Shown: positions 1 to 64,000 of the stretch, piece after piece
Numbering within the stretch: position 1 is the stretch's first letter
Layout: every line of letters starts with the position of its first letter
DNA from: Megaustenia siamemsis
Lineage: Eukaryota; Mollusca; Gastropoda; Stylommatophora; Ariophantidae
Reading direction: 5' to 3'
NCBI GenBank assembly: GCA_032433765.1
Contig: JAVIAB010000092.1
Span: 108,008,396 to 108,072,395, forward strand
DNA: 64,000 bases
The notes under the pieces: generated by a model
Told to the model about the DNA's origin: nothing
The model's input: only the letters and a program-made list of their open reading frames with translations
Database searches by the model: none
Position numbers and translations under genes: made by a program

Positions 1-652
1 AAAGGTTATATCGAAGAAACAATCATCACCATCATGCAACATAAAAATAAACGAGACTAACCTGAAACAAGTACAACGTTTCAAATACTTGGGCACAATA
101 ATTACATCAGATGGGAGTTGCACCACAGAAATAAAAAGCAGAATAGCTCAGGCCAAAATCAGAAAATGAAAAATATCTTATGCAACAAATCTATGTCAAT
201 AAAAATGAGAAAGAGAGTTCATCGGTGCTATATAGAACCAATTATGACCTATGAAAGCGAATCATGGACAGTAGACAAACAAATGAAAAGACGATTAGAG
301 GCCACAGAGATGGGATTTCTCAGAAGAATGTTGAAAGTTCCCTGGACAGATAAAAAGACCAATGAGGAAGTTATCAAAGAGGCCAACACAAAAAGGGGGC
401 TCTTAATAAACATCAGAAAGAAGCAATCAACACTTTTCGGGCACATCATGAGAAGAGGAAAGTTGTAATACTTGGTTACAACTGGCAAAATAAAAGGAAA
501 GAGATATCGCGGACGACAAAGGGAGAAAATACTGGATAGCTTGGTGTCATGGCATGGAAAACAGTCAACAACAGAACTGATACGATGAACTGTAGATAGA
601 AGATTGTGGAGGGACATGATCGCCTACGCCAACCGGCAGGGTACATGATGAA
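1..652 (+). pseudogene. LINE-A relic, 3' end of reverse transcriptase ORF
   Basis: This is the C-terminal part of a non-LTR retrotransposon polyprotein, cut by the left edge of the window. Readable blocks, in order, are a FKYLGTIITSDG thumb motif (about 80-115), a segment with YIEPIMTYESESWTVDKQ (about 226-285), FLRRMLKVPWTDKKTNEE, then FGHIMRRGKL and a basic KGKRYRGRQREK tail. The frame shifts near 160-170. Two in-frame stops (TAA at 466-468, TGA near 586) sit where sister copies in this window read Glu and Cys. The 3' end is a short GATGAT-type microsatellite, the same tail as on the copies at 20145, 21866 and 24731. The clade is uncertain; RTE-like is my best guess. It is clearly non-functional. 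Confidence 0.8.
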
Positions 653-1582
653 TGATGATGACCTGGCGTTATGGGCTAGCAAGGAAAGTATGTCGGTGGC
701 TGGACCCAGGATGCGAGATGCCCTAGGTGAACTTGAAAAATGGACGAACACCTGGTTCTTACCAATCAACGAAAAAAACTACATATACAATTTTCAGCCT
801 ATCGAGAAACACACTCTCTGAAAACTGAAAAGACCATACACTCCCTATTGACCAAAACCCAACATATCTTGCCGTCACCATGAATCGCAGAATGATTTGG
901 AAAAATCAGATAGACAGAGTAAGGAAAAAAGCCAGAAAACGAACAAATATTATGAAGAAATTAGCAGTAACGGACTGGGGAGAAGACAGCAATATTTTGA
1001 AAAGACTATACGTAGGAAGAATCAGGCCAGTTCTAGAGTATGGAATCACAGCCTAGGCTATGGCTTGCAAATCACACCTTAGCAAAATTAACAGAATACA
1101 GAACCAAGCTGCCCGTATCATCACTGGTGCTATGAAATCTACACCTATCAAGACTCTAGAAACAGTAACAGGTTTACAACCCTTAGATGACAGACGGGTC
1201 ACTAAAGTATTGCAACAAGCGGAGAAATATAGAAAGCCCACATAGCCACCCAAGGAACCAAAGAATAACTGGTTCCGGTAATGTACGACTAAAGAGGAGC
1301 GACTTCGCTGCAATTGCCAATGAACTAACTACTGGAGACCCAGTACTTTCCCAAACAATATCGAAACCCTTGGGCCCATCTGCTATGTCTCCTGATGGAA
1401 AACATAAAATAACATAACTTAAGGAAAATATAAAAGGAATCCTGAAAAAAGGTACCCAATCAGACACAAAAAGAAAACACGTAGCAGAAAAACACATACA
1501 CGATACCTACCCACAGGACTCTTGGTCTCACACATACACAGATTGTTCTGCTACAAATGCCACCAGAAATGGAGGGAAAGTT
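646..1582 (+). pseudogene. LINE-I relic, RT C-terminal half (frameshifted)
   Basis: This 5'-truncated LINE begins exactly at the RT catalytic motif: the sequence reads DDLALWAS, the second half of an (F/Y)ADD box, fused to the GATGAT tail of LINE-A. It continues through LGELEKWTNTWFLPIN (about 730-775). After several frameshifts it reads a connection region with QNQAARIITGAMKSTPIKTL (about 1101-1160). The RNase H part follows in the next entry. The order RT, connection, RNase H places it among the I/Jockey-group LINEs that carry RNase H. Related relics are at 32740-33900 on the minus strand and 62240-62740. Confidence 0.75.
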
Positions 1583-2323
1583 GTGTTCTTGACGCTGAAT
1601 AATCAGGACGAGATCACCAAGTCAATTGCTACTGGAAAATTCTCAAACAACTTTAAAGCAGAAACTGAGGAAATCAGAGATGCTGCAACACTGGCTACTC
1701 AAAACAAAAATAACATGTACAACAAATTGGTGATTCTGACTGATGCACTGTCAGTACTATCAGCTCTAAAAAGGTACAAAAACAATGAATTAGATGACTT
1801 GAGAACAACCCTGGATCAACTATGCAATAACATCCAGAGAGTAGTCATTCAGTGGATACCATCACACTGTAATGTACACGGGAACGAACGCGCAGACAAA
1901 TTAGCTAAAGAGGGAGGGAGATTACCACAAGAGAACCATCCGCTCAGTTATGATGAAGCCAAATCCATCCTCAAGGTTCAGTTCCATGAAAAATGGAAAC
2001 GAGAACAAGCAAAGCACAACGAGAGTGACGGATACCACCAACTATTAAGGAGGTGTCAAGCCATTTTACTTCGCCTACGCAATGGCCACAATAGAATGAG
2101 AAATCACATGTTCACCAAATTCAAAATAGGTACAACCGGCCTATGTCACTGTACACTGGACATTATGACTATAAAACATGTTCAACATGATTGCCCCCAG
2201 TACACAGACCTGAGTAGAGCAATGTGGTCCACGCCCACCTCCCTGGAAGAGAAACTATATGGGGCAATCGAATCGCTAAAACAGACAGCTGACTTCTTGA
2301 GAAAGTCTGGAATCCTACTCTGA
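1583..2323 (+). pseudogene. LINE-I RNase H domain and C-terminus, 246-codon open stretch
   Basis: This is the RNase H domain of the LINE beginning at 646, and the longest undamaged part of it. The same frame is open upstream to about 1510, where HTYTDCSATNATRNGG holds the first catalytic Asp. Further motifs are the Glu in FKAETEEIRDA, LTDALSVLSAL with the third Asp, and the block VIQWIPSHCNVHGNERADKL with the final His and Asp. The C-terminal part carries Cys/His residues (CHCTLD..HVQHDCPQY), as in related LINE tails. All four RNase H acidic positions are present, although the RT half is broken. RNase H removes the RNA strand during retrotransposition. No start codon context or promoter was seen, so it is unlikely to be expressed alone. 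Confidence 0.8.
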
Positions 2324-2335
2324 CTGAGTCCTGAT

Positions 2336-2396
<61 letters not shown>
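2336..2396 (+). repeat. (AG)n microsatellite at LINE-I 3' end
   Basis: About 30 AG dinucleotides follow 12 bp after the stop codon of the LINE-I RNase H ORF. A microsatellite tail is typical of many I-group and RTE LINEs, so this may be the element's own 3' tail, later expanded. Confidence 0.9.
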
Positions 2397-2397
<1 letters not shown>

Positions 2398-2398
2398 A

Positions 2399-2760
2399 CT
2401 GAATTAACTGCGTTCCAAGCAAGGACGCAAATTTTCCTCCATTTTGGACAATGTGTTATGGTAAAGATTTAGTTTTGAAAGTATGTACCCACTGAACTAA
2501 TTGCAACAATCATCATCAGGAAGCATATTTGCAGAACGTTGCATTCATCACAGTCTGTGTCTGACAGAATTCTGCCTCATACCCGGATTTCCCACTTCTT
2601 TTGTTGTCATGTTCAACGTCTCTTTATGCCTTTATCATGGTATTCTACTAATGCCTCTTCCGTGCCTTGCATTATTGTTCTTCCCAATCCGCTGTGTCTT
2701 TTGACGTGGCTATAGCATTTTCATTTTTTGTATAATGGTGTTTATAGCCGAGTTCGGAGC
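2399..2760 (-). pseudogene. LINE-D 3' end relic
   Basis: On the minus strand a frame near the right end reads SHVKRHSGLGRTIMQG. This is the typical C-terminal tail of a LINE polyprotein ('GHV.R..GL..TI.QG' followed by a basic stretch). The rest is frameshifted. A direct second copy, about 90% identical by eye, lies at 8338-8640, and a further fragment on the plus strand is at 6640-6745. The right end abuts a SINE. Confidence 0.6.
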
Positions 2761-2768
2761 CATATACT

Positions 2769-3095
2769 CAGATGCCCCGCTGGGTGGTCTAGAGGCATGA
2801 TTTTGACCTCTGGACAAGAAGGTTATTGGTTCGATGCCCACAGCAGTCAGTAGTAACATTTATTGAAAGTCTAAAAAAAAATCGAATCTGATTTCTTCGT
2901 GGCTTTACAGCTTTGTTTTCTTCACTGCCCTCAGGAGACTGATATCCGATGTCTAGCCCTCTTGCATAACGGCGTAAAACGGAGGTCTCGCGTGACTGAT
3001 GCGCACGTTAAAGAACCAACATCAAAAGATTAGGCCGAAAATGGTTACTGCATAAGGAAAAGAAATAGGGAAAAAATCTACCGAAAGAAACAGTA
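2769..3095 (+). mobile_element. SINE-2 copy, tRNA-headed
   Basis: The head has a pol III-like A box (GGTGGTCTAGAGG, about 2781) and B box (GGTTCGATGCC, about 2828). The body has a conserved block around 2966-3015 (AACGGAGGTCTCGCGTGACT, then GCGCACGTTAAAGAACC). The body resembles, from memory, a conserved domain of mollusc SINEs. Two further copies lie on the minus strand at 6298-6617 and, split, at 7225-8212. The copy and its LINE-D flank are duplicated in inverse orientation at 6298-6743. Confidence 0.7.
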
Positions 3096-3137
3096 ATATT
3101 TTAGATGATAAAGAAAATTAGAGTACTTCTGAAATAA

Positions 3138-3525
3138 GAATATCTGCCTGCATGGTGGGGGACACATGAGTATTTTATGCTTGTATGGTGGGAGACATCT
3201 GAGTATGTGGCTACCTGTATGGTGATGTACAAATGAGTGTATGGCTGACTTAAGACAGGGAACACCTGAGTTTACGCCTGCGTGTATGGCGGGGGACACC
3301 TGAGTATATGGCTGTCTGTATTGCCGGGAACATCTAAGTATATGTCTACCTGTATTGCGGGGGACATATGAGTATATGGCAGCCTGTATGACGTGGATAT
3401 CTGAGTATATGGCTGCCTGTATGGCGTGGGATATCTAAGTATATGGCTGCCTGTATGGAGAGGGACATTTTTGTATATGGCTACCTATATGGTGGGGACA
3501 CCTGAGTACACAGCTACCTGTCTGA
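3138..3525 (+). repeat. Degenerate ~34-bp minisatellite
   Basis: About 11 imperfect units share a core of GGCTGCCTGTATGG, GGGGACA and CTGAGTATAT. Units vary by several bases. No coding frame is conserved. Confidence 0.85.
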
Positions 3526-3529
3526 AAAA

Positions 3530-4189
3530 AAGAGTCCCTCCAGACTTCTCTAGATATGTAAAAAAAAATTAATCAAAGTCACCGACCAATGAAAAATAAC
3601 AAGTTACTACTAGACAGCCAGACTATGGAAACTAACTGGGTTTCGTAAAATAGTTGGTTAAGCGCATCCGACCTGACGTCGTAATACCAGTGTCGGCGTT
3701 CTATCAACAGCCAGGGACCTAGCAGTTCTACCTCTTAGTCGGTTCTCTCAGATAATACTTTGCTTCAAAACTGGCTGGTTAACAGAAACTCGGATCGCCA
3801 TGTTCCCTGTTGTGTTAGCTATTACTGATAGAGAAGACCTAATATTGCAGTACCTCTAGGCTGGATTAGTAGTTTCCCAAAATAGTCTTAAACCAGACTA
3901 ACTCTGAGCAAAAGTGCACCCTGTCCTCGTGTCATTAAGTCAACAACAATGTGAAAACGTTCTTTTAAGTTTGGTATTGGAAGCATTCTAGGAGGTCCGC
4001 GCTGTACACTTTATACCATTGTCTCGAAGTATCAGCGGTATCATATAATAAATATATCAGTATATTTGTTAGCTTCGCTACGGCGGTGACTGAGGCCTGC
4101 CCTGTGGACTTAGCTCTGCAGCCAACCAGTCCTTAGGACACCAATGTAAGGAGTTGATACTGGACAAAGAGACATGTCCTAAATATCCC
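3530..4189. other. No feature recognised
   Basis: Both strands show only short broken frames. No RNA gene, TE motif or repeat unit was recognised. Confidence 0.5.
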
Positions 4190-5820
4190 TCCCATATACT
4201 CTACCCTACCTTACCCCAAACCCTCCCTTCCCCTATCCTACCCTACCCCTAACCCTCCCTTCCGCCTACCATAATCTACCCCCTAACCCTACTTGCCGTC
4301 TACTCTACCTTACCCCTTAACCCACCCTCCCATTACCCTATCTTACCAACGAACCCACCATCACCTACCCTAAATTACCCCCTAATTTTCACTCCTTACA
4401 TTCCACCCCTACTGTACTCCCAACTTACCCCCAACTCTCCCTTCCCCTACCCTAACTTACCCCCTAACCCTCCTCACCCTACCCTACCTTACTCCCTAAA
4501 CCTCCCTTACCATAACCCTCCCTTCCCTATAGTCTACCCTACTTTAACCCATAGTCCTCACTCCTCTACCCTACCTTACCCCCTAAACCTCCATTCTACT
4601 CTACCCTACCTTACCCCAACTCTCCCACCCCCTTACTCTACCGAGCCCTACCCCCTAACGCTCCCTCTGCCCTGCTCTGCCTAACCCTCCCTCCTCCAAC
4701 TCTAACCTACGTTACCACCTCAACCCCACCCTTTCCACTTACTCTACCCTACCTTACCGCCTAAATCTCACTCCCTCTACACTACCTTACCCCATAAACC
4801 TCCTTCCCCCTAATCTACCTTACCCTAACCTCCCTCAGCCTACTCTACCCTATCTTACCTCCCAACCCTCCATCCCTCTACCCTACCTTACCTCTAATCC
4901 AATCTCCCCAACACCCAAAACTCTACAATAACTTATCCCACAACCCTCCACTCCCCTACTCTACCCTACTTTTCCCCCCTTATGCTACTTAAGCCCTGCT
5001 CTTCCTTGCCCCCTAACTCTTCCTCCCCCTAGTCTATCCTACATTATCCACAAACCCCTCTCCCGCTACTCTACCCTACCCCCTAACCCTTCTTTCCCAC
5101 TACTCTCCCTTACCCACAACACTCTTTCCCACTACTCTACCTTTTCCACTATCACTCCTTTCCCACAACTCTACCTTACTCCAAAGGAGTCCTTTAGCCC
5201 TACTCTAACTTACTCCCTAACGTCTTTCCCACTACTCTACCGTACCCCCTAACCCTCCATTTCCCCTATACTACAATACCCACTAACCCTTCATTGCACC
5301 TATACTGCCTTACTCCCTAGCCCTCTTTTGGCCCTACTCTACCTTACTCCCAAACTTTTTTCCCCCTAATCTACCCTACCGTACCCCCTAACCCTCCATT
5401 TCCCCTATACTAACTTACCCCTTAACCCTCCATTCCACCTATACTACCTTACCCACTAACCCTCCATTCCCCCCCCCCCCCATACTACCTTAACCCCGAA
5501 CCCTCCCCCCCATTACTCTACAGAACCTTTACCTCCCAACCCTCCCTTCCACCTACTCTATCCTTCCTTACCCTCTATCCCACCCCCTTTACTACTACTC
5601 CACCTTCTTAAACTCCCTAATCCTCCATTCCTCCTACTCTACCCTACCTTACCCCCCCCTCCTCCTCCTTACTCTACCCTACCTCCTCCCCTAACCCTCC
5701 CTCTCTCCTAATTCTCCCTTCCTTTTTTTACCCTACCTTGCCTTCCATACCTCCCCCCCCCCTAATCTTTACTTCAACCTTACCATCTCACTTCCCCTAC
5801 TCTACCCTCCCACATCTTCA
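4190..5820 (+). repeat. 1.6-kb C-rich, G-poor degenerate satellite
   Basis: This is an almost guanine-free strand built of CCCTACCCTACC, TTACCCC and CTAACCCTCC variants, with a loose period of roughly 30-35 bp. It is not a clean telomeric (CCCTAA)n tract, although CCCTAACCCT occurs often. A polycytosine run of about 13 lies near 5470. The complementary strand is G-run rich. No coding content. Confidence 0.85.
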
Positions 5821-6297
5821 ATATTTCCAGTCACGTCAGTTTATCTTCTCCGTCTTGTTTGTCCTGTCAAGTCCTGCCTATTTGTCCTGTCAGCGCCATA
5901 CACTGTTGGCATAGAGAACACACTTACTAAAACTAAAAATCGTTTCTACGTTGTCGTTGTTGTTGTTGTTGTTGACTTAATGCTAAAAGAGCAATTTGCA
6001 CTTTTGCTGATTGATGTTGCTGGTCGTAATAGCTTTCTTGACAATCGCTCAATTTTGCTGGAAAAGTTTGGGTTCATCTAGTTCCAGTCTATGTTGGAAA
6101 ACTACTAATTCAGCCTAGAAGTACTGCAACAATAGGTCTTCTATATCAGTAACAGCCACCACAACAGGGTACATGGCTATCCTAGCTTCTGTTTTGATAC
6201 AAGGTATAATCCCAGAAAACCAACGAAGAGATAGAACTGCTAGGCACCTGACAGTTACGCCATTACGCCGACAATGTTATAATTTATCGTCGACAGT
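5821..6297. other. Unassigned DNA with a short (TTG)n tract
   Basis: Only a (TTG)n run at about 5951-5975 stands out. No gene or element was recognised in the remainder. Confidence 0.5.
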
Positions 6298-6617
6298 TTT
6301 ACCGTTTCTTTCGGTAGATTTTTTCCCTATTTATTTTCCTTGGGCAGTAACCATTTTTGATCTAATCTTTTTATGCTGGTTCTTTAACGTGCGCATAAAG
6401 CACGCGGGGCCTCCGTTTTACGCCGTTATGCAAGAGGGCTAGACATCGGATTTCAATCTCCAGAGAACAGGCATGACAACAAAGCTGTAAAGCCACGAAG
6501 AAATCAGATTCGATTTTTTCTTGTCTTTAAATACATTTTACAACTGACTGTGGTGGGAATCGAACCAGTGACCTGCTTGTCCAGAAGTCGATATCTTGCC
6601 TCTAGACCACCCAACGG
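6298..6617 (-). mobile_element. SINE-2 copy, inverse of 2769-3095
   Basis: The reverse complement carries the same tRNA-like head (A box near 6601, B box near 6556) and the same body block (about 6388-6450) as the copy at 2769. It ends at the same point, about 6298, after the CCGAAAGAAAC motif. It forms the right arm of a large inverted duplication that also includes LINE-D flank. Confidence 0.7.
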
Positions 6618-6745
6618 GAGACATTTGAGTATAAGGCTCCGAACTCGGCTGTAAACACCATTCTACAGAGGAAACGAAAATACTATGGCCACGTCAAAAG
6701 ACACAGCGGGTTGGGAAGAACAATAATGCAAGGCTTGTTTCCTGG
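6618..6745 (+). pseudogene. LINE-D 3' fragment
   Basis: The plus strand reads RKRKYYGHVKRHSGLGRTIM at about 6672-6731. It is the inverse counterpart of LINE-D at 2669-2760 and is joined to the SINE-2 head at the same point, so the pair was duplicated as one unit. Confidence 0.6.
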
Positions 6746-7224
6746 AAGATGAACCTAATAGCTAAATGTAGGATCCATTTTTAGTGAGGTCATCAAACAT
6801 TTTCCAAGTCGCCCACTTTGATTCCATTCTCGTAAGATCGCTTCATGTCTTTCTCATCTCTGTTAACACATGTCCTCTGCAAATTTATTTTTGGTCTGCC
6901 CTTTTGACCCTTCTCCGTGTTGATTGTGCAACAAAAAGTGTATGTGGAGTTAAAACTTTAGCAGTTTGCATTCTATCCAGATCCACCAACTTTGTCGAAT
7001 ATTTGACCACTGGTATCTGTCTGGTACCTTCCCTATTTCTTCTTCATATCGATCACCCTTTAGGTGGTCCTGCATCGTGTCGCTACTTCACGGCAACGTC
7101 GTAATATCTCCGCCTCTCTGACTGACACATCAGTTTTCAGCATGGATGAGAAGGTTTGTTTAACAATTTTGGCCCGGAGAGCTGCTTCTTTGCTTTACTT
7201 ATTTCGAAGTTTCACTGCCGTGGG
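6746..7224. other. Unassigned, possible LINE scrap on minus strand
   Basis: The minus strand has a basic stretch and a tail that could be the end of another LINE ORF, but no motif is firm. A plus-strand open frame of 106 codons at 6784-7104 has no recognisable domain. Confidence 0.3.
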
Positions 7225-8212
7225 GTTTTAAGGCGTGCGAGTGCACACGGGACCTCCTGTTTTTCGAGAGGGCTAGACATCGATCTCACTACCAAGACTC
7301 TGACTAGAGAGGGCTAGACATCGATCTCTCTACCAAGACTGACCAGAGAGGGCTAGACATCGATCTCACTACCAAGACTCTGACTAGAGAGGGCTAGACA
7401 TCGATCTCTCTACCAAGACTCTGACCAGAGAGGGCTAGACATCGATCTCACTACCAAGACTATGACCAGAGAGGGCTAGACATCGATCTCACTACCAAGA
7501 CTCTGACTAGAGAGGGCTAGACATCGATCTCACTAGCAAGACTCTGACCAGAGAGGGCTAGACATCGATCTCACTACCAAGACTCTGACCAGAGAGGGCT
7601 AGACATCGATCTCACTACCAAGACTCTGACCAGAGAGGGCTAGACATCGATCTCTCTACCAAGACTCTGACCAGAGAGGGCTAGACATCGATCTCACTAC
7701 CAAGACTCTGACTAGAGAGGGCTAGACATCGATCTCTCTACCAAGACTCTGACCAGAGAGGGCTAGACATCGATCTCACTAGCAAGACTCTGACCAGAGA
7801 GGGCTAGACATCGATCTCACTACCAAGACTCTGACCAGAGAGGGCTAGACATCGATCTCTCTACCAAGACTCTGACCAGAGAGGGCTAGACATCGATCTC
7901 ACTAGCAAGACTCTGACCAGAGAGGGCTAGACATCGATCTCACTAGCAAGACTCTGACCAGAGAGGGCTAGACATCGATCTCTCTACCAAGACTCTGACC
8001 AGAGAGGGCTAGACATCGATCTCACTAGCAAGACTCTGACCAGAGAGGGCTAGACATCGATATCACTACCAAGACTCTGACCAGAGAGGGTAAAGCTACG
8101 AAGAAACCCGGGATTTCATTTTTCTAAAAATTCCCACCATCTGCCATCGGTATCGAACCCTGAACCCTCTTGTCCAGAGACCGACTTCATACCTCCGGAC
8201 CACCCTTTCTCC
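7225..8212 (-). mobile_element. SINE-2 copy split by an internal minisatellite
   Basis: The SINE body (about 7225-7265) and the SINE tRNA-like head (about 8090-8212, B box as GGTATCGAACC on the plus strand near 8149) flank the array at 7255-8095. Repeat units start with the SINE's own GAGGGCTAGACATCG segment, so the array grew from within the SINE. Confidence 0.7.
7255..8095 (+). repeat. 41-bp minisatellite, ~20 units
   Basis: Units begin AGAGAGGGCTAGACATCGAT and end CAAGACTCTGACC. They occur as at least three variants, differing at CTCACTACC, CTCTCTACC and CTCACTAGC. Most units differ at only one or two sites. One early unit is shortened by two bases. Confidence 0.95.
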
Positions 8213-8337
8213 CATCACGAACTCAATGTTTGCCATTTACATTTGTTAATTCTACAGAAGCATCTAAAAGATGAGGTTCTGGTACTTCGTGAATATTTTT
8301 CACTGTTCTCTAAGTTTTACACCAATGCAATATCGCT

Positions 8338-8640
8338 GAATCAACTGCGTTCCAAGTAAGGACGCAAATTTTCCTGCATTTTGGAGAATGTGTTATGGTA
8401 AAGATTTGGTTTTGAATGTATCTACCCACTGAACTAATTGCAGAAAGCATCATCAGGAAGCATATTTGCAGAACGTTACATTCATAACAGATTGTATTGG
8501 ACAGAATGTCTGTCTCATAGCCGGATTTCCCACTTCTTTTGTTGTCATGTTCAACGTCTCTTTATGCCTTTATCTTGGTATGCCCCTGATGCCTCTTTCG
8601 TGCCTTGCATTATTGTTCATCCCGTCAAGGACGCGTAATT
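8338..8640 (-). pseudogene. LINE-D 3' end relic, second copy
   Basis: A direct repeat of 2399-2690 with few differences. It shares the GAACTAATTGCA block and the CGGATTTCCCACTTC block with that copy. The right end diverges at about 8628, before the GHVKRHSGL segment. Confidence 0.6.
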
Positions 8641-8940
8641 CATTTAATTTGTTAAAGGCTCACAGTGTATCCGCGTGCTGCAGAGCTATTTACTGGAGTT
8701 GGCCAGTTTATAACGTGGAAACGGGTTCTGGACCGTGCGACTTAGTAAGTGCACGTGAGTCTAGACCATCCACAGCATCGACGTTCAGCGACAAAATCAT
8801 CTATGACGACGGTAAGTGTAAGTATTCAGATGTAGCCCACACGACAACATCGAAGAAGGAAAACACGACAAGGCAAGCGTGGTGGCATTAAACTGTCGAA
8901 GTGTGAGAGGCTATGCCTAAAGTATGTGCGCGTTACATAT
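8641..8940 (+). other. Unassigned DNA upstream of LINE-B
   Basis: A plus-strand frame open to 8891 runs through here but shows no domain I recognise. It could be the 5' part of LINE-B or unrelated DNA. Confidence 0.3.
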
Positions 8941-10560
8941 TGGAATTGTGGGTCCATAAATCAACGATAGTCCATTCATGAAAAGCAACTGTCGCCCTCC
9001 GTAAGAGGCAGGAGAGATGGACGCAGCCACCCTGGTGGAACGTAGAAGTCGAGGAAGCTTGGCGGAGCAAGAGACAAACGGCCAAGACATGGCAGAAAGC
9101 CAGAAGGAATGGAAGAACACAACCTAAGCTCTTGAAGCGTCTGAAAGTAGAAGTCGACCCAAAAATAATGCACTTTAAACTATGCGCTAAGCAGGCTAAT
9201 GATGCCAAATGGGATGACTTCTGTAAAAAAGTGTGCTCAGAAAAATCGTTAGCCACATTCTGGCGCCTTCATCAGGCCATGAATGGCACAACGCGACACA
9301 GAGGCATACCAGACTTTCAGAGCACAGGCCGGATGTGGCACAAATCTGATGAGAGCAAAATGAAGGCCCTGCTTGCCCGCTACATTGAGCAGACGGACCA
9401 AAGAAATGAGGCTGTAAGAATGAGGATGGGGGATCGCTGTCAAAATTGTGTAAGAATATAGGGCCGGAAGAAGATCTCACAATCACAACCGATACCATTC
9501 GCACGGCGCTTAAAAGGTCACACAATACTGCTCCTGGTACAGATGGTGTTCGGTACGATGACATAGGCGATTTAGCTGACGACGACTTGACAAAACTGGC
9601 CAATGAGTTTAATGCCAGTATTCGGAGTGGCCAGATTAATGATAGTGGCTACACAGCTACTTACAACGCTACCGAAGCCAAACAAGGACCATTCTCAGAT
9701 CAGTGCCTACAGAATCATCACAATGCAGAACACTGCGGGCAAGCAGCTGGAGAAAATAGTTGCCCGTGTCCTCACCTGTCACCTTGAACAGAAACGCGTA
9801 TTCCCATCCACACACGGAGGTTATAGATATAACAAAGAGACATGGCTCAATGCGGCAGTCTTTGCCTATGACGTCTTCGAAGGCTTCCACAGACGGGAGG
9901 TGACATATGCTGCTGCTATAGATCTGGAGGATGCATACAACAGGGTACCATTTGAATATCTCATGATATGCTCCTCAAACTGGCGGTGCACCCCTTCCTC
10001 ATTAGATGGATCGCCGCGGCATTGTTTCAGAGGAAGGTGATACTAAGATGTGGAAGTTGGTCATCCGAGCCAACATCCATTTGTCTGGGCTGCCACAAGG
10101 CTCACCATTGTCGCCAGTTCTATTTAATGTGTACCCAACACCGATCACGGAAAAACAGCAGGATGGGAGGGGAAGAACTTTGACTTTTGCTGATGATATT
10201 CTGGTATTTCGACAGGGAAGAGACAGAAGTGAAATCGCCTCCACAATGCAAGACGAACTCGATCGCATTTCTTCCTGGTGTGGGGTTTCAGGTGCCTTGG
10301 TTAATCCTAATAAAGCATCAGTTTCATTGTTCTCCCCTTAACAATCATATCGTTAATACGACCACACTGGTAGTACGAATGGGAGCTGATGAAGTGACCA
10401 GGGACAAGTTGATGACATACCTCGGAGTTAAGTTTGATCGCAGCCTGTGTTTTCGGGACCACGTTGACCATGTGATAACAAAATCCCGCAAAGGATTAGT
10501 CGCCTTGAAGGTCATGGCAGCTGCCTACATCGAGCAGAGGCTGCTTACTCTTCTGTTCTA
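8941..10560 (+). pseudogene. LINE-B relic, RT region
   Basis: This is the post-endonuclease linker and reverse transcriptase of an RNase H-bearing LINE, broken by at least four frameshifts. In order: the linker WWNVEVEEAWRSKRQTAKTW (about 9034-9093); the segment ending FWRLHQAMNGTTRHR (about 9257); HNTAPGTDGVRYDDIGDLAD; TTLPKPNKDHSQISAYRII with the PKP motif; AAAIDLEDAYNRVPFEYL with the first catalytic Asp (about 9910-9960); GLPQGSPLSPVLFN (about 10087); and the catalytic box LTFADDILVF (about 10180-10210). RT copies the element RNA at a chromosomal nick. The order and wording of motifs fit the I/R1/Jockey superclade. The FADD box itself is intact. The endonuclease domain is absent or unreadable. 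Confidence 0.85.
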
Positions 10561-11690
10561 GGGATTAGTCCTCGCACCAATCGAATATGCCCTGGCCATT
10601 CTTACTGTCAGTACGACTCAAGTTGATAGGCTGGAGAAAATACAAAATGAAGCCATGCGCATTATCCTGGAATGTACGAAGGACACTCCCTGTGTAGCAA
10701 TGAGGTATCTTCTTGACTTTCCAACCATGAATGACAGAATCAAGGTCTGGAGAGCACGAGCATACCTGAAGATTAGTACAGATACAGAGCATCCATTGCA
10801 CGACGTGCTCAACACAGTGAAAGGTACCAGGTTAAAAAGAGGCAAATCATGGGTGGGCCGAGCAGAAGATGTCATCAAACAGGTCTGTGGACTTACAAAT
10901 ATCAGCGTTGGTGAGGACTGGATACCGGTGCCTATGTCATTCAAGGGGACTTTCTCGTGTATTGACACACTCGACAGGAAAAGTAGGGAACAGAACCCGG
11001 TCGTGGTTAATGCTGAGGTCAACGGTCTCATCTGCGATAACACCGATGAGAAAGATGCAGTCATCTATACAGGCGGATCTGTAATACGACACCAAAGAAG
11101 TGCATGGGCATTTACAGCACGCTCGGCAGGCAGAATAGTCAAGGAAGACAGTGGTGCATACGTCATGACCACGAGTAGCATGACAATGGAGGCGATGGCA
11201 GTGACCAAGGCATTCAAATGGTTAGTCACAAGACTACACCCACGCATGTATACTGAGTGATTCGATGAGCACTATTAAAAAAGTGGAGGCGGGCTCTGTA
11301 CGCATGCAATGGGTAGAGTCGTTGGAGAAATCCAAAATACGTAAGGTCACCTTGGTCTATGTCCCTGGAAATGCGGTAGTTCGAGGAAACGAAAGAGCGG
11401 ACAGGTTGGCTAGCTGCGCTGTCGTTGAGGACGGGCAAGCATTGGATCGGGCGGACATCATCAATGCCCTCCGAGATTTGGGAAGAGCACATGACTTCGA
11501 TAAACACAGATCCACGTCACTTCTTCGGATGATAGAAATGGGAGTTAAGATGGGCACAGCCAGAAATGAGAAACTTAGTGGCCGTGTAAGAAGACTTATC
11601 AACCAAAATAGAACTGAAGTCGTCAGTCGCTGGACACTGAGGGAATTGCTGAGGAGGGGATCTGAGCACCTATGGACATGTTCGGAGTGA
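10561..11690 (+). pseudogene. LINE-B relic, connection and RNase H
   Basis: This continues the element at 8941. A 201-codon open stretch (10655-11260) starts in the connection region (EAMRIILECTKDTPCVAMRY) and enters RNase H at VIYTGGSVIRHQRSAWAFTA. The first catalytic Asp of the usual TDGS motif has become Gly. The Glu (TMEAMAVTKAFKWL) is present. After a frameshift the third Asp is near 11259-11261, in codons reading SDSMSTIKKVEAGS. The last block reads YVPGNAVVRGNERADRLAS, where the usual catalytic His of the PGH motif is Asn. The RNase H is therefore doubly disabled. The tail ends RGSEHLWTCSE, followed by ATGATGATGACC. A minus-strand fragment of the same family is at 25225-25485. Confidence 0.85.
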
Positions 11691-11889
11691 AATGATGATG
11701 ACCCGCAAATAACTCAATAACTCAAATTGATGAGAATGAAAGTGCCTTATATAAGATGATCGTACCACGCTCTTTGTAACGAAAAACACTGTTTTTTGTC
11801 GTATATTTGTATATGATGGGCTAACTGTTCCAATGTTCGGCTTGCCGTATTTAATCTCATGTTTATTTTTGTATCTATTTTGTTCTAAT

Positions 11890-12620
11890 TCAAGGAGACA
11901 TCAAACCGACATTAATCACTTTGGAAGATTGTCCACTTTAATCATTTCAGAACTTCATGTATCTTGGATCCACAATTACGTCAATCCTTTTTCTTGATAA
12001 TGAAATAAACAACCGAATTGGTAAGGCAGCTACGACTTTCGGAAAACTCACAGAAAGAGCCTGGAACAACACGAAATGAATAATAAAGGACAAACTCTTA
12101 ATATATCAGACCTGTGTGCTCAGCAGCACACTGTTGTATGGATCCGAAACATGGACAACATACTCAAATCATGAAGAAAATATATCTTCCAAATGCTATG
12201 TCTCCGATGCAGAATAATGCACATGAAATGGCAGGTTAAACTAACCAACTTAACAGTCCTGCGACATGCTAAGACTCTAACAATCATGCCAATGCCCCGA
12301 AGCCGAAGGTTAAGATGGCTGTGACAAGTCCAGCGAATGGAAGAAAAACACATTCCTATGCAAATACTCTATGATAAACAAGCACACGGAAAAAGACAAA
12401 TCGACAGATCCAAACTTCGATATAGAGATATTTGTAAATCATCTCTGGATGACTTCTCTATTTGTGACAATGACTGGGAACACCTGGCAAGAGATAGGGC
12501 ATCACCGAGAGCATGTATAAGGAATGGTATAACATCATTTGCAACTTGACTATGGCAAAACATGGAAGAGAAAAGACTTATAAAAAAGGACGGAAAAACA
12601 TTGTGGATCAGTGGGTCTGA
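11890..12620 (+). pseudogene. LINE-C relic, RT C-terminal tail
   Basis: Frames read MYLGSTITS (about 11957), NEINNRIGKAATTFGKLTER, a TCVLSSTLLYGSETWTTYS segment (about 12110-12170) and, after frameshifts, DICKSSLDDFSICDNDWEHL with LARDRASPRACI (about 12430-12520). These are thumb and C-terminal motifs of a non-LTR RT of a different family from LINE-A. Stops and frameshifts make it a pseudogene. Confidence 0.75.
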
Positions 12621-13566
12621 CTTGTTCATTCTGTGATCGAGTGTTTTTGTCAAACGTGGGTAAAATCAGTCACGTGAGAAACTGTTCAACAATAACAAAA
12701 CCTAAAGAGAGAAAAAAAAATACACACTAGCCTCCACTAAGCCGTTTGACAATATAAATATATATATTGCCATCTTCTGAGAATGTTTTTCCTTGAAGTT
12801 TTATGTCGTCTACCTGATTTTTTTCTTTCATGTTGACATTTTACAGTCGTGTTTTACTTCTTGCTTTCCCTTCAACGCCATGCATTCGCAACCGTGATAA
12901 TAACATCAATAAGAGTAATTTAAAATAATACTTCGTCTGAGTGTGTTTATTAATAGCTTGCCCATTGTTGTCCAATGGTTGCATTTAATCGGGACTTGCT
13001 TCCCGCTCATGTCAGCTTTTTTTTTTTTTTTTTTTTTATTAATTTTTTTTTTTTTTTTTTTTTATTTTTCTACGATAATAATTGAGTTCTAAAACGTGGA
13101 AATGGTGTTCTAATATTCTGAAGCTGAGAAATTAAAATTTGAATCTTTTGTAACCGATTACATGTGGCACATGGAAAACATATTGAGAGTTAAGTTTGAC
13201 CTGATCGCACCACCATAACGGTTTATCATTGCTATTTTAGCTCTGGTAGTCCTGAATCAAGTGTATTCAGTGGTAACAGAAAATCCAAGAGGTGGATAGG
13301 TCATATGTTTAGAAGAGATCCATAAAGCTTCCCATGTCTTCTTTCCTTTCTCCTTTCCTTCCTTTTATTCCTTGTACCCACGCCCCACACGACATACTAG
13401 CTATCATACAGGACATTACGACATGTGTCTCCTTCTTGCCCTGTGTATTGATCTACCATTGAGTGACCATCACACTTTGCTGCATCTAAAACAACAATAT
13501 CTTCCAAATTTGCTCGGTACATTGCCAATCATCATCAAGTGCTCCAAAAGTAACAATATATTGCCA
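12621..13566. other. A/T-rich unassigned DNA with poly(T)
   Basis: Contains two poly(T) runs at about 13018-13067. They could be the poly(A) tail of a minus-strand insertion, but no element was recognised beside them. No gene. Confidence 0.5.
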
Positions 13567-14635
13567 CAAAGCTCAATCAATATCTAACGTTCAACATCAA
13601 CCCCAACACTATTATCTCTCCACCAAACACAATCTGTACCCAACATTCACCATCAACCCCAACAATATTATCTCTCCACTAAACACAACCTGTACCCAAC
13701 ATTCACCATCAACCCCAACAATATTATCTCTCCACCAAACACAACCTGTACCCAACATTCACCATCAACCCCAACAATATTATCTCTCCACCAAACACAA
13801 CCTGTATCCAACATTCACCATCAACCCCAACAATATTATCTCTCCACCAAACACAATCTGTATCCAACATTCACCATCAACCCCAACAATATTATCTCTC
13901 CACCAAACACAATCTGTACCCAACATTCACCATCAACACCAACAATATTATCTCTCCACCAAACACAACCTGTATCCAACATTCACCATCAACACCAACA
14001 ATATTATCTCTCTACCAAACACAATCTGTACCCAACATTCACCATCAACACCAACAATATTATCTCTCCACCAAACACAATCTGTACCCAACATTCACCA
14101 TCAACCCCAACAATATTATCTCTCCACTAAACACAATCTGTACCCAACATTCACCATCAACACCAACAATATTATCTCTCCACCAAACACAATCTGTACC
14201 CAACATTCACCATCAACACCAACAATATTATCTCTCCACCAAACACAATCTGTACCCAACATTCACCATCAACACCAACAATATTATCTCTCCACCAAAC
14301 ACAATCTGTACCCAACATTCACCATCAACCCCAACAATATTATCTCTCCACCAAACACAACCTGTACCCAACATTCACCAGCAACCCCAACAATATTATC
14401 TCTCCACCAAACACAACCTGTACCCAACATTCACCATCAACCCCAACAATATTATCTCTCGACCAAACACAACCTGTATCCAACATTCACCATCAACCCC
14501 AACAATATTATCTCTCCACCAAACACAATCTGTATCCAACATTCACCAGCAATCCTAACAATATTATCTCTCCACCAAACACAATCTGTATCCAACATTC
14601 ACCAGCAATCCTAACAATAACTATGAGAGCTATAG
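13567..14635 (+). repeat. 56-bp minisatellite, ~18 units
   Basis: Units carry CCAACATTCACCATCAA, CAACAATATTATCTCTCCA and AAACACAATCTGTA. Variation is mostly CC/CA in CAACCCCAAC and C/T in ACCTGTA. Single-copy relatives lie at 14640-14760 and 15581-15680, which look like the ancestral sequence. Confidence 0.95.
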
Positions 14636-14639
14636 CTTT

Positions 14640-15207
14640 CAACTTAACGCGGTCCATATCCAACATTCATCAACAATCCTATTAATAGCAAAATCTCTCC
14701 ACCCTTCTCTAACCGTATCCAGCCTTGAATTATGTACCCTAACAAAAACAATTTTCCCCCTACCTTGATCGATTTATAGCCAGCAATTTATTACATGCCC
14801 CAGGTCTCGCCGACATTATGCATCTTCGATTAACTATTCCTGACTTTGGTGCCTGTTTCCAGTCTCACTTTTCACATTCGCTCTGGAGTCAACTTGCACA
14901 TAAAAAAAAAAAAACTTGTACATAAATTTTTGCGATAGTTTATGGATCTCGTCTGAGTACCGTCTAACTCCAGCTTTTCCCTGGTACCACTGTTTTGGTT
15001 TTGTCGTCGACTAGTTATCAATTGCAGAATTTATTTCTCCAAATACCAGAACTCTCCCCGGACGAAATATTTATTTTTTAATGAGTCTTAATGTCTCCTT
15101 CCTTGTTGTACATGCCCATAAATACTATAATATATATAAGCAGCTATGTGTCCTTAGTCTGGTTTCGGGTTGTGCTTGGATAAATACAAATGTTTGCTGT
15201 GCGAGAA
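14640..15207. other. Unassigned DNA flanking the 56-bp array
   Basis: 14640-14760 shares the sequence CCAACATTCATCAACAATCC and following text with 15587-15680, a degenerate duplicate of the array unit and its flank. The rest has no recognised feature. Confidence 0.45.
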
Positions 15208-15298
15208 AACTTCGATAGCTCAATGGTATTGAACTGGTAGGATCGTGTTCTATCCATTCGACAACTGCTAGGTTCACCCAGCCCTAAATGAGTAGCTT
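15208..15298 (+). mobile_element. SINE-1 head, old degraded copy
   Basis: The reading CTTCGATAGCTCAATGGTAT through GGTTCACCCAGCCCTAAATG matches the head of SINE-1 with many differences. It lacks the tail and lies immediately upstream of a younger full copy. Confidence 0.6.
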
Positions 15299-15309
15299 CC
15301 CACCTGGCG

Positions 15310-15569
15310 GGGAGCAGCGATAGCTCAGTGGTTAGTGAACTGGACTACAACGGACAAGGTGTAGGGTTCGATCCCAACCGACGGCTTCCGGGTTCACCCA
15401 GCCTTAAATGGGTACCTGATTTTTTCTGGGAAAGTAAAGCAGCACGGGCGTAATACCGACCACATTACCCAAAAAATCATGTGCTGAAGGTCTGTAAAAT
15501 ATAGGGTCACTAACACCATATTCCCTATACGCCACTTGGTGTGACGGGGGTACTTTACTTTTACTTACT
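15310..15569 (+). mobile_element. SINE-1 full copy with 11-bp target duplication
   Basis: A tRNA-derived SINE. The A box is TAGCTCAGTGGTTAG (about 15320) and the B box is GGGTTCGATCCC (about 15364). The body contains AATCATGTGCTGAAGG and the 3' end is GGGGGTACTTTACTTTTACTT. It is flanked by CCCACCTGGCG at 15299-15309 and 15570-15580, an exact 11-bp target-site duplication. This copy defines the family for the other six copies in the window. Confidence 0.9.
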
Positions 15570-15580
15570 CCCACCTGGCG

Positions 15581-16359
15581 CGATCCATGTCCAACATTCA
15601 TGAACATTCCTAATAATAGCAATATCTCTCTGCCTTCACTGTCCGTATCCATACTTGAATTATGTACCCCAACAAATACAATCCCTGATTGTATATTTTG
15701 TGAGAAAGTTGGGCGATCATGATACCTTCCACATCACACATAAAATGTGTCGTTTTCTGAGTGAAAAACATTGGGCAATAACTCCGTATCACCTTACGCC
15801 TTAAACACTTGACTTCTCCATTACATCCCGGAACACAATTATGGTAAAAAATGAGTAGTTTACCCTTATTTACCTTTCTCATTTAAGCTGGTTGTTGTAT
15901 GTCATGTCCTGGCAATGATAAAAGATGGAAAAGCAAAAACGCTGATTTGTCGTGGACGTGATCTCCCCATGAAAGATCTTTGTGTTTTAGATTCACTTTT
16001 GTGTTTGTGAGGTAATGTGAAGTTCAGTAGTGTTGTAATGGTGTAATGGTGCGATTATCCAAATATAGAATTTGCATGGTTGTCAGTACTCGGGTTAAAT
16101 GTACATGACTTTTGTATTTAAAAAATAGTTGTTTCTTTTACTTATTTGCTAATTTTAACCATTAGTGTTTTTTTGGACGCGGGTTCTATCCACGAAGAAA
16201 CAAAAAGGTTACTTCCTTCCTTCCTTCCATTAATGGGCATTAGATATTTATAGAAAGTAGAAATAATAGCAGCAGCAGGAGAAACAGGAATTACATGACT
16301 ACACAGAATATTCAATGCAGCATGACAGCAACAAAAAGCTCCATAAGACTAATAACAGG
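15581..16359. other. Unassigned DNA
   Basis: The first 100 bp duplicate 14650-14750. The remainder has only short broken frames and a small (TTCC)n tract at about 16214. Confidence 0.45.
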
Positions 16360-17655
16360 CAATCATCGCACCGCTATGGAAAAGGAAGGTAGCAAAAGAG
16401 ACTGTAATTAATGTAGAGGCATATCGCTTCTCAGCCATGTAGGAAAGTTATATGCTAAAATTGTGTAAAAAGTCTGAGACCAATAATAGAACTACAGGTC
16501 AGCGATTCTCAAATGGGGTTCCGAAAAAAAAAACAGAGATGTACTGACGCTTTATTCACCTTAAAGAAGTTAGCAGAAGAAACGATATAATTCAATAAAA
16601 ATGTGTACAGCGGTTTCATTGACTAGGAAAAAGCATTCGACAGAGGAAATAGAGAACAACCGTGGGAGATACTAACAACATAAAAAAGCCAACATCTAAC
16701 CAACCTAATTAAAAGTATACATCAGCAGTAGCTGCACAGTCAGAACAGCAGCAGGCTACACAGACCACTTCGAAGTTAGATCAGGTGTAAGACAGGAGTG
16801 CGTACTATCCCCACTTCTGTTTATTACAAACATGGACTATATATGCAAATTAGCCAACACATCAGAGACAGGAGATCAACGAGGTTTTATTTGCAGACGA
16901 TCAGACACTAATACAAGGAAAAATAGAAGACCTACAAGAACACTTAAATAGGCTCAATAGCACAGCCACAAAATACAACATGAAAATCAACAGCAACGGC
17001 AGAAGTCATGAATGTCGCAAAAGTTAAACAGAACATCAACATAAATATAGAAAGCATGCACTTAAAACAAGTACAGGAATTCAAATACCTTGGAATTTTA
17101 ATGAAAAACGATAATTCTCAAACAGCAGAGATAGAATCAAGATGCAACAAAGCTTGTCAAATCATTGGACAGCTATCACCACTATTGTCCAACAAGGAAA
17201 TAACTCTAGAGGCAAAACAGACACTCTACAAAACAATCTTAATCCCAACGTTGTGCTACCAATGCCACATCTCGACCTTAGATGCAAGAACAATAAGAAA
17301 AATAACCTCTACTGAGATGAAGTGTGTTAGCCGAATGACAGGAAACAGTCTGAGAGATAAGATCAGAAATGAAGAACTGAGAAAAAAAGCTAGGAATAAC
17401 CCTCGCCATAGGATATATAAAGAAACAACAGATAAAATGGTTTTGCCACGAGACAAGGCAGAGTGATTAAAGCACAACACAACAAGCCTTCAACAAACGG
17501 TGTGAGAACACGAGACCAAAGGGTCGACCACGAAAAAGATAGACTAACGGAATATTAGAAGCACTAGGAAACATAACAGCAGCAGAAGCGAACAGAAGAG
17601 CAAAAGACCGCAAATTATATCTCACCTCGACGCTGAAAGGCAAATGAGGAAGGAA
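16360..17655 (+). pseudogene. LINE-E relic, RT domain to C-terminus
   Basis: Broken frames read RGISLLSHVGKLYAKIV (about 16417-16467), QMGFRKKKQRCTDALFTLKK (about 16510-16570), GFID.EKAFD with the catalytic Asp region (about 16614), and VLFADDQTLIQGKIEDLQEH (about 16883-16945). A 152-codon open stretch at 17008-17466 follows, with LKQVQEFKYLGILMKND and LYKTILIPTLCYQCH. The C-terminal basic tail is frameshifted. The motif set is RTE/LINE-like. The AT microsatellite at 17690 lies just beyond the end. Confidence 0.8.
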
Positions 17656-17694
17656 AGAAGAATAATATATTTTTATATATTATATTACACATAT

Positions 17695-17748
<54 letters not shown>

Positions 17749-18084
17749 GTTGAGCTGCTTAATACCATTTTATATATTTTTTCATTGTATGTGTGTGTCT
17801 ATATATATATATAATGGACAGGAATGGCAATGATTGCCTTCATTACGTTCATTAAATTAATAAACTTACTTACCTACGTCTTTCAAAAGAATGGAACGAG
17901 AACGGGGGAAAAAAAAGAATGGATTAATTTTTGGCTCCGTTTCATAATCGTGAATGGTTCTATTTTTTTTATCATTTCGCAAACAGATCATACTTTAGTC
18001 CTATTCATTTTCACATTAAAAAAAAAAAAAACGTAATCTAATCTGTTTTCTTTGTTCAGTAAAAGAGTGCTGCGTGTGTAAGAG
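17656..18084. repeat. (TA)n microsatellites in A/T-rich DNA
   Basis: A (TA)n run at about 17704-17744 and a shorter one at 17800-17812. Nothing else was recognised. Confidence 0.8.
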
Positions 18085-18602
18085 TTATCAGTTGATTTCT
18101 GTGATATGACGACTTGATTTCTGTGATATGACCACTTGATTTCTGTGATATGACCACTTGATTTCTGTGATATGACCACTTGATTTCTGTGATATGACCA
18201 CTTGATTTCTGTGATATGACCACTTGATTTCTGTGATATGACCACTTGATTTCTGTGATATGACCAACTTGATTTCTGTGATATGACCACTTGATTTCTG
18301 TGATATGACCACTTGATTTCTGTGATATGACGACTTGATTTCTGTGATATGACCACTTGATTTCTGTGATATGACCACTTGATTTCTGTGATATGACCAC
18401 TTGATTTCTGTGATATGACCACTTGATTTCTGTGATATGACCACTTGATTTCTGTGATATGACCACTTGATTTCTGTGATATGACCACTTGATTTCTGTG
18501 ATATGACCACTTGATTTCTGTGATATGACCACTTGATTTCTGTGATATGACCACTTGATTTCTGTGATATGACCACTTGATTTCTGTGATATGACCAACT
18601 TG
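18085..18602 (+). repeat. 22-bp minisatellite, ~23 units
   Basis: The unit is ATATGACCACTTGATTTCTG plus TG. Copies are almost identical; a few read GACGACTT and two carry an extra A (ACCAACTT). Long open frames on the minus strand are by-products of the repeat. Confidence 0.97.
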
Positions 18603-18771
18603 CCAAGTATAAAAATGCAGCACATTTGTTTGTTGTTAGATTCAATGAAATATGTACACTCTGTACACTTTAAATGCATTCTTTTTCTCGCTGGAAATGA
18701 AAAGTCCGCCCATTCAAGATGGAAGGTTTTTTTATCCAAAAATATCAGGGACCAGATTTGGATCAATTAAT

Positions 18772-19058
18772 AGGAAAGTACAAATATACAATTTATTTCC
18801 GGTCTGGGATCGTTACCCTATGCTATAGTCATTGAGTACGCCTTCGTGTAAGACACTGCTACAATAGCCAATTTTTTTAGTTGGCTGCGTGGCAGTGTGC
18901 CAAGCGTTCGGCTTCTCGTGGCAAAGCGCGGTGCCACTGAGTATGGGTTCGTTCCCGCTTCGGACCATATATTTTTCTTCGTTTTTTTCTATTGTTGTTT
19001 GTCTGTCAATTTTTCCGAGTGCTAACACATACTCCTTTGTTCTATTATTCCCTAAAAT
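18772..19058 (+). mobile_element. SINE-3 copy (tRNA-like segment inside)
   Basis: About 290 bp repeated almost exactly at 25808-26097. The internal segment from TTGGCTGCGTGGCAGTGTG to GGGTTCGTTCCC (about 18880-18957) looks tRNA-derived, with an A-box-like and a B-box-like element. The 3' part reads TTTGTCTGTCAATTTTTCCG and ends TTCTATTATTCCCTA. Confidence 0.65.
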
Positions 19059-19389
19059 AAGTGAACTCTGTTGTTGCTCTGTTACTTCAGCGTATTCTTT
19101 GAAGAGGTCGAGAAATGAGGTAAAAGCAGAATATGAAGCAAAATATGAGCAGTTGTAATTAGAGTTAGCAACAGTCAAACAAGCCCCTACCACCTTAAAA
19201 AAATAAGAATACAAACATGGAAAAGAAAATAAAATAAAAGAGATTAACCATACATTACAATTATACATTAAAAAAAATAATGCAGTTGTTTTGTTTAATG
19301 CAATATTTTGATTCATTATAGCTTCACTCAAATTTCTTGTGTTTTAATAGTTATTTAACTGATAAATCAGACCTGATGGGCTGATTTTT
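19059..19389. other. Unassigned A/T-rich DNA
   Basis: No gene, RNA or element recognised. Confidence 0.5.
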
Positions 19390-20144
19390 GGGTGTAAAAA
19401 GGGCTACTTATTGAATGTAAAAAAGGGTTAGTTGTCGAATGTAAGAAAAGACTACTTACTGAAATGTAAGAAATGTTTACTTATTGAATGTAATAAAGGG
19501 CTAGTTATAGTATGTGAGAAAGGGCTACTTAGGGAATATAAGAAAGGGTTACTTATTGAATGTAAGAAAGGGCTACTTAATGAATGTAAGAATGCTTTAA
19601 TTATCAAACGTAATGATGGTTTAGTTCTCAAATATAAGACTAGCTTAATTATCAAATGCAAGAATGGTTTAATTATCAATTGTAATAATGGTTTAATTTT
19701 TGCAATGTAATAATGGTTTAGTTTTCAAATGTAAGAATGGTTCAGTTCTCGAATGTAAGACTGATTTAGTTATTGAATGTAAGAAAGGGTTAGTTATTGA
19801 ATGTAAAAAAAGGTTATTTGTTGAATGTAATAATGGTTTAGTTGATGAATATAGGAAAGGGTTATTTGTTGAATGTAAGAATGGGTTAGTTGTTGAATGT
19901 AAGAATGGGTTACTTGTTGAATGTAAAAGTGGGTTAGTTGTTGAATGTAAGAAAGAGTTAGTTATTATGTGCAAAAGTAATGAACGTTTTATGCATACAA
20001 ATTATTATCACGTGTTAGTATGGTCGCTGAAGTGTAAGAATGATTTATTTATCCTTCATGACAGAAGGAAAGGAATGGCAAACTACCTTCTTATATTTCC
20101 TAGGATACTCATGTTAAAACACAACTTAATATCTACAGCTAACG
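19390..20144 (+). repeat. 24-bp degenerate minisatellite
   Basis: About 25 units of the type GTTAGTTGTTGAATGTAAG plus AAAGG. Because 24 is a multiple of three, frames stay open (eight-residue ECKKGLLI-type repeats) on both strands. Divergence rises to the right, and the array resumes past the LINE-A insertion. Confidence 0.9.
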
Positions 20145-20482
20145 AATGTTGAAAGTTCCCTGGACAGCTAAAAAGACCAATGAAGAAATTCTCAAAGAGG
20201 CCAACACAAAAACGGAACTCATAAAAAACATAAAAAGAAACAATGAACATTTTTCGGGCACATCGTGAGAAGAGGAAAGTTGGAATACTTGGTTACAACT
20301 GGCAAAATAAAAGGAGAGAGAGAGAGAGAGAGATCGCGGACAACAAAGAGAGAAAATACTGGACAGCTTGGTGTCATTGCATGGAAAACAGTCACCGACA
20401 GAACTGATGCAATGCACTGTGGATAGAAGATTGTGGAAGGACATGATCGCCTACGCCAACCAGTATGGCACATGATGATGAT
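20145..20482 (+). pseudogene. LINE-A 5'-truncated copy inserted in the 24-bp array
   Basis: Begins at MLKVPWTAKKTNEEILKEAN and continues through the basic tail (interrupted by a GAGAGAGA expansion at about 20313-20332) to TVDRRLWKDMIAYANQYGT and a (GATGAT) tail. Two frameshifts. Degenerate array units continue on the far side (20500-20945). Confidence 0.8.
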
Positions 20483-20945
20483 GATGGTGATCCTTTGTGA
20501 AATAGTATAATTAATTATGAAATGCAGGGATGGTTTAGTTATGTGAAAACATTAACTGTTTAAAGTGAAAATGGTTTAATTATTATTTGCAAGAATCTCT
20601 TAGTTACCATTTGAAGGAATGGTTATGCATCATGCCTAATAATAGTTTATTTGCCTTAAATAGGAATGGTTTAGTTAACATATGTAAGAATAGTTCAGCT
20701 GCCGTATTGAGAATTATTTAGCTGTCATGTGAACAAAATTGTTTACTTGTCATATATAAGACTTCTCTAGTTACAAAGTGTAAGAAATGTTTAGTTATCA
20801 TATGTAAGAATTTGTTAATTACTATATATATGAATTTAGTTATGTGTAAGAACTCTGCAATTACTATATTTAAAAATGTTTAATTATCTTGTGTAAGAAC
20901 TCTAATTATTATATTTAAGAATTATTTAGTTATCATTTGTAAGAA
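20483..20945 (+). repeat. Decayed continuation of the 24-bp array
   Basis: TGTAAGAATGGTTTAGTTATCATA-type units recur with heavy divergence. This is the older edge of the array interrupted by LINE-A. Confidence 0.65.
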
Positions 20946-21865
20946 AGCGCCGATATGATGATATTCAGAATATAAAATAAGTTAAACACATTAATATTTG
21001 TGGTGGAAAGTAGCGACTCTTTAAAATGAAGCAATTACTTCGTCTTCGACATTTAAAGTAAGGATTTTGTCAACACATGCAATCAATCTGCAATTTGCAG
21101 TTAGATCTTTATCATATGAAGAATCAGCTTCGTCATTTTCATTAATAATGTTACCATTTCTTTAATTGTCCAGTGAAATCAGGAAAGATATCGAGGTTCT
21201 AATTGATACTGTTCATGTATACTAATTATGTTGAGATATATACATGTATATAAACAGAAGTAACTCACATTAGTCTCGTAAGAACGTGTACCACTTATTA
21301 CCTTTAACCCATTCATACCACATCTATCTATTATTAGCTTGTGTGGTTTTTTTTTTTAAGAGTGATGTCAGTAGTTGTGAATGTACACAATTTTTGCATG
21401 TACATATTTATGTATGAGCGTAAGCGCACGTATGAGGTGCGCATTACACAGGTGTATGCAGCCTACTACTGTGTTTGGAAGCGCTCCAGGTAAAGGTGTA
21501 AAGGTCAGACTATCATCTACATCTTTCCTTGTAATGGCAATCATGTTGGAGCGATTGCATTTGCGCACCGATTTCATCAGGCAGCGGGTTATCTAAAGGG
21601 GTGCTGAAGGGAAAGGGGGGGGGGGGGGTGCAGTCCTTTCTAGTTTCAATTGGAAAATAAACGGGCTCCTAAGCAGATCAAAAATAGTGCAATATACAGT
21701 GTAACATAAAGACGAACATGAGCGGACTAAGTGTTCTATTCTTGTAGGTCTTGCAATTTAGAAGGTCTGGAAAATATTCAACATTCGATATCGAATTTGT
21801 ACGATTTTTTGAAACTTGAACATGTCCGATGCTCTCTGTATTATTTGTGTGCATACAAAATGTAC
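20946..21865. other. Unassigned DNA
   Basis: Only a polyguanine run (about 21617-21630) and short broken frames. No element recognised. Confidence 0.5.
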
Positions 21866-22033
21866 AAAGGAAAGAGAGATCGCGGACGACAAAGAGATAA
21901 AATACTGGATAGCTTAGTGTCATGGCATGGAAAACAGTCAACAACAGAACTAATGCGATGCACTGTAGATAGAAGATTGTGGAAGGAAATGATTGCCTAC
22001 GCCAACCGGTATGGCACATGATGATGATGATGA
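21866..22033 (+). pseudogene. LINE-A short 3' fragment
   Basis: The frame reads KGKRDRGRQRDKILDSLVSW and TVDRRLWKEMIAYANRYGT, followed by ATGATGATGATGATG. It is 5'-truncated to about 165 bp, almost the same truncation point as the copy at 24731. Confidence 0.85.
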
Positions 22034-22602
22034 GAGAAAATTGTATATGCTTGGTGCAGTGTTTACAATGTGGTTGTGCTTGTTTTTTTTTTCAAGTCAA
22101 GAAATTAGTGTGTGTTGTTCGCCATGTGTAAGAAAAGCAATATTTGGGGCGGTAAAATATAACTGTAAGATGCTAAGTAAAAAATAAATTGTCTCTAGAT
22201 CTGGAATAAAACAAACTGTGGCGGACATTAACAGCACATCAAGATATTTGTATTGTTTCTGTGAACGTTAAATTCGTGCACTTTTTCTTTCTTTTCTTTT
22301 ACTTTTTTTCATTTTAGTTTTGATAGAAGATCGATAATCCTTAATGGTTTTCCTGCATTACTTATTTCTTGCAAAAGTGGATTGCTTTGGTATATACTTA
22401 GGACTCATTTTGCAATTATTTATTTTAGTTTAAAAATTATATATATATATGCATTTATATAACCCACATCTGGGGTCTGACGTTGGGTTGAGGGGAGATT
22501 GAGAGACTTACAGAATCTGAGAATAATGTTCGCGTGTCTAGTACAGTGATCGCGAGGTTTTCGGGTCTGACTTTTTTAAATTTCATCCCTGATAGAAACC
22601 CC

Positions 22603-22644
<42 letters not shown>

Positions 22645-23717
22645 TGTTAAACAATTTTCCCGATATAGAGTATTGGTTTCTGCACTGGGCGTTGTGTTTG
22701 GTTCAAAGATAACACTATAATGATGATGTGGATATTAACAACGCTTGATTAATGTAAACACTTGTATCTGACCACATGCACGCGATGTACGTACTCGTGC
22801 GCATTTTTCCTCGTGTTTTATGCGCAAGCAAACTTGCATTTTAACACCTTGCATGGGTGTTTACATTACCGCATGAGTATACGTAAGGAATTAGCTTCCC
22901 AGCCCTGGTGTCAAATACTTTATGTACGCCTTTGTCTTATGCATAAGCGCGGAGTGACGCACAGGAAAAATAAAATGTCTCCTAGAAAGTCGTGGTTTAA
23001 AAAAAAAAAAAACTTTTTATATGTAACCTCAAGTAGGTGAGTTAATAGGAGACAGGTGAGACAAAATGTCAGATATACACGGGAGCAGATTCATGTGTGG
23101 CATTAGCGTTTACAGGTAACTTCAAAGGTAAATTGCTGACGGGCAGAGGATCATCTGTAGCAGGGGTTGGTGTATTATAGGGTGAGTTTACTTAGACTTG
23201 ACAGCATATTGTACCTACGTCAGTATATGTGTGTATATTTGTTCGTGATAAGGTTTAGTTGTGTTTGTATTTGTGTAAATGCACGTGTGTTTATGCATAA
23301 TATGGTTCTAACGTGTCAGGGTAGGTGTTCATGAATAGGTAAAAAGGGGAAAGGGGACGTTCCAAAAAGAGGTCAAAGTTAAAAAAAAAAAGGACAGCTC
23401 ATAGCAATGAACGTCATGAAGAAACTGATAATTTTGTTGACTCTGCGTCGAGATAACAGCTTAAATATACTGTAATAAATGAATACATTGAGGAAAGACT
23501 AACTTGAAGAAAACAAAAAAAAAATCAGGTAGTTTAAGAACTTAGTTAAGAACTTTAGTCGACAGGTCATCCTCATTGCACATCGAACAAGTCCATAAGT
23601 GTTCTGATCTCTTCTGAAGTATACTCCTCAACTTGTAGCAACCAATGACACCGGTGATGTATTAGTTGATACATCCGGCACGACATTTCCCACCTTGATA
23701 TGGTATTCATGAAATCT
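22034..23717. other. Unassigned A/T-rich DNA with (AAT)n
   Basis: An (AAT)n microsatellite of about 15 units at 22603-22645 and a short (TA)n at 22439. The rest has no recognisable gene or element. Confidence 0.5.
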
Positions 23718-23857
23718 GTTATGAGTTGCGAATTCAGGGTCATTTTAAATATAGTTTTATATGTTTATAGTTGCGAATTCAGGGTAATTTAAAAAAAAAG
23801 TTTTATCTGTTTATAGTTGCGAATTCAAGGTAATTTAAAAAAAAAATAGTTTTATCG
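23718..23857 (+). repeat. Three tandem ~60-bp units
   Basis: Each unit has GTTGCGAATTCAGGGTAATTT, a poly(A) stretch and AGTTTTAT.TGTTTATA. The poly(A) stretch grows from unit to unit. Confidence 0.8.
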
Positions 23858-24204
23858 TCCAACTTCCCTGAGGGCATTCAGAATGTCAGTACGGGTCATT
23901 GCCCTTCAGTACTCAACATCATACAAATTGTCAGCACGCTTTTACGCTCGCGTGCCCTGGCACGAAAATGAAACAGACTTTTGTTAGAATGGACCTCCAC
24001 AGAGACTCTAACCACTGCCGACGAGACCAGGTATGTGCGATCTTTCTGAGCATACTCATTGGATCACTGAGGGAAGACGCATGCAAATAAGTATGTGTCT
24101 CATGCTATGCTAATACATTTGTAAAAGCCAGTATGTCCATGGTCAAGCTATTTGTAGTCAGTTGAAAAGCATCACTGTCTTATCTCTTAGTTCTGATTTC
24201 AACG
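23858..24204. other. Unassigned DNA
   Basis: No feature recognised. Confidence 0.45.
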
Positions 24205-24632
24205 TGATCCTTAGAAGTCCACAAGCTCAGTACAACGTAATCCCTAGAAGTTCACAAGCTCTGTACAACGTGATCCCTAGAAGTCTACAAGCTCTGTACA
24301 ACGTGATCCCTAGAAGTTCACAAGCTCTGTACAACGTGATCCCTAGAAGTTCACAAGCTCTGTACAACGTGATCCCTAGAAGTTCACAAGCTCTGTACAA
24401 CGTGATCCCTAGAAGTTCACAAGCTCTGTACAACGTGATCCCTAGAAGTTCACAAGCTCTGTACAACGTGATCCCTAGAAGTCTACAAGCTCTGTACAAC
24501 GTGATCCCTAGAAGTTCACAAGCTCTGTACAACGTGATCCCTAGAAGTCTACAAGCTCTGTACAACGTGATCCCTAGAAGTCCACAAGCTCTGTACAACG
24601 TGATCCCTAGAAGTCCACAAGCTCTGTATCTG
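24205..24632 (+). repeat. 33-bp minisatellite, 13 units
   Basis: The unit has AACGTGATCCCTAGAAG, TTCACAAGCTCTGTAC. Variation is confined to the triplet after AGAAG (TTC, TCT, TCC). Both strands remain open for over 130 codons because 33 is a multiple of three. Confidence 0.97.
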
Positions 24633-24676
24633 AATACCTGACACATCGTTGTAAATGACTACGTCCATATCAGAAG

Positions 24677-25102
24677 TAAAAAGTAAAGTACCCCCGTCAC
24701 GCCAAGTGGCGTATAGGGAAATATGGTGTTCATCATCATCATATGCCATACCGGTTGGCGTAGGTGATCATGTCCCTCCACAATCTTCTATCTACAGTGC
24801 ATCGTATCAGTTCTGTTGTTGACTGTTTTTCATGCCATGACACCAAGCTATCCAGTATTTTCTCTCTTTGTCGTCCGCGACACCAAAATATGGTGTTAGT
24901 GACCTTATATTTTTACAGACCTTCAGCACATGATTTTTGGGGTAATGTAGTCAGTATTACGCCTGTGCTGCTTTATTTTCCCAGAAAAAAAATCCGGTAC
25001 CCATTTAAGGCTGGGTGAACCCGGAAGCAGTCGGTTGGGATCGAACCCTACCCCTTGTCCTTTGTAGTCCAGTTCACTAACCACTGAGCTATCGCGGCTC
25101 CC
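24677..25102 (-). mobile_element. SINE-1 copy with 12-bp TSD, host of a nested LINE
   Basis: The minus-strand copy runs from the head (A box near 25085, B box near 25044) to the tail at 24680. It is flanked by CCATATCAGAAG at 24665-24676 and 25103-25114, an exact 12-bp duplication. A LINE-A fragment at 24731-24885 interrupts it. Confidence 0.92.
24731..24885 (-). mobile_element. LINE-A 5'-truncated insertion nested in SINE-1
   Basis: The sequence is the reverse complement of the last ~150 bp of LINE-A (compare 21866-22033). Its CATCATCATCAT end abuts AAATATGGTGTT at 24719-24730. The same 12 bp recur at 24886-24897, after which the SINE resumes. Five bases (CACCA) at the 5' junction match neither element. 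It encodes no intact protein. Confidence 0.92.
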
Positions 25103-25224
25103 CCATATCAGAAGAGTTCTCGAAAATCAAGGCCTGAACTTTTGCCTCAACGACCAGTGGGTTTTGTTGTCTTCATTCTCTATCTAGTGTGATGACGACG
25201 AGAAAAGACGTATTTTACTCCTTT

Positions 25225-25485
25225 TATTCGGCCGCCGTTTACACTCGTAAATTAACATTATAGCTGATGATGTGGGTCTGCAATGATTTGAAGGTAAAGC
25301 TCGGCAAAGTTGTATTCCGTCTGCCATGGTGGGAAAATCGAGGAGGTAACGCGTCGCCATGCACTCAGTATCTTTTGGGCACCCAACATCGCATTGCCTC
25401 ATTTTGTATCTCTTCCAGTCGTTCCATTTGCGCATTGTTGAGAGTCAGGATCGCTAGTGCATATTCCATTACAGACAGGACCATC
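25225..25485 (-). pseudogene. LINE-B fragment, connection region
   Basis: On the minus strand, frames read EYALAILTLNNAQM, IQNEAMR and MATRYLLDFPTMADGIQL. These correspond to the stretch at about 10570-10760 of LINE-B, with frameshifts. Confidence 0.75.
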
Positions 25486-25505
25486 ACCTGGTATAAGAGA
25501 ATAAT

Positions 25506-25709
25506 GGGTACAAATAATAATACATAAATATTATTATATGGGGAACTTCCGAGGCGATAATAGGGAATAATAGAACAAAGAAGTATGTGTTAGCACTCGG
25601 AAAAATTGACAGACAAACAACAATAGAAAAAAAACGAAGAACAATATATGGTCCGAAGTGGGATCGAAGTTCCCCATATAATAATATTTATGTATTATTA
25701 TTTGTACCC
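25506..25709. repeat. Perfect 44-bp inverted repeat around an inverted SINE-3 piece
   Basis: 25506-25549 is the exact reverse complement of 25666-25709 (44 of 44 by eye). The 116-bp centre is the 3' half of SINE-3 in minus orientation (compare 25978-26097). Arms are A/T-rich and include ATAATAATACATAAATATTA. It could be a small fold-back or MITE-like element. Confidence 0.85.
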
Positions 25710-25807
25710 AGTATATAACCACTGGGAACTACTATTCGTGCTGTTTCGTCCAATAAATGTTTGTCTACAACACAAGTATTCAGCCCTACTGGGAGATACT
25801 TGCATTA

Positions 25808-26097
25808 ATAGGAAAGTACAAATATACAATTTATTTCCGGTCTGTGATCGTTACCCTATGCTATAGTCATTGAGAACGTCATCGTGTAAGACACTGCTGC
25901 AATAGCCAATTTTTTTAGTTGGCTGCGTGGCAGTGTGCCAAGCGTTCGGCTTCTCGTGGCAAGGCGCGGTGCCACTGAGTACGGGTTCGATCCCACTTCG
26001 GACCATATATTGTTCTTCGTTTTTTTTCTATTGTTGTTTGTCTGTCAATTTTTCCGAGTGCTAACACATACTTCTTTGTTCTATTATTCCCTATATT
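25808..26097 (+). mobile_element. SINE-3 copy
   Basis: A direct repeat of 18772-19058, about 95% identical by eye. The tRNA-like segment has an intact GGGTTCGATCCC B box (about 25984). Confidence 0.7.
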
Positions 26098-26204
26098 AGA
26101 ATAAGCTGGCGCTGCTAAATTGTTGAATGATGTCATGACCCTTCTTGCAGATAGGACCTTTCTGGCTTTCAGTACCACCATGTCTGAATTCTAGTTAAAA
26201 GCAA

Positions 26205-26540
26205 GTCTCCGATCAAACCTAATTCCTAAGTATCTTATCACATGAATTCTCTCCATTATCATTAATCTGGCTCTGGTATATCTTACCCTTACTAGAGTAT
26301 GCTAGGTTTAGTATCAATTCACATGAGTTCTCTCCATTGTCATTAATCTGGCTCTAGTATATCTTACCCTTACTAGAGTATGCTAGATTTAGTATCAATT
26401 CATATGAATTCTCTCCACTGTCATTAATGTGGCTCTGGTATATCTTTCCCTTACTAGAGTATGCTAGGTCTCATCACATTAATTCTCTCCAATGTCATTA
26501 ATCTGGCTCTGGTATATCTTTCCCTTACTAGAGTATGCTT
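26205..26540 (+). repeat. ~82-bp tandem repeat, 4 units
   Basis: Units contain GAATTCTCTCCATTATCATT, CTGGCTCTGGTATATCTT and CCCTTACTAGAGTATGCTAG. One unit is internally shortened. No coding frame. Confidence 0.9.
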
Positions 26541-26702
26541 GGTTTAAAACATGGAAGTGATCATCACCCTTGCAGCATACCGGTAGACAAGAGTAGATCC
26601 AGGCCAAGAGTACAGTCCTTCATGTACGACATCGTCCATATATTGTTAGTAAGACGAGGCTAAAGAAGCGCAGCGCTCACCAATGCTGATAAAAAAAATG
26701 GA

Positions 26703-26902
26703 AAAAAAATAGTAAAGTACCCCCGTCACGCCAACTAGCATATAGGGAATATGGTGTTAGTGACCATAAATTTTACAGACTTCAGGCACATGATTTTTGG
26801 GGTAATGTGGTCGGTATTACGCACGTGCCGCTTTACTTTCCCAGAAAAAAAAAATCCTGTACCCATTAAAGGCTGGGTGAACCGGAAGTCGTCGGTTGGG
26901 AT
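26703..26902 (-). mobile_element. SINE-1 copy, head truncated
   Basis: The tail and body of SINE-1 in minus orientation, ending inside the tRNA-like head at about 26902, where a LINE-A-like tail begins. Confidence 0.85.
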
Positions 26903-27034
26903 ACAAATGCAGATAGTTTAAGAGAATGGTTTGATAGGAAGTCAACTACAGAATTGATACAGAGAGATAGAAAGCCGTGAAGCCACGTGATCGTTTACGC
27001 CAGAAGGCACTGTATTTGATTAAGATGATGATGA
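26903..27034 (+). pseudogene. LINE-A-like 3' tail, diverged subfamily
   Basis: The frame reads DSLREWFDRKSTTELIQRDR and then, after a stop, VIVYARRHCI, ending GATGATGATGAT. More diverged from LINE-A and closer to the copy at 63190. Confidence 0.65.
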
Positions 27035-27814
27035 TAGGTGTTAGACGTGTGTATTTGCACGTTCTTATAATGTTCTGTTTGTCGTAGTATCGCTTTATTT
27101 CAAAGCTGTTTTTTTTTTCATTACTATTGAATGCCATTTTTCTTGAACCGTTTTTCCTTTTGCTCTATCGTAAATCTGTCATTCCTGCTTTCATCGTCAT
27201 CATTTGCCTTTTGATTTTTCTGTTACCATTAAGATCTTTCCCTTTCCTTTATTAGCCTATTTAATTTACATGCCTTATTTTTATTGCAGCTATTAGTGCT
27301 CTCTTGCCTTGATGTTTTCCTACAATTTTCCTATATTGCATTTTCAATAATGCGTGGCAAACAGAGAAAATTACTGTGTTATAATAAATTAACGTTTAGA
27401 ATGTCTGGCTATTGTTCATGGTTCATATACAAACATCTTTATCTTCTTCACCTTCTTATTTCTTTTCAAAGCTAGCTGCCTTTGTCATTAGTTTTGAATC
27501 TTGCCGATGTTTTACATTCGTCTTGAACACACATTTTTTAGACTATTCCAATAGCAACTCTGACTACATATAACTACACCCTTTAATGGATGTCATGGAA
27601 AACTAAGGCCAGAAAAAAATATTCCCTATTAAATACGTGCTGAAGTCAGGTGCAATGGACCGTAGTGTGCAAGACACAAGGCAGTGTAACTTGTGCGAAC
27701 GAAGATAAATTTTATCTATTTTTTTAAATCTTTCTATGCTTTTCTCTTTTGTAAGAAATAGTTTTTTGGTCCCAGAATGTAATATTTCATCCCTTTTATT
27801 GTTTGTATATGCGC
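27035..27814. other. Unassigned A/T-rich DNA
   Basis: No gene, RNA or element recognised. Confidence 0.5.
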
Positions 27815-28270
27815 ATATATCGGAGACGGAGAATGAACTACAAGAAATGACAGACATAGAAATTAGAGAAAGCAACACGGAAGGTCTCTGCCGAAACTGG
27901 AGTAAAACAGAAGTAATGATCATTTCAAAGAGAAAAACAAATTCACTGTCGGGCAGCATAAAAATAAGCGGGACTTATATGAAACAAGTGCATGGCCTCA
28001 AATACTTGGGCACAATAATATTATTAGATGGTATATGCGCCAAAAAAAAAAAAACAACAACAGGATAGCATATATCAAAGTAGCCTTTTAGTAAATGAAA
28101 AACACCGTGTACAACAAATATACGCCAATAGAAGTGAGAACGAGAGTTCGTCCATGATATATACTGACAGTTCTGAAATATGGACCGAATCATGGACAGT
28201 AGATAAACAAATGAAAAGACAATAAGAGGTCACAAAAATGGGATTTCTCAGGAGAATGTTGAAAGTTCCC
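27815..28270 (+). pseudogene. LINE-A internal fragment
   Basis: The frame reads ETENELQEMTDIE, NWSKTEVMIISKRKT, MKQVHGLKYLGTII and, after a frameshift in an A-rich stretch at 28041-28054, ESWTVDKQMKRQ and MGFLRRMLKVPF. It covers the thumb region and lacks the basic C-terminal tail, so it is truncated at both ends. Confidence 0.8.
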
Positions 28271-29811
28271 TTTTAAAGTTCCCAATGTAATGCTTACAGA
28301 GAAGGACATTGAAAACTCTGGTTCTACTCGTACCCATTCTTCACTAAGTTCTGTCTCCTCAAGTGAGCATATCTGTTGAACAATGTTCTGTGTCCTATGT
28401 ACATTGAAGGTTATCTGTCAGAGTTGACTCGAAGGTTGACACGTGCTGGAAACAATTGTTTCCCCTCTCTTTTCTGGTGAAATAATAAAGGAGGTAACGC
28501 ATCCATCTGCACAATGTACCTCTTGTAAATCCATGAATGATACTCATAGTATCGTTCTGTATTAGTTTCATTATTTCTGTTTACAACTAGATACAATGCA
28601 ATCGCTGGTGGATGTTTGACGGTTCTGGAAGGATGATGGGGATTGACGTACTGGAGTACGAGGTGTGTAAAACACTGTAACATAAGTCGTTGTTTGAGTG
28701 AACAAGACCTTTCGGACCACCAATCCTCTCCATAATGCCACCCTTTTCGCTACTTGACCTGTATGTTTTCACTTAGCAACGAGTATAAGTTCACTTTGAA
28801 CCCTACACAACGTAATTTGCTGAATCGGTTCGAAAGTGTTGCAATTCAGAGTATGGCTACATATATCCCCTCCGTGACGACCTTTCGCTTAATTCTTTCA
28901 TTTTTGTTGTTCGGTATTTGTGCGTTCTGAAGGTATCAACGCCCACCTGTCTATAGGGACCGCCTCGGTACATTGTCTACATTTCAAGGGGTTCGCGTTT
29001 CAGAACTGGCTAAATTGAAGCGTGTGCTTACGCGTGTATATGTTAATCTTGTTGAAGGTGTATGAGAAAAGATAGATGTATTATGTATGTGTTGTGTATG
29101 CAAATGTTATTTTGTTAATTTGTGCATAACACTGCGTGATTGTCTAATATCCACAATTAGTTACAGTTAACTTTTATGTTTGTAAATTTGTTACTCTTTT
29201 TTTTCTATAACATATAAAAAAGTACATACATATACACATATCACGCCTAACATACTAACACAGACATACATAGCAACCCATACAAACACACCACAAATAA
29301 ACACCACAAACACATACACAAGTCCTGCATTAAATCTTTCGCAAACCATTCAACGCTATTTACTATTCTACTTTCTTTTAGATCGCATTTAAGTGTATCT
29401 ACACGTCAACAGTTTTTTTTTTAAACAGTTATTTTGATTTGTTGTTTACTTGCAGTCTTTGCTGGAAGCATTCAGTGACTCATTGCTGATTGCTTGCGTC
29501 AAGAACGGTGAACTATGCTGATCTGTTGCTACCTCTTTGCGGTACCACTTAAAATTAACTAACCAGTCTAGTCTAGTCATGTGAGTAGGAATTGAGTGGA
29601 ATGTCAACCCGGTGCTCAAAAAATATTCTGCTGAAGACGGATGCATTGGGCCGAAAGGCGTCAGTTAATTAACACAATGTGTCCACTCCCACTGAACGTC
29701 ATTTTAATGACCGACAATGAAGAGGATCAAGAGAAAATCCCTTCGGTCGTCGGGTGACCGCAAACAACAAACGAACTTTATTTACAGTATTATAGTCCAT
29801 TTCAAAGGAGG
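28271..29811. other. Unassigned DNA with an unidentified minus-strand frame
   Basis: A minus-strand open frame of 90 codons (28411-28683) contains RYYEYHSWIYKRYIVQMDAL. It is unlike a random frame in composition, but I cannot assign it. A DNA-transposon helicase-type protein is only a guess. The rest is featureless. Confidence 0.3.
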
Positions 29812-30040
29812 TGCTTGTGGCCGTGCGGCTAAAACTGTTCCACTAGCTGAAAAGCTGACGTACGGTGTTCAAAGCCCGCGGTAGACAGAAAGGATTTTTT
29901 CTATCCGGGGTGAAATAAAAATCCTGAGTCGCACACGTCGTGGCGACTGCTTGACCAAGCGGCCTTTATCCCTCTGGTTCTATCGTTGCTCCCCGACATA
30001 CAGCAATTATACTAGGTGTCGTAAATATAGTTTTTTTTTT
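29812..30040 (+). mobile_element. SINE-4 copy, tRNA-headed
   Basis: The head has GTGGCCGTGCGGCTAA (A-box-like, about 29818) and GGTGTTCAAAGCC (B-box-like, about 29865). The body reads GGTGAAATAAAAATCC and GACCAAGCGGCCTTTAT. The body is shared with 43905-44045, supporting a dispersed family. Confidence 0.6.
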
Positions 30041-30536
30041 ATAGTCCGTTTCAAAGGTCATGTCACTCTTCAAAATGCTATTGCTGTTAACTGTTTGGTA
30101 ACCGTTTGTTTTCTTTTGTTGAAATTGTGTATGTAAACTGTTTATTGACTTGACGTTATATAAAAAAAAAAATCATTGGAAACAAACAGGAGGTTTTTAT
30201 TTTGACTTATTTGTGATAAATAAAACAGACACATATAACGATTCTAGTGAAATAAAATGTTTACAGTTTCAACTGGTCAACATTACATGAATAATTTCCA
30301 AATCCTTATTTTTGGACACTTTTCTCGCGCACGAACCATGTAGCACTTTGAGCTGAATAGCGAAGCCTAAATTTCCCGTGTGTTCTAGTTTATTGACAAT
30401 GTAAAATAAAACTCGTTCGTGGATTGGGAGTAATTACAATGAGTCTATAGATAAAATTGGTTTCACATCTACACATCATGAAATTTGTTACACCTCAAAA
30501 CGTTGCGATTAAGATCTACCAATATCTGTGCAGAGA

Positions 30537-30537
<1 letters not shown>
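30041..30537. other. Unassigned A/T-rich DNA
   Basis: No feature recognised. Confidence 0.5.
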
Positions 30538-30586
<49 letters not shown>

Positions 30587-30595
30587 GAGAGAGAA
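30538..30595 (+). repeat. (GA)n microsatellite
   Basis: About 28 GA units with one GTGA interruption. Confidence 0.95.
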
Positions 30596-30689
30596 TATAA
30601 ATGGATTCTTTATCGTTCTTTATCAAACCCTGAGAAACGAACAATGTATATTTTGTGATTAAGCAAACTGTCAATTTATCGCTGGGTCC

Positions 30690-32045
30690 AAGAATGTGGA
30701 TACTTATGTCCAAGGATTACAAACAAGAAAAGAAGAAAAGTATTAGATATTTGATAAAGACCTTATACAAAGAGAAGTTTTTCAAGTGTTTGCTTTGAAC
30801 GAAGCAGCGACACTTAGAAAATTGATGGCTAAGATGAGAACGAACAACGGTATTGAGATTTGCAAATCTACATTATGGAGAGTTGTGAGCTGTGCTTTAC
30901 CTTTAGAAAGTTGCTGGTGTACAAAAATATCACATTTGTGAGAAGCCACATCTAGTAACTGTGAGAAGCCACATCTAGCAGCTGTGAGAAGCCACATCTA
31001 GCAGCTGTGAGAAGCCACATCTGGTATCTGTGAGAAGTCATATCTAGCAGCTGTGAGAAGCCACATCTAGTAGCTGCGAGAAGCCACATCTAGTAGCTAT
31101 GAGAAGCCACATGTAGTAGCTGTGAGAAGCCACATCTAGTAGCTGTGAGAAACCACATCTAGTAGCTGCGAGAAGCCACATCTAGTAGCTGTGAGAAGCC
31201 ACATCTAGTAGCTGTGAGAAACCACAACTAGCAGCTGCGAGAAGCACGTATTTACATGAAGTCAAGGAAATGCTTAAGACGGTTATAATATTGTATATTT
31301 ATATAAAACATGGATCAATGTTCTCACCACACAAGTGAAAAGGAATGCCAGTTATCAGATGGATTATTAACAGATCGGTACCTAGTAGCAAAGGGCAGCG
31401 CTTGATAGTTGCACATGCAGGTAGGTAGCAGACATATTGGGCTGTTGCAGAATGCTGAACTTTTATTTGTTTTCAAAGTCGACAGACAAGCGGAACTATC
31501 ATTCTGAAATGAATGACTACACAATTAGACAGTGGATTGTGAAAATTGTTCTTCCAACAGTAGATGGACCCTCTTGTTTAATAATGGACAATGTGACATA
31601 CCACTACGTAGTTGTACAAGAAGATAAAGTCCCGACAACATCAAGTACAAAAGATGAAATAATGATGTGGTTCACGTATGAAAATATACCATTTAACATG
31701 TATCTAAAACCTGAATTTCTTTCCATTGTAAAGTAGATACAACGGATTAAGATATTTCATATAGACAAGTTAACAGAAGAGTATGGTCATAGATGTTTGA
31801 GAATAACGCCTTACCATTCATACTTAAATCCAAAGAGAACTAGTCTGGGAAAAAGTCAAAGGACAAGTAGCAGCTGAAAATAAAACCTTAAAATTATGCG
31901 ATGTTAAGACACTTACAAATCACCTTCTCTCAAACATAGACAAAGATTGCTGGACAAAGATTAATGCGAGGAGCATGTCTTACGTGAAAAGAAGGAATAT
32001 AGGAAGAAGGATGGTTTGTGGTTTATTCAGCCGAATGTAGTAATC
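30690..32045 (+). pseudogene. IS630/Tc1-mariner-type transposase relic, split by a minisatellite
   Basis: The N-terminal helix-turn-helix-like part reads REVFQVFALNEAATLRKLMA and CKSTLWRVVSCALPLE (about 30770-30905). A minisatellite follows (30925-31245). The DDE part resumes near 31308 with TWIN, then AKGQRLIVAHAG (about 31390), then LIMDNVTYHYVVVQ with the second catalytic Asp (about 31578-31617). Next come STKDEIMMWFTYENI and EYGHRCLRITPYHSYLNPK (about 31769-31834). One base of frameshift breaks the NPxE/D box. The remainder reads VWEKVKGQVAAENKTLKL and CWTKINARS. The family cuts and pastes DNA between TA-type targets. No terminal inverted repeats were found by eye. Confidence 0.75.
30925..31245 (+). 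repeat. 23-bp minisatellite inside the transposase relic
   Basis: About 13 units of GTGAGAAGCCACATCTAGTA plus GCT, with CGAGAAG and AGCAGCT variants. Confidence 0.95.
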
Positions 32046-32739
32046 AACCTGTTAGACTCGTCTGAATTAGTCATTACTCTAAAGAAATGTGCCGCGAAAT
32101 AAATGTGTTTGCCTGCATGTTGACATCAAATTGTAAAACAGATTCTTTTCATGTTCATTCCAATCATTCAGAAGACTTCAGTACTGAATATAACCGATTA
32201 TAATTTGTTCAACATAAGAAAAATTCGCTATCATTTCTGCTTTTACTATTTACTCACTTGATCCTTCTGACATTGATAATAGCTTCATAGAAACATATAG
32301 CTTAAAAGACGAAACCAAAGCATATACTTCAGTGCTATTTACAACAGTTTGCCTAAACTTCGATGATGCGTTTATGGCTTATCAAAATTCAAAATAATTG
32401 TTAGGCTTACAGTACATTCTATATGTTAGGGGCGCAATACTTGCATTGCTGCATTGATAAACATCAATTGAACCAGCCGATTATTTTAAATTATATATTT
32501 GTAAGGTTATGGGCAATGATAGACCATATGCAAAATATCATGGTAATCCGTCCAGGAGTTTCCGAGATTTTTGATGAAGTTTGAGGGCATGAGTTCTGAA
32601 ACAAGGTACACATGCATATTTTTGTACAATCTATTCATCTGTTTATGAAATGCTAAATACTGTCTATATCTGCAGTGTCGTTTCCTGTATAAATTATGTA
32701 ACTCTTGCAGTGGTCCATAAAGTTTTGTCTGTAGTGTTG
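32046..32739. other. Unassigned A/T-rich DNA
   Basis: No feature recognised. Confidence 0.45.
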
Positions 32740-33900
32740 TATCTATGGGTCAATGGGTTTTCCCAATTTTGCTATATTCAGTACAGTCTTGAAGTATGAG
32801 TTCAGCACTCTGGAGTGCCTTTCTAAATGTACATGTGTCTGAGGTGCCAATCTTGAATTTTGTGTACATGTGACTGTGGAGTTGATTGTGCCATGTTCTG
32901 AGGCATATAATGGTAACTTGTTCCCATCTAGTCATATAGGAAATACATCCTGATTTGGGCTTGTGGTCTTCTGAGCGATTTCATTATCTGTTTCTTCTGA
33001 TGGTTTGTAACTGGTGCGCCTGGTTGTGTGCCTGTTGCGTCTTCCTTTGCCAGTTGATCTGCTCTCTCTTTTCCTGGTAGTCGGCGGTAAGATGGGATCC
33101 ACTGCCGAGAGACCTTCTGGTGCTTGCAAACTTCAATTTATAAGATCTGCAGACGTGACAGTTTTCTGGATTATAGTGCCTGGAGTGCTGATCGTGCATC
33201 TGTCAGAAACATTATACGCTTTGTACTAAGATTACTGTTGGGCAGTTTTTCTATTGCCAACTTTTGTGCTCGGATTTCTGTTTGGTACTTGTGACAATAT
33301 TTCCCTATTGCTATTTCATTCATATCTCTTGTGTTATTTGGGTACTCTATGTATGCACCTGCTCTCCCGTTCTTTACTGCATTCGGTGCTGATCCATCTA
33401 TGTACACATGAACCCATAGACCTTGTGTGTATTTTTTATTCAAGAAACGTAGAGTTATTATTTTACGCTGTCAACTATTCTGTTCCTCTTTTTCAAGTAT
33501 TCTTTTCATTTGTGTCCGTGTTTGTATCGACGATTCGAGTTCCTCTGTCGAGGGGGACTGTTCTGGTACAGGCAGTAAGGAGTTAACAACTCTTGGTATA
33601 TCTGGTGTTTGTCTACAAATTTGTTTGGCTTGCTGGATATAATGCTTGTCTTAAGCCGTCCCAATCCAAGATTTGGAATCGATCCTTCATTGAATGCCTT
33701 GAACATTTGTCTGCCTGTACCAACGTTTTAGTGTCCCTGTATTCTCCAAGTGCAGATATCCTCCACAATATCTCCATCTCTAATATTGGTGGTGATTTCA
33801 TTGGTCCTGTTCTTATTTCTTACAATTCAACTTCCCTAAACTTCACTGACCTATATATACACATACACCACCATTTTCGTTTCAGTATCCATTGAATTGT
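32740..33900 (-). pseudogene. LINE-I relic on minus strand, RNase H region
   Basis: Reading right to left: TLKRWYRQTNVQGI (about 33740), the RNase H start VYIDGSAPNAVKNGRAGAYI with the first catalytic Asp (about 33340-33400), the Glu in YQTEIRAQKLAIEKL, then LTDARSALQAL with the third Asp (about 33171-33205). After frameshifts comes a C-terminal region with VTIICLRTWHNQLHSHMYTK (about 32860-32920). It belongs to the same broad family as 646-2323 but is a different subfamily. It lies head-to-head with the next LINE. Confidence 0.8.
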
Positions 33901-33989
33901 GTCTCCAAATCTGCATTGATCTTTCTTCAATCATTAAACAGGATCTAATTATTTACTTTATTTATACATTATTTATTTTATTCATTGTT

Positions 33990-34250
33990 AAGATCCCAAA
34001 AAAGGGCAATCTTAGAGATTGTAACAATTGGAGAGGCGTGACACTTTTGTCAGTTGCCTCAAAATTATTCTGTAAAATCATCCTAAATAGAATAAAGGAT
34101 TCAATAGATACAGTAATGCGTGAAGAACAGGCTGGGTTTAGAAAAGGGAGAAGCTGTCTTGACCACATTTTCACTCTACGACTTATATTGGAGGAACACA
34201 TTGAAAAGCAAAAACCTTTTGTACTTAACTTCATCGACTTCAAAAAGCAT
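33990..34250 (+). pseudogene. LINE-F (RTE-like), 5' part of RT up to frameshift
   Basis: Starts abruptly at KIPKKGNLRDCNNWRGVTLL (about 33990-34050), then reads VMREEQAGFRKGRSCLDHIF (about 34114-34173) and FVLNFIDFKK, the strand with the first catalytic Asp. A one-base deletion in the A-run after FIDF (about 34243-34250) throws the frame. The element is 5'-truncated upstream of KIPKKG, so endonuclease is missing. Confidence 0.85.
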
Positions 34251-35293
34251 TTGATAGTATTCATAGAGATTCTTTGTGGAAAATTCTGAAGCAATATGGC
34301 TTACCATCAAAAATCATAAATATTATCAAAGACATGTATGATGGTTACACATGTGCAGTTCGAACAGAGGAAGGACTGAGCGAATGTTTCCCAATAGAAA
34401 CTGGGGTTAAACAAGGATGTATTTTATCGCCCTTGTTATTTGGAATTGTTATGGACTTCATAATGAAGAAATGCTGCACTGGTAATAAAGGCATCGAATG
34501 GATACAAGGAGACCATTTGGAGGACCTGGACTTTGCTGATGACATAGTTCTTATCAGCAATCAGATAAAAACGATGCAGGAAAACACAAATGAACTATCA
34601 TCAATAGCCAGCAAAATTGGGCTTGAGGTCAATCATGAAAAGACTAAAGTCATGAAAAGTTTAATTCCAACAAGTGACAAAATATACATGGAAAACAAAC
34701 CAGTAGAAGAGATCGATCACTTCATCTATCTTGGAAGTCACATTGATCGAGAAGGGGATACGAGCAAAGAAATTAGAATCAGACTGGCTAAAGCAGCAAT
34801 GTCTTTCAGAAGCCTTGAAAAGTTGTGGAAATCAAAACTCATTAGCACAAACACAAAACTTAGGCTATTCAAATCAAATGTACTATCAACCCTTACGTAT
34901 GCGTGTGAAAGCTGGAAAACAACAAGAGATATAGAAACAAAGTTGAACGCATTCGAAAATAAATGTCTAAGGAAAATACTTGGTATAGAATGGAACGAAT
35001 TCAAAACAAACGAGGAAATTAGAGAAATCGCCAATCAACCACTAATATCTTCAGTAATAAAGAAAAGACGATGGTCATACGTTGGACATGTGATGAGAAG
35101 AGATAATAATCGAATAGCAAAGCAAGCCCTCATATGGGAAACAACAGGTAAAAGAAAAAGAGGAAGACCCAGGGAGACACTGAGAAGAACATTGATGAGA
35201 GAGGCAAGAGCAGCAGGAATCGGCTCCCTCAATGAGATAGAACTGCTTGCACAGAACAGAGACAGATGGCGAGATTTGATAAAATATCTTTAA
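34251..35293 (+). pseudogene. LINE-F (RTE-like) RT core and C-terminus, ~339-codon open stretch
   Basis: The best-preserved coding relic in the window. From 34274 it reads MWKILKQYGLPSKIINIIKD, then GVKQGCILSPLLF (about 34404), LDFADDIVLIS with the catalytic FADD box intact (about 34529), GLEVNHEKTKVM, FIYLGSHIDREGD and TYACESWKTTRD. It ends with the basic tail RKRGRPRETLRRTLMREARA. The wording matches RTE-clade LINEs. Only the one-base deletion just upstream prevents reading from the 5' part. The 3' end lies in a short UTR. Confidence 0.9.
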
Positions 35294-35393
35294 AAGAAAA
35301 CTGCTAGAACAAAAATTCATATAGGAGAAGGTGTATCTTGGTCTACGCCCTATGGGCCGGTTACGGCTCGAAAGGTCAATAGATAGATAGAAT
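35294..35393 (+). mobile_element. LINE-F 3' UTR and (ATAG)n tail
   Basis: The stop is followed by about 90 bp containing CTACGCCCTATGGGCCGGTT and CGGCTCGAAAGGTCAATAG, then ATAGATAGATAG. A short tandem tail is characteristic of RTE elements. Confidence 0.75.
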
Positions 35394-35546
35394 TATTTAC
35401 CTTAATTTTTTTTTATTACAGCTCTTTGAACTGTATCAATAAATCTACGTCAGCCATTTTTACAATCCCATGAACTGTATTCACAACCTTACTATGTATT
35501 TATATTATTAACTGGCAGTATATGCATTTTTCCTTGTTGTTGTTAG

Positions 35547-36249
35547 TTGTCAGGTTTCCGTGATGTTGTTGTCACTCTATCGTCAACTTGGCGGGCTTGT
35601 CAGGTTTCCGTGATGTTGTTGTCACTCTATCGTCAACTTGGCGGGCTTGTCAGGTTTCCGTGATGTTGTTGTCACTCTATCGTCAACTTGGCGGGCTTGT
35701 CAGGTTTCCGTGATGTTGTTGTCACTCTATCGTCAACTTGGCGGGCTTGTCAGGTTTCCGTGATGTTGTTGTCACTCTATCGTCAACTTGGCGGGCTTGT
35801 CAGGTTTCCGTGATGTTGTTGTCACTCTATCGTCAACTTGGCGGGCTTGTCAGGTTTCCGTGATGTTGTTGTCACTCTATCGTCAACTTGGCGGGCTTGT
35901 CAGGTTTCCGTGATGTTGTTGTCACTCTATCGTCAACTTGGCGGGCTTGTCAGGTTTCCGTGATGTTGTTGTCACTCTATCGTCAACTTGGCGGGCTTGT
36001 CAGGTTTCCGTGATGTTGTTGTCACTCTATCGTCAACTTGGCGGGCTTGTCAGGTTTCCGTGATGTTGTTGTCACTCTATCGTCAACTTGGCGGGCTTGT
36101 CAGGTTTCCGTGATGTTGTTGTCACTCTATCGTCAACTTGGCGGGCTTGTCAGGTTTCCGTGATGTTGTTGTCACTCTATCGTCAACTTGGCGGGCTTGT
36201 CAGGTTTCCGTGATGTTGTTGTCACTCTATCGTCAACTTGGCGGGCTTG
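35547..36249 (+). repeat. 50-bp satellite, 14 identical units
   Basis: The unit contains GTCAGGTTTCCGTGATGTTG, TTGTCACTCTATCGTCAACT and TGGCGGGCTT. All units seem identical by eye, unlike every neighbouring array. The first part of the unit is homologous to the adjacent 41-bp array. Confidence 0.97.
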
Positions 36250-38520
36250 TTTAATGTTGTCGTTCTCTGATTATATCAGCTTTCCAGATGTTAATCTATC
36301 GTACTCTGGGCATATCAGTTTTCGTTGATGTTGTCATCGTCGTACTGTCAGTGTTCCATGATATTGTCATTGTCGTACTCTGATATGGTGTCAGGTTTCC
36401 GTGATGTTGTCATCGTCGTAATCTGGTGATGTCAGGTTTCCGTGATGTTGTCATCATTGTACTCTGGTCATGTCAGGTTTCTGAGATGTTGTCATCGTCG
36501 TACTCTCGTCATGTCAGGTTTCCGTGGTGTTGTCATTATCGTACTCTGGTCATGTCAGGTTTCCGTGGTGTTGTCATTGTCGTTCTCTGGTCATGTCAGG
36601 TTTCTTTGGTGTTGTCATTGTCGTACTCTGGTCATGTCAGGTTTCCGTGGTGTTGTCATCGTCGTACTCTGGTCATGTCAGGTTTCCGTGGTGTTGTCAT
36701 CGTCGCACTCTGGTCATGTCAGGTTTCCGTGGAGTTGTCATCGTCGTACTCTGGCCATGTCAGGTTTCCGTGATGTTGTCATTGTCGTACTCTGGCCATG
36801 TCAGGTTTCCGTGATGTTGTCATCGTCGCACTCTGGTCATGTCAGGTTTCCGTGATGTTGTCATTGTCGTACTCTGGCCATGTCAGGTTTCCGTGATGTT
36901 GTCATCGTCGCACTCTGGTCATGTCAGGTTTCCGTGATGTTGTCATCGTCGTACTCTGGCCATGTCAGGTTTCCGTGGAGTTGTCATTGTCGTACTCTGG
37001 CCATGTCCAGTTTTCGTGGTGTTGTCATTATCGTACTCTGGCCATGTCCAGTTTTCGTGGTGTTGTCATTATCGTACTCTGGCCATGTCAGGTTTCCGTG
37101 ATGTTGTCATTGTCGTACTCTGGTCATGTCAGGTTTCCGTGATGTTGTCATCATCGTACACTGGTCATGTCAGGTTTCCGTGGTGTTATCATTGTCGCAC
37201 TCTGGTCATGTCAGGTTCCGTGGTGTTATCATTGTCGCACTCTGGTCATGTCAGGTTTCCGTGGTGTTATCATTGTCGCACTCTGGTCATGTCAGGTTTC
37301 CGTGGTGTTATCATTGTCGCACTCTGGTCATGTCCGGTTTCCGTGGTGTTGTCATTGTCGTACTCTGGCCATGTCCAGTTTTCGTGGTGTTGTCATTGTC
37401 GTACTCTGATATGGTGTCAGGTTTCCGTGGTGCTGTCATTGTCGTACTCTGGCCATGTCCAGTTTTCATGGTGTTGTCATTGTCGTACTCTGGCCATGTC
37501 CAGTTTTCGTAGTGTTGTCATTGTCGTACTCTGGCCATGTCCAGTTTTCGTAGTGTTGTCATTGTCGTACTCTGGCCATGTCCAGTTTTCGTGGAGTTAT
37601 CATTGTCGTACTCTGGCCATGTCCAGTTTTCGTGGAGTTATCATTGTCGTACTCTGGCCATGTCCAGTTTTCGTGGAGTTATCATTGTCGTACTCTGGCC
37701 ATGTCCAGTTTTCGTGGAGTTATCATCGTCGTACTCTGGCCATGTCCAGTTTTCGTGGTGTTGTCATTGTCGTACTCTGGCCATGTCCAGTTTTCGTGGA
37801 GTTATCATTGTCGTACTCTGGCCATGTCCAGTTTTCGTGGAGTTATCATTGTCGTACTCTGGCCATGTCCAGTTTTCGTGGTGTTGTCATTGTCGTACTC
37901 TGGCCATGTCCAGTTTTCGTGGTGTTGTCATTGTCGTACTCTGGCCATGTCCAGTTTTCATGGTGTTGTCATTGTCGTACTCTGGCCATGTCCAGTTTTC
38001 ATGGTGTTGTCATTGTCGTACTCTGGCCATGTCCAGTTTTCGTGGAGTTATCATTGTCGTACTCTGGCCATGTCCAGTTTTCGTGGTGTTGTCATTGTCG
38101 TACTCTGGCCATGTCCAGTTTTCGTGGTGTTGTCATTGTCGTACTCTGGCCATGTCCAGTTTTCGTGGAGTTATCATTGTCGTACTCTGGCCATGTCCAG
38201 TTTTCGTGGTGTTGTCATTGTCGTACTCTGGCCATGTCCAGTTTTCGTGGTGTTGTCATTGTCGTACTCTGGCCATGTCCAGTTTTCGTGGTGTTGTCAT
38301 TGTCGTACTCTGGCCATGTCCAGTTTTCGTGGTGTTGTCATTGTCGTACTCTGGCCATGTCCGGTTTTCGTGGTGTTGTCATTATCGTACTCCGTTCATG
38401 TCCGGTTTCCGTGATGTTGGCATTGTAGTACTCTGGTCATGTCAGGTTTCCGTGATGTTGGCATATTAGTACTCTGGTCATGTTAGGTTTCCGTGATGTT
38501 GGCGTCGTCGTACTATGATA
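36250..38520 (+). repeat. 41-bp satellite, ~52 units with subfamilies
   Basis: The unit carries CATGTCAGGTTTCCGTGATG or CATGTCCAGTTTTCGTGGTG, then TTGTCATTGTCGTACTCTGG. The left part is mostly the AGGTTTCC type and the right part mostly the CCAGTTTTCG type. GGAGTTATC and GGTGTTGTC versions are interspersed. All three plus-strand frames are open, giving a spurious 488-codon frame. Degenerate units extend to about 38875. Confidence 0.97.
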
Positions 38521-39927
38521 TCATGTCAGATGTTGTCACTCTATCATTCTCTGGGCTTGTCAGAATGTTTTTTATGCTGTCGTTGTTGTTCTCAGATAAT
38601 GTCATGTTTCCATGATATTGTCACTGTATCGTACTTTGTGTTTTCGTAATGTTGTGATTGTCGTTCTCTGGGAATGTCAGACGTCTGTGATAGCCTCACT
38701 CTGTCGTACAATAGGCCTGAGAGGTTTCCGTGATATTGCCATTCTATCATACTCTGTATGTGTCATGTTTCCGTGATGTCCCTCTATCGTGCTCTGTATG
38801 TGTCATGTTTTCGTGATGTTGTCCCTCTATCGTGCTCTGTATGTGTCATGTTTCCATGATGTTGTCACTCTATTTTATAATACTTTAGATATTTCTCCAG
38901 TTTTGTTCATTTCTCCTCTTTATATATGCGCCTTAGTTGCTCACAATGCATTCTTTCTGCAGGAGAACAAACCGTTTAATTGTTTCTCTGTATGTAGTTG
39001 AAAATTAAATCTCTTTCGACTCTTTCTATTTCTGTTTGACGTCTGATTGTGTCTCTTCTGATCGCTCAATCGTCATTTTTCAAACATCCCGCCAGCCATG
39101 TTACCAAACTCCCAATCTAAGGAGACGCCATTGTGATTAACCCTGACTACGGGATAGAGCCACTGTCACCTGCCAGGCATGTCGTGAGAAGCAACTATTG
39201 TGGGATGAGGGTCGAAGTCTTCGCCGGTCCTACAGAGCTCGTGTACCTGAGCTGAAGCAATTTTCAGTGAATTCACGCGTGTGGCGGGCATGCTGTGCGG
39301 AGTTCTTAGCCCTTGTGAAGTTGGCGATGTGCTGTGACGATGATTTGTCGATTAAACAAAACTAAACACTGAGGGAAAAAAAAAAGGGATTGGGAGAGTT
39401 GAAGAATAGGTAATATTTGCGAGTTGATGACTCAAAACACACCTGTTATACATAAACAGACTCTTAGTTGTGGCAGACACAGGGGATGTTCTAGGAAAAT
39501 TAATACAGTTTAGGAAAGGTGAGAGTAAACAAATTATTTGTTAACAATACGGTCATTATGTATTGAATATGATATTGTCTAGACAGGGGCCCTCCAAATA
39601 TGGGACGAATAAGTCAAGCGAGGTGATGATCTAGGATTTCCCCAATAACATTTATTCTACCAAGAATTTGCGTTCAGGTATTTTCAACAACTTGCGAGGA
39701 TTGGTAAATACATTTATATTTTGTAATGTTATGTAGGATGTGAGACAGGAAGAGAACGAAAGATAGATAAGGAGATAAAGTGAGAGGGGAAGATGAATAG
39801 ATACATAACGAACGTAAAAGAAGGATCGACAAAGCTGATAAATCGGCGGATAGATTTTGTGAGGGGCATCTTGAAATATGGATTGTTTATCGTAAAATAC
39901 GTACGTACGGACAGACACACAGATCGG
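38521..39927. other. Degenerate array edge, then unassigned DNA
   Basis: Up to about 38875, decayed GTCATGTTTCCGTGATGTTG units. At 39100-39360 a G+C-richer stretch (GAGGGTCGAAGTCTTCGCCG) looks like part of a dispersed repeat but cannot be assigned. The rest is featureless. Confidence 0.45.
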
Positions 39928-39928
39928 C

Positions 39929-39982
<54 letters not shown>
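39928..39982 (+). repeat. (AG)n microsatellite
   Basis: About 27 AG units with one GGG interruption. Confidence 0.95.
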
Positions 39983-39985
<3 letters not shown>

Positions 39986-41214
39986 GACGGGTAAACATAC
40001 TTTCAGACAGACAAACATACACAAATGGACAACAAAGAGTCGTTCTTGTAGTCACTTTGTGTTTTTTCTTTGGTCGCTGTTAAAGAAAGAAACAAACAGA
40101 CTGTCCTAAGTTTTAAAATGAACTTGATTGTTAAAGAAGGGGCATGCAGTGCACGGACAATGATATTGTTTACAGGCTTTTGTCATTTTTCATAACTTTC
40201 CTCTTATCTGTGAACTGTAGATGTGTTTTACATTGTCATATATACCATACATTTAATAATATTAGTATTTCAATGTAGATACTTCTTTGAAAATTTATGT
40301 GACCTTTGACCCAGCTCTTTTGGGCATACGTTATTTAATTATTAAAGTGGAGCAGGACGATTTTTTTTAAAAACATAATGTGGTTGAGGGACTTGATGTC
40401 TGTAAAAGTCGATCTCTCGGACGATTGTTATAAGGGTATAGTTACATATCTTGTTCCATAAAATATTCTAATAATTGCTAATAAGATAAGATGAATATAC
40501 CCACATAATTTTGCACATACAAGAAAAAAAATGTTAATGGCATTCTTTTTGCTGATCGAACTAAAATGTAATTAAACGTGCATGTAAAATTGCGCTCCAC
40601 TAAAATGAGCAAACACTGCCAAACGTAGAAAAGGGGGATCTAAATTAGCTTCGGATAAAACTTCTTGATAATAATGCATACAACAATTTATAATGCTTGT
40701 GGCAGAAAATGGATACAAAGTTACCGAGTTTTTTATTGTACAACTTTGGAATGACGGAAGTTAAACATGTTTCAACATTTTAAAAATCTGAGATATTCCT
40801 GAGCTGCTTGTGTACAAAGTTGTGAATACATTTAAAGCAGATAATGGAATTTAGCTGAAAGGAGGTCGTGGGAGGTCATGAATTTTACACTCAAAGAACC
40901 ATCGGTATCTTGCCCAAATCGAGTGGGCTATGCCAATAATGAGTGTAGACAACATACGGCAAAGCATGTTCAGGTCCAGAGGTATCTAATGTTGATGCCA
41001 ACCGGGACTTGTAGAATGTTGTCACTATCAGAGACTCAAACAGATGCGTTTGAACTGTTGCCACGAAGAGCAACATTTGTCTTGGATCAATGTGAATTGT
41101 TTTTCTTCAGATACATGTTTGGTCTTAATCTGCTCAAATAAATAGTTGGACTAAAGACTGTGTAACACCTACATACTAGCGACCTAAACGTACCCATACG
41201 TTTCATATAACTGG
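39983..41214. other. Unassigned A/T-rich DNA, possibly 5' remains of the next relic
   Basis: 40878-41141 is an open frame with no clear domain. It may be the eroded N-terminal or middle part of the Tc1-like relic, but no motif is firm. Confidence 0.35.
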
Positions 41215-41565
41215 AGGGGTGTCAACAGAGATGTCGCCCCACAGCATTTTCACGAAGGAAAAATACCATCGACATACTAGAGGGACACTGTTTGACATTA
41301 ATGCAGGTCATATACCCCGAAAGGGATGCATATTTAAACGTGACAATGACCCAAACTATACAACTCAAACAACAGGAATGGCTGCAAGAGAAGAATGTGA
41401 CAGTGTTGAAGTGTCCCAGCAACAGTTCCGACCTAAACTAAATTGAAAACGTTTGGGCACTACTCAAGAATCACTTCAAAAAGACTGGATAGAGTGACGC
41501 TAAACAATTGAAGAAGATAGCTGAAGAGTACTAGGAAAGTCTTACTGATAGTCACCAACAAACAC
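41215..41565 (+). pseudogene. Tc1/mariner transposase relic, C-terminal part
   Basis: Frames read RDNDPNYTTQTTGMA with the second catalytic Asp (about 41339-41380). After a shift they read EWLQEKNVTVLKCPSNSSDL and IENVWALLKNHFKK, with the third acidic residue (about 41375-41485). A stop replaces the Pro of the NPIE box. The tail is SLTDSHQQTLVGNMPRH. A SINE-1 copy lies immediately downstream. Confidence 0.75.
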
Positions 41566-41588
41566 TTGTGGGAAATATGCCTCGCCAT

Positions 41589-41844
41589 GAGCCGCGATAG
41601 CTCAGTGGTTAGTGAACTGGACTACAAATGACAAGGGGTAGGGTTCGTTCTCAACAGACGGCTTCCGGGTTCACCCAGCCTTAAATGGGTACCGGATTTT
41701 TTTCTGGGAAAGTGAAGCGGCGCGGGCATAATACCGACCACATTACCCTAAAAATCATGTGCTGAAGGTCTGTAAAATATAGGGTCATTAACACCATATT
41801 CCCTATACGCCACTTGGCGTGACGGGGGTACTTTACTTTTTTTT
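41589..41844 (+). mobile_element. SINE-1 full copy
   Basis: Head, B box (GGGTTCGTTCTC, one mutation from the family) and complete tail ending GGGGGTACTTTACTTTTTTT. No convincing target duplication by eye. Confidence 0.9.
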
Positions 41845-43069
41845 ACATGAGATATACATGTATTACATAAATGGACTATTTGTAACACACGCAAATGCAC
41901 ACGTCCGCCCGCATTTAAAATAATCGATAAGAAACGATCTCAACGTTATGAAAAGTCTAGATGTTGCTGTCAAACCATCTGTTTAAAAGTGCTGAATCAA
42001 TCAGAAAATCTTTCCTTGATACAGACCACACAAAATAAAAGTTGGTGTTAGTCTACCGAAGAAAAAAAATATAATTAAAACCCAATCCTTTAAATGAAAA
42101 CGAAACGTAAACTATTTTGACAGACGGTATAGGGTAGCTATAGCGGTAGGAAAACAAAGCTAGCGGGAGTTAAGGAAATGATCTGAGCGAAGTTTACATT
42201 ATACCTCATTGCCAAGCTGATATTTTTACTTCATTAACGCTCCCGCGTTTTTAGAGATTACGTGGTAGGTGTTCTCTTAGTTCAGGAATTTGCACGGGGA
42301 CATAACTTGTGCTATGGAACAAATAAAATAACATTAATGACGCAAATCGCGATGCATAATACACGCTCACTCGCAAACACAAGCTCGTTTAGGAAATGTG
42401 TGAGTAAGCTGTGAATGTTGTGAAGTATTTCGATGGAATCATTGTTAGATAGGAATGGCAACGACGAGAAGATGGATAGTTTAACCAACCGTCTTCGTCA
42501 TCATTAGCTCTGACGAGAGTATTTAGTACATTGTTTCGTAATTTACAGCCAACACACGATATATGCAATATTTTCTATTTTTATTTACAGCATGTGTTTG
42601 TGTCTAAATTGCTGGCTCACTTCTATGTTTTCAAGATTCCTGGCTAGGTGGTGGGATAGGTCTTAGACAGCTTCGGTTACGTTAACTTTGACTTCATCAA
42701 TATCTACAGTCGCCGGCTACTCTCATCCCATGAACTGTGCCTGCCACCACCTAATGTCTCTCATAGACAGTTTTAAAAGTCCACTGACACAGTATTGAGC
42801 CACCCCATTTAAAGTTTGTCAAATGGCGTGGTAGTGATGGGGGTTTGAGTAACAGATCCGCCCTTCCTATCTCTGGAACTAGGCATAACATTACTCATCG
42901 GTGCAGGAATATGTACCGGGAACTGCGTCTTTAAAGTTCGTGTGAAGTAAGGCAACAATAATCAATTATAAATGATTTGTTACAACTTTACGGATACACG
43001 ACAAGATAATAAATAGTAAACGTTTCAACTTATAGTATCCATCAGGAGACAGAGACAAGAATACCAAGA
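41845..43069. other. Unassigned DNA
   Basis: No gene, RNA or repeat recognised on either strand. Confidence 0.5.
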
Positions 43070-43286
43070 GTTATTTGAATAAGCAGGGATGAAACAAGGA
43101 TTATCTGAATAAACATGGTTGAAACAAGGATTATTTGAATAAACATGGATGGATCAGGGATTATTTGAATAAACAGGAATGAAACACTGATTATTTAAAT
43201 AAACAGAGATGAAACAAGGATTATCTGAATAAACAGGGATGAAACAAGGATTATTTGAATAAACAGGGATGAAACAAGGATTCTAA
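43070..43286 (+). repeat. 30-bp minisatellite, 7 units
   Basis: The unit is AAACAGGGATGAAACAAGGA plus TTATTTGAAT with minor variants. Confidence 0.95.
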
Positions 43287-43904
43287 TCAATGTAACGCTT
43301 ATTTGAACCATGTCCTAAGTATTACCTATAATAACTTTGAGAGCCAGTGTAATATTTTAACAAGTACAAAGTGTTGCGCAAGTCAAATAGGGAATAAACC
43401 CTAAAGAGAGAGCTGAACCCGTCACAAAATGTCTTATCTTACTCCACATCTACACTGTAGTTTTTACTTCTAAATTCATAAAAATGAATTAGTAAATTAA
43501 TTACACCGAAAAAAATAGCACAGTAATTCCACTTTTATACTAACAGACACGCACAGGGGCATTGTTTGTATAGCAAAGTTCAGTCCCTTCTTGGGATTTT
43601 AGTGCAATTTAGTTGTTGATAGATGCAAATTAGTATTTACATTTTGCAATTGTATTTTAATCGCCACAAAATAGCATGATAAATGAAGCTATAAAGATAA
43701 ATATAAAATTTGCATGGAAATGAACAATTTCAAATTTCGTGCACCAATTCTCGGATTGACACCTCACACAAGTATGGCTCTCTGTCAATTTAGACTAGAC
43801 TTGATAATTTAGATTTAAAAAAAAAATATGTGTTGTAAAAATGTTTTGAAGAATTCTCTTTGGATTTCCTGAACATGGGGGTACTGTAAGAAAAGTATTG
43901 GTAA
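43287..43904. other. Unassigned A/T-rich DNA
   Basis: No feature recognised. Confidence 0.5.
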
Positions 43905-44045
43905 GAACGGTGAACTTGGGTTTGAATCTTTGGAGGGTCAAAAGTTTGTTTCTCTTTGAGGTGAAATAAAAACTCATGTCGGAACACCTCATGACGTCTA
44001 CTCAGGACAAGCGGCCTTTATTCTCCGGTCAAATATGTGTCTCTC
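43905..44045 (+). mobile_element. SINE-4 body fragment
   Basis: GGTGAAATAAAAACTCATG and GACAAGCGGCCTTTATTC match the body of SINE-4 at 29900-29970. The head is poorly preserved. Confidence 0.5.
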
Positions 44046-44164
44046 CTCCCGCATCCCCCTACACCACATCTTTTCCGACCGACCGCAGTAATTGGATAAA
44101 GTCATACAAATAGTTCTTTTTTTTAAGTTTTGGTAAGAGCTGGTACTCTTATACAGAGTGAGCA

Positions 44165-44815
44165 CAAAAACACTGACTGATCTACCTGGAAATGAGAGCC
44201 AACTGATTGATCTATCAGGAAATGAGAGCCAACTGATTGATCTACCTGGAAATGAGAACCACCTGACTGATCTACCTGGAAATGAGAACCAACTGACTGA
44301 TCTACCTGGAAATGAGAACCAACTGACTGATCTACCTGGAAATGAGAACCAACTGACTGATCTACCTGGAAATGAGAACCACCTGACTGATCTACATGGA
44401 AATGAGAGCCGACTGATTGATCTACCTGGAAATGAGAACCACCTGACTGATCTACCTGGAAATGAGAACCAACTGACTGATCTACCTGGAAATGAGAACC
44501 AACTGACTGATCTACCAGGAAATGAGAACCAACTGACTGGTCTACCTGGAAATGAGAACCAACTGACTGGTCTACCTGGAAATGAGAACCAATTGACTGA
44601 TCTACCTGGAAATGAGAACCACCTGACTGATCTACCTGGAAATGAGAACCAACTGACTGATCTACCTGGAAATGAGAACCAACTGACTGATCTACCAGGA
44701 AATGAGAACCAACTGACTGGTCTACCTGGAAATGAGAACCAACTGACTGGCCTACCTGGAAATGAGAACCAATTGACTGATCTACCTGGAAATGAGAACC
44801 AACTGATTGGTTCTA
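44165..44815 (+). repeat. 30-bp minisatellite, ~22 units with higher-order structure
   Basis: The unit is CTACCTGGAAATGAGAACCA plus ACTGACTGAT. A block of about six units (HLTD, QLTD, QLTD, QLTG, QLTG, QLTD) occurs twice in a row at about 44440-44620 and 44620-44800. Both strands stay open (222 codons plus, 283 minus), explained by the period of ten codons. I do not treat either as a gene. Confidence 0.95.
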
Positions 44816-45089
44816 TAGCTAGATGATGAGGGTGGAGAATACACTTCACAGAAAGATGTAATCTCTATCATATGGAATATGCTGCAGAGAGTCTGGTCCG
44901 AGATAGATTATTGTTCGAAGTTGGTCAAGTAACGCTTGGAACGCACATCGAGTGTTAGTGATACCAATCGATCGAACATGAAACTTTATGAGTTGATGCA
45001 ACTCTGGACACTATTATTTAAGATTATTCTAATAAAGTTACATTCTTTCTATACTTTTTTTTTAGAACTATGTGGCCCATGTGTATATA
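44816..45089. other. Unassigned DNA
   Basis: No feature recognised. Confidence 0.45.
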
Positions 45090-47197
45090 CCCATGTTAAT
45101 AGTAGAAATAAGTACACGTGGCGGGGAATCAAATAGTAGAACTAAGTACACGTGGCGGGGAATCAAATAGTAGAACTAAGTACACGTGGCGGGGAATCAA
45201 ATAGTAGAAATAAGTACATGTGGCGGGGAATCAAATAGTAGAACTAAGTACACGTGGCGGGGAATCAAATAGTAGAACTAAGTACACGTGGCGGGGAATC
45301 AAATAGTAGAAATAAGTACATGTGGCGGGGAATCAAATAGTAGAACTAAGTACACGTGGCGGGGAATCAAATAATAGAACTAAGTACACGTGACGGGGAA
45401 TCAAATAGTAGAACTAAGTACATGTGGCGGGGAATCAAATAGTAGAACTAAGTACACGTGGCGGGGAATCAAATAGTAGAACTAAGTACACGTGGCGGGG
45501 AATCAAATAGTAGAACTAAGTACACGTGGCGGGGAATCAAATATTAGAACTAAGTACACGTGGCGGTGAATAAAATAGTAGAAATAAGTACATGTGGCAG
45601 GGAATCAAATAGTAGAACTAAGTACACGTCGCGGGGAATCAAATAGTAGAACTAAGTAGACGTGGCGGGGAATCAAATAGTAGAACTAAGTACACGTGGT
45701 AAGAATCAAATAGTAGAAATAAGTACACGTGGCGGGGAATCAAATAGTAGAACTAAGTACACGTGGCGGTGAATAAAATAAGTAGAAATAAGTACATGTG
45801 GCGGGGAATCAAATAGTAGAACTAAGTACACGTGGCAGTGAATAAAATAAGTAGAAATAAGTACATGTAGCGGGGAATCAAATAGTAGAACTAAGTACAC
45901 GTGGTGGGGAATACAATAGTAGAACTAAGTACACGTGATGGGGAATCAAATAGTAGAACTAAGTACGCGTGGCGGGGAATCAAATAGTAGAACTAAATAC
46001 ACGTGGCGGGGAATCAAATAGTAGAAATAAGTACACGTGGTGGGGAATCAAATAGCAGAAATAAGTACACGTGGTGAGTAATCAAATAGTAGAACTAAGT
46101 ACACGTCGCGGGGAATCAAATAGTAGAACTAAGTACACGTGGCGGGGAATCAAACAGTAGAACTAAGTACACGTGGTGGGGAATCAAATAGTAGAACTAA
46201 GTACACGTGGTAGGGAATCAAATAGTAGAAACAAGTACATGTGGCGGGGAATCAAATAGTAGAACTAAGTACACGTGGCGGTGAGTAAAACAGTAGAAAT
46301 AAGTACATGTGGCGGGGAATCAAATAGTAGAACTAAGTACACGTGGTGGGGAATCAAATATTAGAACTAAGTACACGTGGTGGGGAATCAAATAGTAGAA
46401 CTAAATACACGTGGCGGGGAATCAAATAGTAGAACTAAGTACACGTGGTGGGAAATCAAATAGTAGAAATAAGTACACGTGGTGGGGAATTAAATAGTAG
46501 AACTAAAAACACGTGGCGGGGAATTAAATAGTAGAACAAAAATACACGTGGCTTGGAACCAAATAGTAGAACTGAGTACACGTGGCGGGGAATTAAATAG
46601 TAGAACTAATTACACGTGGCGGGGAATCAAATAATAGATCTGAGTACAAGTGGCGGGGAATTAAATAGTAGAACTAAGTACACGTGGCGGGGAATCAAAT
46701 AGTAGAACTAAGTACACGTGGCGGGGAATTAAATAGTAGAACTAAGTACACGTGGCGGGGAATCAAATAGTAGAACTAAGTACACGTGGCGGGGAATTAA
46801 ATAGTAGAACTAAATAGACGTGGCGGGGAATCAAGTAATAGATCTGAGTACACGTGGCGGGGAATTAAATAGTAGAACTAAGTACACGTGGCGGGGAATC
46901 AAATAGTAGAACTAAGTACACGTGGCGGGGAATCAAATAGTATAACTAAGTACATGTGGCGGAGAATCAAATAGTAGAACTAAGTACACGTGGCGGGTAA
47001 TCAAATAGTACAACTAAGTGCACGTGGCGGAGAATGAAATAGTAGAACTAATTAAACGTGGTGGTGAATCAAATAGAAGAACTAAGTACACGTGATGGGG
47101 AATCAAATAGTAGAACTAAGTACACGTGGAGGGGGAATTAAATAGTAGAACTAAGTACAAGTGGTGGAGAATCAAATAGTAGAACTAAGTACACGTG
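45090..47197 (+). repeat. 34-bp minisatellite, left block, ~62 units
   Basis: Units carry AATCAAATAGTAGAACTAAG, TACACGTGGC and GGGG. Most units contain the palindromic hexamer CACGTG. Divergence between units is moderate and several subfamilies (TACATGTGG, CACGTGGTGG) are interspersed. The block stops at the palindromic element at 47198 and resumes in the same orientation at 56215. Confidence 0.97.
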
Positions 47198-47629
47198 AGT
47201 AGTAGTGGTGGCTGTGAACTCACTCCAAAAGTGGAATAACATGCACCGAAAGACAATAGATTTGGCACCGACTTTGCACCAAACATGCACCAAAACGGTG
47301 CAAAAAAAAAAAATTATTTTTTTTTCGAATTCGCGATTTTTTCGAACTTCATTATTTTTTTTTGGGGGGGGAATTTTTTTTTTTTTTTGGGGTTCGTCAG
47401 TTTGTCGAAACGGTCTACTGTTACTGAGAGCTTAACTCAGGTAAATTCAAAAGATCGTGTGCTAATCGGCTTATTGTCCGGTGATCGTCTCTCGCTGTGT
47501 GTTAAATGAAAATATTTGTGAAAGAGTATTTTAAAAGAGTATATTTGTGAAAGTAAAAATTCAGAATTATTTAAAAAATATGTATTTGTGAAAGTAAACT
47601 CAGAATTATTAAAAAAAAAAAAAAAAACA

Positions 47630-47680
47630 GTCTCCCTTCAGGATTCGAACACGGGTCTACTACGTGACAGGCCAGGCAAC
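47630..47680 (-). other. tRNA-Asp-like 3' half, left arm
   Basis: The minus strand reads GGCCTGTCACGTAGTAGACC and GTGTTCGAATCCTGAAGGGA. It resembles the anticodon arm (GTC), variable loop and T arm of a tRNA-Asp. The acceptor and D arm are not recognisable, so it is a fragment or a SINE head. Confidence 0.5.
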
Positions 47681-48421
47681 ATGTAAAAAAAAATGCTGAC
47701 AAGCAATAACATTGAAAGGTTAGTTTTGTCGAACGGTCTCCTGTGTTTCTGAGAGCTTAACCGCAGGTAAATTCAATAGAGACTCGGTGCTAATCCGTGT
47801 CCGGTGATCGTCGCTCCGTGTCCGGTGATCGCCTCGCTCGTGTTAGAAATTTGTGAAAGAGTATTTTAAAAGAGTATGTGAAAGTGATAAATAAAAAATA
47901 CGAAATGTTTCAAAACGTTAAGAAATATAGTTAAATGTGATAAAACTGATTTTTAAAAAAGGCGAAATAATAAAAACTATGAAAAAAATAAGTTAACTGT
48001 AAATACTGACGGAAAACTGTATGTTAAGTCAAGAAACTGGAATGACATGGCAGCTTTTGTTGACTGGGCTAGTGGTACTTGAGGAATGCTATTGTTAGGA
48101 AAAATCGCTTATTATTGTCAAGGAATCGTGGTCATTGATAGGAAAATACGACTAGCGCGCGGGCGGGAACGAGTTGGTTGACACAGGTGTGTTATTGTAG
48201 TATCGCTAACATCATGTGCCAGGATAGCGGTTCTTGGGGAAAGATTATTGGTCGTGTGTGTTATCGCTACCAACATCATCATGTGTCGGTTAGTAAGGTG
48301 TGCTAATATTAAATAGTGACGCTCGCTCTTTCTCATTCAATGTAAAGCAAAACAAAAAATTCTATATTTCACAATTTTATTAATACATCATATATATATT
48401 ACTGTCCGGATGCTGATAATT

Positions 48422-48625
48422 TTAACCGTCTGGGTTTCCTACACAACCGCCCTCCATTTTGACAAAACCTTGATCAAAGCTGGAATAGGTAATCGAGGAC
48501 TTGGCAGAAACATCCTGGTCATCCATACTGGCTGCCGGAGCTGTCGTCTGATTAACAAGAGTGAGGTCCCCTTGGTTAACAGAAAAGGGCGTGTAGTTGA
48601 TGTTAGCATAAGCGTTTTCGAGACT
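48422..48625 (-). pseudogene. Coding-like 3' exon, left arm
   Basis: This is the mirror copy of 54781-54984, read on the minus strand. By eye the only difference inside the frame is a synonymous Ser codon (TCT here, TCA in the right arm). The reverse complement of AATAAA lies at 48376-48381, downstream of the stop. It is a second copy of the same fragment, so the arms carry it in divergent positions. Confidence 0.5.
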
Positions 48626-48654
48626 ACTTTAACGCCATGTGCCACCCTCAACAC

Positions 48655-49010
48655 CATCCTCTCTCTCTCTCTCTCTATCGCATATCCAAGCTAACTCAAG
48701 TCAAATAAAAATCATCACCAAGCCACACAAATTGACACATCATCATCATGTGCCACCCTCAACACTATCATCATCATCATCCACCCTCATCACCCCTTCC
48801 TATCATCATCATGTGCCACCCTCAACACTATCATCATCATCATCCACCCTCATCACCCCTTCCTATCATCATCATGTGCCACCCTCAACACCATCCTCTC
48901 TCTCTCTCTCTCTATCTCTCTATCACATATCCAAGCTAACTCAAGTCAAATAAAAATCATCACCAAGCCACACAAATTGACACATCATCATCATGTGCCA
49001 CCCTCAACAC

Positions 49011-49051
<41 letters not shown>

Positions 49052-49498
49052 GCATATCCAAGCTAACTCAAGTCAAATAAAAATCATCACCAAGCCACAC
49101 AAATTGACACATCATCATCATGTGCCACCCTCAACACTATCATCATCATCATCCACCCTCATCACCCCTTCCTATCATCATCATGTGCCACCCTCAACAC
49201 CATCCTCTCTCTCTCTCTCTCTCTCTCTATCACATATCCAAGCTAACTCAAGTCAAATAAAAATCATCATCATGTGCCACCCTCAACACCATCATCCCTT
49301 CATGTCCTATCATCATCATGTGCCACCCTCAACACTAGCATCATGTGCCACCCTCAACACTAGCATCATGTGCCTCAACACTATCATCTTGTGCCTCAAC
49401 ATCACCCTTCAAGTCCTATCATCATCATGTGCCACCCTCAACACCATCATCAGCCCTTCAGGTCCTAGCATCAAACCACACAAAGTATCAACCAGCGA

Positions 49499-49543
<45 letters not shown>

Positions 49544-49560
49544 ACATTCATGGTAAACCA
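48655..49560 (+). repeat. (CT)n and CATCATCATGTGCC arrays, left arm
   Basis: Several ~85-145-bp units combine (CT)n runs, GCCACCCTCAACACCATC, CATATCCAAGCTAACTCAAG and CACCAAGCCACACAAATTG. The last unit (about 49260-49555) is the one expanded threefold in the right arm. Confidence 0.9.
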
Positions 49561-49734
49561 AAACAAAATAAATCACTAAGATTTTACCACCATAACACAC
49601 AAATTTAGGGTCATATTAAAAAAAGTCGACCTTACAACCATACAAATCTACTCCCATACTCATAAAAGTTAGACACATCAAACAGATAATTACTTCCAAA
49701 CTCCAAAAAAAAAGTTAGACCAAATCACGCCTCC

Positions 49735-50085
49735 AGCGTTCTCTAACATTGCCTCGATCGTTCTTTAACATTGCCTCCAGCGTTCTTTAACATTGCCTCC
49801 AGCGTTCTCTAACATTGCCTCCAGCGTTCTCTAACATTGCCTCGATCGTTCTTTAACATTGCCTCCAGCGTTCTCTAACATTGCCTCGATCGTTCTTTAA
49901 CATTGCCTCCAGCGTTCTTTAACATTGCCTCCAGCGTTCTGTAACATTGCCTCGATCGTTCTTTAACATTGCCTCCAGCGTTCTCTAACATTCCCTCGAT
50001 CGTTCGTTAACATTGCCTCCATCGTTCTTTAACACTGCCTCCAGCGTTCTCTAACATTCCCTTGCTCGTTCTCTAACATTTTCAT
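49735..50085 (+). repeat. 22-bp array, left arm
   Basis: About 16 units alternate TCTAACATTGCCTCCAGCGT-TC and TTTAACATTGCCTCGATCGT-TC types. Confidence 0.95.
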
Positions 50086-50289
50086 TAGTTGGAGTCTTTG
50101 TGTTGCCTTCTTAGTGAGATTCTCTACGTGTTTCTTCAGGCTCAATTGTCAGTCTAGTTGTATTCCTAAAAAATCTACTTCCATACTGATACTAGTTAGA
50201 CACAATGATCAGATAGTTACATCCAAATCGCAAACATTTTACCCCAGAACACAAAAATTTAGGGTCATACTAAAAAAGTCGACCTAAAA

Positions 50290-51030
50290 ATCCCAAAGGG
50301 CAGAAACTTAGGAGGCAAGGGCAGAAACCTAGGAGACAAGGGCAGAAACCTAGGAGGCGAGGGCAGAAACCAAAGAGGCAAGGTCAGAAATCTAGGAAGT
50401 TGTGTTATAAAACAAGGAGGGAAGGTCAGAAACCTAGGAGGCATGGTCAGAAATCTAGGAAGCTGTGTTAGAAAACAAGGAGGGAAGGTCAGAAAGGACA
50501 TGCTCACCTATCGGAACTTTTGTCCCTCATATGCTATTTCAAAAGTTGTCTTCGTCAATTTAGGGAAGGTCAGAAAACTAGGAAGCAAAGGCTGAAAACA
50601 AGGAGGGAAGGTCAGAAACCTAGGAAGCAAAGGCTGAAAACAAGGAGGGGAGGTCAGAAATCTAGGAAGCTGTGTTAGAAAACAAGGAGGGAAGGTCAGA
50701 AACCTAGGAGGCATGGTCAGAAATCTAGGAAGCTGTGTTAGAAAACAAGTAGGCAAGGTGAGAAAACAAGGAGGGAAGGTCAGAAATCTAAGAGGCGAGG
50801 GCAGAAACCTAGGAGACAAGGGCAGAAACCTAGGAAGCAAAGGCTGAAAACAAGGAGGCATGGTCAGAAATCTAGGAAGCAAAGGCTGAAAACAAGGAGG
50901 CATGGTCAGAAATCTAGGAAGCTGTGTTAGAAAACAAGGAGGGAAGGTCAGAAACCTAGGAGGCATGGTCAGAAATCTAGGAAGCTGTGTTAGAAAACAA
51001 GGAGGCGAGGGCAGAAACCAAAGAGGCAAG
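50290..51030 (+). repeat. ~21-bp array, left arm
   Basis: Units such as GGTCAGAAACCTAGGAGGCA, GGTCAGAAATCTAGGAAGCT and GTTAGAAAACAAGGAGGGAA alternate in a complex order. A unique segment at about 50500-50565 interrupts the array. Confidence 0.9.
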
Positions 51031-51358
51031 GTCAGACATTTTCATTATTTGGAGTCTTTGTATTACCTTCTTAGTGAGATTCTCTACGTGTTTCTTCAAA
51101 AAGCTACTCTCATTCTCATACTAGTTAGACACATCGAACCGTTCGTTATTTCTAAAGCCCAAAAAAAAAGTTTGGCCAAATCACTAACAATTTACCCACA
51201 GAACAAAATAAATATAGACTCATATTAAAAAAGTCGACCTCAAAACCATAAAAATCTACTCCCACACTCATCTAAAAGTTACACCAAAACCGCACGAGAT
51301 TTGCACCGTGCAAAAACATGCACAAGTTTGACACGCGCACCAGTTTGGCACAATGCAC

Positions 51359-51456
51359 ATTCGTAAAGGGCGTAACAATCAGCATTCGTAAGGGGCGTAA
51401 CAATCATAAAAGTGATTTTTAAGTAATTTTTTTTTTTTTTTGGTATGGGGATGTTG
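51359..51456 (+). other. 98-bp loop between palindrome arms
   Basis: The loop holds two tandem copies of a ~25-bp unit (ATTCGTAAAGGGCGTAACAA, then ATTCGTAAGGGGCGTAACAA) and a poly(T) run. It has no counterpart in the arms. Confidence 0.85.
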
Positions 51457-51784
51457 GTGCATTGTGCCAAACTGGTGCGCGTGTCAAACTTGTGCATGTT
51501 TTTGCACGGTGCAAATCTCGTGCGGTTTTGGTGTAACTTTTAGATGAGTATGGGAGTAGATTTTTATGGTTTTGAGGTCGACTTTTTTAATATGAGTCTA
51601 TATTTATTTTGTTCTGTGGGTAAATTGTTAGTGATTTGGCCAAACTTTTTTTTTGGGCTTTAGAAATAACGAACGGTTCGATGTGTCTAACTAGTATGAG
51701 AATGAGAGTAGCTTTTTGAAGAAACACGTAGAGAATCTCACTAAGAAGGTAATACAAAGACTCCAAATAATGAAAATGTCTGAC

Positions 51785-52525
51785 CTTGCCTCTTTGGTTT
51801 CTGCCCTCGCCTCCTTGTTTTCTAACACAGCTTCCTAGATTTCTGACCATGCCTCCTAGGTTTCTGACCTTCCCTCCTTGTTTTCTAACACAGCTTCCTA
51901 GATTTCTGACCATGCCTCCTTGTTTTCAGCCTTTGCTTCCTAGATTTCTGACCATGCCTCCTTGTTTTCAGCCTTTGCTTCCTAGGTTTCTGCCCTTGTC
52001 TCCTAGGTTTCTGCCCTCGCCTCTTAGATTTCTGACCTTCCCTCCTTGTTTTCTCACCTTGCCTACTTGTTTTCTAACACAGCTTCCTAGATTTCTGACC
52101 ATGCCTCCTAGGTTTCTGACCTTCCCTCCTTGTTTTCTAACACAGCTTCCTAGATTTCTGACCTCCCCTCCTTGTTTTCAGCCTTTGCTTCCTAGGTTTC
52201 TGACCTTCCCTCCTTGTTTTCAGCCTTTGCTTCCTAGTTTTCTGACCTTCCCTAAATTGACGAAGACAACTTTTGAAATAGCATATGAGGGACAAAAGTT
52301 CCGATAGGTGAGCATGTCCTTTCTGACCTTCCCTCCTTGTTTTCTAACACAGCTTCCTAGATTTCTGACCATGCCTCCTAGGTTTCTGACCTTCCCTCCT
52401 TGTTTTATAACACAACTTCCTAGATTTCTGACCTTGCCTCTTTGGTTTCTGCCCTCGCCTCCTAGGTTTCTGCCCTTGTCTCCTAGGTTTCTGCCCTTGC
52501 CTCCTAAGTTTCTGCCCTTTGGGAT
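51785..52525 (-). repeat. ~21-bp array, right arm
   Basis: Exact mirror of 50290-51030 by matched coordinates (sum 102815). Confidence 0.9.
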
Positions 52526-52729
52526 TTTTAGGTCGACTTTTTTAGTATGACCCTAAATTTTTGTGTTCTGGGGTAAAATGTTTGCGATTTGGATGTAACT
52601 ATCTGATCATTGTGTCTAACTAGTATCAGTATGGAAGTAGATTTTTTAGGAATACAACTAGACTGACAATTGAGCCTGAAGAAACACGTAGAGAATCTCA
52701 CTAAGAAGGCAACACAAAGACTCCAACTA

Positions 52730-53080
52730 ATGAAAATGTTAGAGAACGAGCAAGGGAATGTTAGAGAACGCTGGAGGCAGTGTTAAAGAACGATGGAGGC
52801 AATGTTAACGAACGATCGAGGGAATGTTAGAGAACGCTGGAGGCAATGTTAAAGAACGATCGAGGCAATGTTACAGAACGCTGGAGGCAATGTTAAAGAA
52901 CGCTGGAGGCAATGTTAAAGAACGATCGAGGCAATGTTAGAGAACGCTGGAGGCAATGTTAAAGAACGATCGAGGCAATGTTAGAGAACGCTGGAGGCAA
53001 TGTTAGAGAACGCTGGAGGCAATGTTAAAGAACGCTGGAGGCAATGTTAAAGAACGATCGAGGCAATGTTAGAGAACGCT
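52730..53080 (-). repeat. 22-bp array, right arm
   Basis: Exact mirror of 49735-50085 with the same order of unit types. Confidence 0.95.
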
Positions 53081-53261
53081 GGAGGCGTGATTTGGTCTAA
53101 CTTTTTTTTTTGGAGTTTGGAAGTAATTATCTGTTTGATGTGTCTAACTTTTATGAGTATGGGAGTAGATTTGTATGGTTGTAAGGTCGACTTTTTTTAA
53201 TATGACCCTAAATTTGTGTGTTATGGTGGTAAAATCTTAGTGATTTATTTTGTTTTGGTTT

Positions 53262-53272
53262 ACCATGAATGT

Positions 53273-53315
<43 letters not shown>

Positions 53316-53576
53316 TCGCTGGTTGATACTTTGTGTGGTTTGATGCTAGGACCTGAAGGGCTGATGATGGTGTTGAGGGTGGCACATGATGATGATAGGA
53401 CTTGAAGGGTGATGTTGAGGCACAAGATGATAGTGTTGAGGCACATGATGCTAGTGTTAAGGGTGGCACATGATGCTAGTGTTGAGGGTGGCACATGATG
53501 ATGATAGGACATGAAGGGATGATGGTGTTGAGGGTGGCACATGATGATGATTTTTATTTGACTTGACCATGAATGT

Positions 53577-53608
<32 letters not shown>

Positions 53609-53872
53609 ATTTCGCTGGTTGATACTTTGTGTGGTTTGATGCTAGGACCTGAAGGGCTGATGATGGTGTTGAGGGTGGCACATGATGATGATAGGACTTG
53701 AAGGGTGATGTTGAGGCACAAGATGATAGTGTTGAGGCACATGATGCTAGTGTTAAGGGTGGCACATGATGCTAGTGTTGAGGGTGGCACATGATGATGA
53801 TAGGACATGAAGGGATGATGGTGTTGAGGGTGGCACATGATGATGATTTTTATTTGACTTGACCATGAATGT

Positions 53873-53908
<36 letters not shown>

Positions 53909-54160
53909 ATTTCGCTGGTTGATACTTTGTGTGGTTTGATGCTAGGACCTGAAGGGCTGATGATGGTGTTGAGGGTGGCACATGATGATGATAGGACTTG
54001 AAGGGTGATGTTGAGGCACAAGATGATAGTGTTGAGGCACATGATGCTAGTATTGAGGGTGGCACATGATGCTAGTGTTGAGGGTGGCACATGATGATGA
54101 TAGGACATGAAGGGATGATGGTGTTGAGGGTGGCACATGATGATGATTTTTATTTGACTT
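53262..54160 (-). repeat. Three ~300-bp tandem units unique in number to the right arm
   Basis: Units begin at about 53262, 53566 and 53862, each with ACCATGAATGTGAGAGAGA, a GA run, AATTTCGCTGGTTGATACTT and GGACCTGAAGGGCTGATGAT. The left arm has a single unit. Confidence 0.9.
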
Positions 54161-54472
54161 GAGTTAGCTTGGATATGTGATAGAGAGAGAGAGAGAGAGA
54201 GGATGGTGTTGAGGGTGGCACATGATGATGATAGGAAGGGGTGATGAGGGTGGATGATGATGATGATAGTGTTGAGGGTGGCACATGATGATGATGTGTC
54301 AATTTGTGTGGCTTGGTGATGATTTTTATTTGACTTGAGTTAGCTTGGATATGCGATAGAGAGAGAGAGAGAGAGAGAGAGAGGATGGTGTTGAGGGTGG
54401 CACATGATGATGATGTGTCAATTTGTGTGGCTTGGTGATTATTTTTATTTGACTTGAGTTAGCTTGGATATG

Positions 54473-54510
<38 letters not shown>

Positions 54511-54770
54511 GTGTTGAGGGTGGCACATGATGATGATAGGAAGGGGTGATGAGGGTGGATGATGATGATGATAGTGTTGAGGGTGGCACATGATGATGAT
54601 AGGAAGGGGTGATGAGGGTGGATGATGATGATGATAGTGTTGAGGGTGGCACATGATGATGATGTGTCAATTTGTGTGGCTTGGTGATGATTTTTATTTG
54701 ACTTGAGTTAGCTTGGATATGCGATAGAGAGAGAGAGAGAGAGAGAGGATGGTGTTGAGGGTGGCACATG
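54160..54770 (-). repeat. (GA)n and GATGATGATGTG arrays, right arm
   Basis: Mirror of 48655-49250; units combine GA runs with GGTGTTGAGGGTGGCACATG. Confidence 0.9.
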
Positions 54771-54780
54771 GCGTTAAGGT

Positions 54781-54984
54781 AGTCTCGAAAACGCTTATGC
54801 TAACATCAACTACACGCCCTTTTCTGTTAACCAAGGGGACCTCACTCTTGTTAATCAGACGACAGCTCCGGCAGCCAGTATGGATGACCAGGATGTTTCA
54901 GCCAAGTCCTCGATTACCTATTCCAGCTTTGATCAAGGTTTTGTCAAAATGGAGGGCGGTTGTGTAGGAAACCCAGACGGTTAA
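54781..54984 (+). pseudogene. Coding-like 3' exon, right arm
   Basis: An open stretch of 67 codons plus TAA with a balanced, protein-like composition. It starts SLENAYANINYTPFSVNQGD and ends FVKMEGGCVGNPDG. It follows an in-frame TAA and has no early ATG, so it looks like the last exon or captured 3' end of a gene rather than a complete one. AATAAA at 55025-55030, about 40 bp after the stop, could be its poly(A) signal. I do not recognise the family. The repeats around it are non-coding. Confidence 0.5.
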
Positions 54985-55729
54985 AATTATCAGCATCCGG
55001 ACAGTAATATATATATGATGTATTAATAAAATTGTGAAATATAGAATTTTTTGTTTTGCTTTACATTGAATGAGAAAGAGCGAGCGTCACTATTTAATAT
55101 TAGCACACCTTACTAACCGACACATGATGATGTTGGTAGCGATAACACACACGACCAATAATCTTTCCCCAAGAACCGCTATCCTGGCACATGATGTTAG
55201 CGATACTACAATAACACACCTGTGTCAACCAACTCGTTCCCGCCCGCGCGCTAGTCGTATTTTCCTATCAATGACCACGATTCCTTGACAATAATAAGCG
55301 ATTTTTCCTAACAATAGCATTCCTCAAGTACCACTAGCCCAGTCAACAAAAGCTGCCATGTCATTCCAGTTTCTTGACTTAACATACAGTTTTCCGTCAG
55401 TATTTACAGTTAACTTATTTTTTTCATAGTTTTTATTATTTCGCCTTTTTTAAAAATCAGTTTTATCACATTTAACTATATTTCTTAACGTTTTGAAACA
55501 TTTCGTATTTTTTATTTATCACTTTCACATACTCTTTTAAAATACTCTTTCACAAATTTCTAACACGAGCGAGGCGATCACCGGACACGGAGCGACGATC
55601 ACCGGACACGGATTAGCACCGAGTCTCTATTGAATTTACCTGCGGTTAAGCTCTCAGAAACACAGGAGACCGTTCGACAAAACTAACCTTTCAATGTTAT
55701 TGCTTGTCAGCATTTTTTTTTTACATGTT

Positions 55730-55777
55730 GCCTGGCCTGTCACGTAGTAGACCCGTGTTCGAATCCTGAAGGGAGAC
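55730..55777 (+). other. tRNA-Asp-like 3' half, right arm
   Basis: Mirror copy of the segment at 47630-47680. The T-loop TTCGAATC and the CTGTCACG anticodon loop are conserved. Confidence 0.5.
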
Positions 55778-56214
55778 TGTTTTTTATTTTTTATTTTTAA
55801 TAATTCTGAGTTTACTTTCACAAATACATATTTTTTAAATAATTCTGAATTTTTACTTTCACAAATATACTCTTTTAAAATACTCTTTCACAAATATTTT
55901 CATCTAACACACAGCGAGAGACGATCACCGGACAATAAGCCGATTAGCACACGATCTTTTGAATTTACCTGAGTTAAGCTCTCAGTAACAGTAGACCGTT
56001 TCGACAAACTGACGAACCCCAAAAAAAAAAAAAATTCCCCCCCCCCAAAAAAAAAAATAATGAAGTTCGAAAAAATCGCGAATTCGAAAAAAAATAATTT
56101 TTTTTTTTTTGCACCGTTTTGGTGCATGTTTGGTGCAAAGTCGGTGCCAAATCTATTGTCTTTCGGTGCATGTTATTCCACTTTTGGGGTGAGTTCACAG
56201 CCACCACTACTACT

Positions 56215-57038
56215 CACGTGGCGGGTAATTAAATAGTACAACTAAGTGCACGTGGCGGAGAATGAAATAGTAGAACTAAGTAAACGTGGTGGGGAATCAA
56301 ATAGAAGAACTAAGTACACGTGATGGGGAATCAAATAGTAGAACTAAGTACACGTTGAGGGGGAATCAAATAGTAGAACTAAGTACAAGTGGTGGGGAAT
56401 CAAATAGCAGAACTAAGTACATGTGGAGGGGGAATCAAATAGTAGAACTAAGTACAAGTGGTGGGGAATCAAATAGTAGAACTAAATACACGTGGCGGGG
56501 AATTAAATAGTAGAACTAAATACACGTGGCGGGGGATTAAATAGTAGAACTAAATACACGTGGCGGGGAATTAAATAGTAGAACTAAATACACGTGGCGG
56601 GGAATTAAATAATAGAACTAAGTACATGTGGCGGTGAATCAAATAGTAGAACTAAGTACACGTGGCGGGGAATCAAATAGTAGAACTAAGTACACGAGGC
56701 GGGGAATCAAATAGTAGAACTAAGTACACGTGGTGAGGAATCAAATAGTAGAACTAAGTACACGTGGTGGGGAATCAAATAGTAGAACTAAGTACACGTC
56801 GCGGGGAATCAAATAGTAGAATTAAGTACACGTGGCGGTTAATCAAATAGTAGAACTAAGTACACGTGGTGGGGAATCAAAAAGTAGAACCAAGTACATG
56901 TGGCGGGGAATCAAATAGTAGTACTAAGTACACGTGGAAGTGAATAAAATAGTTGAAATAAGTACATGTGGCGGGGAATCTAATAGTAGAACTAAGTACA
57001 CGTGATGGGGAATCAAATAGTAGAACTAAGTACACGTT
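56215..57038 (+). repeat. 34-bp minisatellite, right block, ~24 units
   Basis: Same unit and orientation as 45090-47197. Its first ~210 bp (56215-56424) repeat the unit order of the last ~210 bp of the left block (46987-47197) with about eight differences. It ends at a second AGTAGTA terminus at 57039. Confidence 0.97.
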
Positions 57039-57535
57039 AGTAGTATACAAGGGTGTATTTGATTATCATTTGGCCCGTAAATTAACAAAGATATATAGTA
57101 GGCGCGCGGCGCGCCTAATGTACTGTAGGCGCAGGGGGGAGTTAACCGTGACATTTCGTGTCGGGATGTTGACCGCTAGTCCCGGTGACCCGGAAGTGAC
57201 CTGTTTATGTCTGGTGTATGCTGACTTTGGAGTTCTTTATGTACTTGATCGTTAGTGATAGGTTTGTAGATTATACAACATCAATGAAAAACAGTCAATA
57301 TAAAACAGAAGACAAAGATATATTTTATTCTTTTATTATCTCAATAGGTGTATAACATACATTGATATTATATAACATTACAAAATACTCAGTACAGTGA
57401 GTCAATATATAGTACAAGGATAACAATTTTTATAGCTATGTAGTTGGGTGTCTGCTTAGCGTTGTGTCATAAATGAATCATACGGGGTGAAACTGTTAGA
57501 GATTCCTGGTTAGGCTAAGCTGGTAGTGTAAAGAG
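57039..57535. mobile_element. Putative Polinton/Maverick terminal region
   Basis: The minisatellite ends at CACGTT and the sequence changes to AGTAGTATACAAGGGTG. About 500 bp later the stop codon of a Polinton-type polymerase gene is reached. A near-palindrome TAGGCGCGCGGCGCGCCTA lies at about 57099-57117. On the minus strand AATAAA (about 57322) lies some 210 bp beyond the polymerase stop. The other terminus is not in the window, so the terminal inverted repeat cannot be verified. Confidence 0.55.
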
Positions 57536-57924
57536 TTAAATATCTAAAGGCGTAGTCGAGACGTTATCATCAGCTACCTTTCTTTTTATATAGAAATAGG
57601 AAAGAGCATTTCTTGTTTGACTGTAGGAAAATATGGAATTATTTAAGACTTTGAAACCTACATTTTTCCCACCCTTAGCCTTTTGCGTGGCGAGAACCTC
57701 TAAAAACATATCTTTATCTAATTTGTTGTGTTGCTTGCTTAGCCCTTTACAACTGATTTTATCGTAATCCCCACTACAATGGTACGTCTTACTACATAAG
57801 CTAACAAGAGCTGTCCCTTCGTACTCTAGTTTAAAAAGCCCGGGCGTTCGTTTGGTGTACGCTTTAACACCCTTACAGTTTATACAATCTGTCTTGCTAG
57901 TATGTTCATCGCAGCGATGGGTGT
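57536..57924 (-). pseudogene. Polinton/Maverick DNA polymerase B, C-terminal fragment
   Basis: The minus strand is open for about 130 codons ending in TAA at 57536-57538. It contains KTDCINCKGVKAYTKRTPGL, FKLEYEGTALVSLCSKTYHC, KISCKGLSKQHNKLDKDMF and SQTRNALSYFYIKRKVADDN. This wording is characteristic of the C-terminal end of protein-primed family B polymerases of Polintons and related viruses (established knowledge, from memory). The enzyme replicates the element from its ends. Only the end of the gene survives: the catalytic palm and exonuclease parts are absent, cut off at about 57925 by a minisatellite. There is no internal stop. Its position near a terminus fits Polinton layout. Confidence 0.75.
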
Positions 57925-58108
57925 ATGGAGGTCGCCTAGTGTGTAATAAGGGCTGTATAGGGGTCGTCTAGTGTGCCGTGATGGGTCAATCGAGGTCGGC
58001 TAGTATGTCGTGATGGGTGTACGGAGGTCGTCTAGTGTGTCATATTGGGTGTATAGAGGGCGTTTAGTGTGTCATGATGGTTGTATAGGGGTCGTCTAGT
58101 GTGTCATG
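57915..58108 (+). repeat. ~33-bp minisatellite, 6 units
   Basis: GTGATGGGTGTATGGAGGTC followed by GTCTAGTGTGTC, with considerable divergence. It replaces the upstream part of the polymerase fragment. Confidence 0.85.
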
Positions 58109-58647
58109 GCATGCATGATGAATGTCTCCTATTTGTGTGCATGATGAAAGTTTGCTGTTGTGTGATTCATTGTATATTATGTGTGCTTGACAAATGTGTC
58201 CTGTTCTGAGCATGTCGAATGTTACCTGTTGTGTGCATGTTATATGTGTTCTGTTGTGTGCACGTCAAATGAGTCCTGTTGCATTCATTTCAAATATGCC
58301 CTGTTGTGTGCATGTCACATGTGTCCTGTTGTGTGCATGCCTAATGTGTGCTGTTATATTCATGTCAAATGTGTCCTCTTTGTGTACATGTCAATTGTGC
58401 CCTGTTCTGTACATGTCAAATATATCCTGTTGTATTCATGTCAAATGTGCCTTGTTGTGTGCATATCAACTGTCCCCTGTTGTATTCATGTCATATGTGT
58501 CCTGTTCTGTACTTATCAAATATGCCCTAATGTGTTCATGTCATATGTGTCCTGTTCTGTATTTGTCAAGTGTGCACTGTTGTATTCATGTCATATGTGC
58601 CCTGTTCTGTACTTGTAAAATATATCCAGTTGTATTCATGTCAAATA

Positions 58648-58905
58648 GGGAGCCGCGATAGCTCAGTGTTAGTGAACTGGACTACAAAGGACAATGGGTA
58701 GGGTTCGATCCCAATCCACGGCTTCCGGGTTCACTCAGCCTTAAATGGGTCTCGGATTTTTTTCTGGGGAAGTAAAGCGGCACGGGCGTAATACCGACCA
58801 GATTACCCCAAAAATCATGTGCTGAAGGTCTGTAAAATGTATGGTCACTAACACCATATTCCTTATACGCAACTTGGCGTGACGGGGACTCTTTACTTTT
58901 TTTCT
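58648..58905 (+). mobile_element. SINE-1 full copy in the 25-bp array
   Basis: Complete copy with TAGCTCAG, GGGTTCGATCCC and a TTTACTTTTTTT end. The array continues on both sides. Confidence 0.9.
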
Positions 58906-59122
58906 TACTGTTCATTGCAAATGTGCCCATTTTGTACATGTCAAATATTTCCTGTTGTATTCATGTCAAATGTACCTTGTTGTCTGCATGTCAAATATGT
59001 CCTGTTGTATTCATGTCATATGTGTACTGTTTTGTACATGCCAAATGTGTCCTGTTGTGTGTATGTCAAATGTGTCCTGTTGTGTGTATGTCAAATGTGT
59101 CCTGTTGTTCATGTCAAATGTG

Positions 59123-59197
59123 GGAGCTGCGATAACTCAGTGGTTAGCGAACTGGACTACAAAGGACAAGGGGTATGGTTCTGGGTTCACCCCGGAA
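59123..59197 (+). mobile_element. SINE-1 head fragment in the 25-bp array
   Basis: Reads GGGAGCTGCGATAACTCAGT through GGACAAGGGGTATGGTTC and GGGTTCACCC, then returns to array units. The body and tail are missing. Confidence 0.85.
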
Positions 59198-59949
59198 ATG
59201 TCAAATGTGCCTTGTTGTATTCATGTCAGATGTGCCTTGTTGTGTACATGTCAAATGTGTCCTTTTGTATTCATGTCATATGTTCCTGTTCTGTACTTAT
59301 GAAATGTGTCCTGTTGTATTCATGTAAATGTGCCCTGTTGGGTGCTTGTCAAGCGTGTCGCTTTGTGTACATGACGAATATGTCTCATTGTGTGATGAAT
59401 TATATATGATGTGTGCATGTCAAATATGTCCAGTTGTGTGCATTATGAATGTATCCTGTTGTGTGCTTGACGACTGTGTCCTGTTGTGTGCTTGACGGAT
59501 GTGTCCTGTTGTCTGCATGATGAATCTGTCCTGTTGTGTACATGATGAATGTATCCTGTTGTGTGCTTGACGGATGTGTCCTGTTGTCTGCATGATGAAT
59601 CTGTCCTGTTGTGTACATTATGAATGTATCCTGTTGTGTGCTTGACGGATGTGTCCTGTTGTCTGCATGATGAATCTGTCCTGTTGTGTACATTATGAAT
59701 GTATCCTGTTGTGTGCTTGACGAATGTATCCTGTTGTGTGCTTGACGGATGTGTCCTGTTGTATGCATGATGAATCTGTCCTGTTGTGTACATTATGAAT
59801 GTATCCTGTTGCGTGCTTGACGAATGTGTCCTGTTGTGTGCTTGACGAATGTGTCCTGTTGTGTACATGATGAATGTTTCCTGTTGTGTGCATGAAGAAT
59901 CTGTCCTGTTGTGTAAATGAAGAATGTGTCCTGTTGTGTGCGTGAACGG

Positions 59950-60342
59950 CTTTTAATCTCTAGTTCTATAGTTCCCCAGGCAAGACAACAGATGTGGGAT
60001 TAATATTCTTATGATGATGGCAGATATTGTCAAGGTTCAAATGCAAACAACATATGGTAATCCAAAGAAATTAGGTTAAATACAAAAATATTCAACTTCA
60101 ATGCTAAGTCAGTCCTATTATATAACTGAGAAACATTGTGAACAACAAAAATGATAATCATGATGATACAGACTTTCATTAATGGATGCTTGAGCAGAAT
60201 AAAAGGATGGGAACGGCAGAACAAAATCTCTAACATAGAATTATGGAAATTCACCAGTCAACCCTATCTGCTATCATCATAAGAATATTACTCCAACTTC
60301 TGTTGTCTTGCATGGGGAACTATGAAGCTAGATATTAAGGGC
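59950..60342. repeat. ~75-bp inverted repeats flanking a LINE scrap
   Basis: 59950-60027 and 60267-60342 are inverted copies, about 85% identical, sharing CTATAGTTCCCCAGGCAAGA / CATAGTTCCCCATGCAAGA and AATATTCTTATGATGAT. The enclosed 240 bp hold LINE-G. Confidence 0.75.
60050..60262 (+). pseudogene. LINE-G fragment
   Basis: Frames read NTKIFNFNAKSVLLYN and MIQTFINGCLSRIKGWERQN, then KISNIELWKFTSQP. These are the late thumb and C-terminal motifs of a LINE RT. Frameshifted and truncated at both ends. Confidence 0.65.
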
Positions 60343-60399
60343 CGCATGGTCAGTGCAGTTACCATAGATGTTCGGGTCACAGTATTACTTTTTTTTTTA

Positions 60400-60500
60400 C
60401 TCCCGACTGAGAAAAAAAAACGATTTAAACCCACGTCCAAATTATGTGGATAACAATAATGTTATCCGTGTGCAAGTATAACCAACGCGCTACAGGAAAC
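60400..60500 (-). mobile_element. Possible tRNA-headed SINE fragment
   Basis: The minus strand has TGTAGCGCGTTGGTTATACT and GACGTGGGTTTAAATCG, spaced like A and B boxes and followed by a poly(T)-type run. No second copy was found, so this is weak. Confidence 0.3.
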
Positions 60501-61347
60501 ATCAATGTACATAATTTTCATCAACTTTTAGGGCGGTCCATGGGACCGTTGTTAATTCATCGAAATCGATTCTTTTCATAGAAAAATAAATAATTAAAAA
60601 ATTTTTTTTTACTTGATTTGTTTTCTTCTTATTGATTAAGTGACATATGGTAGCATGCCGTTTGCCTATTTTACTTTCAGTATACAATACTTTATTGCAA
60701 TTCAATACCAATTTCTCCACTTACAGTCTTTCTTTAATAACAGCAATTACACGACGAAAATAGAAAGATTGTTTCACAAATTCATGCAGACTTTATTACA
60801 AAAGAAAGTAATTGTTCAATGTGTTATGTGCTATTTAGCCTTTCAACTTTCCAACGATTTCATGTCCACTGCCCCAACGATTGGAAAGTGATACTGATAA
60901 CTATACTACAGCAACATAGGAACATGACGTGAGTTATGCAAGTTTTCAATGAACTTCTTTTCTCTAGCATAGAACTTAGGCAATACTCACTACTGGCTCA
61001 AACTATTACATTACCGCTCTGAAAAAAAGCACGATGTACAAGCTCCTTAGCACAGGCAACGGGGTGGGTCATTTTGTAAATTTGGTCTTTCTTTCTTTCT
61101 GACGTTCACTCGATGTCTTCCACAGTAGAGAATGGTTTTCTGCATTATCCGCCCTTAAAAGAACGTTTAGCGGGTGTAGATGTGTTAGATTGAGGTGTAC
61201 AGGTAAATTGTAATATGTGGGTCTTTCGACCCAACACGCCCGACTTCAATACCCAATTGCCTTCCCTCTTCGATCCTTACTGGCTCGTCCAGACTTGATT
61301 GTCTGTGCCTAGAAGTAGCGTTGGGAGGTGAAGCAGGGTCTTCATGA
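60501..61347. other. Unassigned A/T-rich DNA
   Basis: No gene or element recognised. Short (TTTC)n at about 61088. Confidence 0.45.
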
Positions 61348-61842
61348 AATCTGTTGATCACTGATGCTGAGGCATGCAGTCAGTTATTGATCACTGATGC
61401 TGAGGCATGCAGTCAGTTATTGATCACTGATGCTGAGGCATGCAGTCAGTTATTGATCTCTTATGCTGAGGCATGCAGTCAGTTATTGATCTCTTATGCT
61501 GAGGCATGCAGTCAGTTATTGATCTCTTATGCTGAGGCATGCAGTCAGTTATTGATCACTGATGCTGAGGCATGCAGTCAGTTATTGATCGTTGATGCTG
61601 AGGCATGCAGTCAGTTATTGATCGTTGATGCTGAGGCATGCAGTCAGTTATTGATCGTTGATGCTGAGGCGTGCAGTCAGTTATTGATCACTGATGCTGA
61701 GGCATGCAGTCAGTTATTGATCACTGATGCTGAGGCATGCAGTCAGTTATTGATCACTGATGCTGAGGCATGCAGTCAGTTATTGATCACTGATGCTGAG
61801 GCATGCAGTCAGTTATTGATCACTGATGCTGAGGCATTCCAT
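61348..61842 (+). repeat. 33-bp minisatellite, 15 units
   Basis: The unit is GATCACTGATGCTGAGGCAT plus GCAGTCAGTTATT, with three versions of the first triplets (CACTGAT, TCTTAT, CGTTGAT) in runs of three or more. The 163-codon frame of ITDAEACSQLL repeats is a by-product. Confidence 0.97.
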
Positions 61843-62035
61843 TGAGTGTAAAGATAAAGGTACGAGATTTGAATCGGCGTCTTAGCACGAGGAGTTTATG
61901 CCATATGTGCTGAGCCACCTATTCAGAAGTGTTCGGAGACCTCGTCTATTGTCGTCTCAAGCATCGTAACTGACGAGCTAGGCGCCATTCATTACTTTCC
62001 CAGAGTATTGACCCTGGTACCCATTTCTGTTGGAG

Positions 62036-62168
62036 GAGCCGCGATAGCTCAGTGGTTAGTGAACTGGACTACAAAGGACAAGAGGTAGGGTTCGATCCCA
62101 ACCGACGGCTTCCTGGTTCACCCAGCCTTAAATGGGTACCGGATTTTTTTTTCTAGGAAAGTAAATTG
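62036..62168 (+). mobile_element. SINE-1 copy, 3'-truncated
   Basis: An intact head with TAGCTCAGTGGTTAG and GGGTTCGATCCC, stopping just after CCGGATTTTTTTTTCTAGGAAAG. Confidence 0.9.
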
Positions 62169-62239
62169 ATATAAGTGTTTGTAGTTAGGTCAGATCGCAG
62201 CATAATCAATTGTGTTTTTTTTTTTAATCCAGTAGATAG

Positions 62240-62740
62240 CACATATTGGAATATATAATGAAATGATTATGCAGATAAACTAGTCAAATAAGGAGCAGAA
62301 CTACCACATGAAGATCATGTAGTCAGCTATGAAGAAGATAAAAATATTAAAGGGTTAAATATTAAAGAGTTCAAATTAAGAACAATACCACGCAAAATAC
62401 AGTGAGGGGTGTATATTATCAGCTGTCACGGAGGAGCCAAGTTATCACACTTCGCCTTAGCAATGAAGACAACACAATGAGGCACAGAATGTACTCAAGA
62501 CTTAATATAGGTAGCACAGTCTATACCTTTTCATCCTAACAGATATGACAGTAAAACACATTCAACAAGACACTGACTTGAAGAGGAAACGAGGCCAACG
62601 TTCATTACCTTGAAAAAGAACCCACATCGTGCAACGAAAACCCTGAAACAAAAAGCGAACTTCATAAGACAATTCGGAAGCTGAATGAGTCAGAGATCAC
62701 AGCAGAAGAACAAGAAGCAAAAAAGACATGACGATGCCCG
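62240..62740 (+). pseudogene. LINE-I relic, RNase H end and C-terminus
   Basis: Frames read ADKLVK.GAELPHEDHVVSYE (about 62270-62330), RRSQVITLRLSNEDNTMRHR and ESEITAEEQEAKKT. These correspond to 1890-2320 of the first LINE-I copy, with frequent stops. The catalytic portion is mostly gone. Confidence 0.7.
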
Positions 62741-63186
62741 AACCAAATTTTGTTAAACTAAGTTGTACTGTATTCCGTAATAATTAACCCGTTTTCTAAA
62801 ATGACTATGAAGCTCTCACCGATGCAACGGAGTTTGTGCCCTATACTGAGAAATTTCTGCGATGTTAAAGGTAATGAGACTCGACTGCAGTGGTAATGAG
62901 CGTTGACCTAGCACAGTGATGGCAGTCATACAAATAAAGACAAGGACATAACTTGAAATCAAAGCTAATTGAAATCATGAAAAAAGAAACCATTACACGG
63001 ACGTGGTAGTTTAAAGAGCTAAGTGGATACCCTAACCTCAGCGCTACGCCTACTCTTTTTATTTAAAGAACTACTGTGAAGACAAACTGAGCTTCCTTCA
63101 TAAGAAATATCTAGCATGAGGATTGAGGAAACAATTGCAGATTTAATTTGACTTTCTGTCATGATGAGTTATAATAACTGCTATGA
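62741..63186. other. Unassigned DNA
   Basis: No gene or element recognised. Confidence 0.45.
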
Positions 63187-63460
63187 TATTATTATAGCAA
63201 ATTTTCAATATTAGGAAGAAACAATCATCATTTTTTGGCCATGTAATGAGAAGAGAACAACTGGAATATATCGTAACAACTGGAAAAATTGAGGGACGAA
63301 GAGATAGAGGGAAGCAAAGAGAAAAAAATACTATACAGCTTAAGAGAATGGCTTGGCAGAAGGTCAAGAACAGAAATGATAACTAACTGTCGAGATCGAA
63401 AGTGGTGGAGAGACATGATAACCTACGCCAGCAGGCCCGGTACTTGATTATGATGGTGTT
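63187..63460 (+). pseudogene. LINE-A-like 3' tail, diverged subfamily
   Basis: Frames read FFGHVMRREQLEYIVTTGKI, EGRRDRGKQREK and, after a shift, KWWRDMITYASRPGT. It ends TGATTATGATGG and (TTA)n instead of the pure GATGAT tail, and lacks the HGKQSTTEL wording of LINE-A. Confidence 0.75.
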
Positions 63461-64000
63461 ATTATTATTAAACTGACAAATCAATTTTGTCATTGTCTTC
63501 GCAGAAGTTCATAATAAATGGAAAGAGATGAGATAATGTGTGTTTGAACTAGCACTTTAACAACGCAAATCAGAACAAAAAATAAAAAAAGGGAACAATG
63601 GGCACACTGGAATAGAATCAAACGTGAAGGATTCAAAGCAGCGTCTTCTGAAGATAAAGATGTAATCTACATCTGCCAGTGTGATTCTCTCCACCCCATC
63701 ACAAAAGATAACCTCAAGCGTAAATCGTTCATTCATCCTAGTCTGATCGCCTAAACCAGGGGCTAAGTGTTTCTCAATCTTCTCTGGCTGCGACCAATAT
63801 TTATAGGTTTAGCTGGAAACCTAATATTACTCCGCTCTAACCACATTCCCATTTCTCATCCGCTCTCCTTCCTGCCCCCCAAATCCTATAACCTACACGC
63901 TGCCGTTCTGGATCCTCGACAACAATGATGAGTTTATTTCTGTTTAACATATATAACTCCAAGGCTTTAATGATCCTAACAATTAATGATATTGTATTTG
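63461..64000. other. Unassigned DNA, one unidentified frame
   Basis: A plus-strand frame at about 63597-63755 reads HWNRIKREGFKAASSEDKDV and LKRKSFIHPSLIA before a stop. It lacks an ATG and may be an exon or TE scrap. I cannot assign it. Confidence 0.3.

Follow-up and report, generated by a model that had tools for sequence, protein, structure and literature searches.

A near-perfect palindrome in a 34-bp minisatellite

The window, a 64,000-nucleotide stretch of the Megaustenia siamemsis assembly, contains at 47198–56214 a 9-kb mirror-image stretch (element A) that is palindromic apart from ~99 bp (Table 1). The first-pass annotation had described a near-perfect palindrome with arms of ~4.2 and 4.8 kb around a 98-bp loop, and in agreement with this the two arms aligned with 14 substitutions in 4,148 columns (0.34%) and 10 gaps. 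Arm against arm, the BLAST pieces were 98.0% identical over 2,395 bp and 99.3% identical over 2,155 bp. The biggest gap, 594 bp, corresponded to a ~296-bp unit of which the right arm has two more copies than the left. Both ends consist of AGTAGTAGTGGTGGCTGTGAACTCAC in inverted orientation, with the earliest mismatch between them at 47224, and both are bordered by CACGTG, as had also been claimed. The long inverted arms carry tandem repeats, a trait of foldback elements. Two relatives described below have 136-bp loop units that are related to this loop (P2, 65 bp at 82%; P3, 46 bp at 85%), and by eye the same holds for the loop unit of the C1 palindrome.

Table 1. Positions of element A, its parts and its surroundings in the window
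Feature	Position	Strand	Remarks
34-bp minisatellite, left flank	45098..47197	+	
Target-site duplication CACGTG, left copy	47192..47197	+	
Left arm of element A	47198..51357	+	4,160 bp; BLAST and arm alignment
Terminal segment TIR-A (AGTAGTAGTGGTGGCTG...)	47198..47660	+	463 bp; served as genome probe
3' end of 66-aa open reading frame, outward-pointing	48422..48622	-	AATAAA-type signal downstream (by eye)
CT-rich / 63–127-bp tandem repeats, left arm	48659..49141	+	
22-bp minisatellite within left arm	49729..50080	+	
21/42/63-bp minisatellite within left arm	50296..51036	+	Common to C1 palindrome
Loop of element A	51358..51456	.	99 bp as cut; 98 by BLAST ends
Right arm of element A	51457..56214	-	4,758 bp (56214–51457 in mirror register); BLAST and arm alignment
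296-bp tandem block, 3 copies	53262..54162	-	Right arm; left arm has two fewer
Mirror copy of 66-aa reading frame	54784..54984	+	Right arm
Target-site duplication CACGTG, right copy	56215..56220	+	
34-bp minisatellite, right flank	56215..57037	+	Same direction and phase as left flank
Second Maverick-like terminus (AGTAGTATACAAGGG...) and 3' flank of polymerase-like gene	57039..57532	+	Outside element A
C-terminal fragment of B-family-like DNA polymerase reading frame	57536..57967	-	Adjoins terminus 57039..57532

No intact gene was found in element A. Searches of the protein collection, Pfam, PDB and viral contigs with the 66-aa frame of its arms returned no homologue. Among the 40 scored matches to a 301-bp probe (48340–48640) that covers this frame, there were 16 convergent pairs. 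Searching the window for tRNA and Rfam families returned none, and a tRNA-like B-box noticed by eye at ~47640 was considered and dropped.

The first-pass annotation had argued that a simple chimeric read would not leave the minisatellite running in the same direction on both flanks. This argument held: the 34-bp array keeps its direction and phase across the insertion, and the two flanks gave a direct match of 88% and no mirrored match. Downstream, the assembly repeats 64001–91291 in mirror image at 120322–93072 and changes direction once more, without a spacer, at ~120918; this would favor reading element A, too, as a fold-back chimera of the reads or the assembly. However, beside the unmirrored flanks and in-phase minisatellite, its 6-bp duplication is exact, its arms differ from each other, and independent copies elsewhere in the genome each have their own duplication. 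We consider such an artefact extremely improbable. The >50-kb mirror around 92161, at one point a candidate for part of the element, was dropped, as the flip at 120918 has neither spacer nor TIR. Judged from its sequence, element A is a genuine, recent insertion and a member of a multi-copy mobile family.

The TIR-A family and its target duplications

The 463-bp TIR-A probe had at least 40 full or near-full matches in the genome (40 scored of 2,462 candidates). Thirty of the 40 formed 15 convergent pairs, 7.5–17.5 kb apart, leaving 10 other ends, and (AGT)3/(ACT)3 termini were present in all 30 loci examined. The nine pairs examined at both ends were inverted repeats over 1.2–1.96 kb at 97.4–99.0% identity, a lower bound on the inverted length given that the comparison covered ~1.96 kb of each arm. 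All nine terminated at the same TIR base and enclosed an exact 6-bp duplication, so that the genome search proposed in the first-pass annotation did recover copies that share the terminus and have a fresh duplication of their own. When the relatives C1 and P2 were included, an exact 6-bp duplication was seen in 11/11 palindromes compared to 0/110 mismatched partners. The palindrome at 88014–96349 (window-based numbering), which was left out of these 11, has B-type ends, mirrored flanks and no direct duplication, and lies in the suspect mirrored region. Only three of the 11 palindromes (element A, C1 and, on the right side only, C47) have a tandem array abutting the junction, and the other eight have none there; a minisatellite target is therefore no rule.

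One further copy (L073) was seen complete, with arms 98.6–99.0% identical. The arms of C123 differ by ~640 bp, and both arms of C106 contain a ~325-bp duplication that none of the other eight pairs has in its left arm. The notion that an arm's closest relative is in every case its partner was rejected: this was strictly so in 4/10 end pairs, with one tie and five negatives, and the 10 include two fragments of the mirrored region, both among the four positives. Since the family is young and star-like, this test gives no proof of arm-to-arm copying for each insertion. In the same comparison, C106 lies at a distance of ~20%, most of which is due to the way its duplication aligns. On the evidence of its sequences, the TIR-A family is young and multi-copy.

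Searching with the 14-mer AGTAGTAGTGGTGG gave 3,148 forward and 3,879 reverse hits compared to 3,333 and 2,956 for the control, and was uninformative as a count. Sampling 25 of these sites (6 + 19) yielded three DNA relatives (L004, L037 and L038); a fourth AGTAGTAGTGGTGG site, L036, matched the polymerase-like frame described below at the protein level only.

Relatives with polymerase-like remnants

The C1 palindrome has the duplication AATGAT and 0.18% substitutions between its arms, and the P2 palindrome has CCGGAA and 1.58%. Both differ from element A by ~11–23% in the best-matching shared stretches, and their termini are also of the (AGT)n//(ACT)n type, one P2 end being AATAGT. P3 has a Maverick-like end and a core; no mirror arm of it was found, and part of it reads N. 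Next to the loops of C1 and P3 lies an AGT-ended hairpin of ~115–140 bp, and P2 has half of this hairpin. A nested insertion was considered and rejected, and the hairpin was assigned to the core because the P3 flanks are near mirror images and C1 and P3 have no direct duplication there (by eye). The second terminus in the window and the outer C1 arms are 88% identical.

Element A itself has no polymerase-like remnants; they occur in each arm of P2 and C1 and next to the second window terminus. The P2 arms contain a polymerase-like reading frame of 316 aa and, in mirror orientation, a disrupted copy of it. P0021 and P0022 are relatives of this frame, and both C1 arms contain a 75-aa match to the P2 and P0021/P0022 frames. 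One source labels P0021 transposase-like. A profile of the C-terminal fragment matched 26 solved structures weakly, with E values of 0.012–0.86 that lie above the usual cut-off; all 26 are named DNA or TNA polymerases, some of B type. The Pfam search of the fragments gave no polymerase domain, and the fragments, alone or as alignments A1 and A2, had no relative in viral contigs. No integrase, capsid gene, complete polymerase or autonomous parent was noticed among the sequences examined.

FB, Galileo and the sea urchin TU elements have tandem repeats within long inverted arms, as well as a middle domain, and are apparently non-autonomous. Element A shares this organization with the foldback Tetris, for which PMC4079207 gives duplications of 8–10 bp, most foldbacks being said to be Mutator-like. 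A classical foldback of the FB, Galileo, Tetris or MULE type, with mobilization by a cut-and-paste transposase, would account for the repeat-filled long arms around a variable middle and for the label of P0021, but it fails on duplication length, and the AGTAGT-type ends of the family and the polymerase-like remnants in the arms of relatives also set the family apart from foldbacks. We regard this origin as quite improbable.

The comparison with the self-synthesizing Polinton/Maverick elements was closer. According to PMC8097293, vertebrate Mavericks have AGTAGT//ACTACT ends and 6-bp duplications, TIRs of 46–1,447 bp (mean 402) and a length of 12.7–24.6 kb. The ends and duplications of the family match the Polinton/Maverick pattern rather than that of the known foldbacks, and the B-family-like polymerase remnants in relatives may be a further likeness. 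Unlike these Mavericks, element A is 9 kb long, its inverted arms make up nearly the whole element and are filled with tandem repeats, and it lacks an asymmetric gene-bearing body between TIRs of ~0.05–1.4 kb. As it is palindromic except for ~99 bp, we classify it as a Maverick derivative and not as a full Maverick. The first-pass suggestion of a new kind of long-TIR or fold-back element with minisatellite-filled arms thus stood with respect to mobility, long TIRs, minisatellite filling and 6-bp duplication; it is not wholly new, given the Maverick ends and duplications published in the source cited above and the polymerase-like remnants. Beyond what that annotation described, the analysis brought to light the family, its polymerase link and the copying of host flank in two of nine copies.

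Mirrored host flanks and proposed fold-back copying

Two of the nine TIR-A copies, C47 and C91b, have a mirrored piece of host flank, 190–440 bp long, that separates the palindrome from a TIR stub. In both, the mirrored segment is a copy of the right host flank, 1–3 bp are shared at the switch points (by eye), and the stub and mirrored flank sit inside one exact 6-bp target duplication. These structures look as if synthesis had continued from one arm into host DNA and then gone back to a TIR, and the copying could have taken place after insertion. Inverted duplications are also produced by template switching in FoSTeS/MMBIR, to which the mirrored flanks with short shared bases are similar; in C47 and C91b, however, the switch leads back to the TIR, all within one target duplication. 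Host repair at inverted repeats might build a chromosomal palindrome without transposition and would fit the mirrored flanks of some copies, but all nine pairs, these two included, share the TIR end base within exact 6-bp duplications, making this the least probable of the origins considered here.

We think the family probably represents non-autonomous, palindromic elements of the Polinton/Maverick type that arise by fold-back synthesis. In this model, a short loop would separate two mirror-image copies of a parent element's end together with captured tandem repeats. Autonomous relatives would supply the integrase and polymerase that mobilize the element in trans, and it would insert with 6-bp duplications. 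The palindromic form would arise, and its arms would be kept alike, through fold-back DNA synthesis, in which a strand, having copied one arm, reverses at the loop and then synthesizes the second. If the copied end were already joined to the chromosome, the strand would enter host DNA and might jump back to the TIR through 1–3 bp of microhomology. We know of no experimental account of the mechanism of Polinton excision, replication and integration.

Alternatively, the family could be an ordinary long-TIR non-autonomous Maverick whose arms were made or kept alike after insertion by chromosomal gene conversion and template switching, with no fold-back intermediate. The stub and mirrored flank of C47 and C91b can be described by template switching within an inserted copy, in 5/10 pairs another copy is at least as close to the arms as they are to each other, and the duplication common to the C106 arms likewise fits. 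Conversion, however, would leave unexplained the origin of 4-kb arms with gene 3' ends in both halves, far from the vertebrate TIR lengths in PMC8097293, and the differences of 594 bp in element A and ~640 bp in C123 remain unconverted. We believe this alternative is unlikely.

Returning to the fold-back model, the AGT repeats and polymerase remnants may point to protein-primed copying of the ends. Adenoviruses form symmetric palindromic recombinants and snap-back defective genomes, which are protein-primed and hold one genome end and foreign repeat DNA in mirror image. The element A family differs from these in being chromosomally inserted, inherited and multi-copy, with a putative protein-primed mode of copying. 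Tentatively, and with some doubt, we propose that the family might be an inherited snap-back satellite of a virus-like, protein-primed element, every copy regenerating one arm from the other, at least sometimes after joining of the first end to the chromosome, with host flank mirrored in before the second end is joined. Such a one-ended fold-back completion pathway, of which a limited literature search found no description, would be a source of new palindromes and captured minisatellites. The family and its two copies with mirrored host flank may thus hold a sequence record of a copying pathway that is testable in live tissue, and may indicate how, in an animal-type genome, virus-like elements can form near-perfect palindromes of great length and transport minisatellites. 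The family also suggests where assemblies may fold back.

Structure of element A and related palindromes

The first-pass annotation described element A as a palindrome with arms of about 4.2 and 4.8 kb around a 98-bp loop, and alignment of the two arms bore this out, with 14 substitutions in 4,148 columns (0.34%) and 10 gaps. One gap of 594 bp corresponds to two additional ~296-bp tandem units in the right arm. The sequence AGTAGTAGTGGTGGCTGTGAACTCAC lies at either end in inverted orientation, and CACGTG stands directly before the left end and directly after the right end. These borders had been noted earlier, as had the common direction of the 34-bp minisatellite on both flanks; the minisatellite also remains in phase across A. 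This indicates that insertion duplicated the CACGTG of a single repeat unit. CT-rich, 22-bp and 21/42/63-bp minisatellites occur within the arms, and each arm carries the 66-aa 3' end of an outward-pointing reading frame with an AATAAA-type signal (by eye). No homologue of this frame was found in the protein collection, Pfam, PDB or viral contigs. Long minisatellites of varied units (22–56 bp) are abundant in the window, which also holds one of two non-LTR retroelement-like copies (93% alike, reverse-transcriptase-like frames by eye).

Coordinates of features (window-based, also beyond the window, unless a contig or a stretch read from the host genome, L, is named)
Feature	Position	Remark
Element A	47198–56214	
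Left arm of A	47198–51357	4,160 bp
Right arm of A	56214–51457	4,758 bp, mirror of left arm
Loop of A	between arms	98–99 bp
Second Maverick-like terminus with B-family-like polymerase 3' end	57033–58108	
3' part of B-family-like polymerase frame	57536–57967	minus strand; adjoins second terminus, 3' flank toward it
Hairpin, C1 palindrome	L010 1375–1514	
Hairpin, P3	P3 stretch 6797–6910 (L038 601–714)	
Hairpin, P2	L039 near 6681	half only
Minisatellites (examples)	7266–8090, 13586–14619, 35547–38514, 44172–44806	22–56-bp units
Non-LTR-like copies	9480–11728; L012 7415–9655	
Contig C91 mirror	64001–122000 (L012–L015, L018, L019)	
Mirrored segments	64001–91291 and 120322–93072	
Mirrored TIR-A ends, contig C154	11366516 and 11527792 (L055, L045)	161 kb apart

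Two related palindromes lie on contig C1. The arms of the first (C1 palindrome, L009/L010) differ by 0.18% substitutions and a 350-bp gap, and its terminus, AGTAGTATACAAGGG, differs from that of A; the arms of the second (P2, L039/L040) differ by 1.58%, with ends AGTAGTATGGGTGGCTG. The common core consists of 149-bp-type units in all three elements, 21-bp units in A and the C1 palindrome, and 136-bp loop units; its likeness of about 77–88% is far below that between each element's own two arms. Another relative, P3 (L041, L038, L042), shares their type of terminus and core, with 149-bp units, loop units and an AGT hairpin; no mirror arm was found in G000:C1:44497000-44510500 of the host assembly, where the right side is partly N. 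Between arm units and loop, the related elements carry a hairpin of ~115–140 bp with AGTAGTAG ends, flanked in P3 by CAACAAAAAGCT, nearly inverted. In the C1 palindrome the hairpin resembles TIR-A, the terminal segment of A (92% over 74 bp).

Copies in the host genome and their target duplications

When the 463-bp TIR-A end was used as a probe of the host genome (2.59 Gb, 155 contigs), 82 matches were obtained; 40 of 2,462 candidates were scored, so that counts are lower bounds. At least 40 full or near-full ends were found (identity 91–100%), including at least 15 convergent pairs (30 ends) spaced 7,527–17,484 bp apart; of the remaining ends, 6 stood alone and 4 were in divergent orientation. 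Nine of the 15 pairs were examined at both ends, with about 1.96 kb of each arm compared, and all nine showed inverted ends over 1.2–1.96 kb at 97.4–99.0%. The longest pair (C106; G000:C106:47370645-47388128) spans a Maverick-sized 17.5 kb, and L073, another copy covered from end to end, measures 7.5 kb, with arms at 98.6–99.0% and a left-arm deletion of ~640 bp. A 301-bp probe around the 66-aa frame gave 40 matches (40 of 1,334 candidates scored), forming at least 16 convergent pairs and 8 singles. Frame copies at 97% lacking a TIR-A end among those scored (C137 at 43.7, 45.2 and 89.8 Mb; C116; C100; C91:17.8 Mb; C87:49.0 Mb) may belong to an additional subfamily whose termini differ.

The genome search proposed in the first-pass annotation yielded other copies with the A terminus and a 6-bp duplication, exact in all nine pairs, A included: CACGTG (window), GTCGTC, GGAGAA, GGCGCT (C106), AACGTG, TACGCA, CAGAGG, GTCATG (pair C47) and GACGGG (pair C91b). 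In the last two, the left-hand sixmer lies beyond a TIR stub. With AATGAT at the C1 palindrome and CCGGAA at P2, exact duplications were present in 11/11 palindromes versus 0/110 mismatched pairings of left and right sixmers from different elements. These 11 do not include P3 (second end not found) or the palindrome at 88014–96349 in the suspect mirrored region, which has mirrored flanks and no direct duplication. In 3 of the 11, the junction adjoins a tandem array: on both sides in the window, on the left in C1 and on the right in C47. Tandem repeats are thus not required as an insertion target.

The mirrored segments on contig C91 are mostly 99.9–100% alike (98.2% in a minisatellite-bearing piece); the mirror extends over >50 kb about ~92161, with a second flip at ~120918 without spacer. 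The window piece 55177–58108 recurs there, beyond the window, at 99.45% in both orientations. This is a probable assembly zig-zag (fold-back), or else a young inverted triplication. Its centre holds another palindromic element with B-type ends. The four divergently oriented TIR-A ends lie on C91 at 108.095–108.163 Mb, two inside the mirrored region and two beyond; A's own junctions are untouched by it. On C154, the flanks of two TIR-A ends are mirrored over 1.5 kb at 98.8%, which reflects another mirrored region, either real or assembled.

According to PMC8097293, 6-bp duplications and (AGT)2//(ACT)2 ends are Maverick hallmarks, and the TIR-A family matches Polinton/Maverick in both. PMC4079207 gives 8–10-bp duplications for the Tetris foldback, in contrast to 6 bp here, and regards most foldbacks as seemingly Mutator-like. 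No integrase or capsid gene came to notice in the sequences read. We file the A family as a palindromic derivative of the Polinton/Maverick type, short of a proven Maverick. In literature coverage excluding subscription papers and Repbase, palindromic or non-autonomous Polinton/Maverick was not found as a phrase, nor was any text joining Polinton, fold-back and hairpin.

Mirrored host flanks and proposed arm copying

Two of the nine pairs, C47 and C91b, share an informative defect left of the full element. From left to right, the target duplication is followed by a stub of the TIR (about 43 bp in C47 and 76 bp in C91b), a mirrored right host flank, the full element, the same duplication and the right flank. 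The mirrored flank is host DNA from just outside the right end (440 columns at 99.5% in C47, 193 at 96.4% in C91b), and 3 and 1 bases, respectively, are shared at the switch points (by eye). DNA synthesis probably copied the right arm outward, with the copying strand passing the chromosomal junction into host DNA and then jumping back to a TIR. Since a single target duplication encloses stub, mirrored flank and element, this copying took place at the insertion site itself. It may have occurred before the second end was joined, as fold-back completion after one-ended joining, which is the bold option; its main rival is later template switching in an already inserted copy.

A ~325-bp duplication common to both C106 arms, which none of the other 8 pairs has in its left arm, favours arm-from-arm copying. 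Over 1,150-bp ends, the partner arm was the single nearest relative in 4 of 10 pairs, shared that rank in 1 and was not nearest in 5. The family is young (median divergence between elements 1.27%, including distances inflated by C106), so the partner arm is often not nearest, and nearness is no proof of such copying. Adenovirus employs a protein-primed polymerase with jump-back initiation. By analogy, the terminal AGT repeats would suit jump-back initiation by such an enzyme.

Polymerase-like reading frames

At the right edge of the 34-bp minisatellite that flanks A lies a second Maverick-like terminus, CACGTT followed directly by AGTAGTATACAAGGG; the outer 500 bp of the C1 palindrome are 88% identical to window 57038–57532. 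Among the homologues of the adjoining polymerase-like fragment, several have an MDTDS motif and one is named DNA-directed DNA polymerase; the polymerase relatives that bear names are from Nucella, Bradybaena and Holothuria. Its profile gave 26 weak matches to solved structures (E 0.012–0.86), all named DNA or TNA polymerases; Pfam gave no match for the polymerase-like fragments.

One arm of P2 carries a 316-aa reading frame, and the other a broken mirror copy (179 + 137 aa). In the C1 palindrome, each arm holds a 75-residue match to two protein relatives of this frame, P0021 (transposase-like per its source) and P0022. Contigs of 3,189 bp, possibly one and the same, are the source of both P0022 and P0014, the latter homologous to the C-terminal fragment in the window. 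On this basis, the frame carried by the P2 and C1 arms is probably the front portion of the polymerase gene to which that fragment belongs. Parts of the polymerase-like gene are present in both halves of P2 and of the C1 palindrome.
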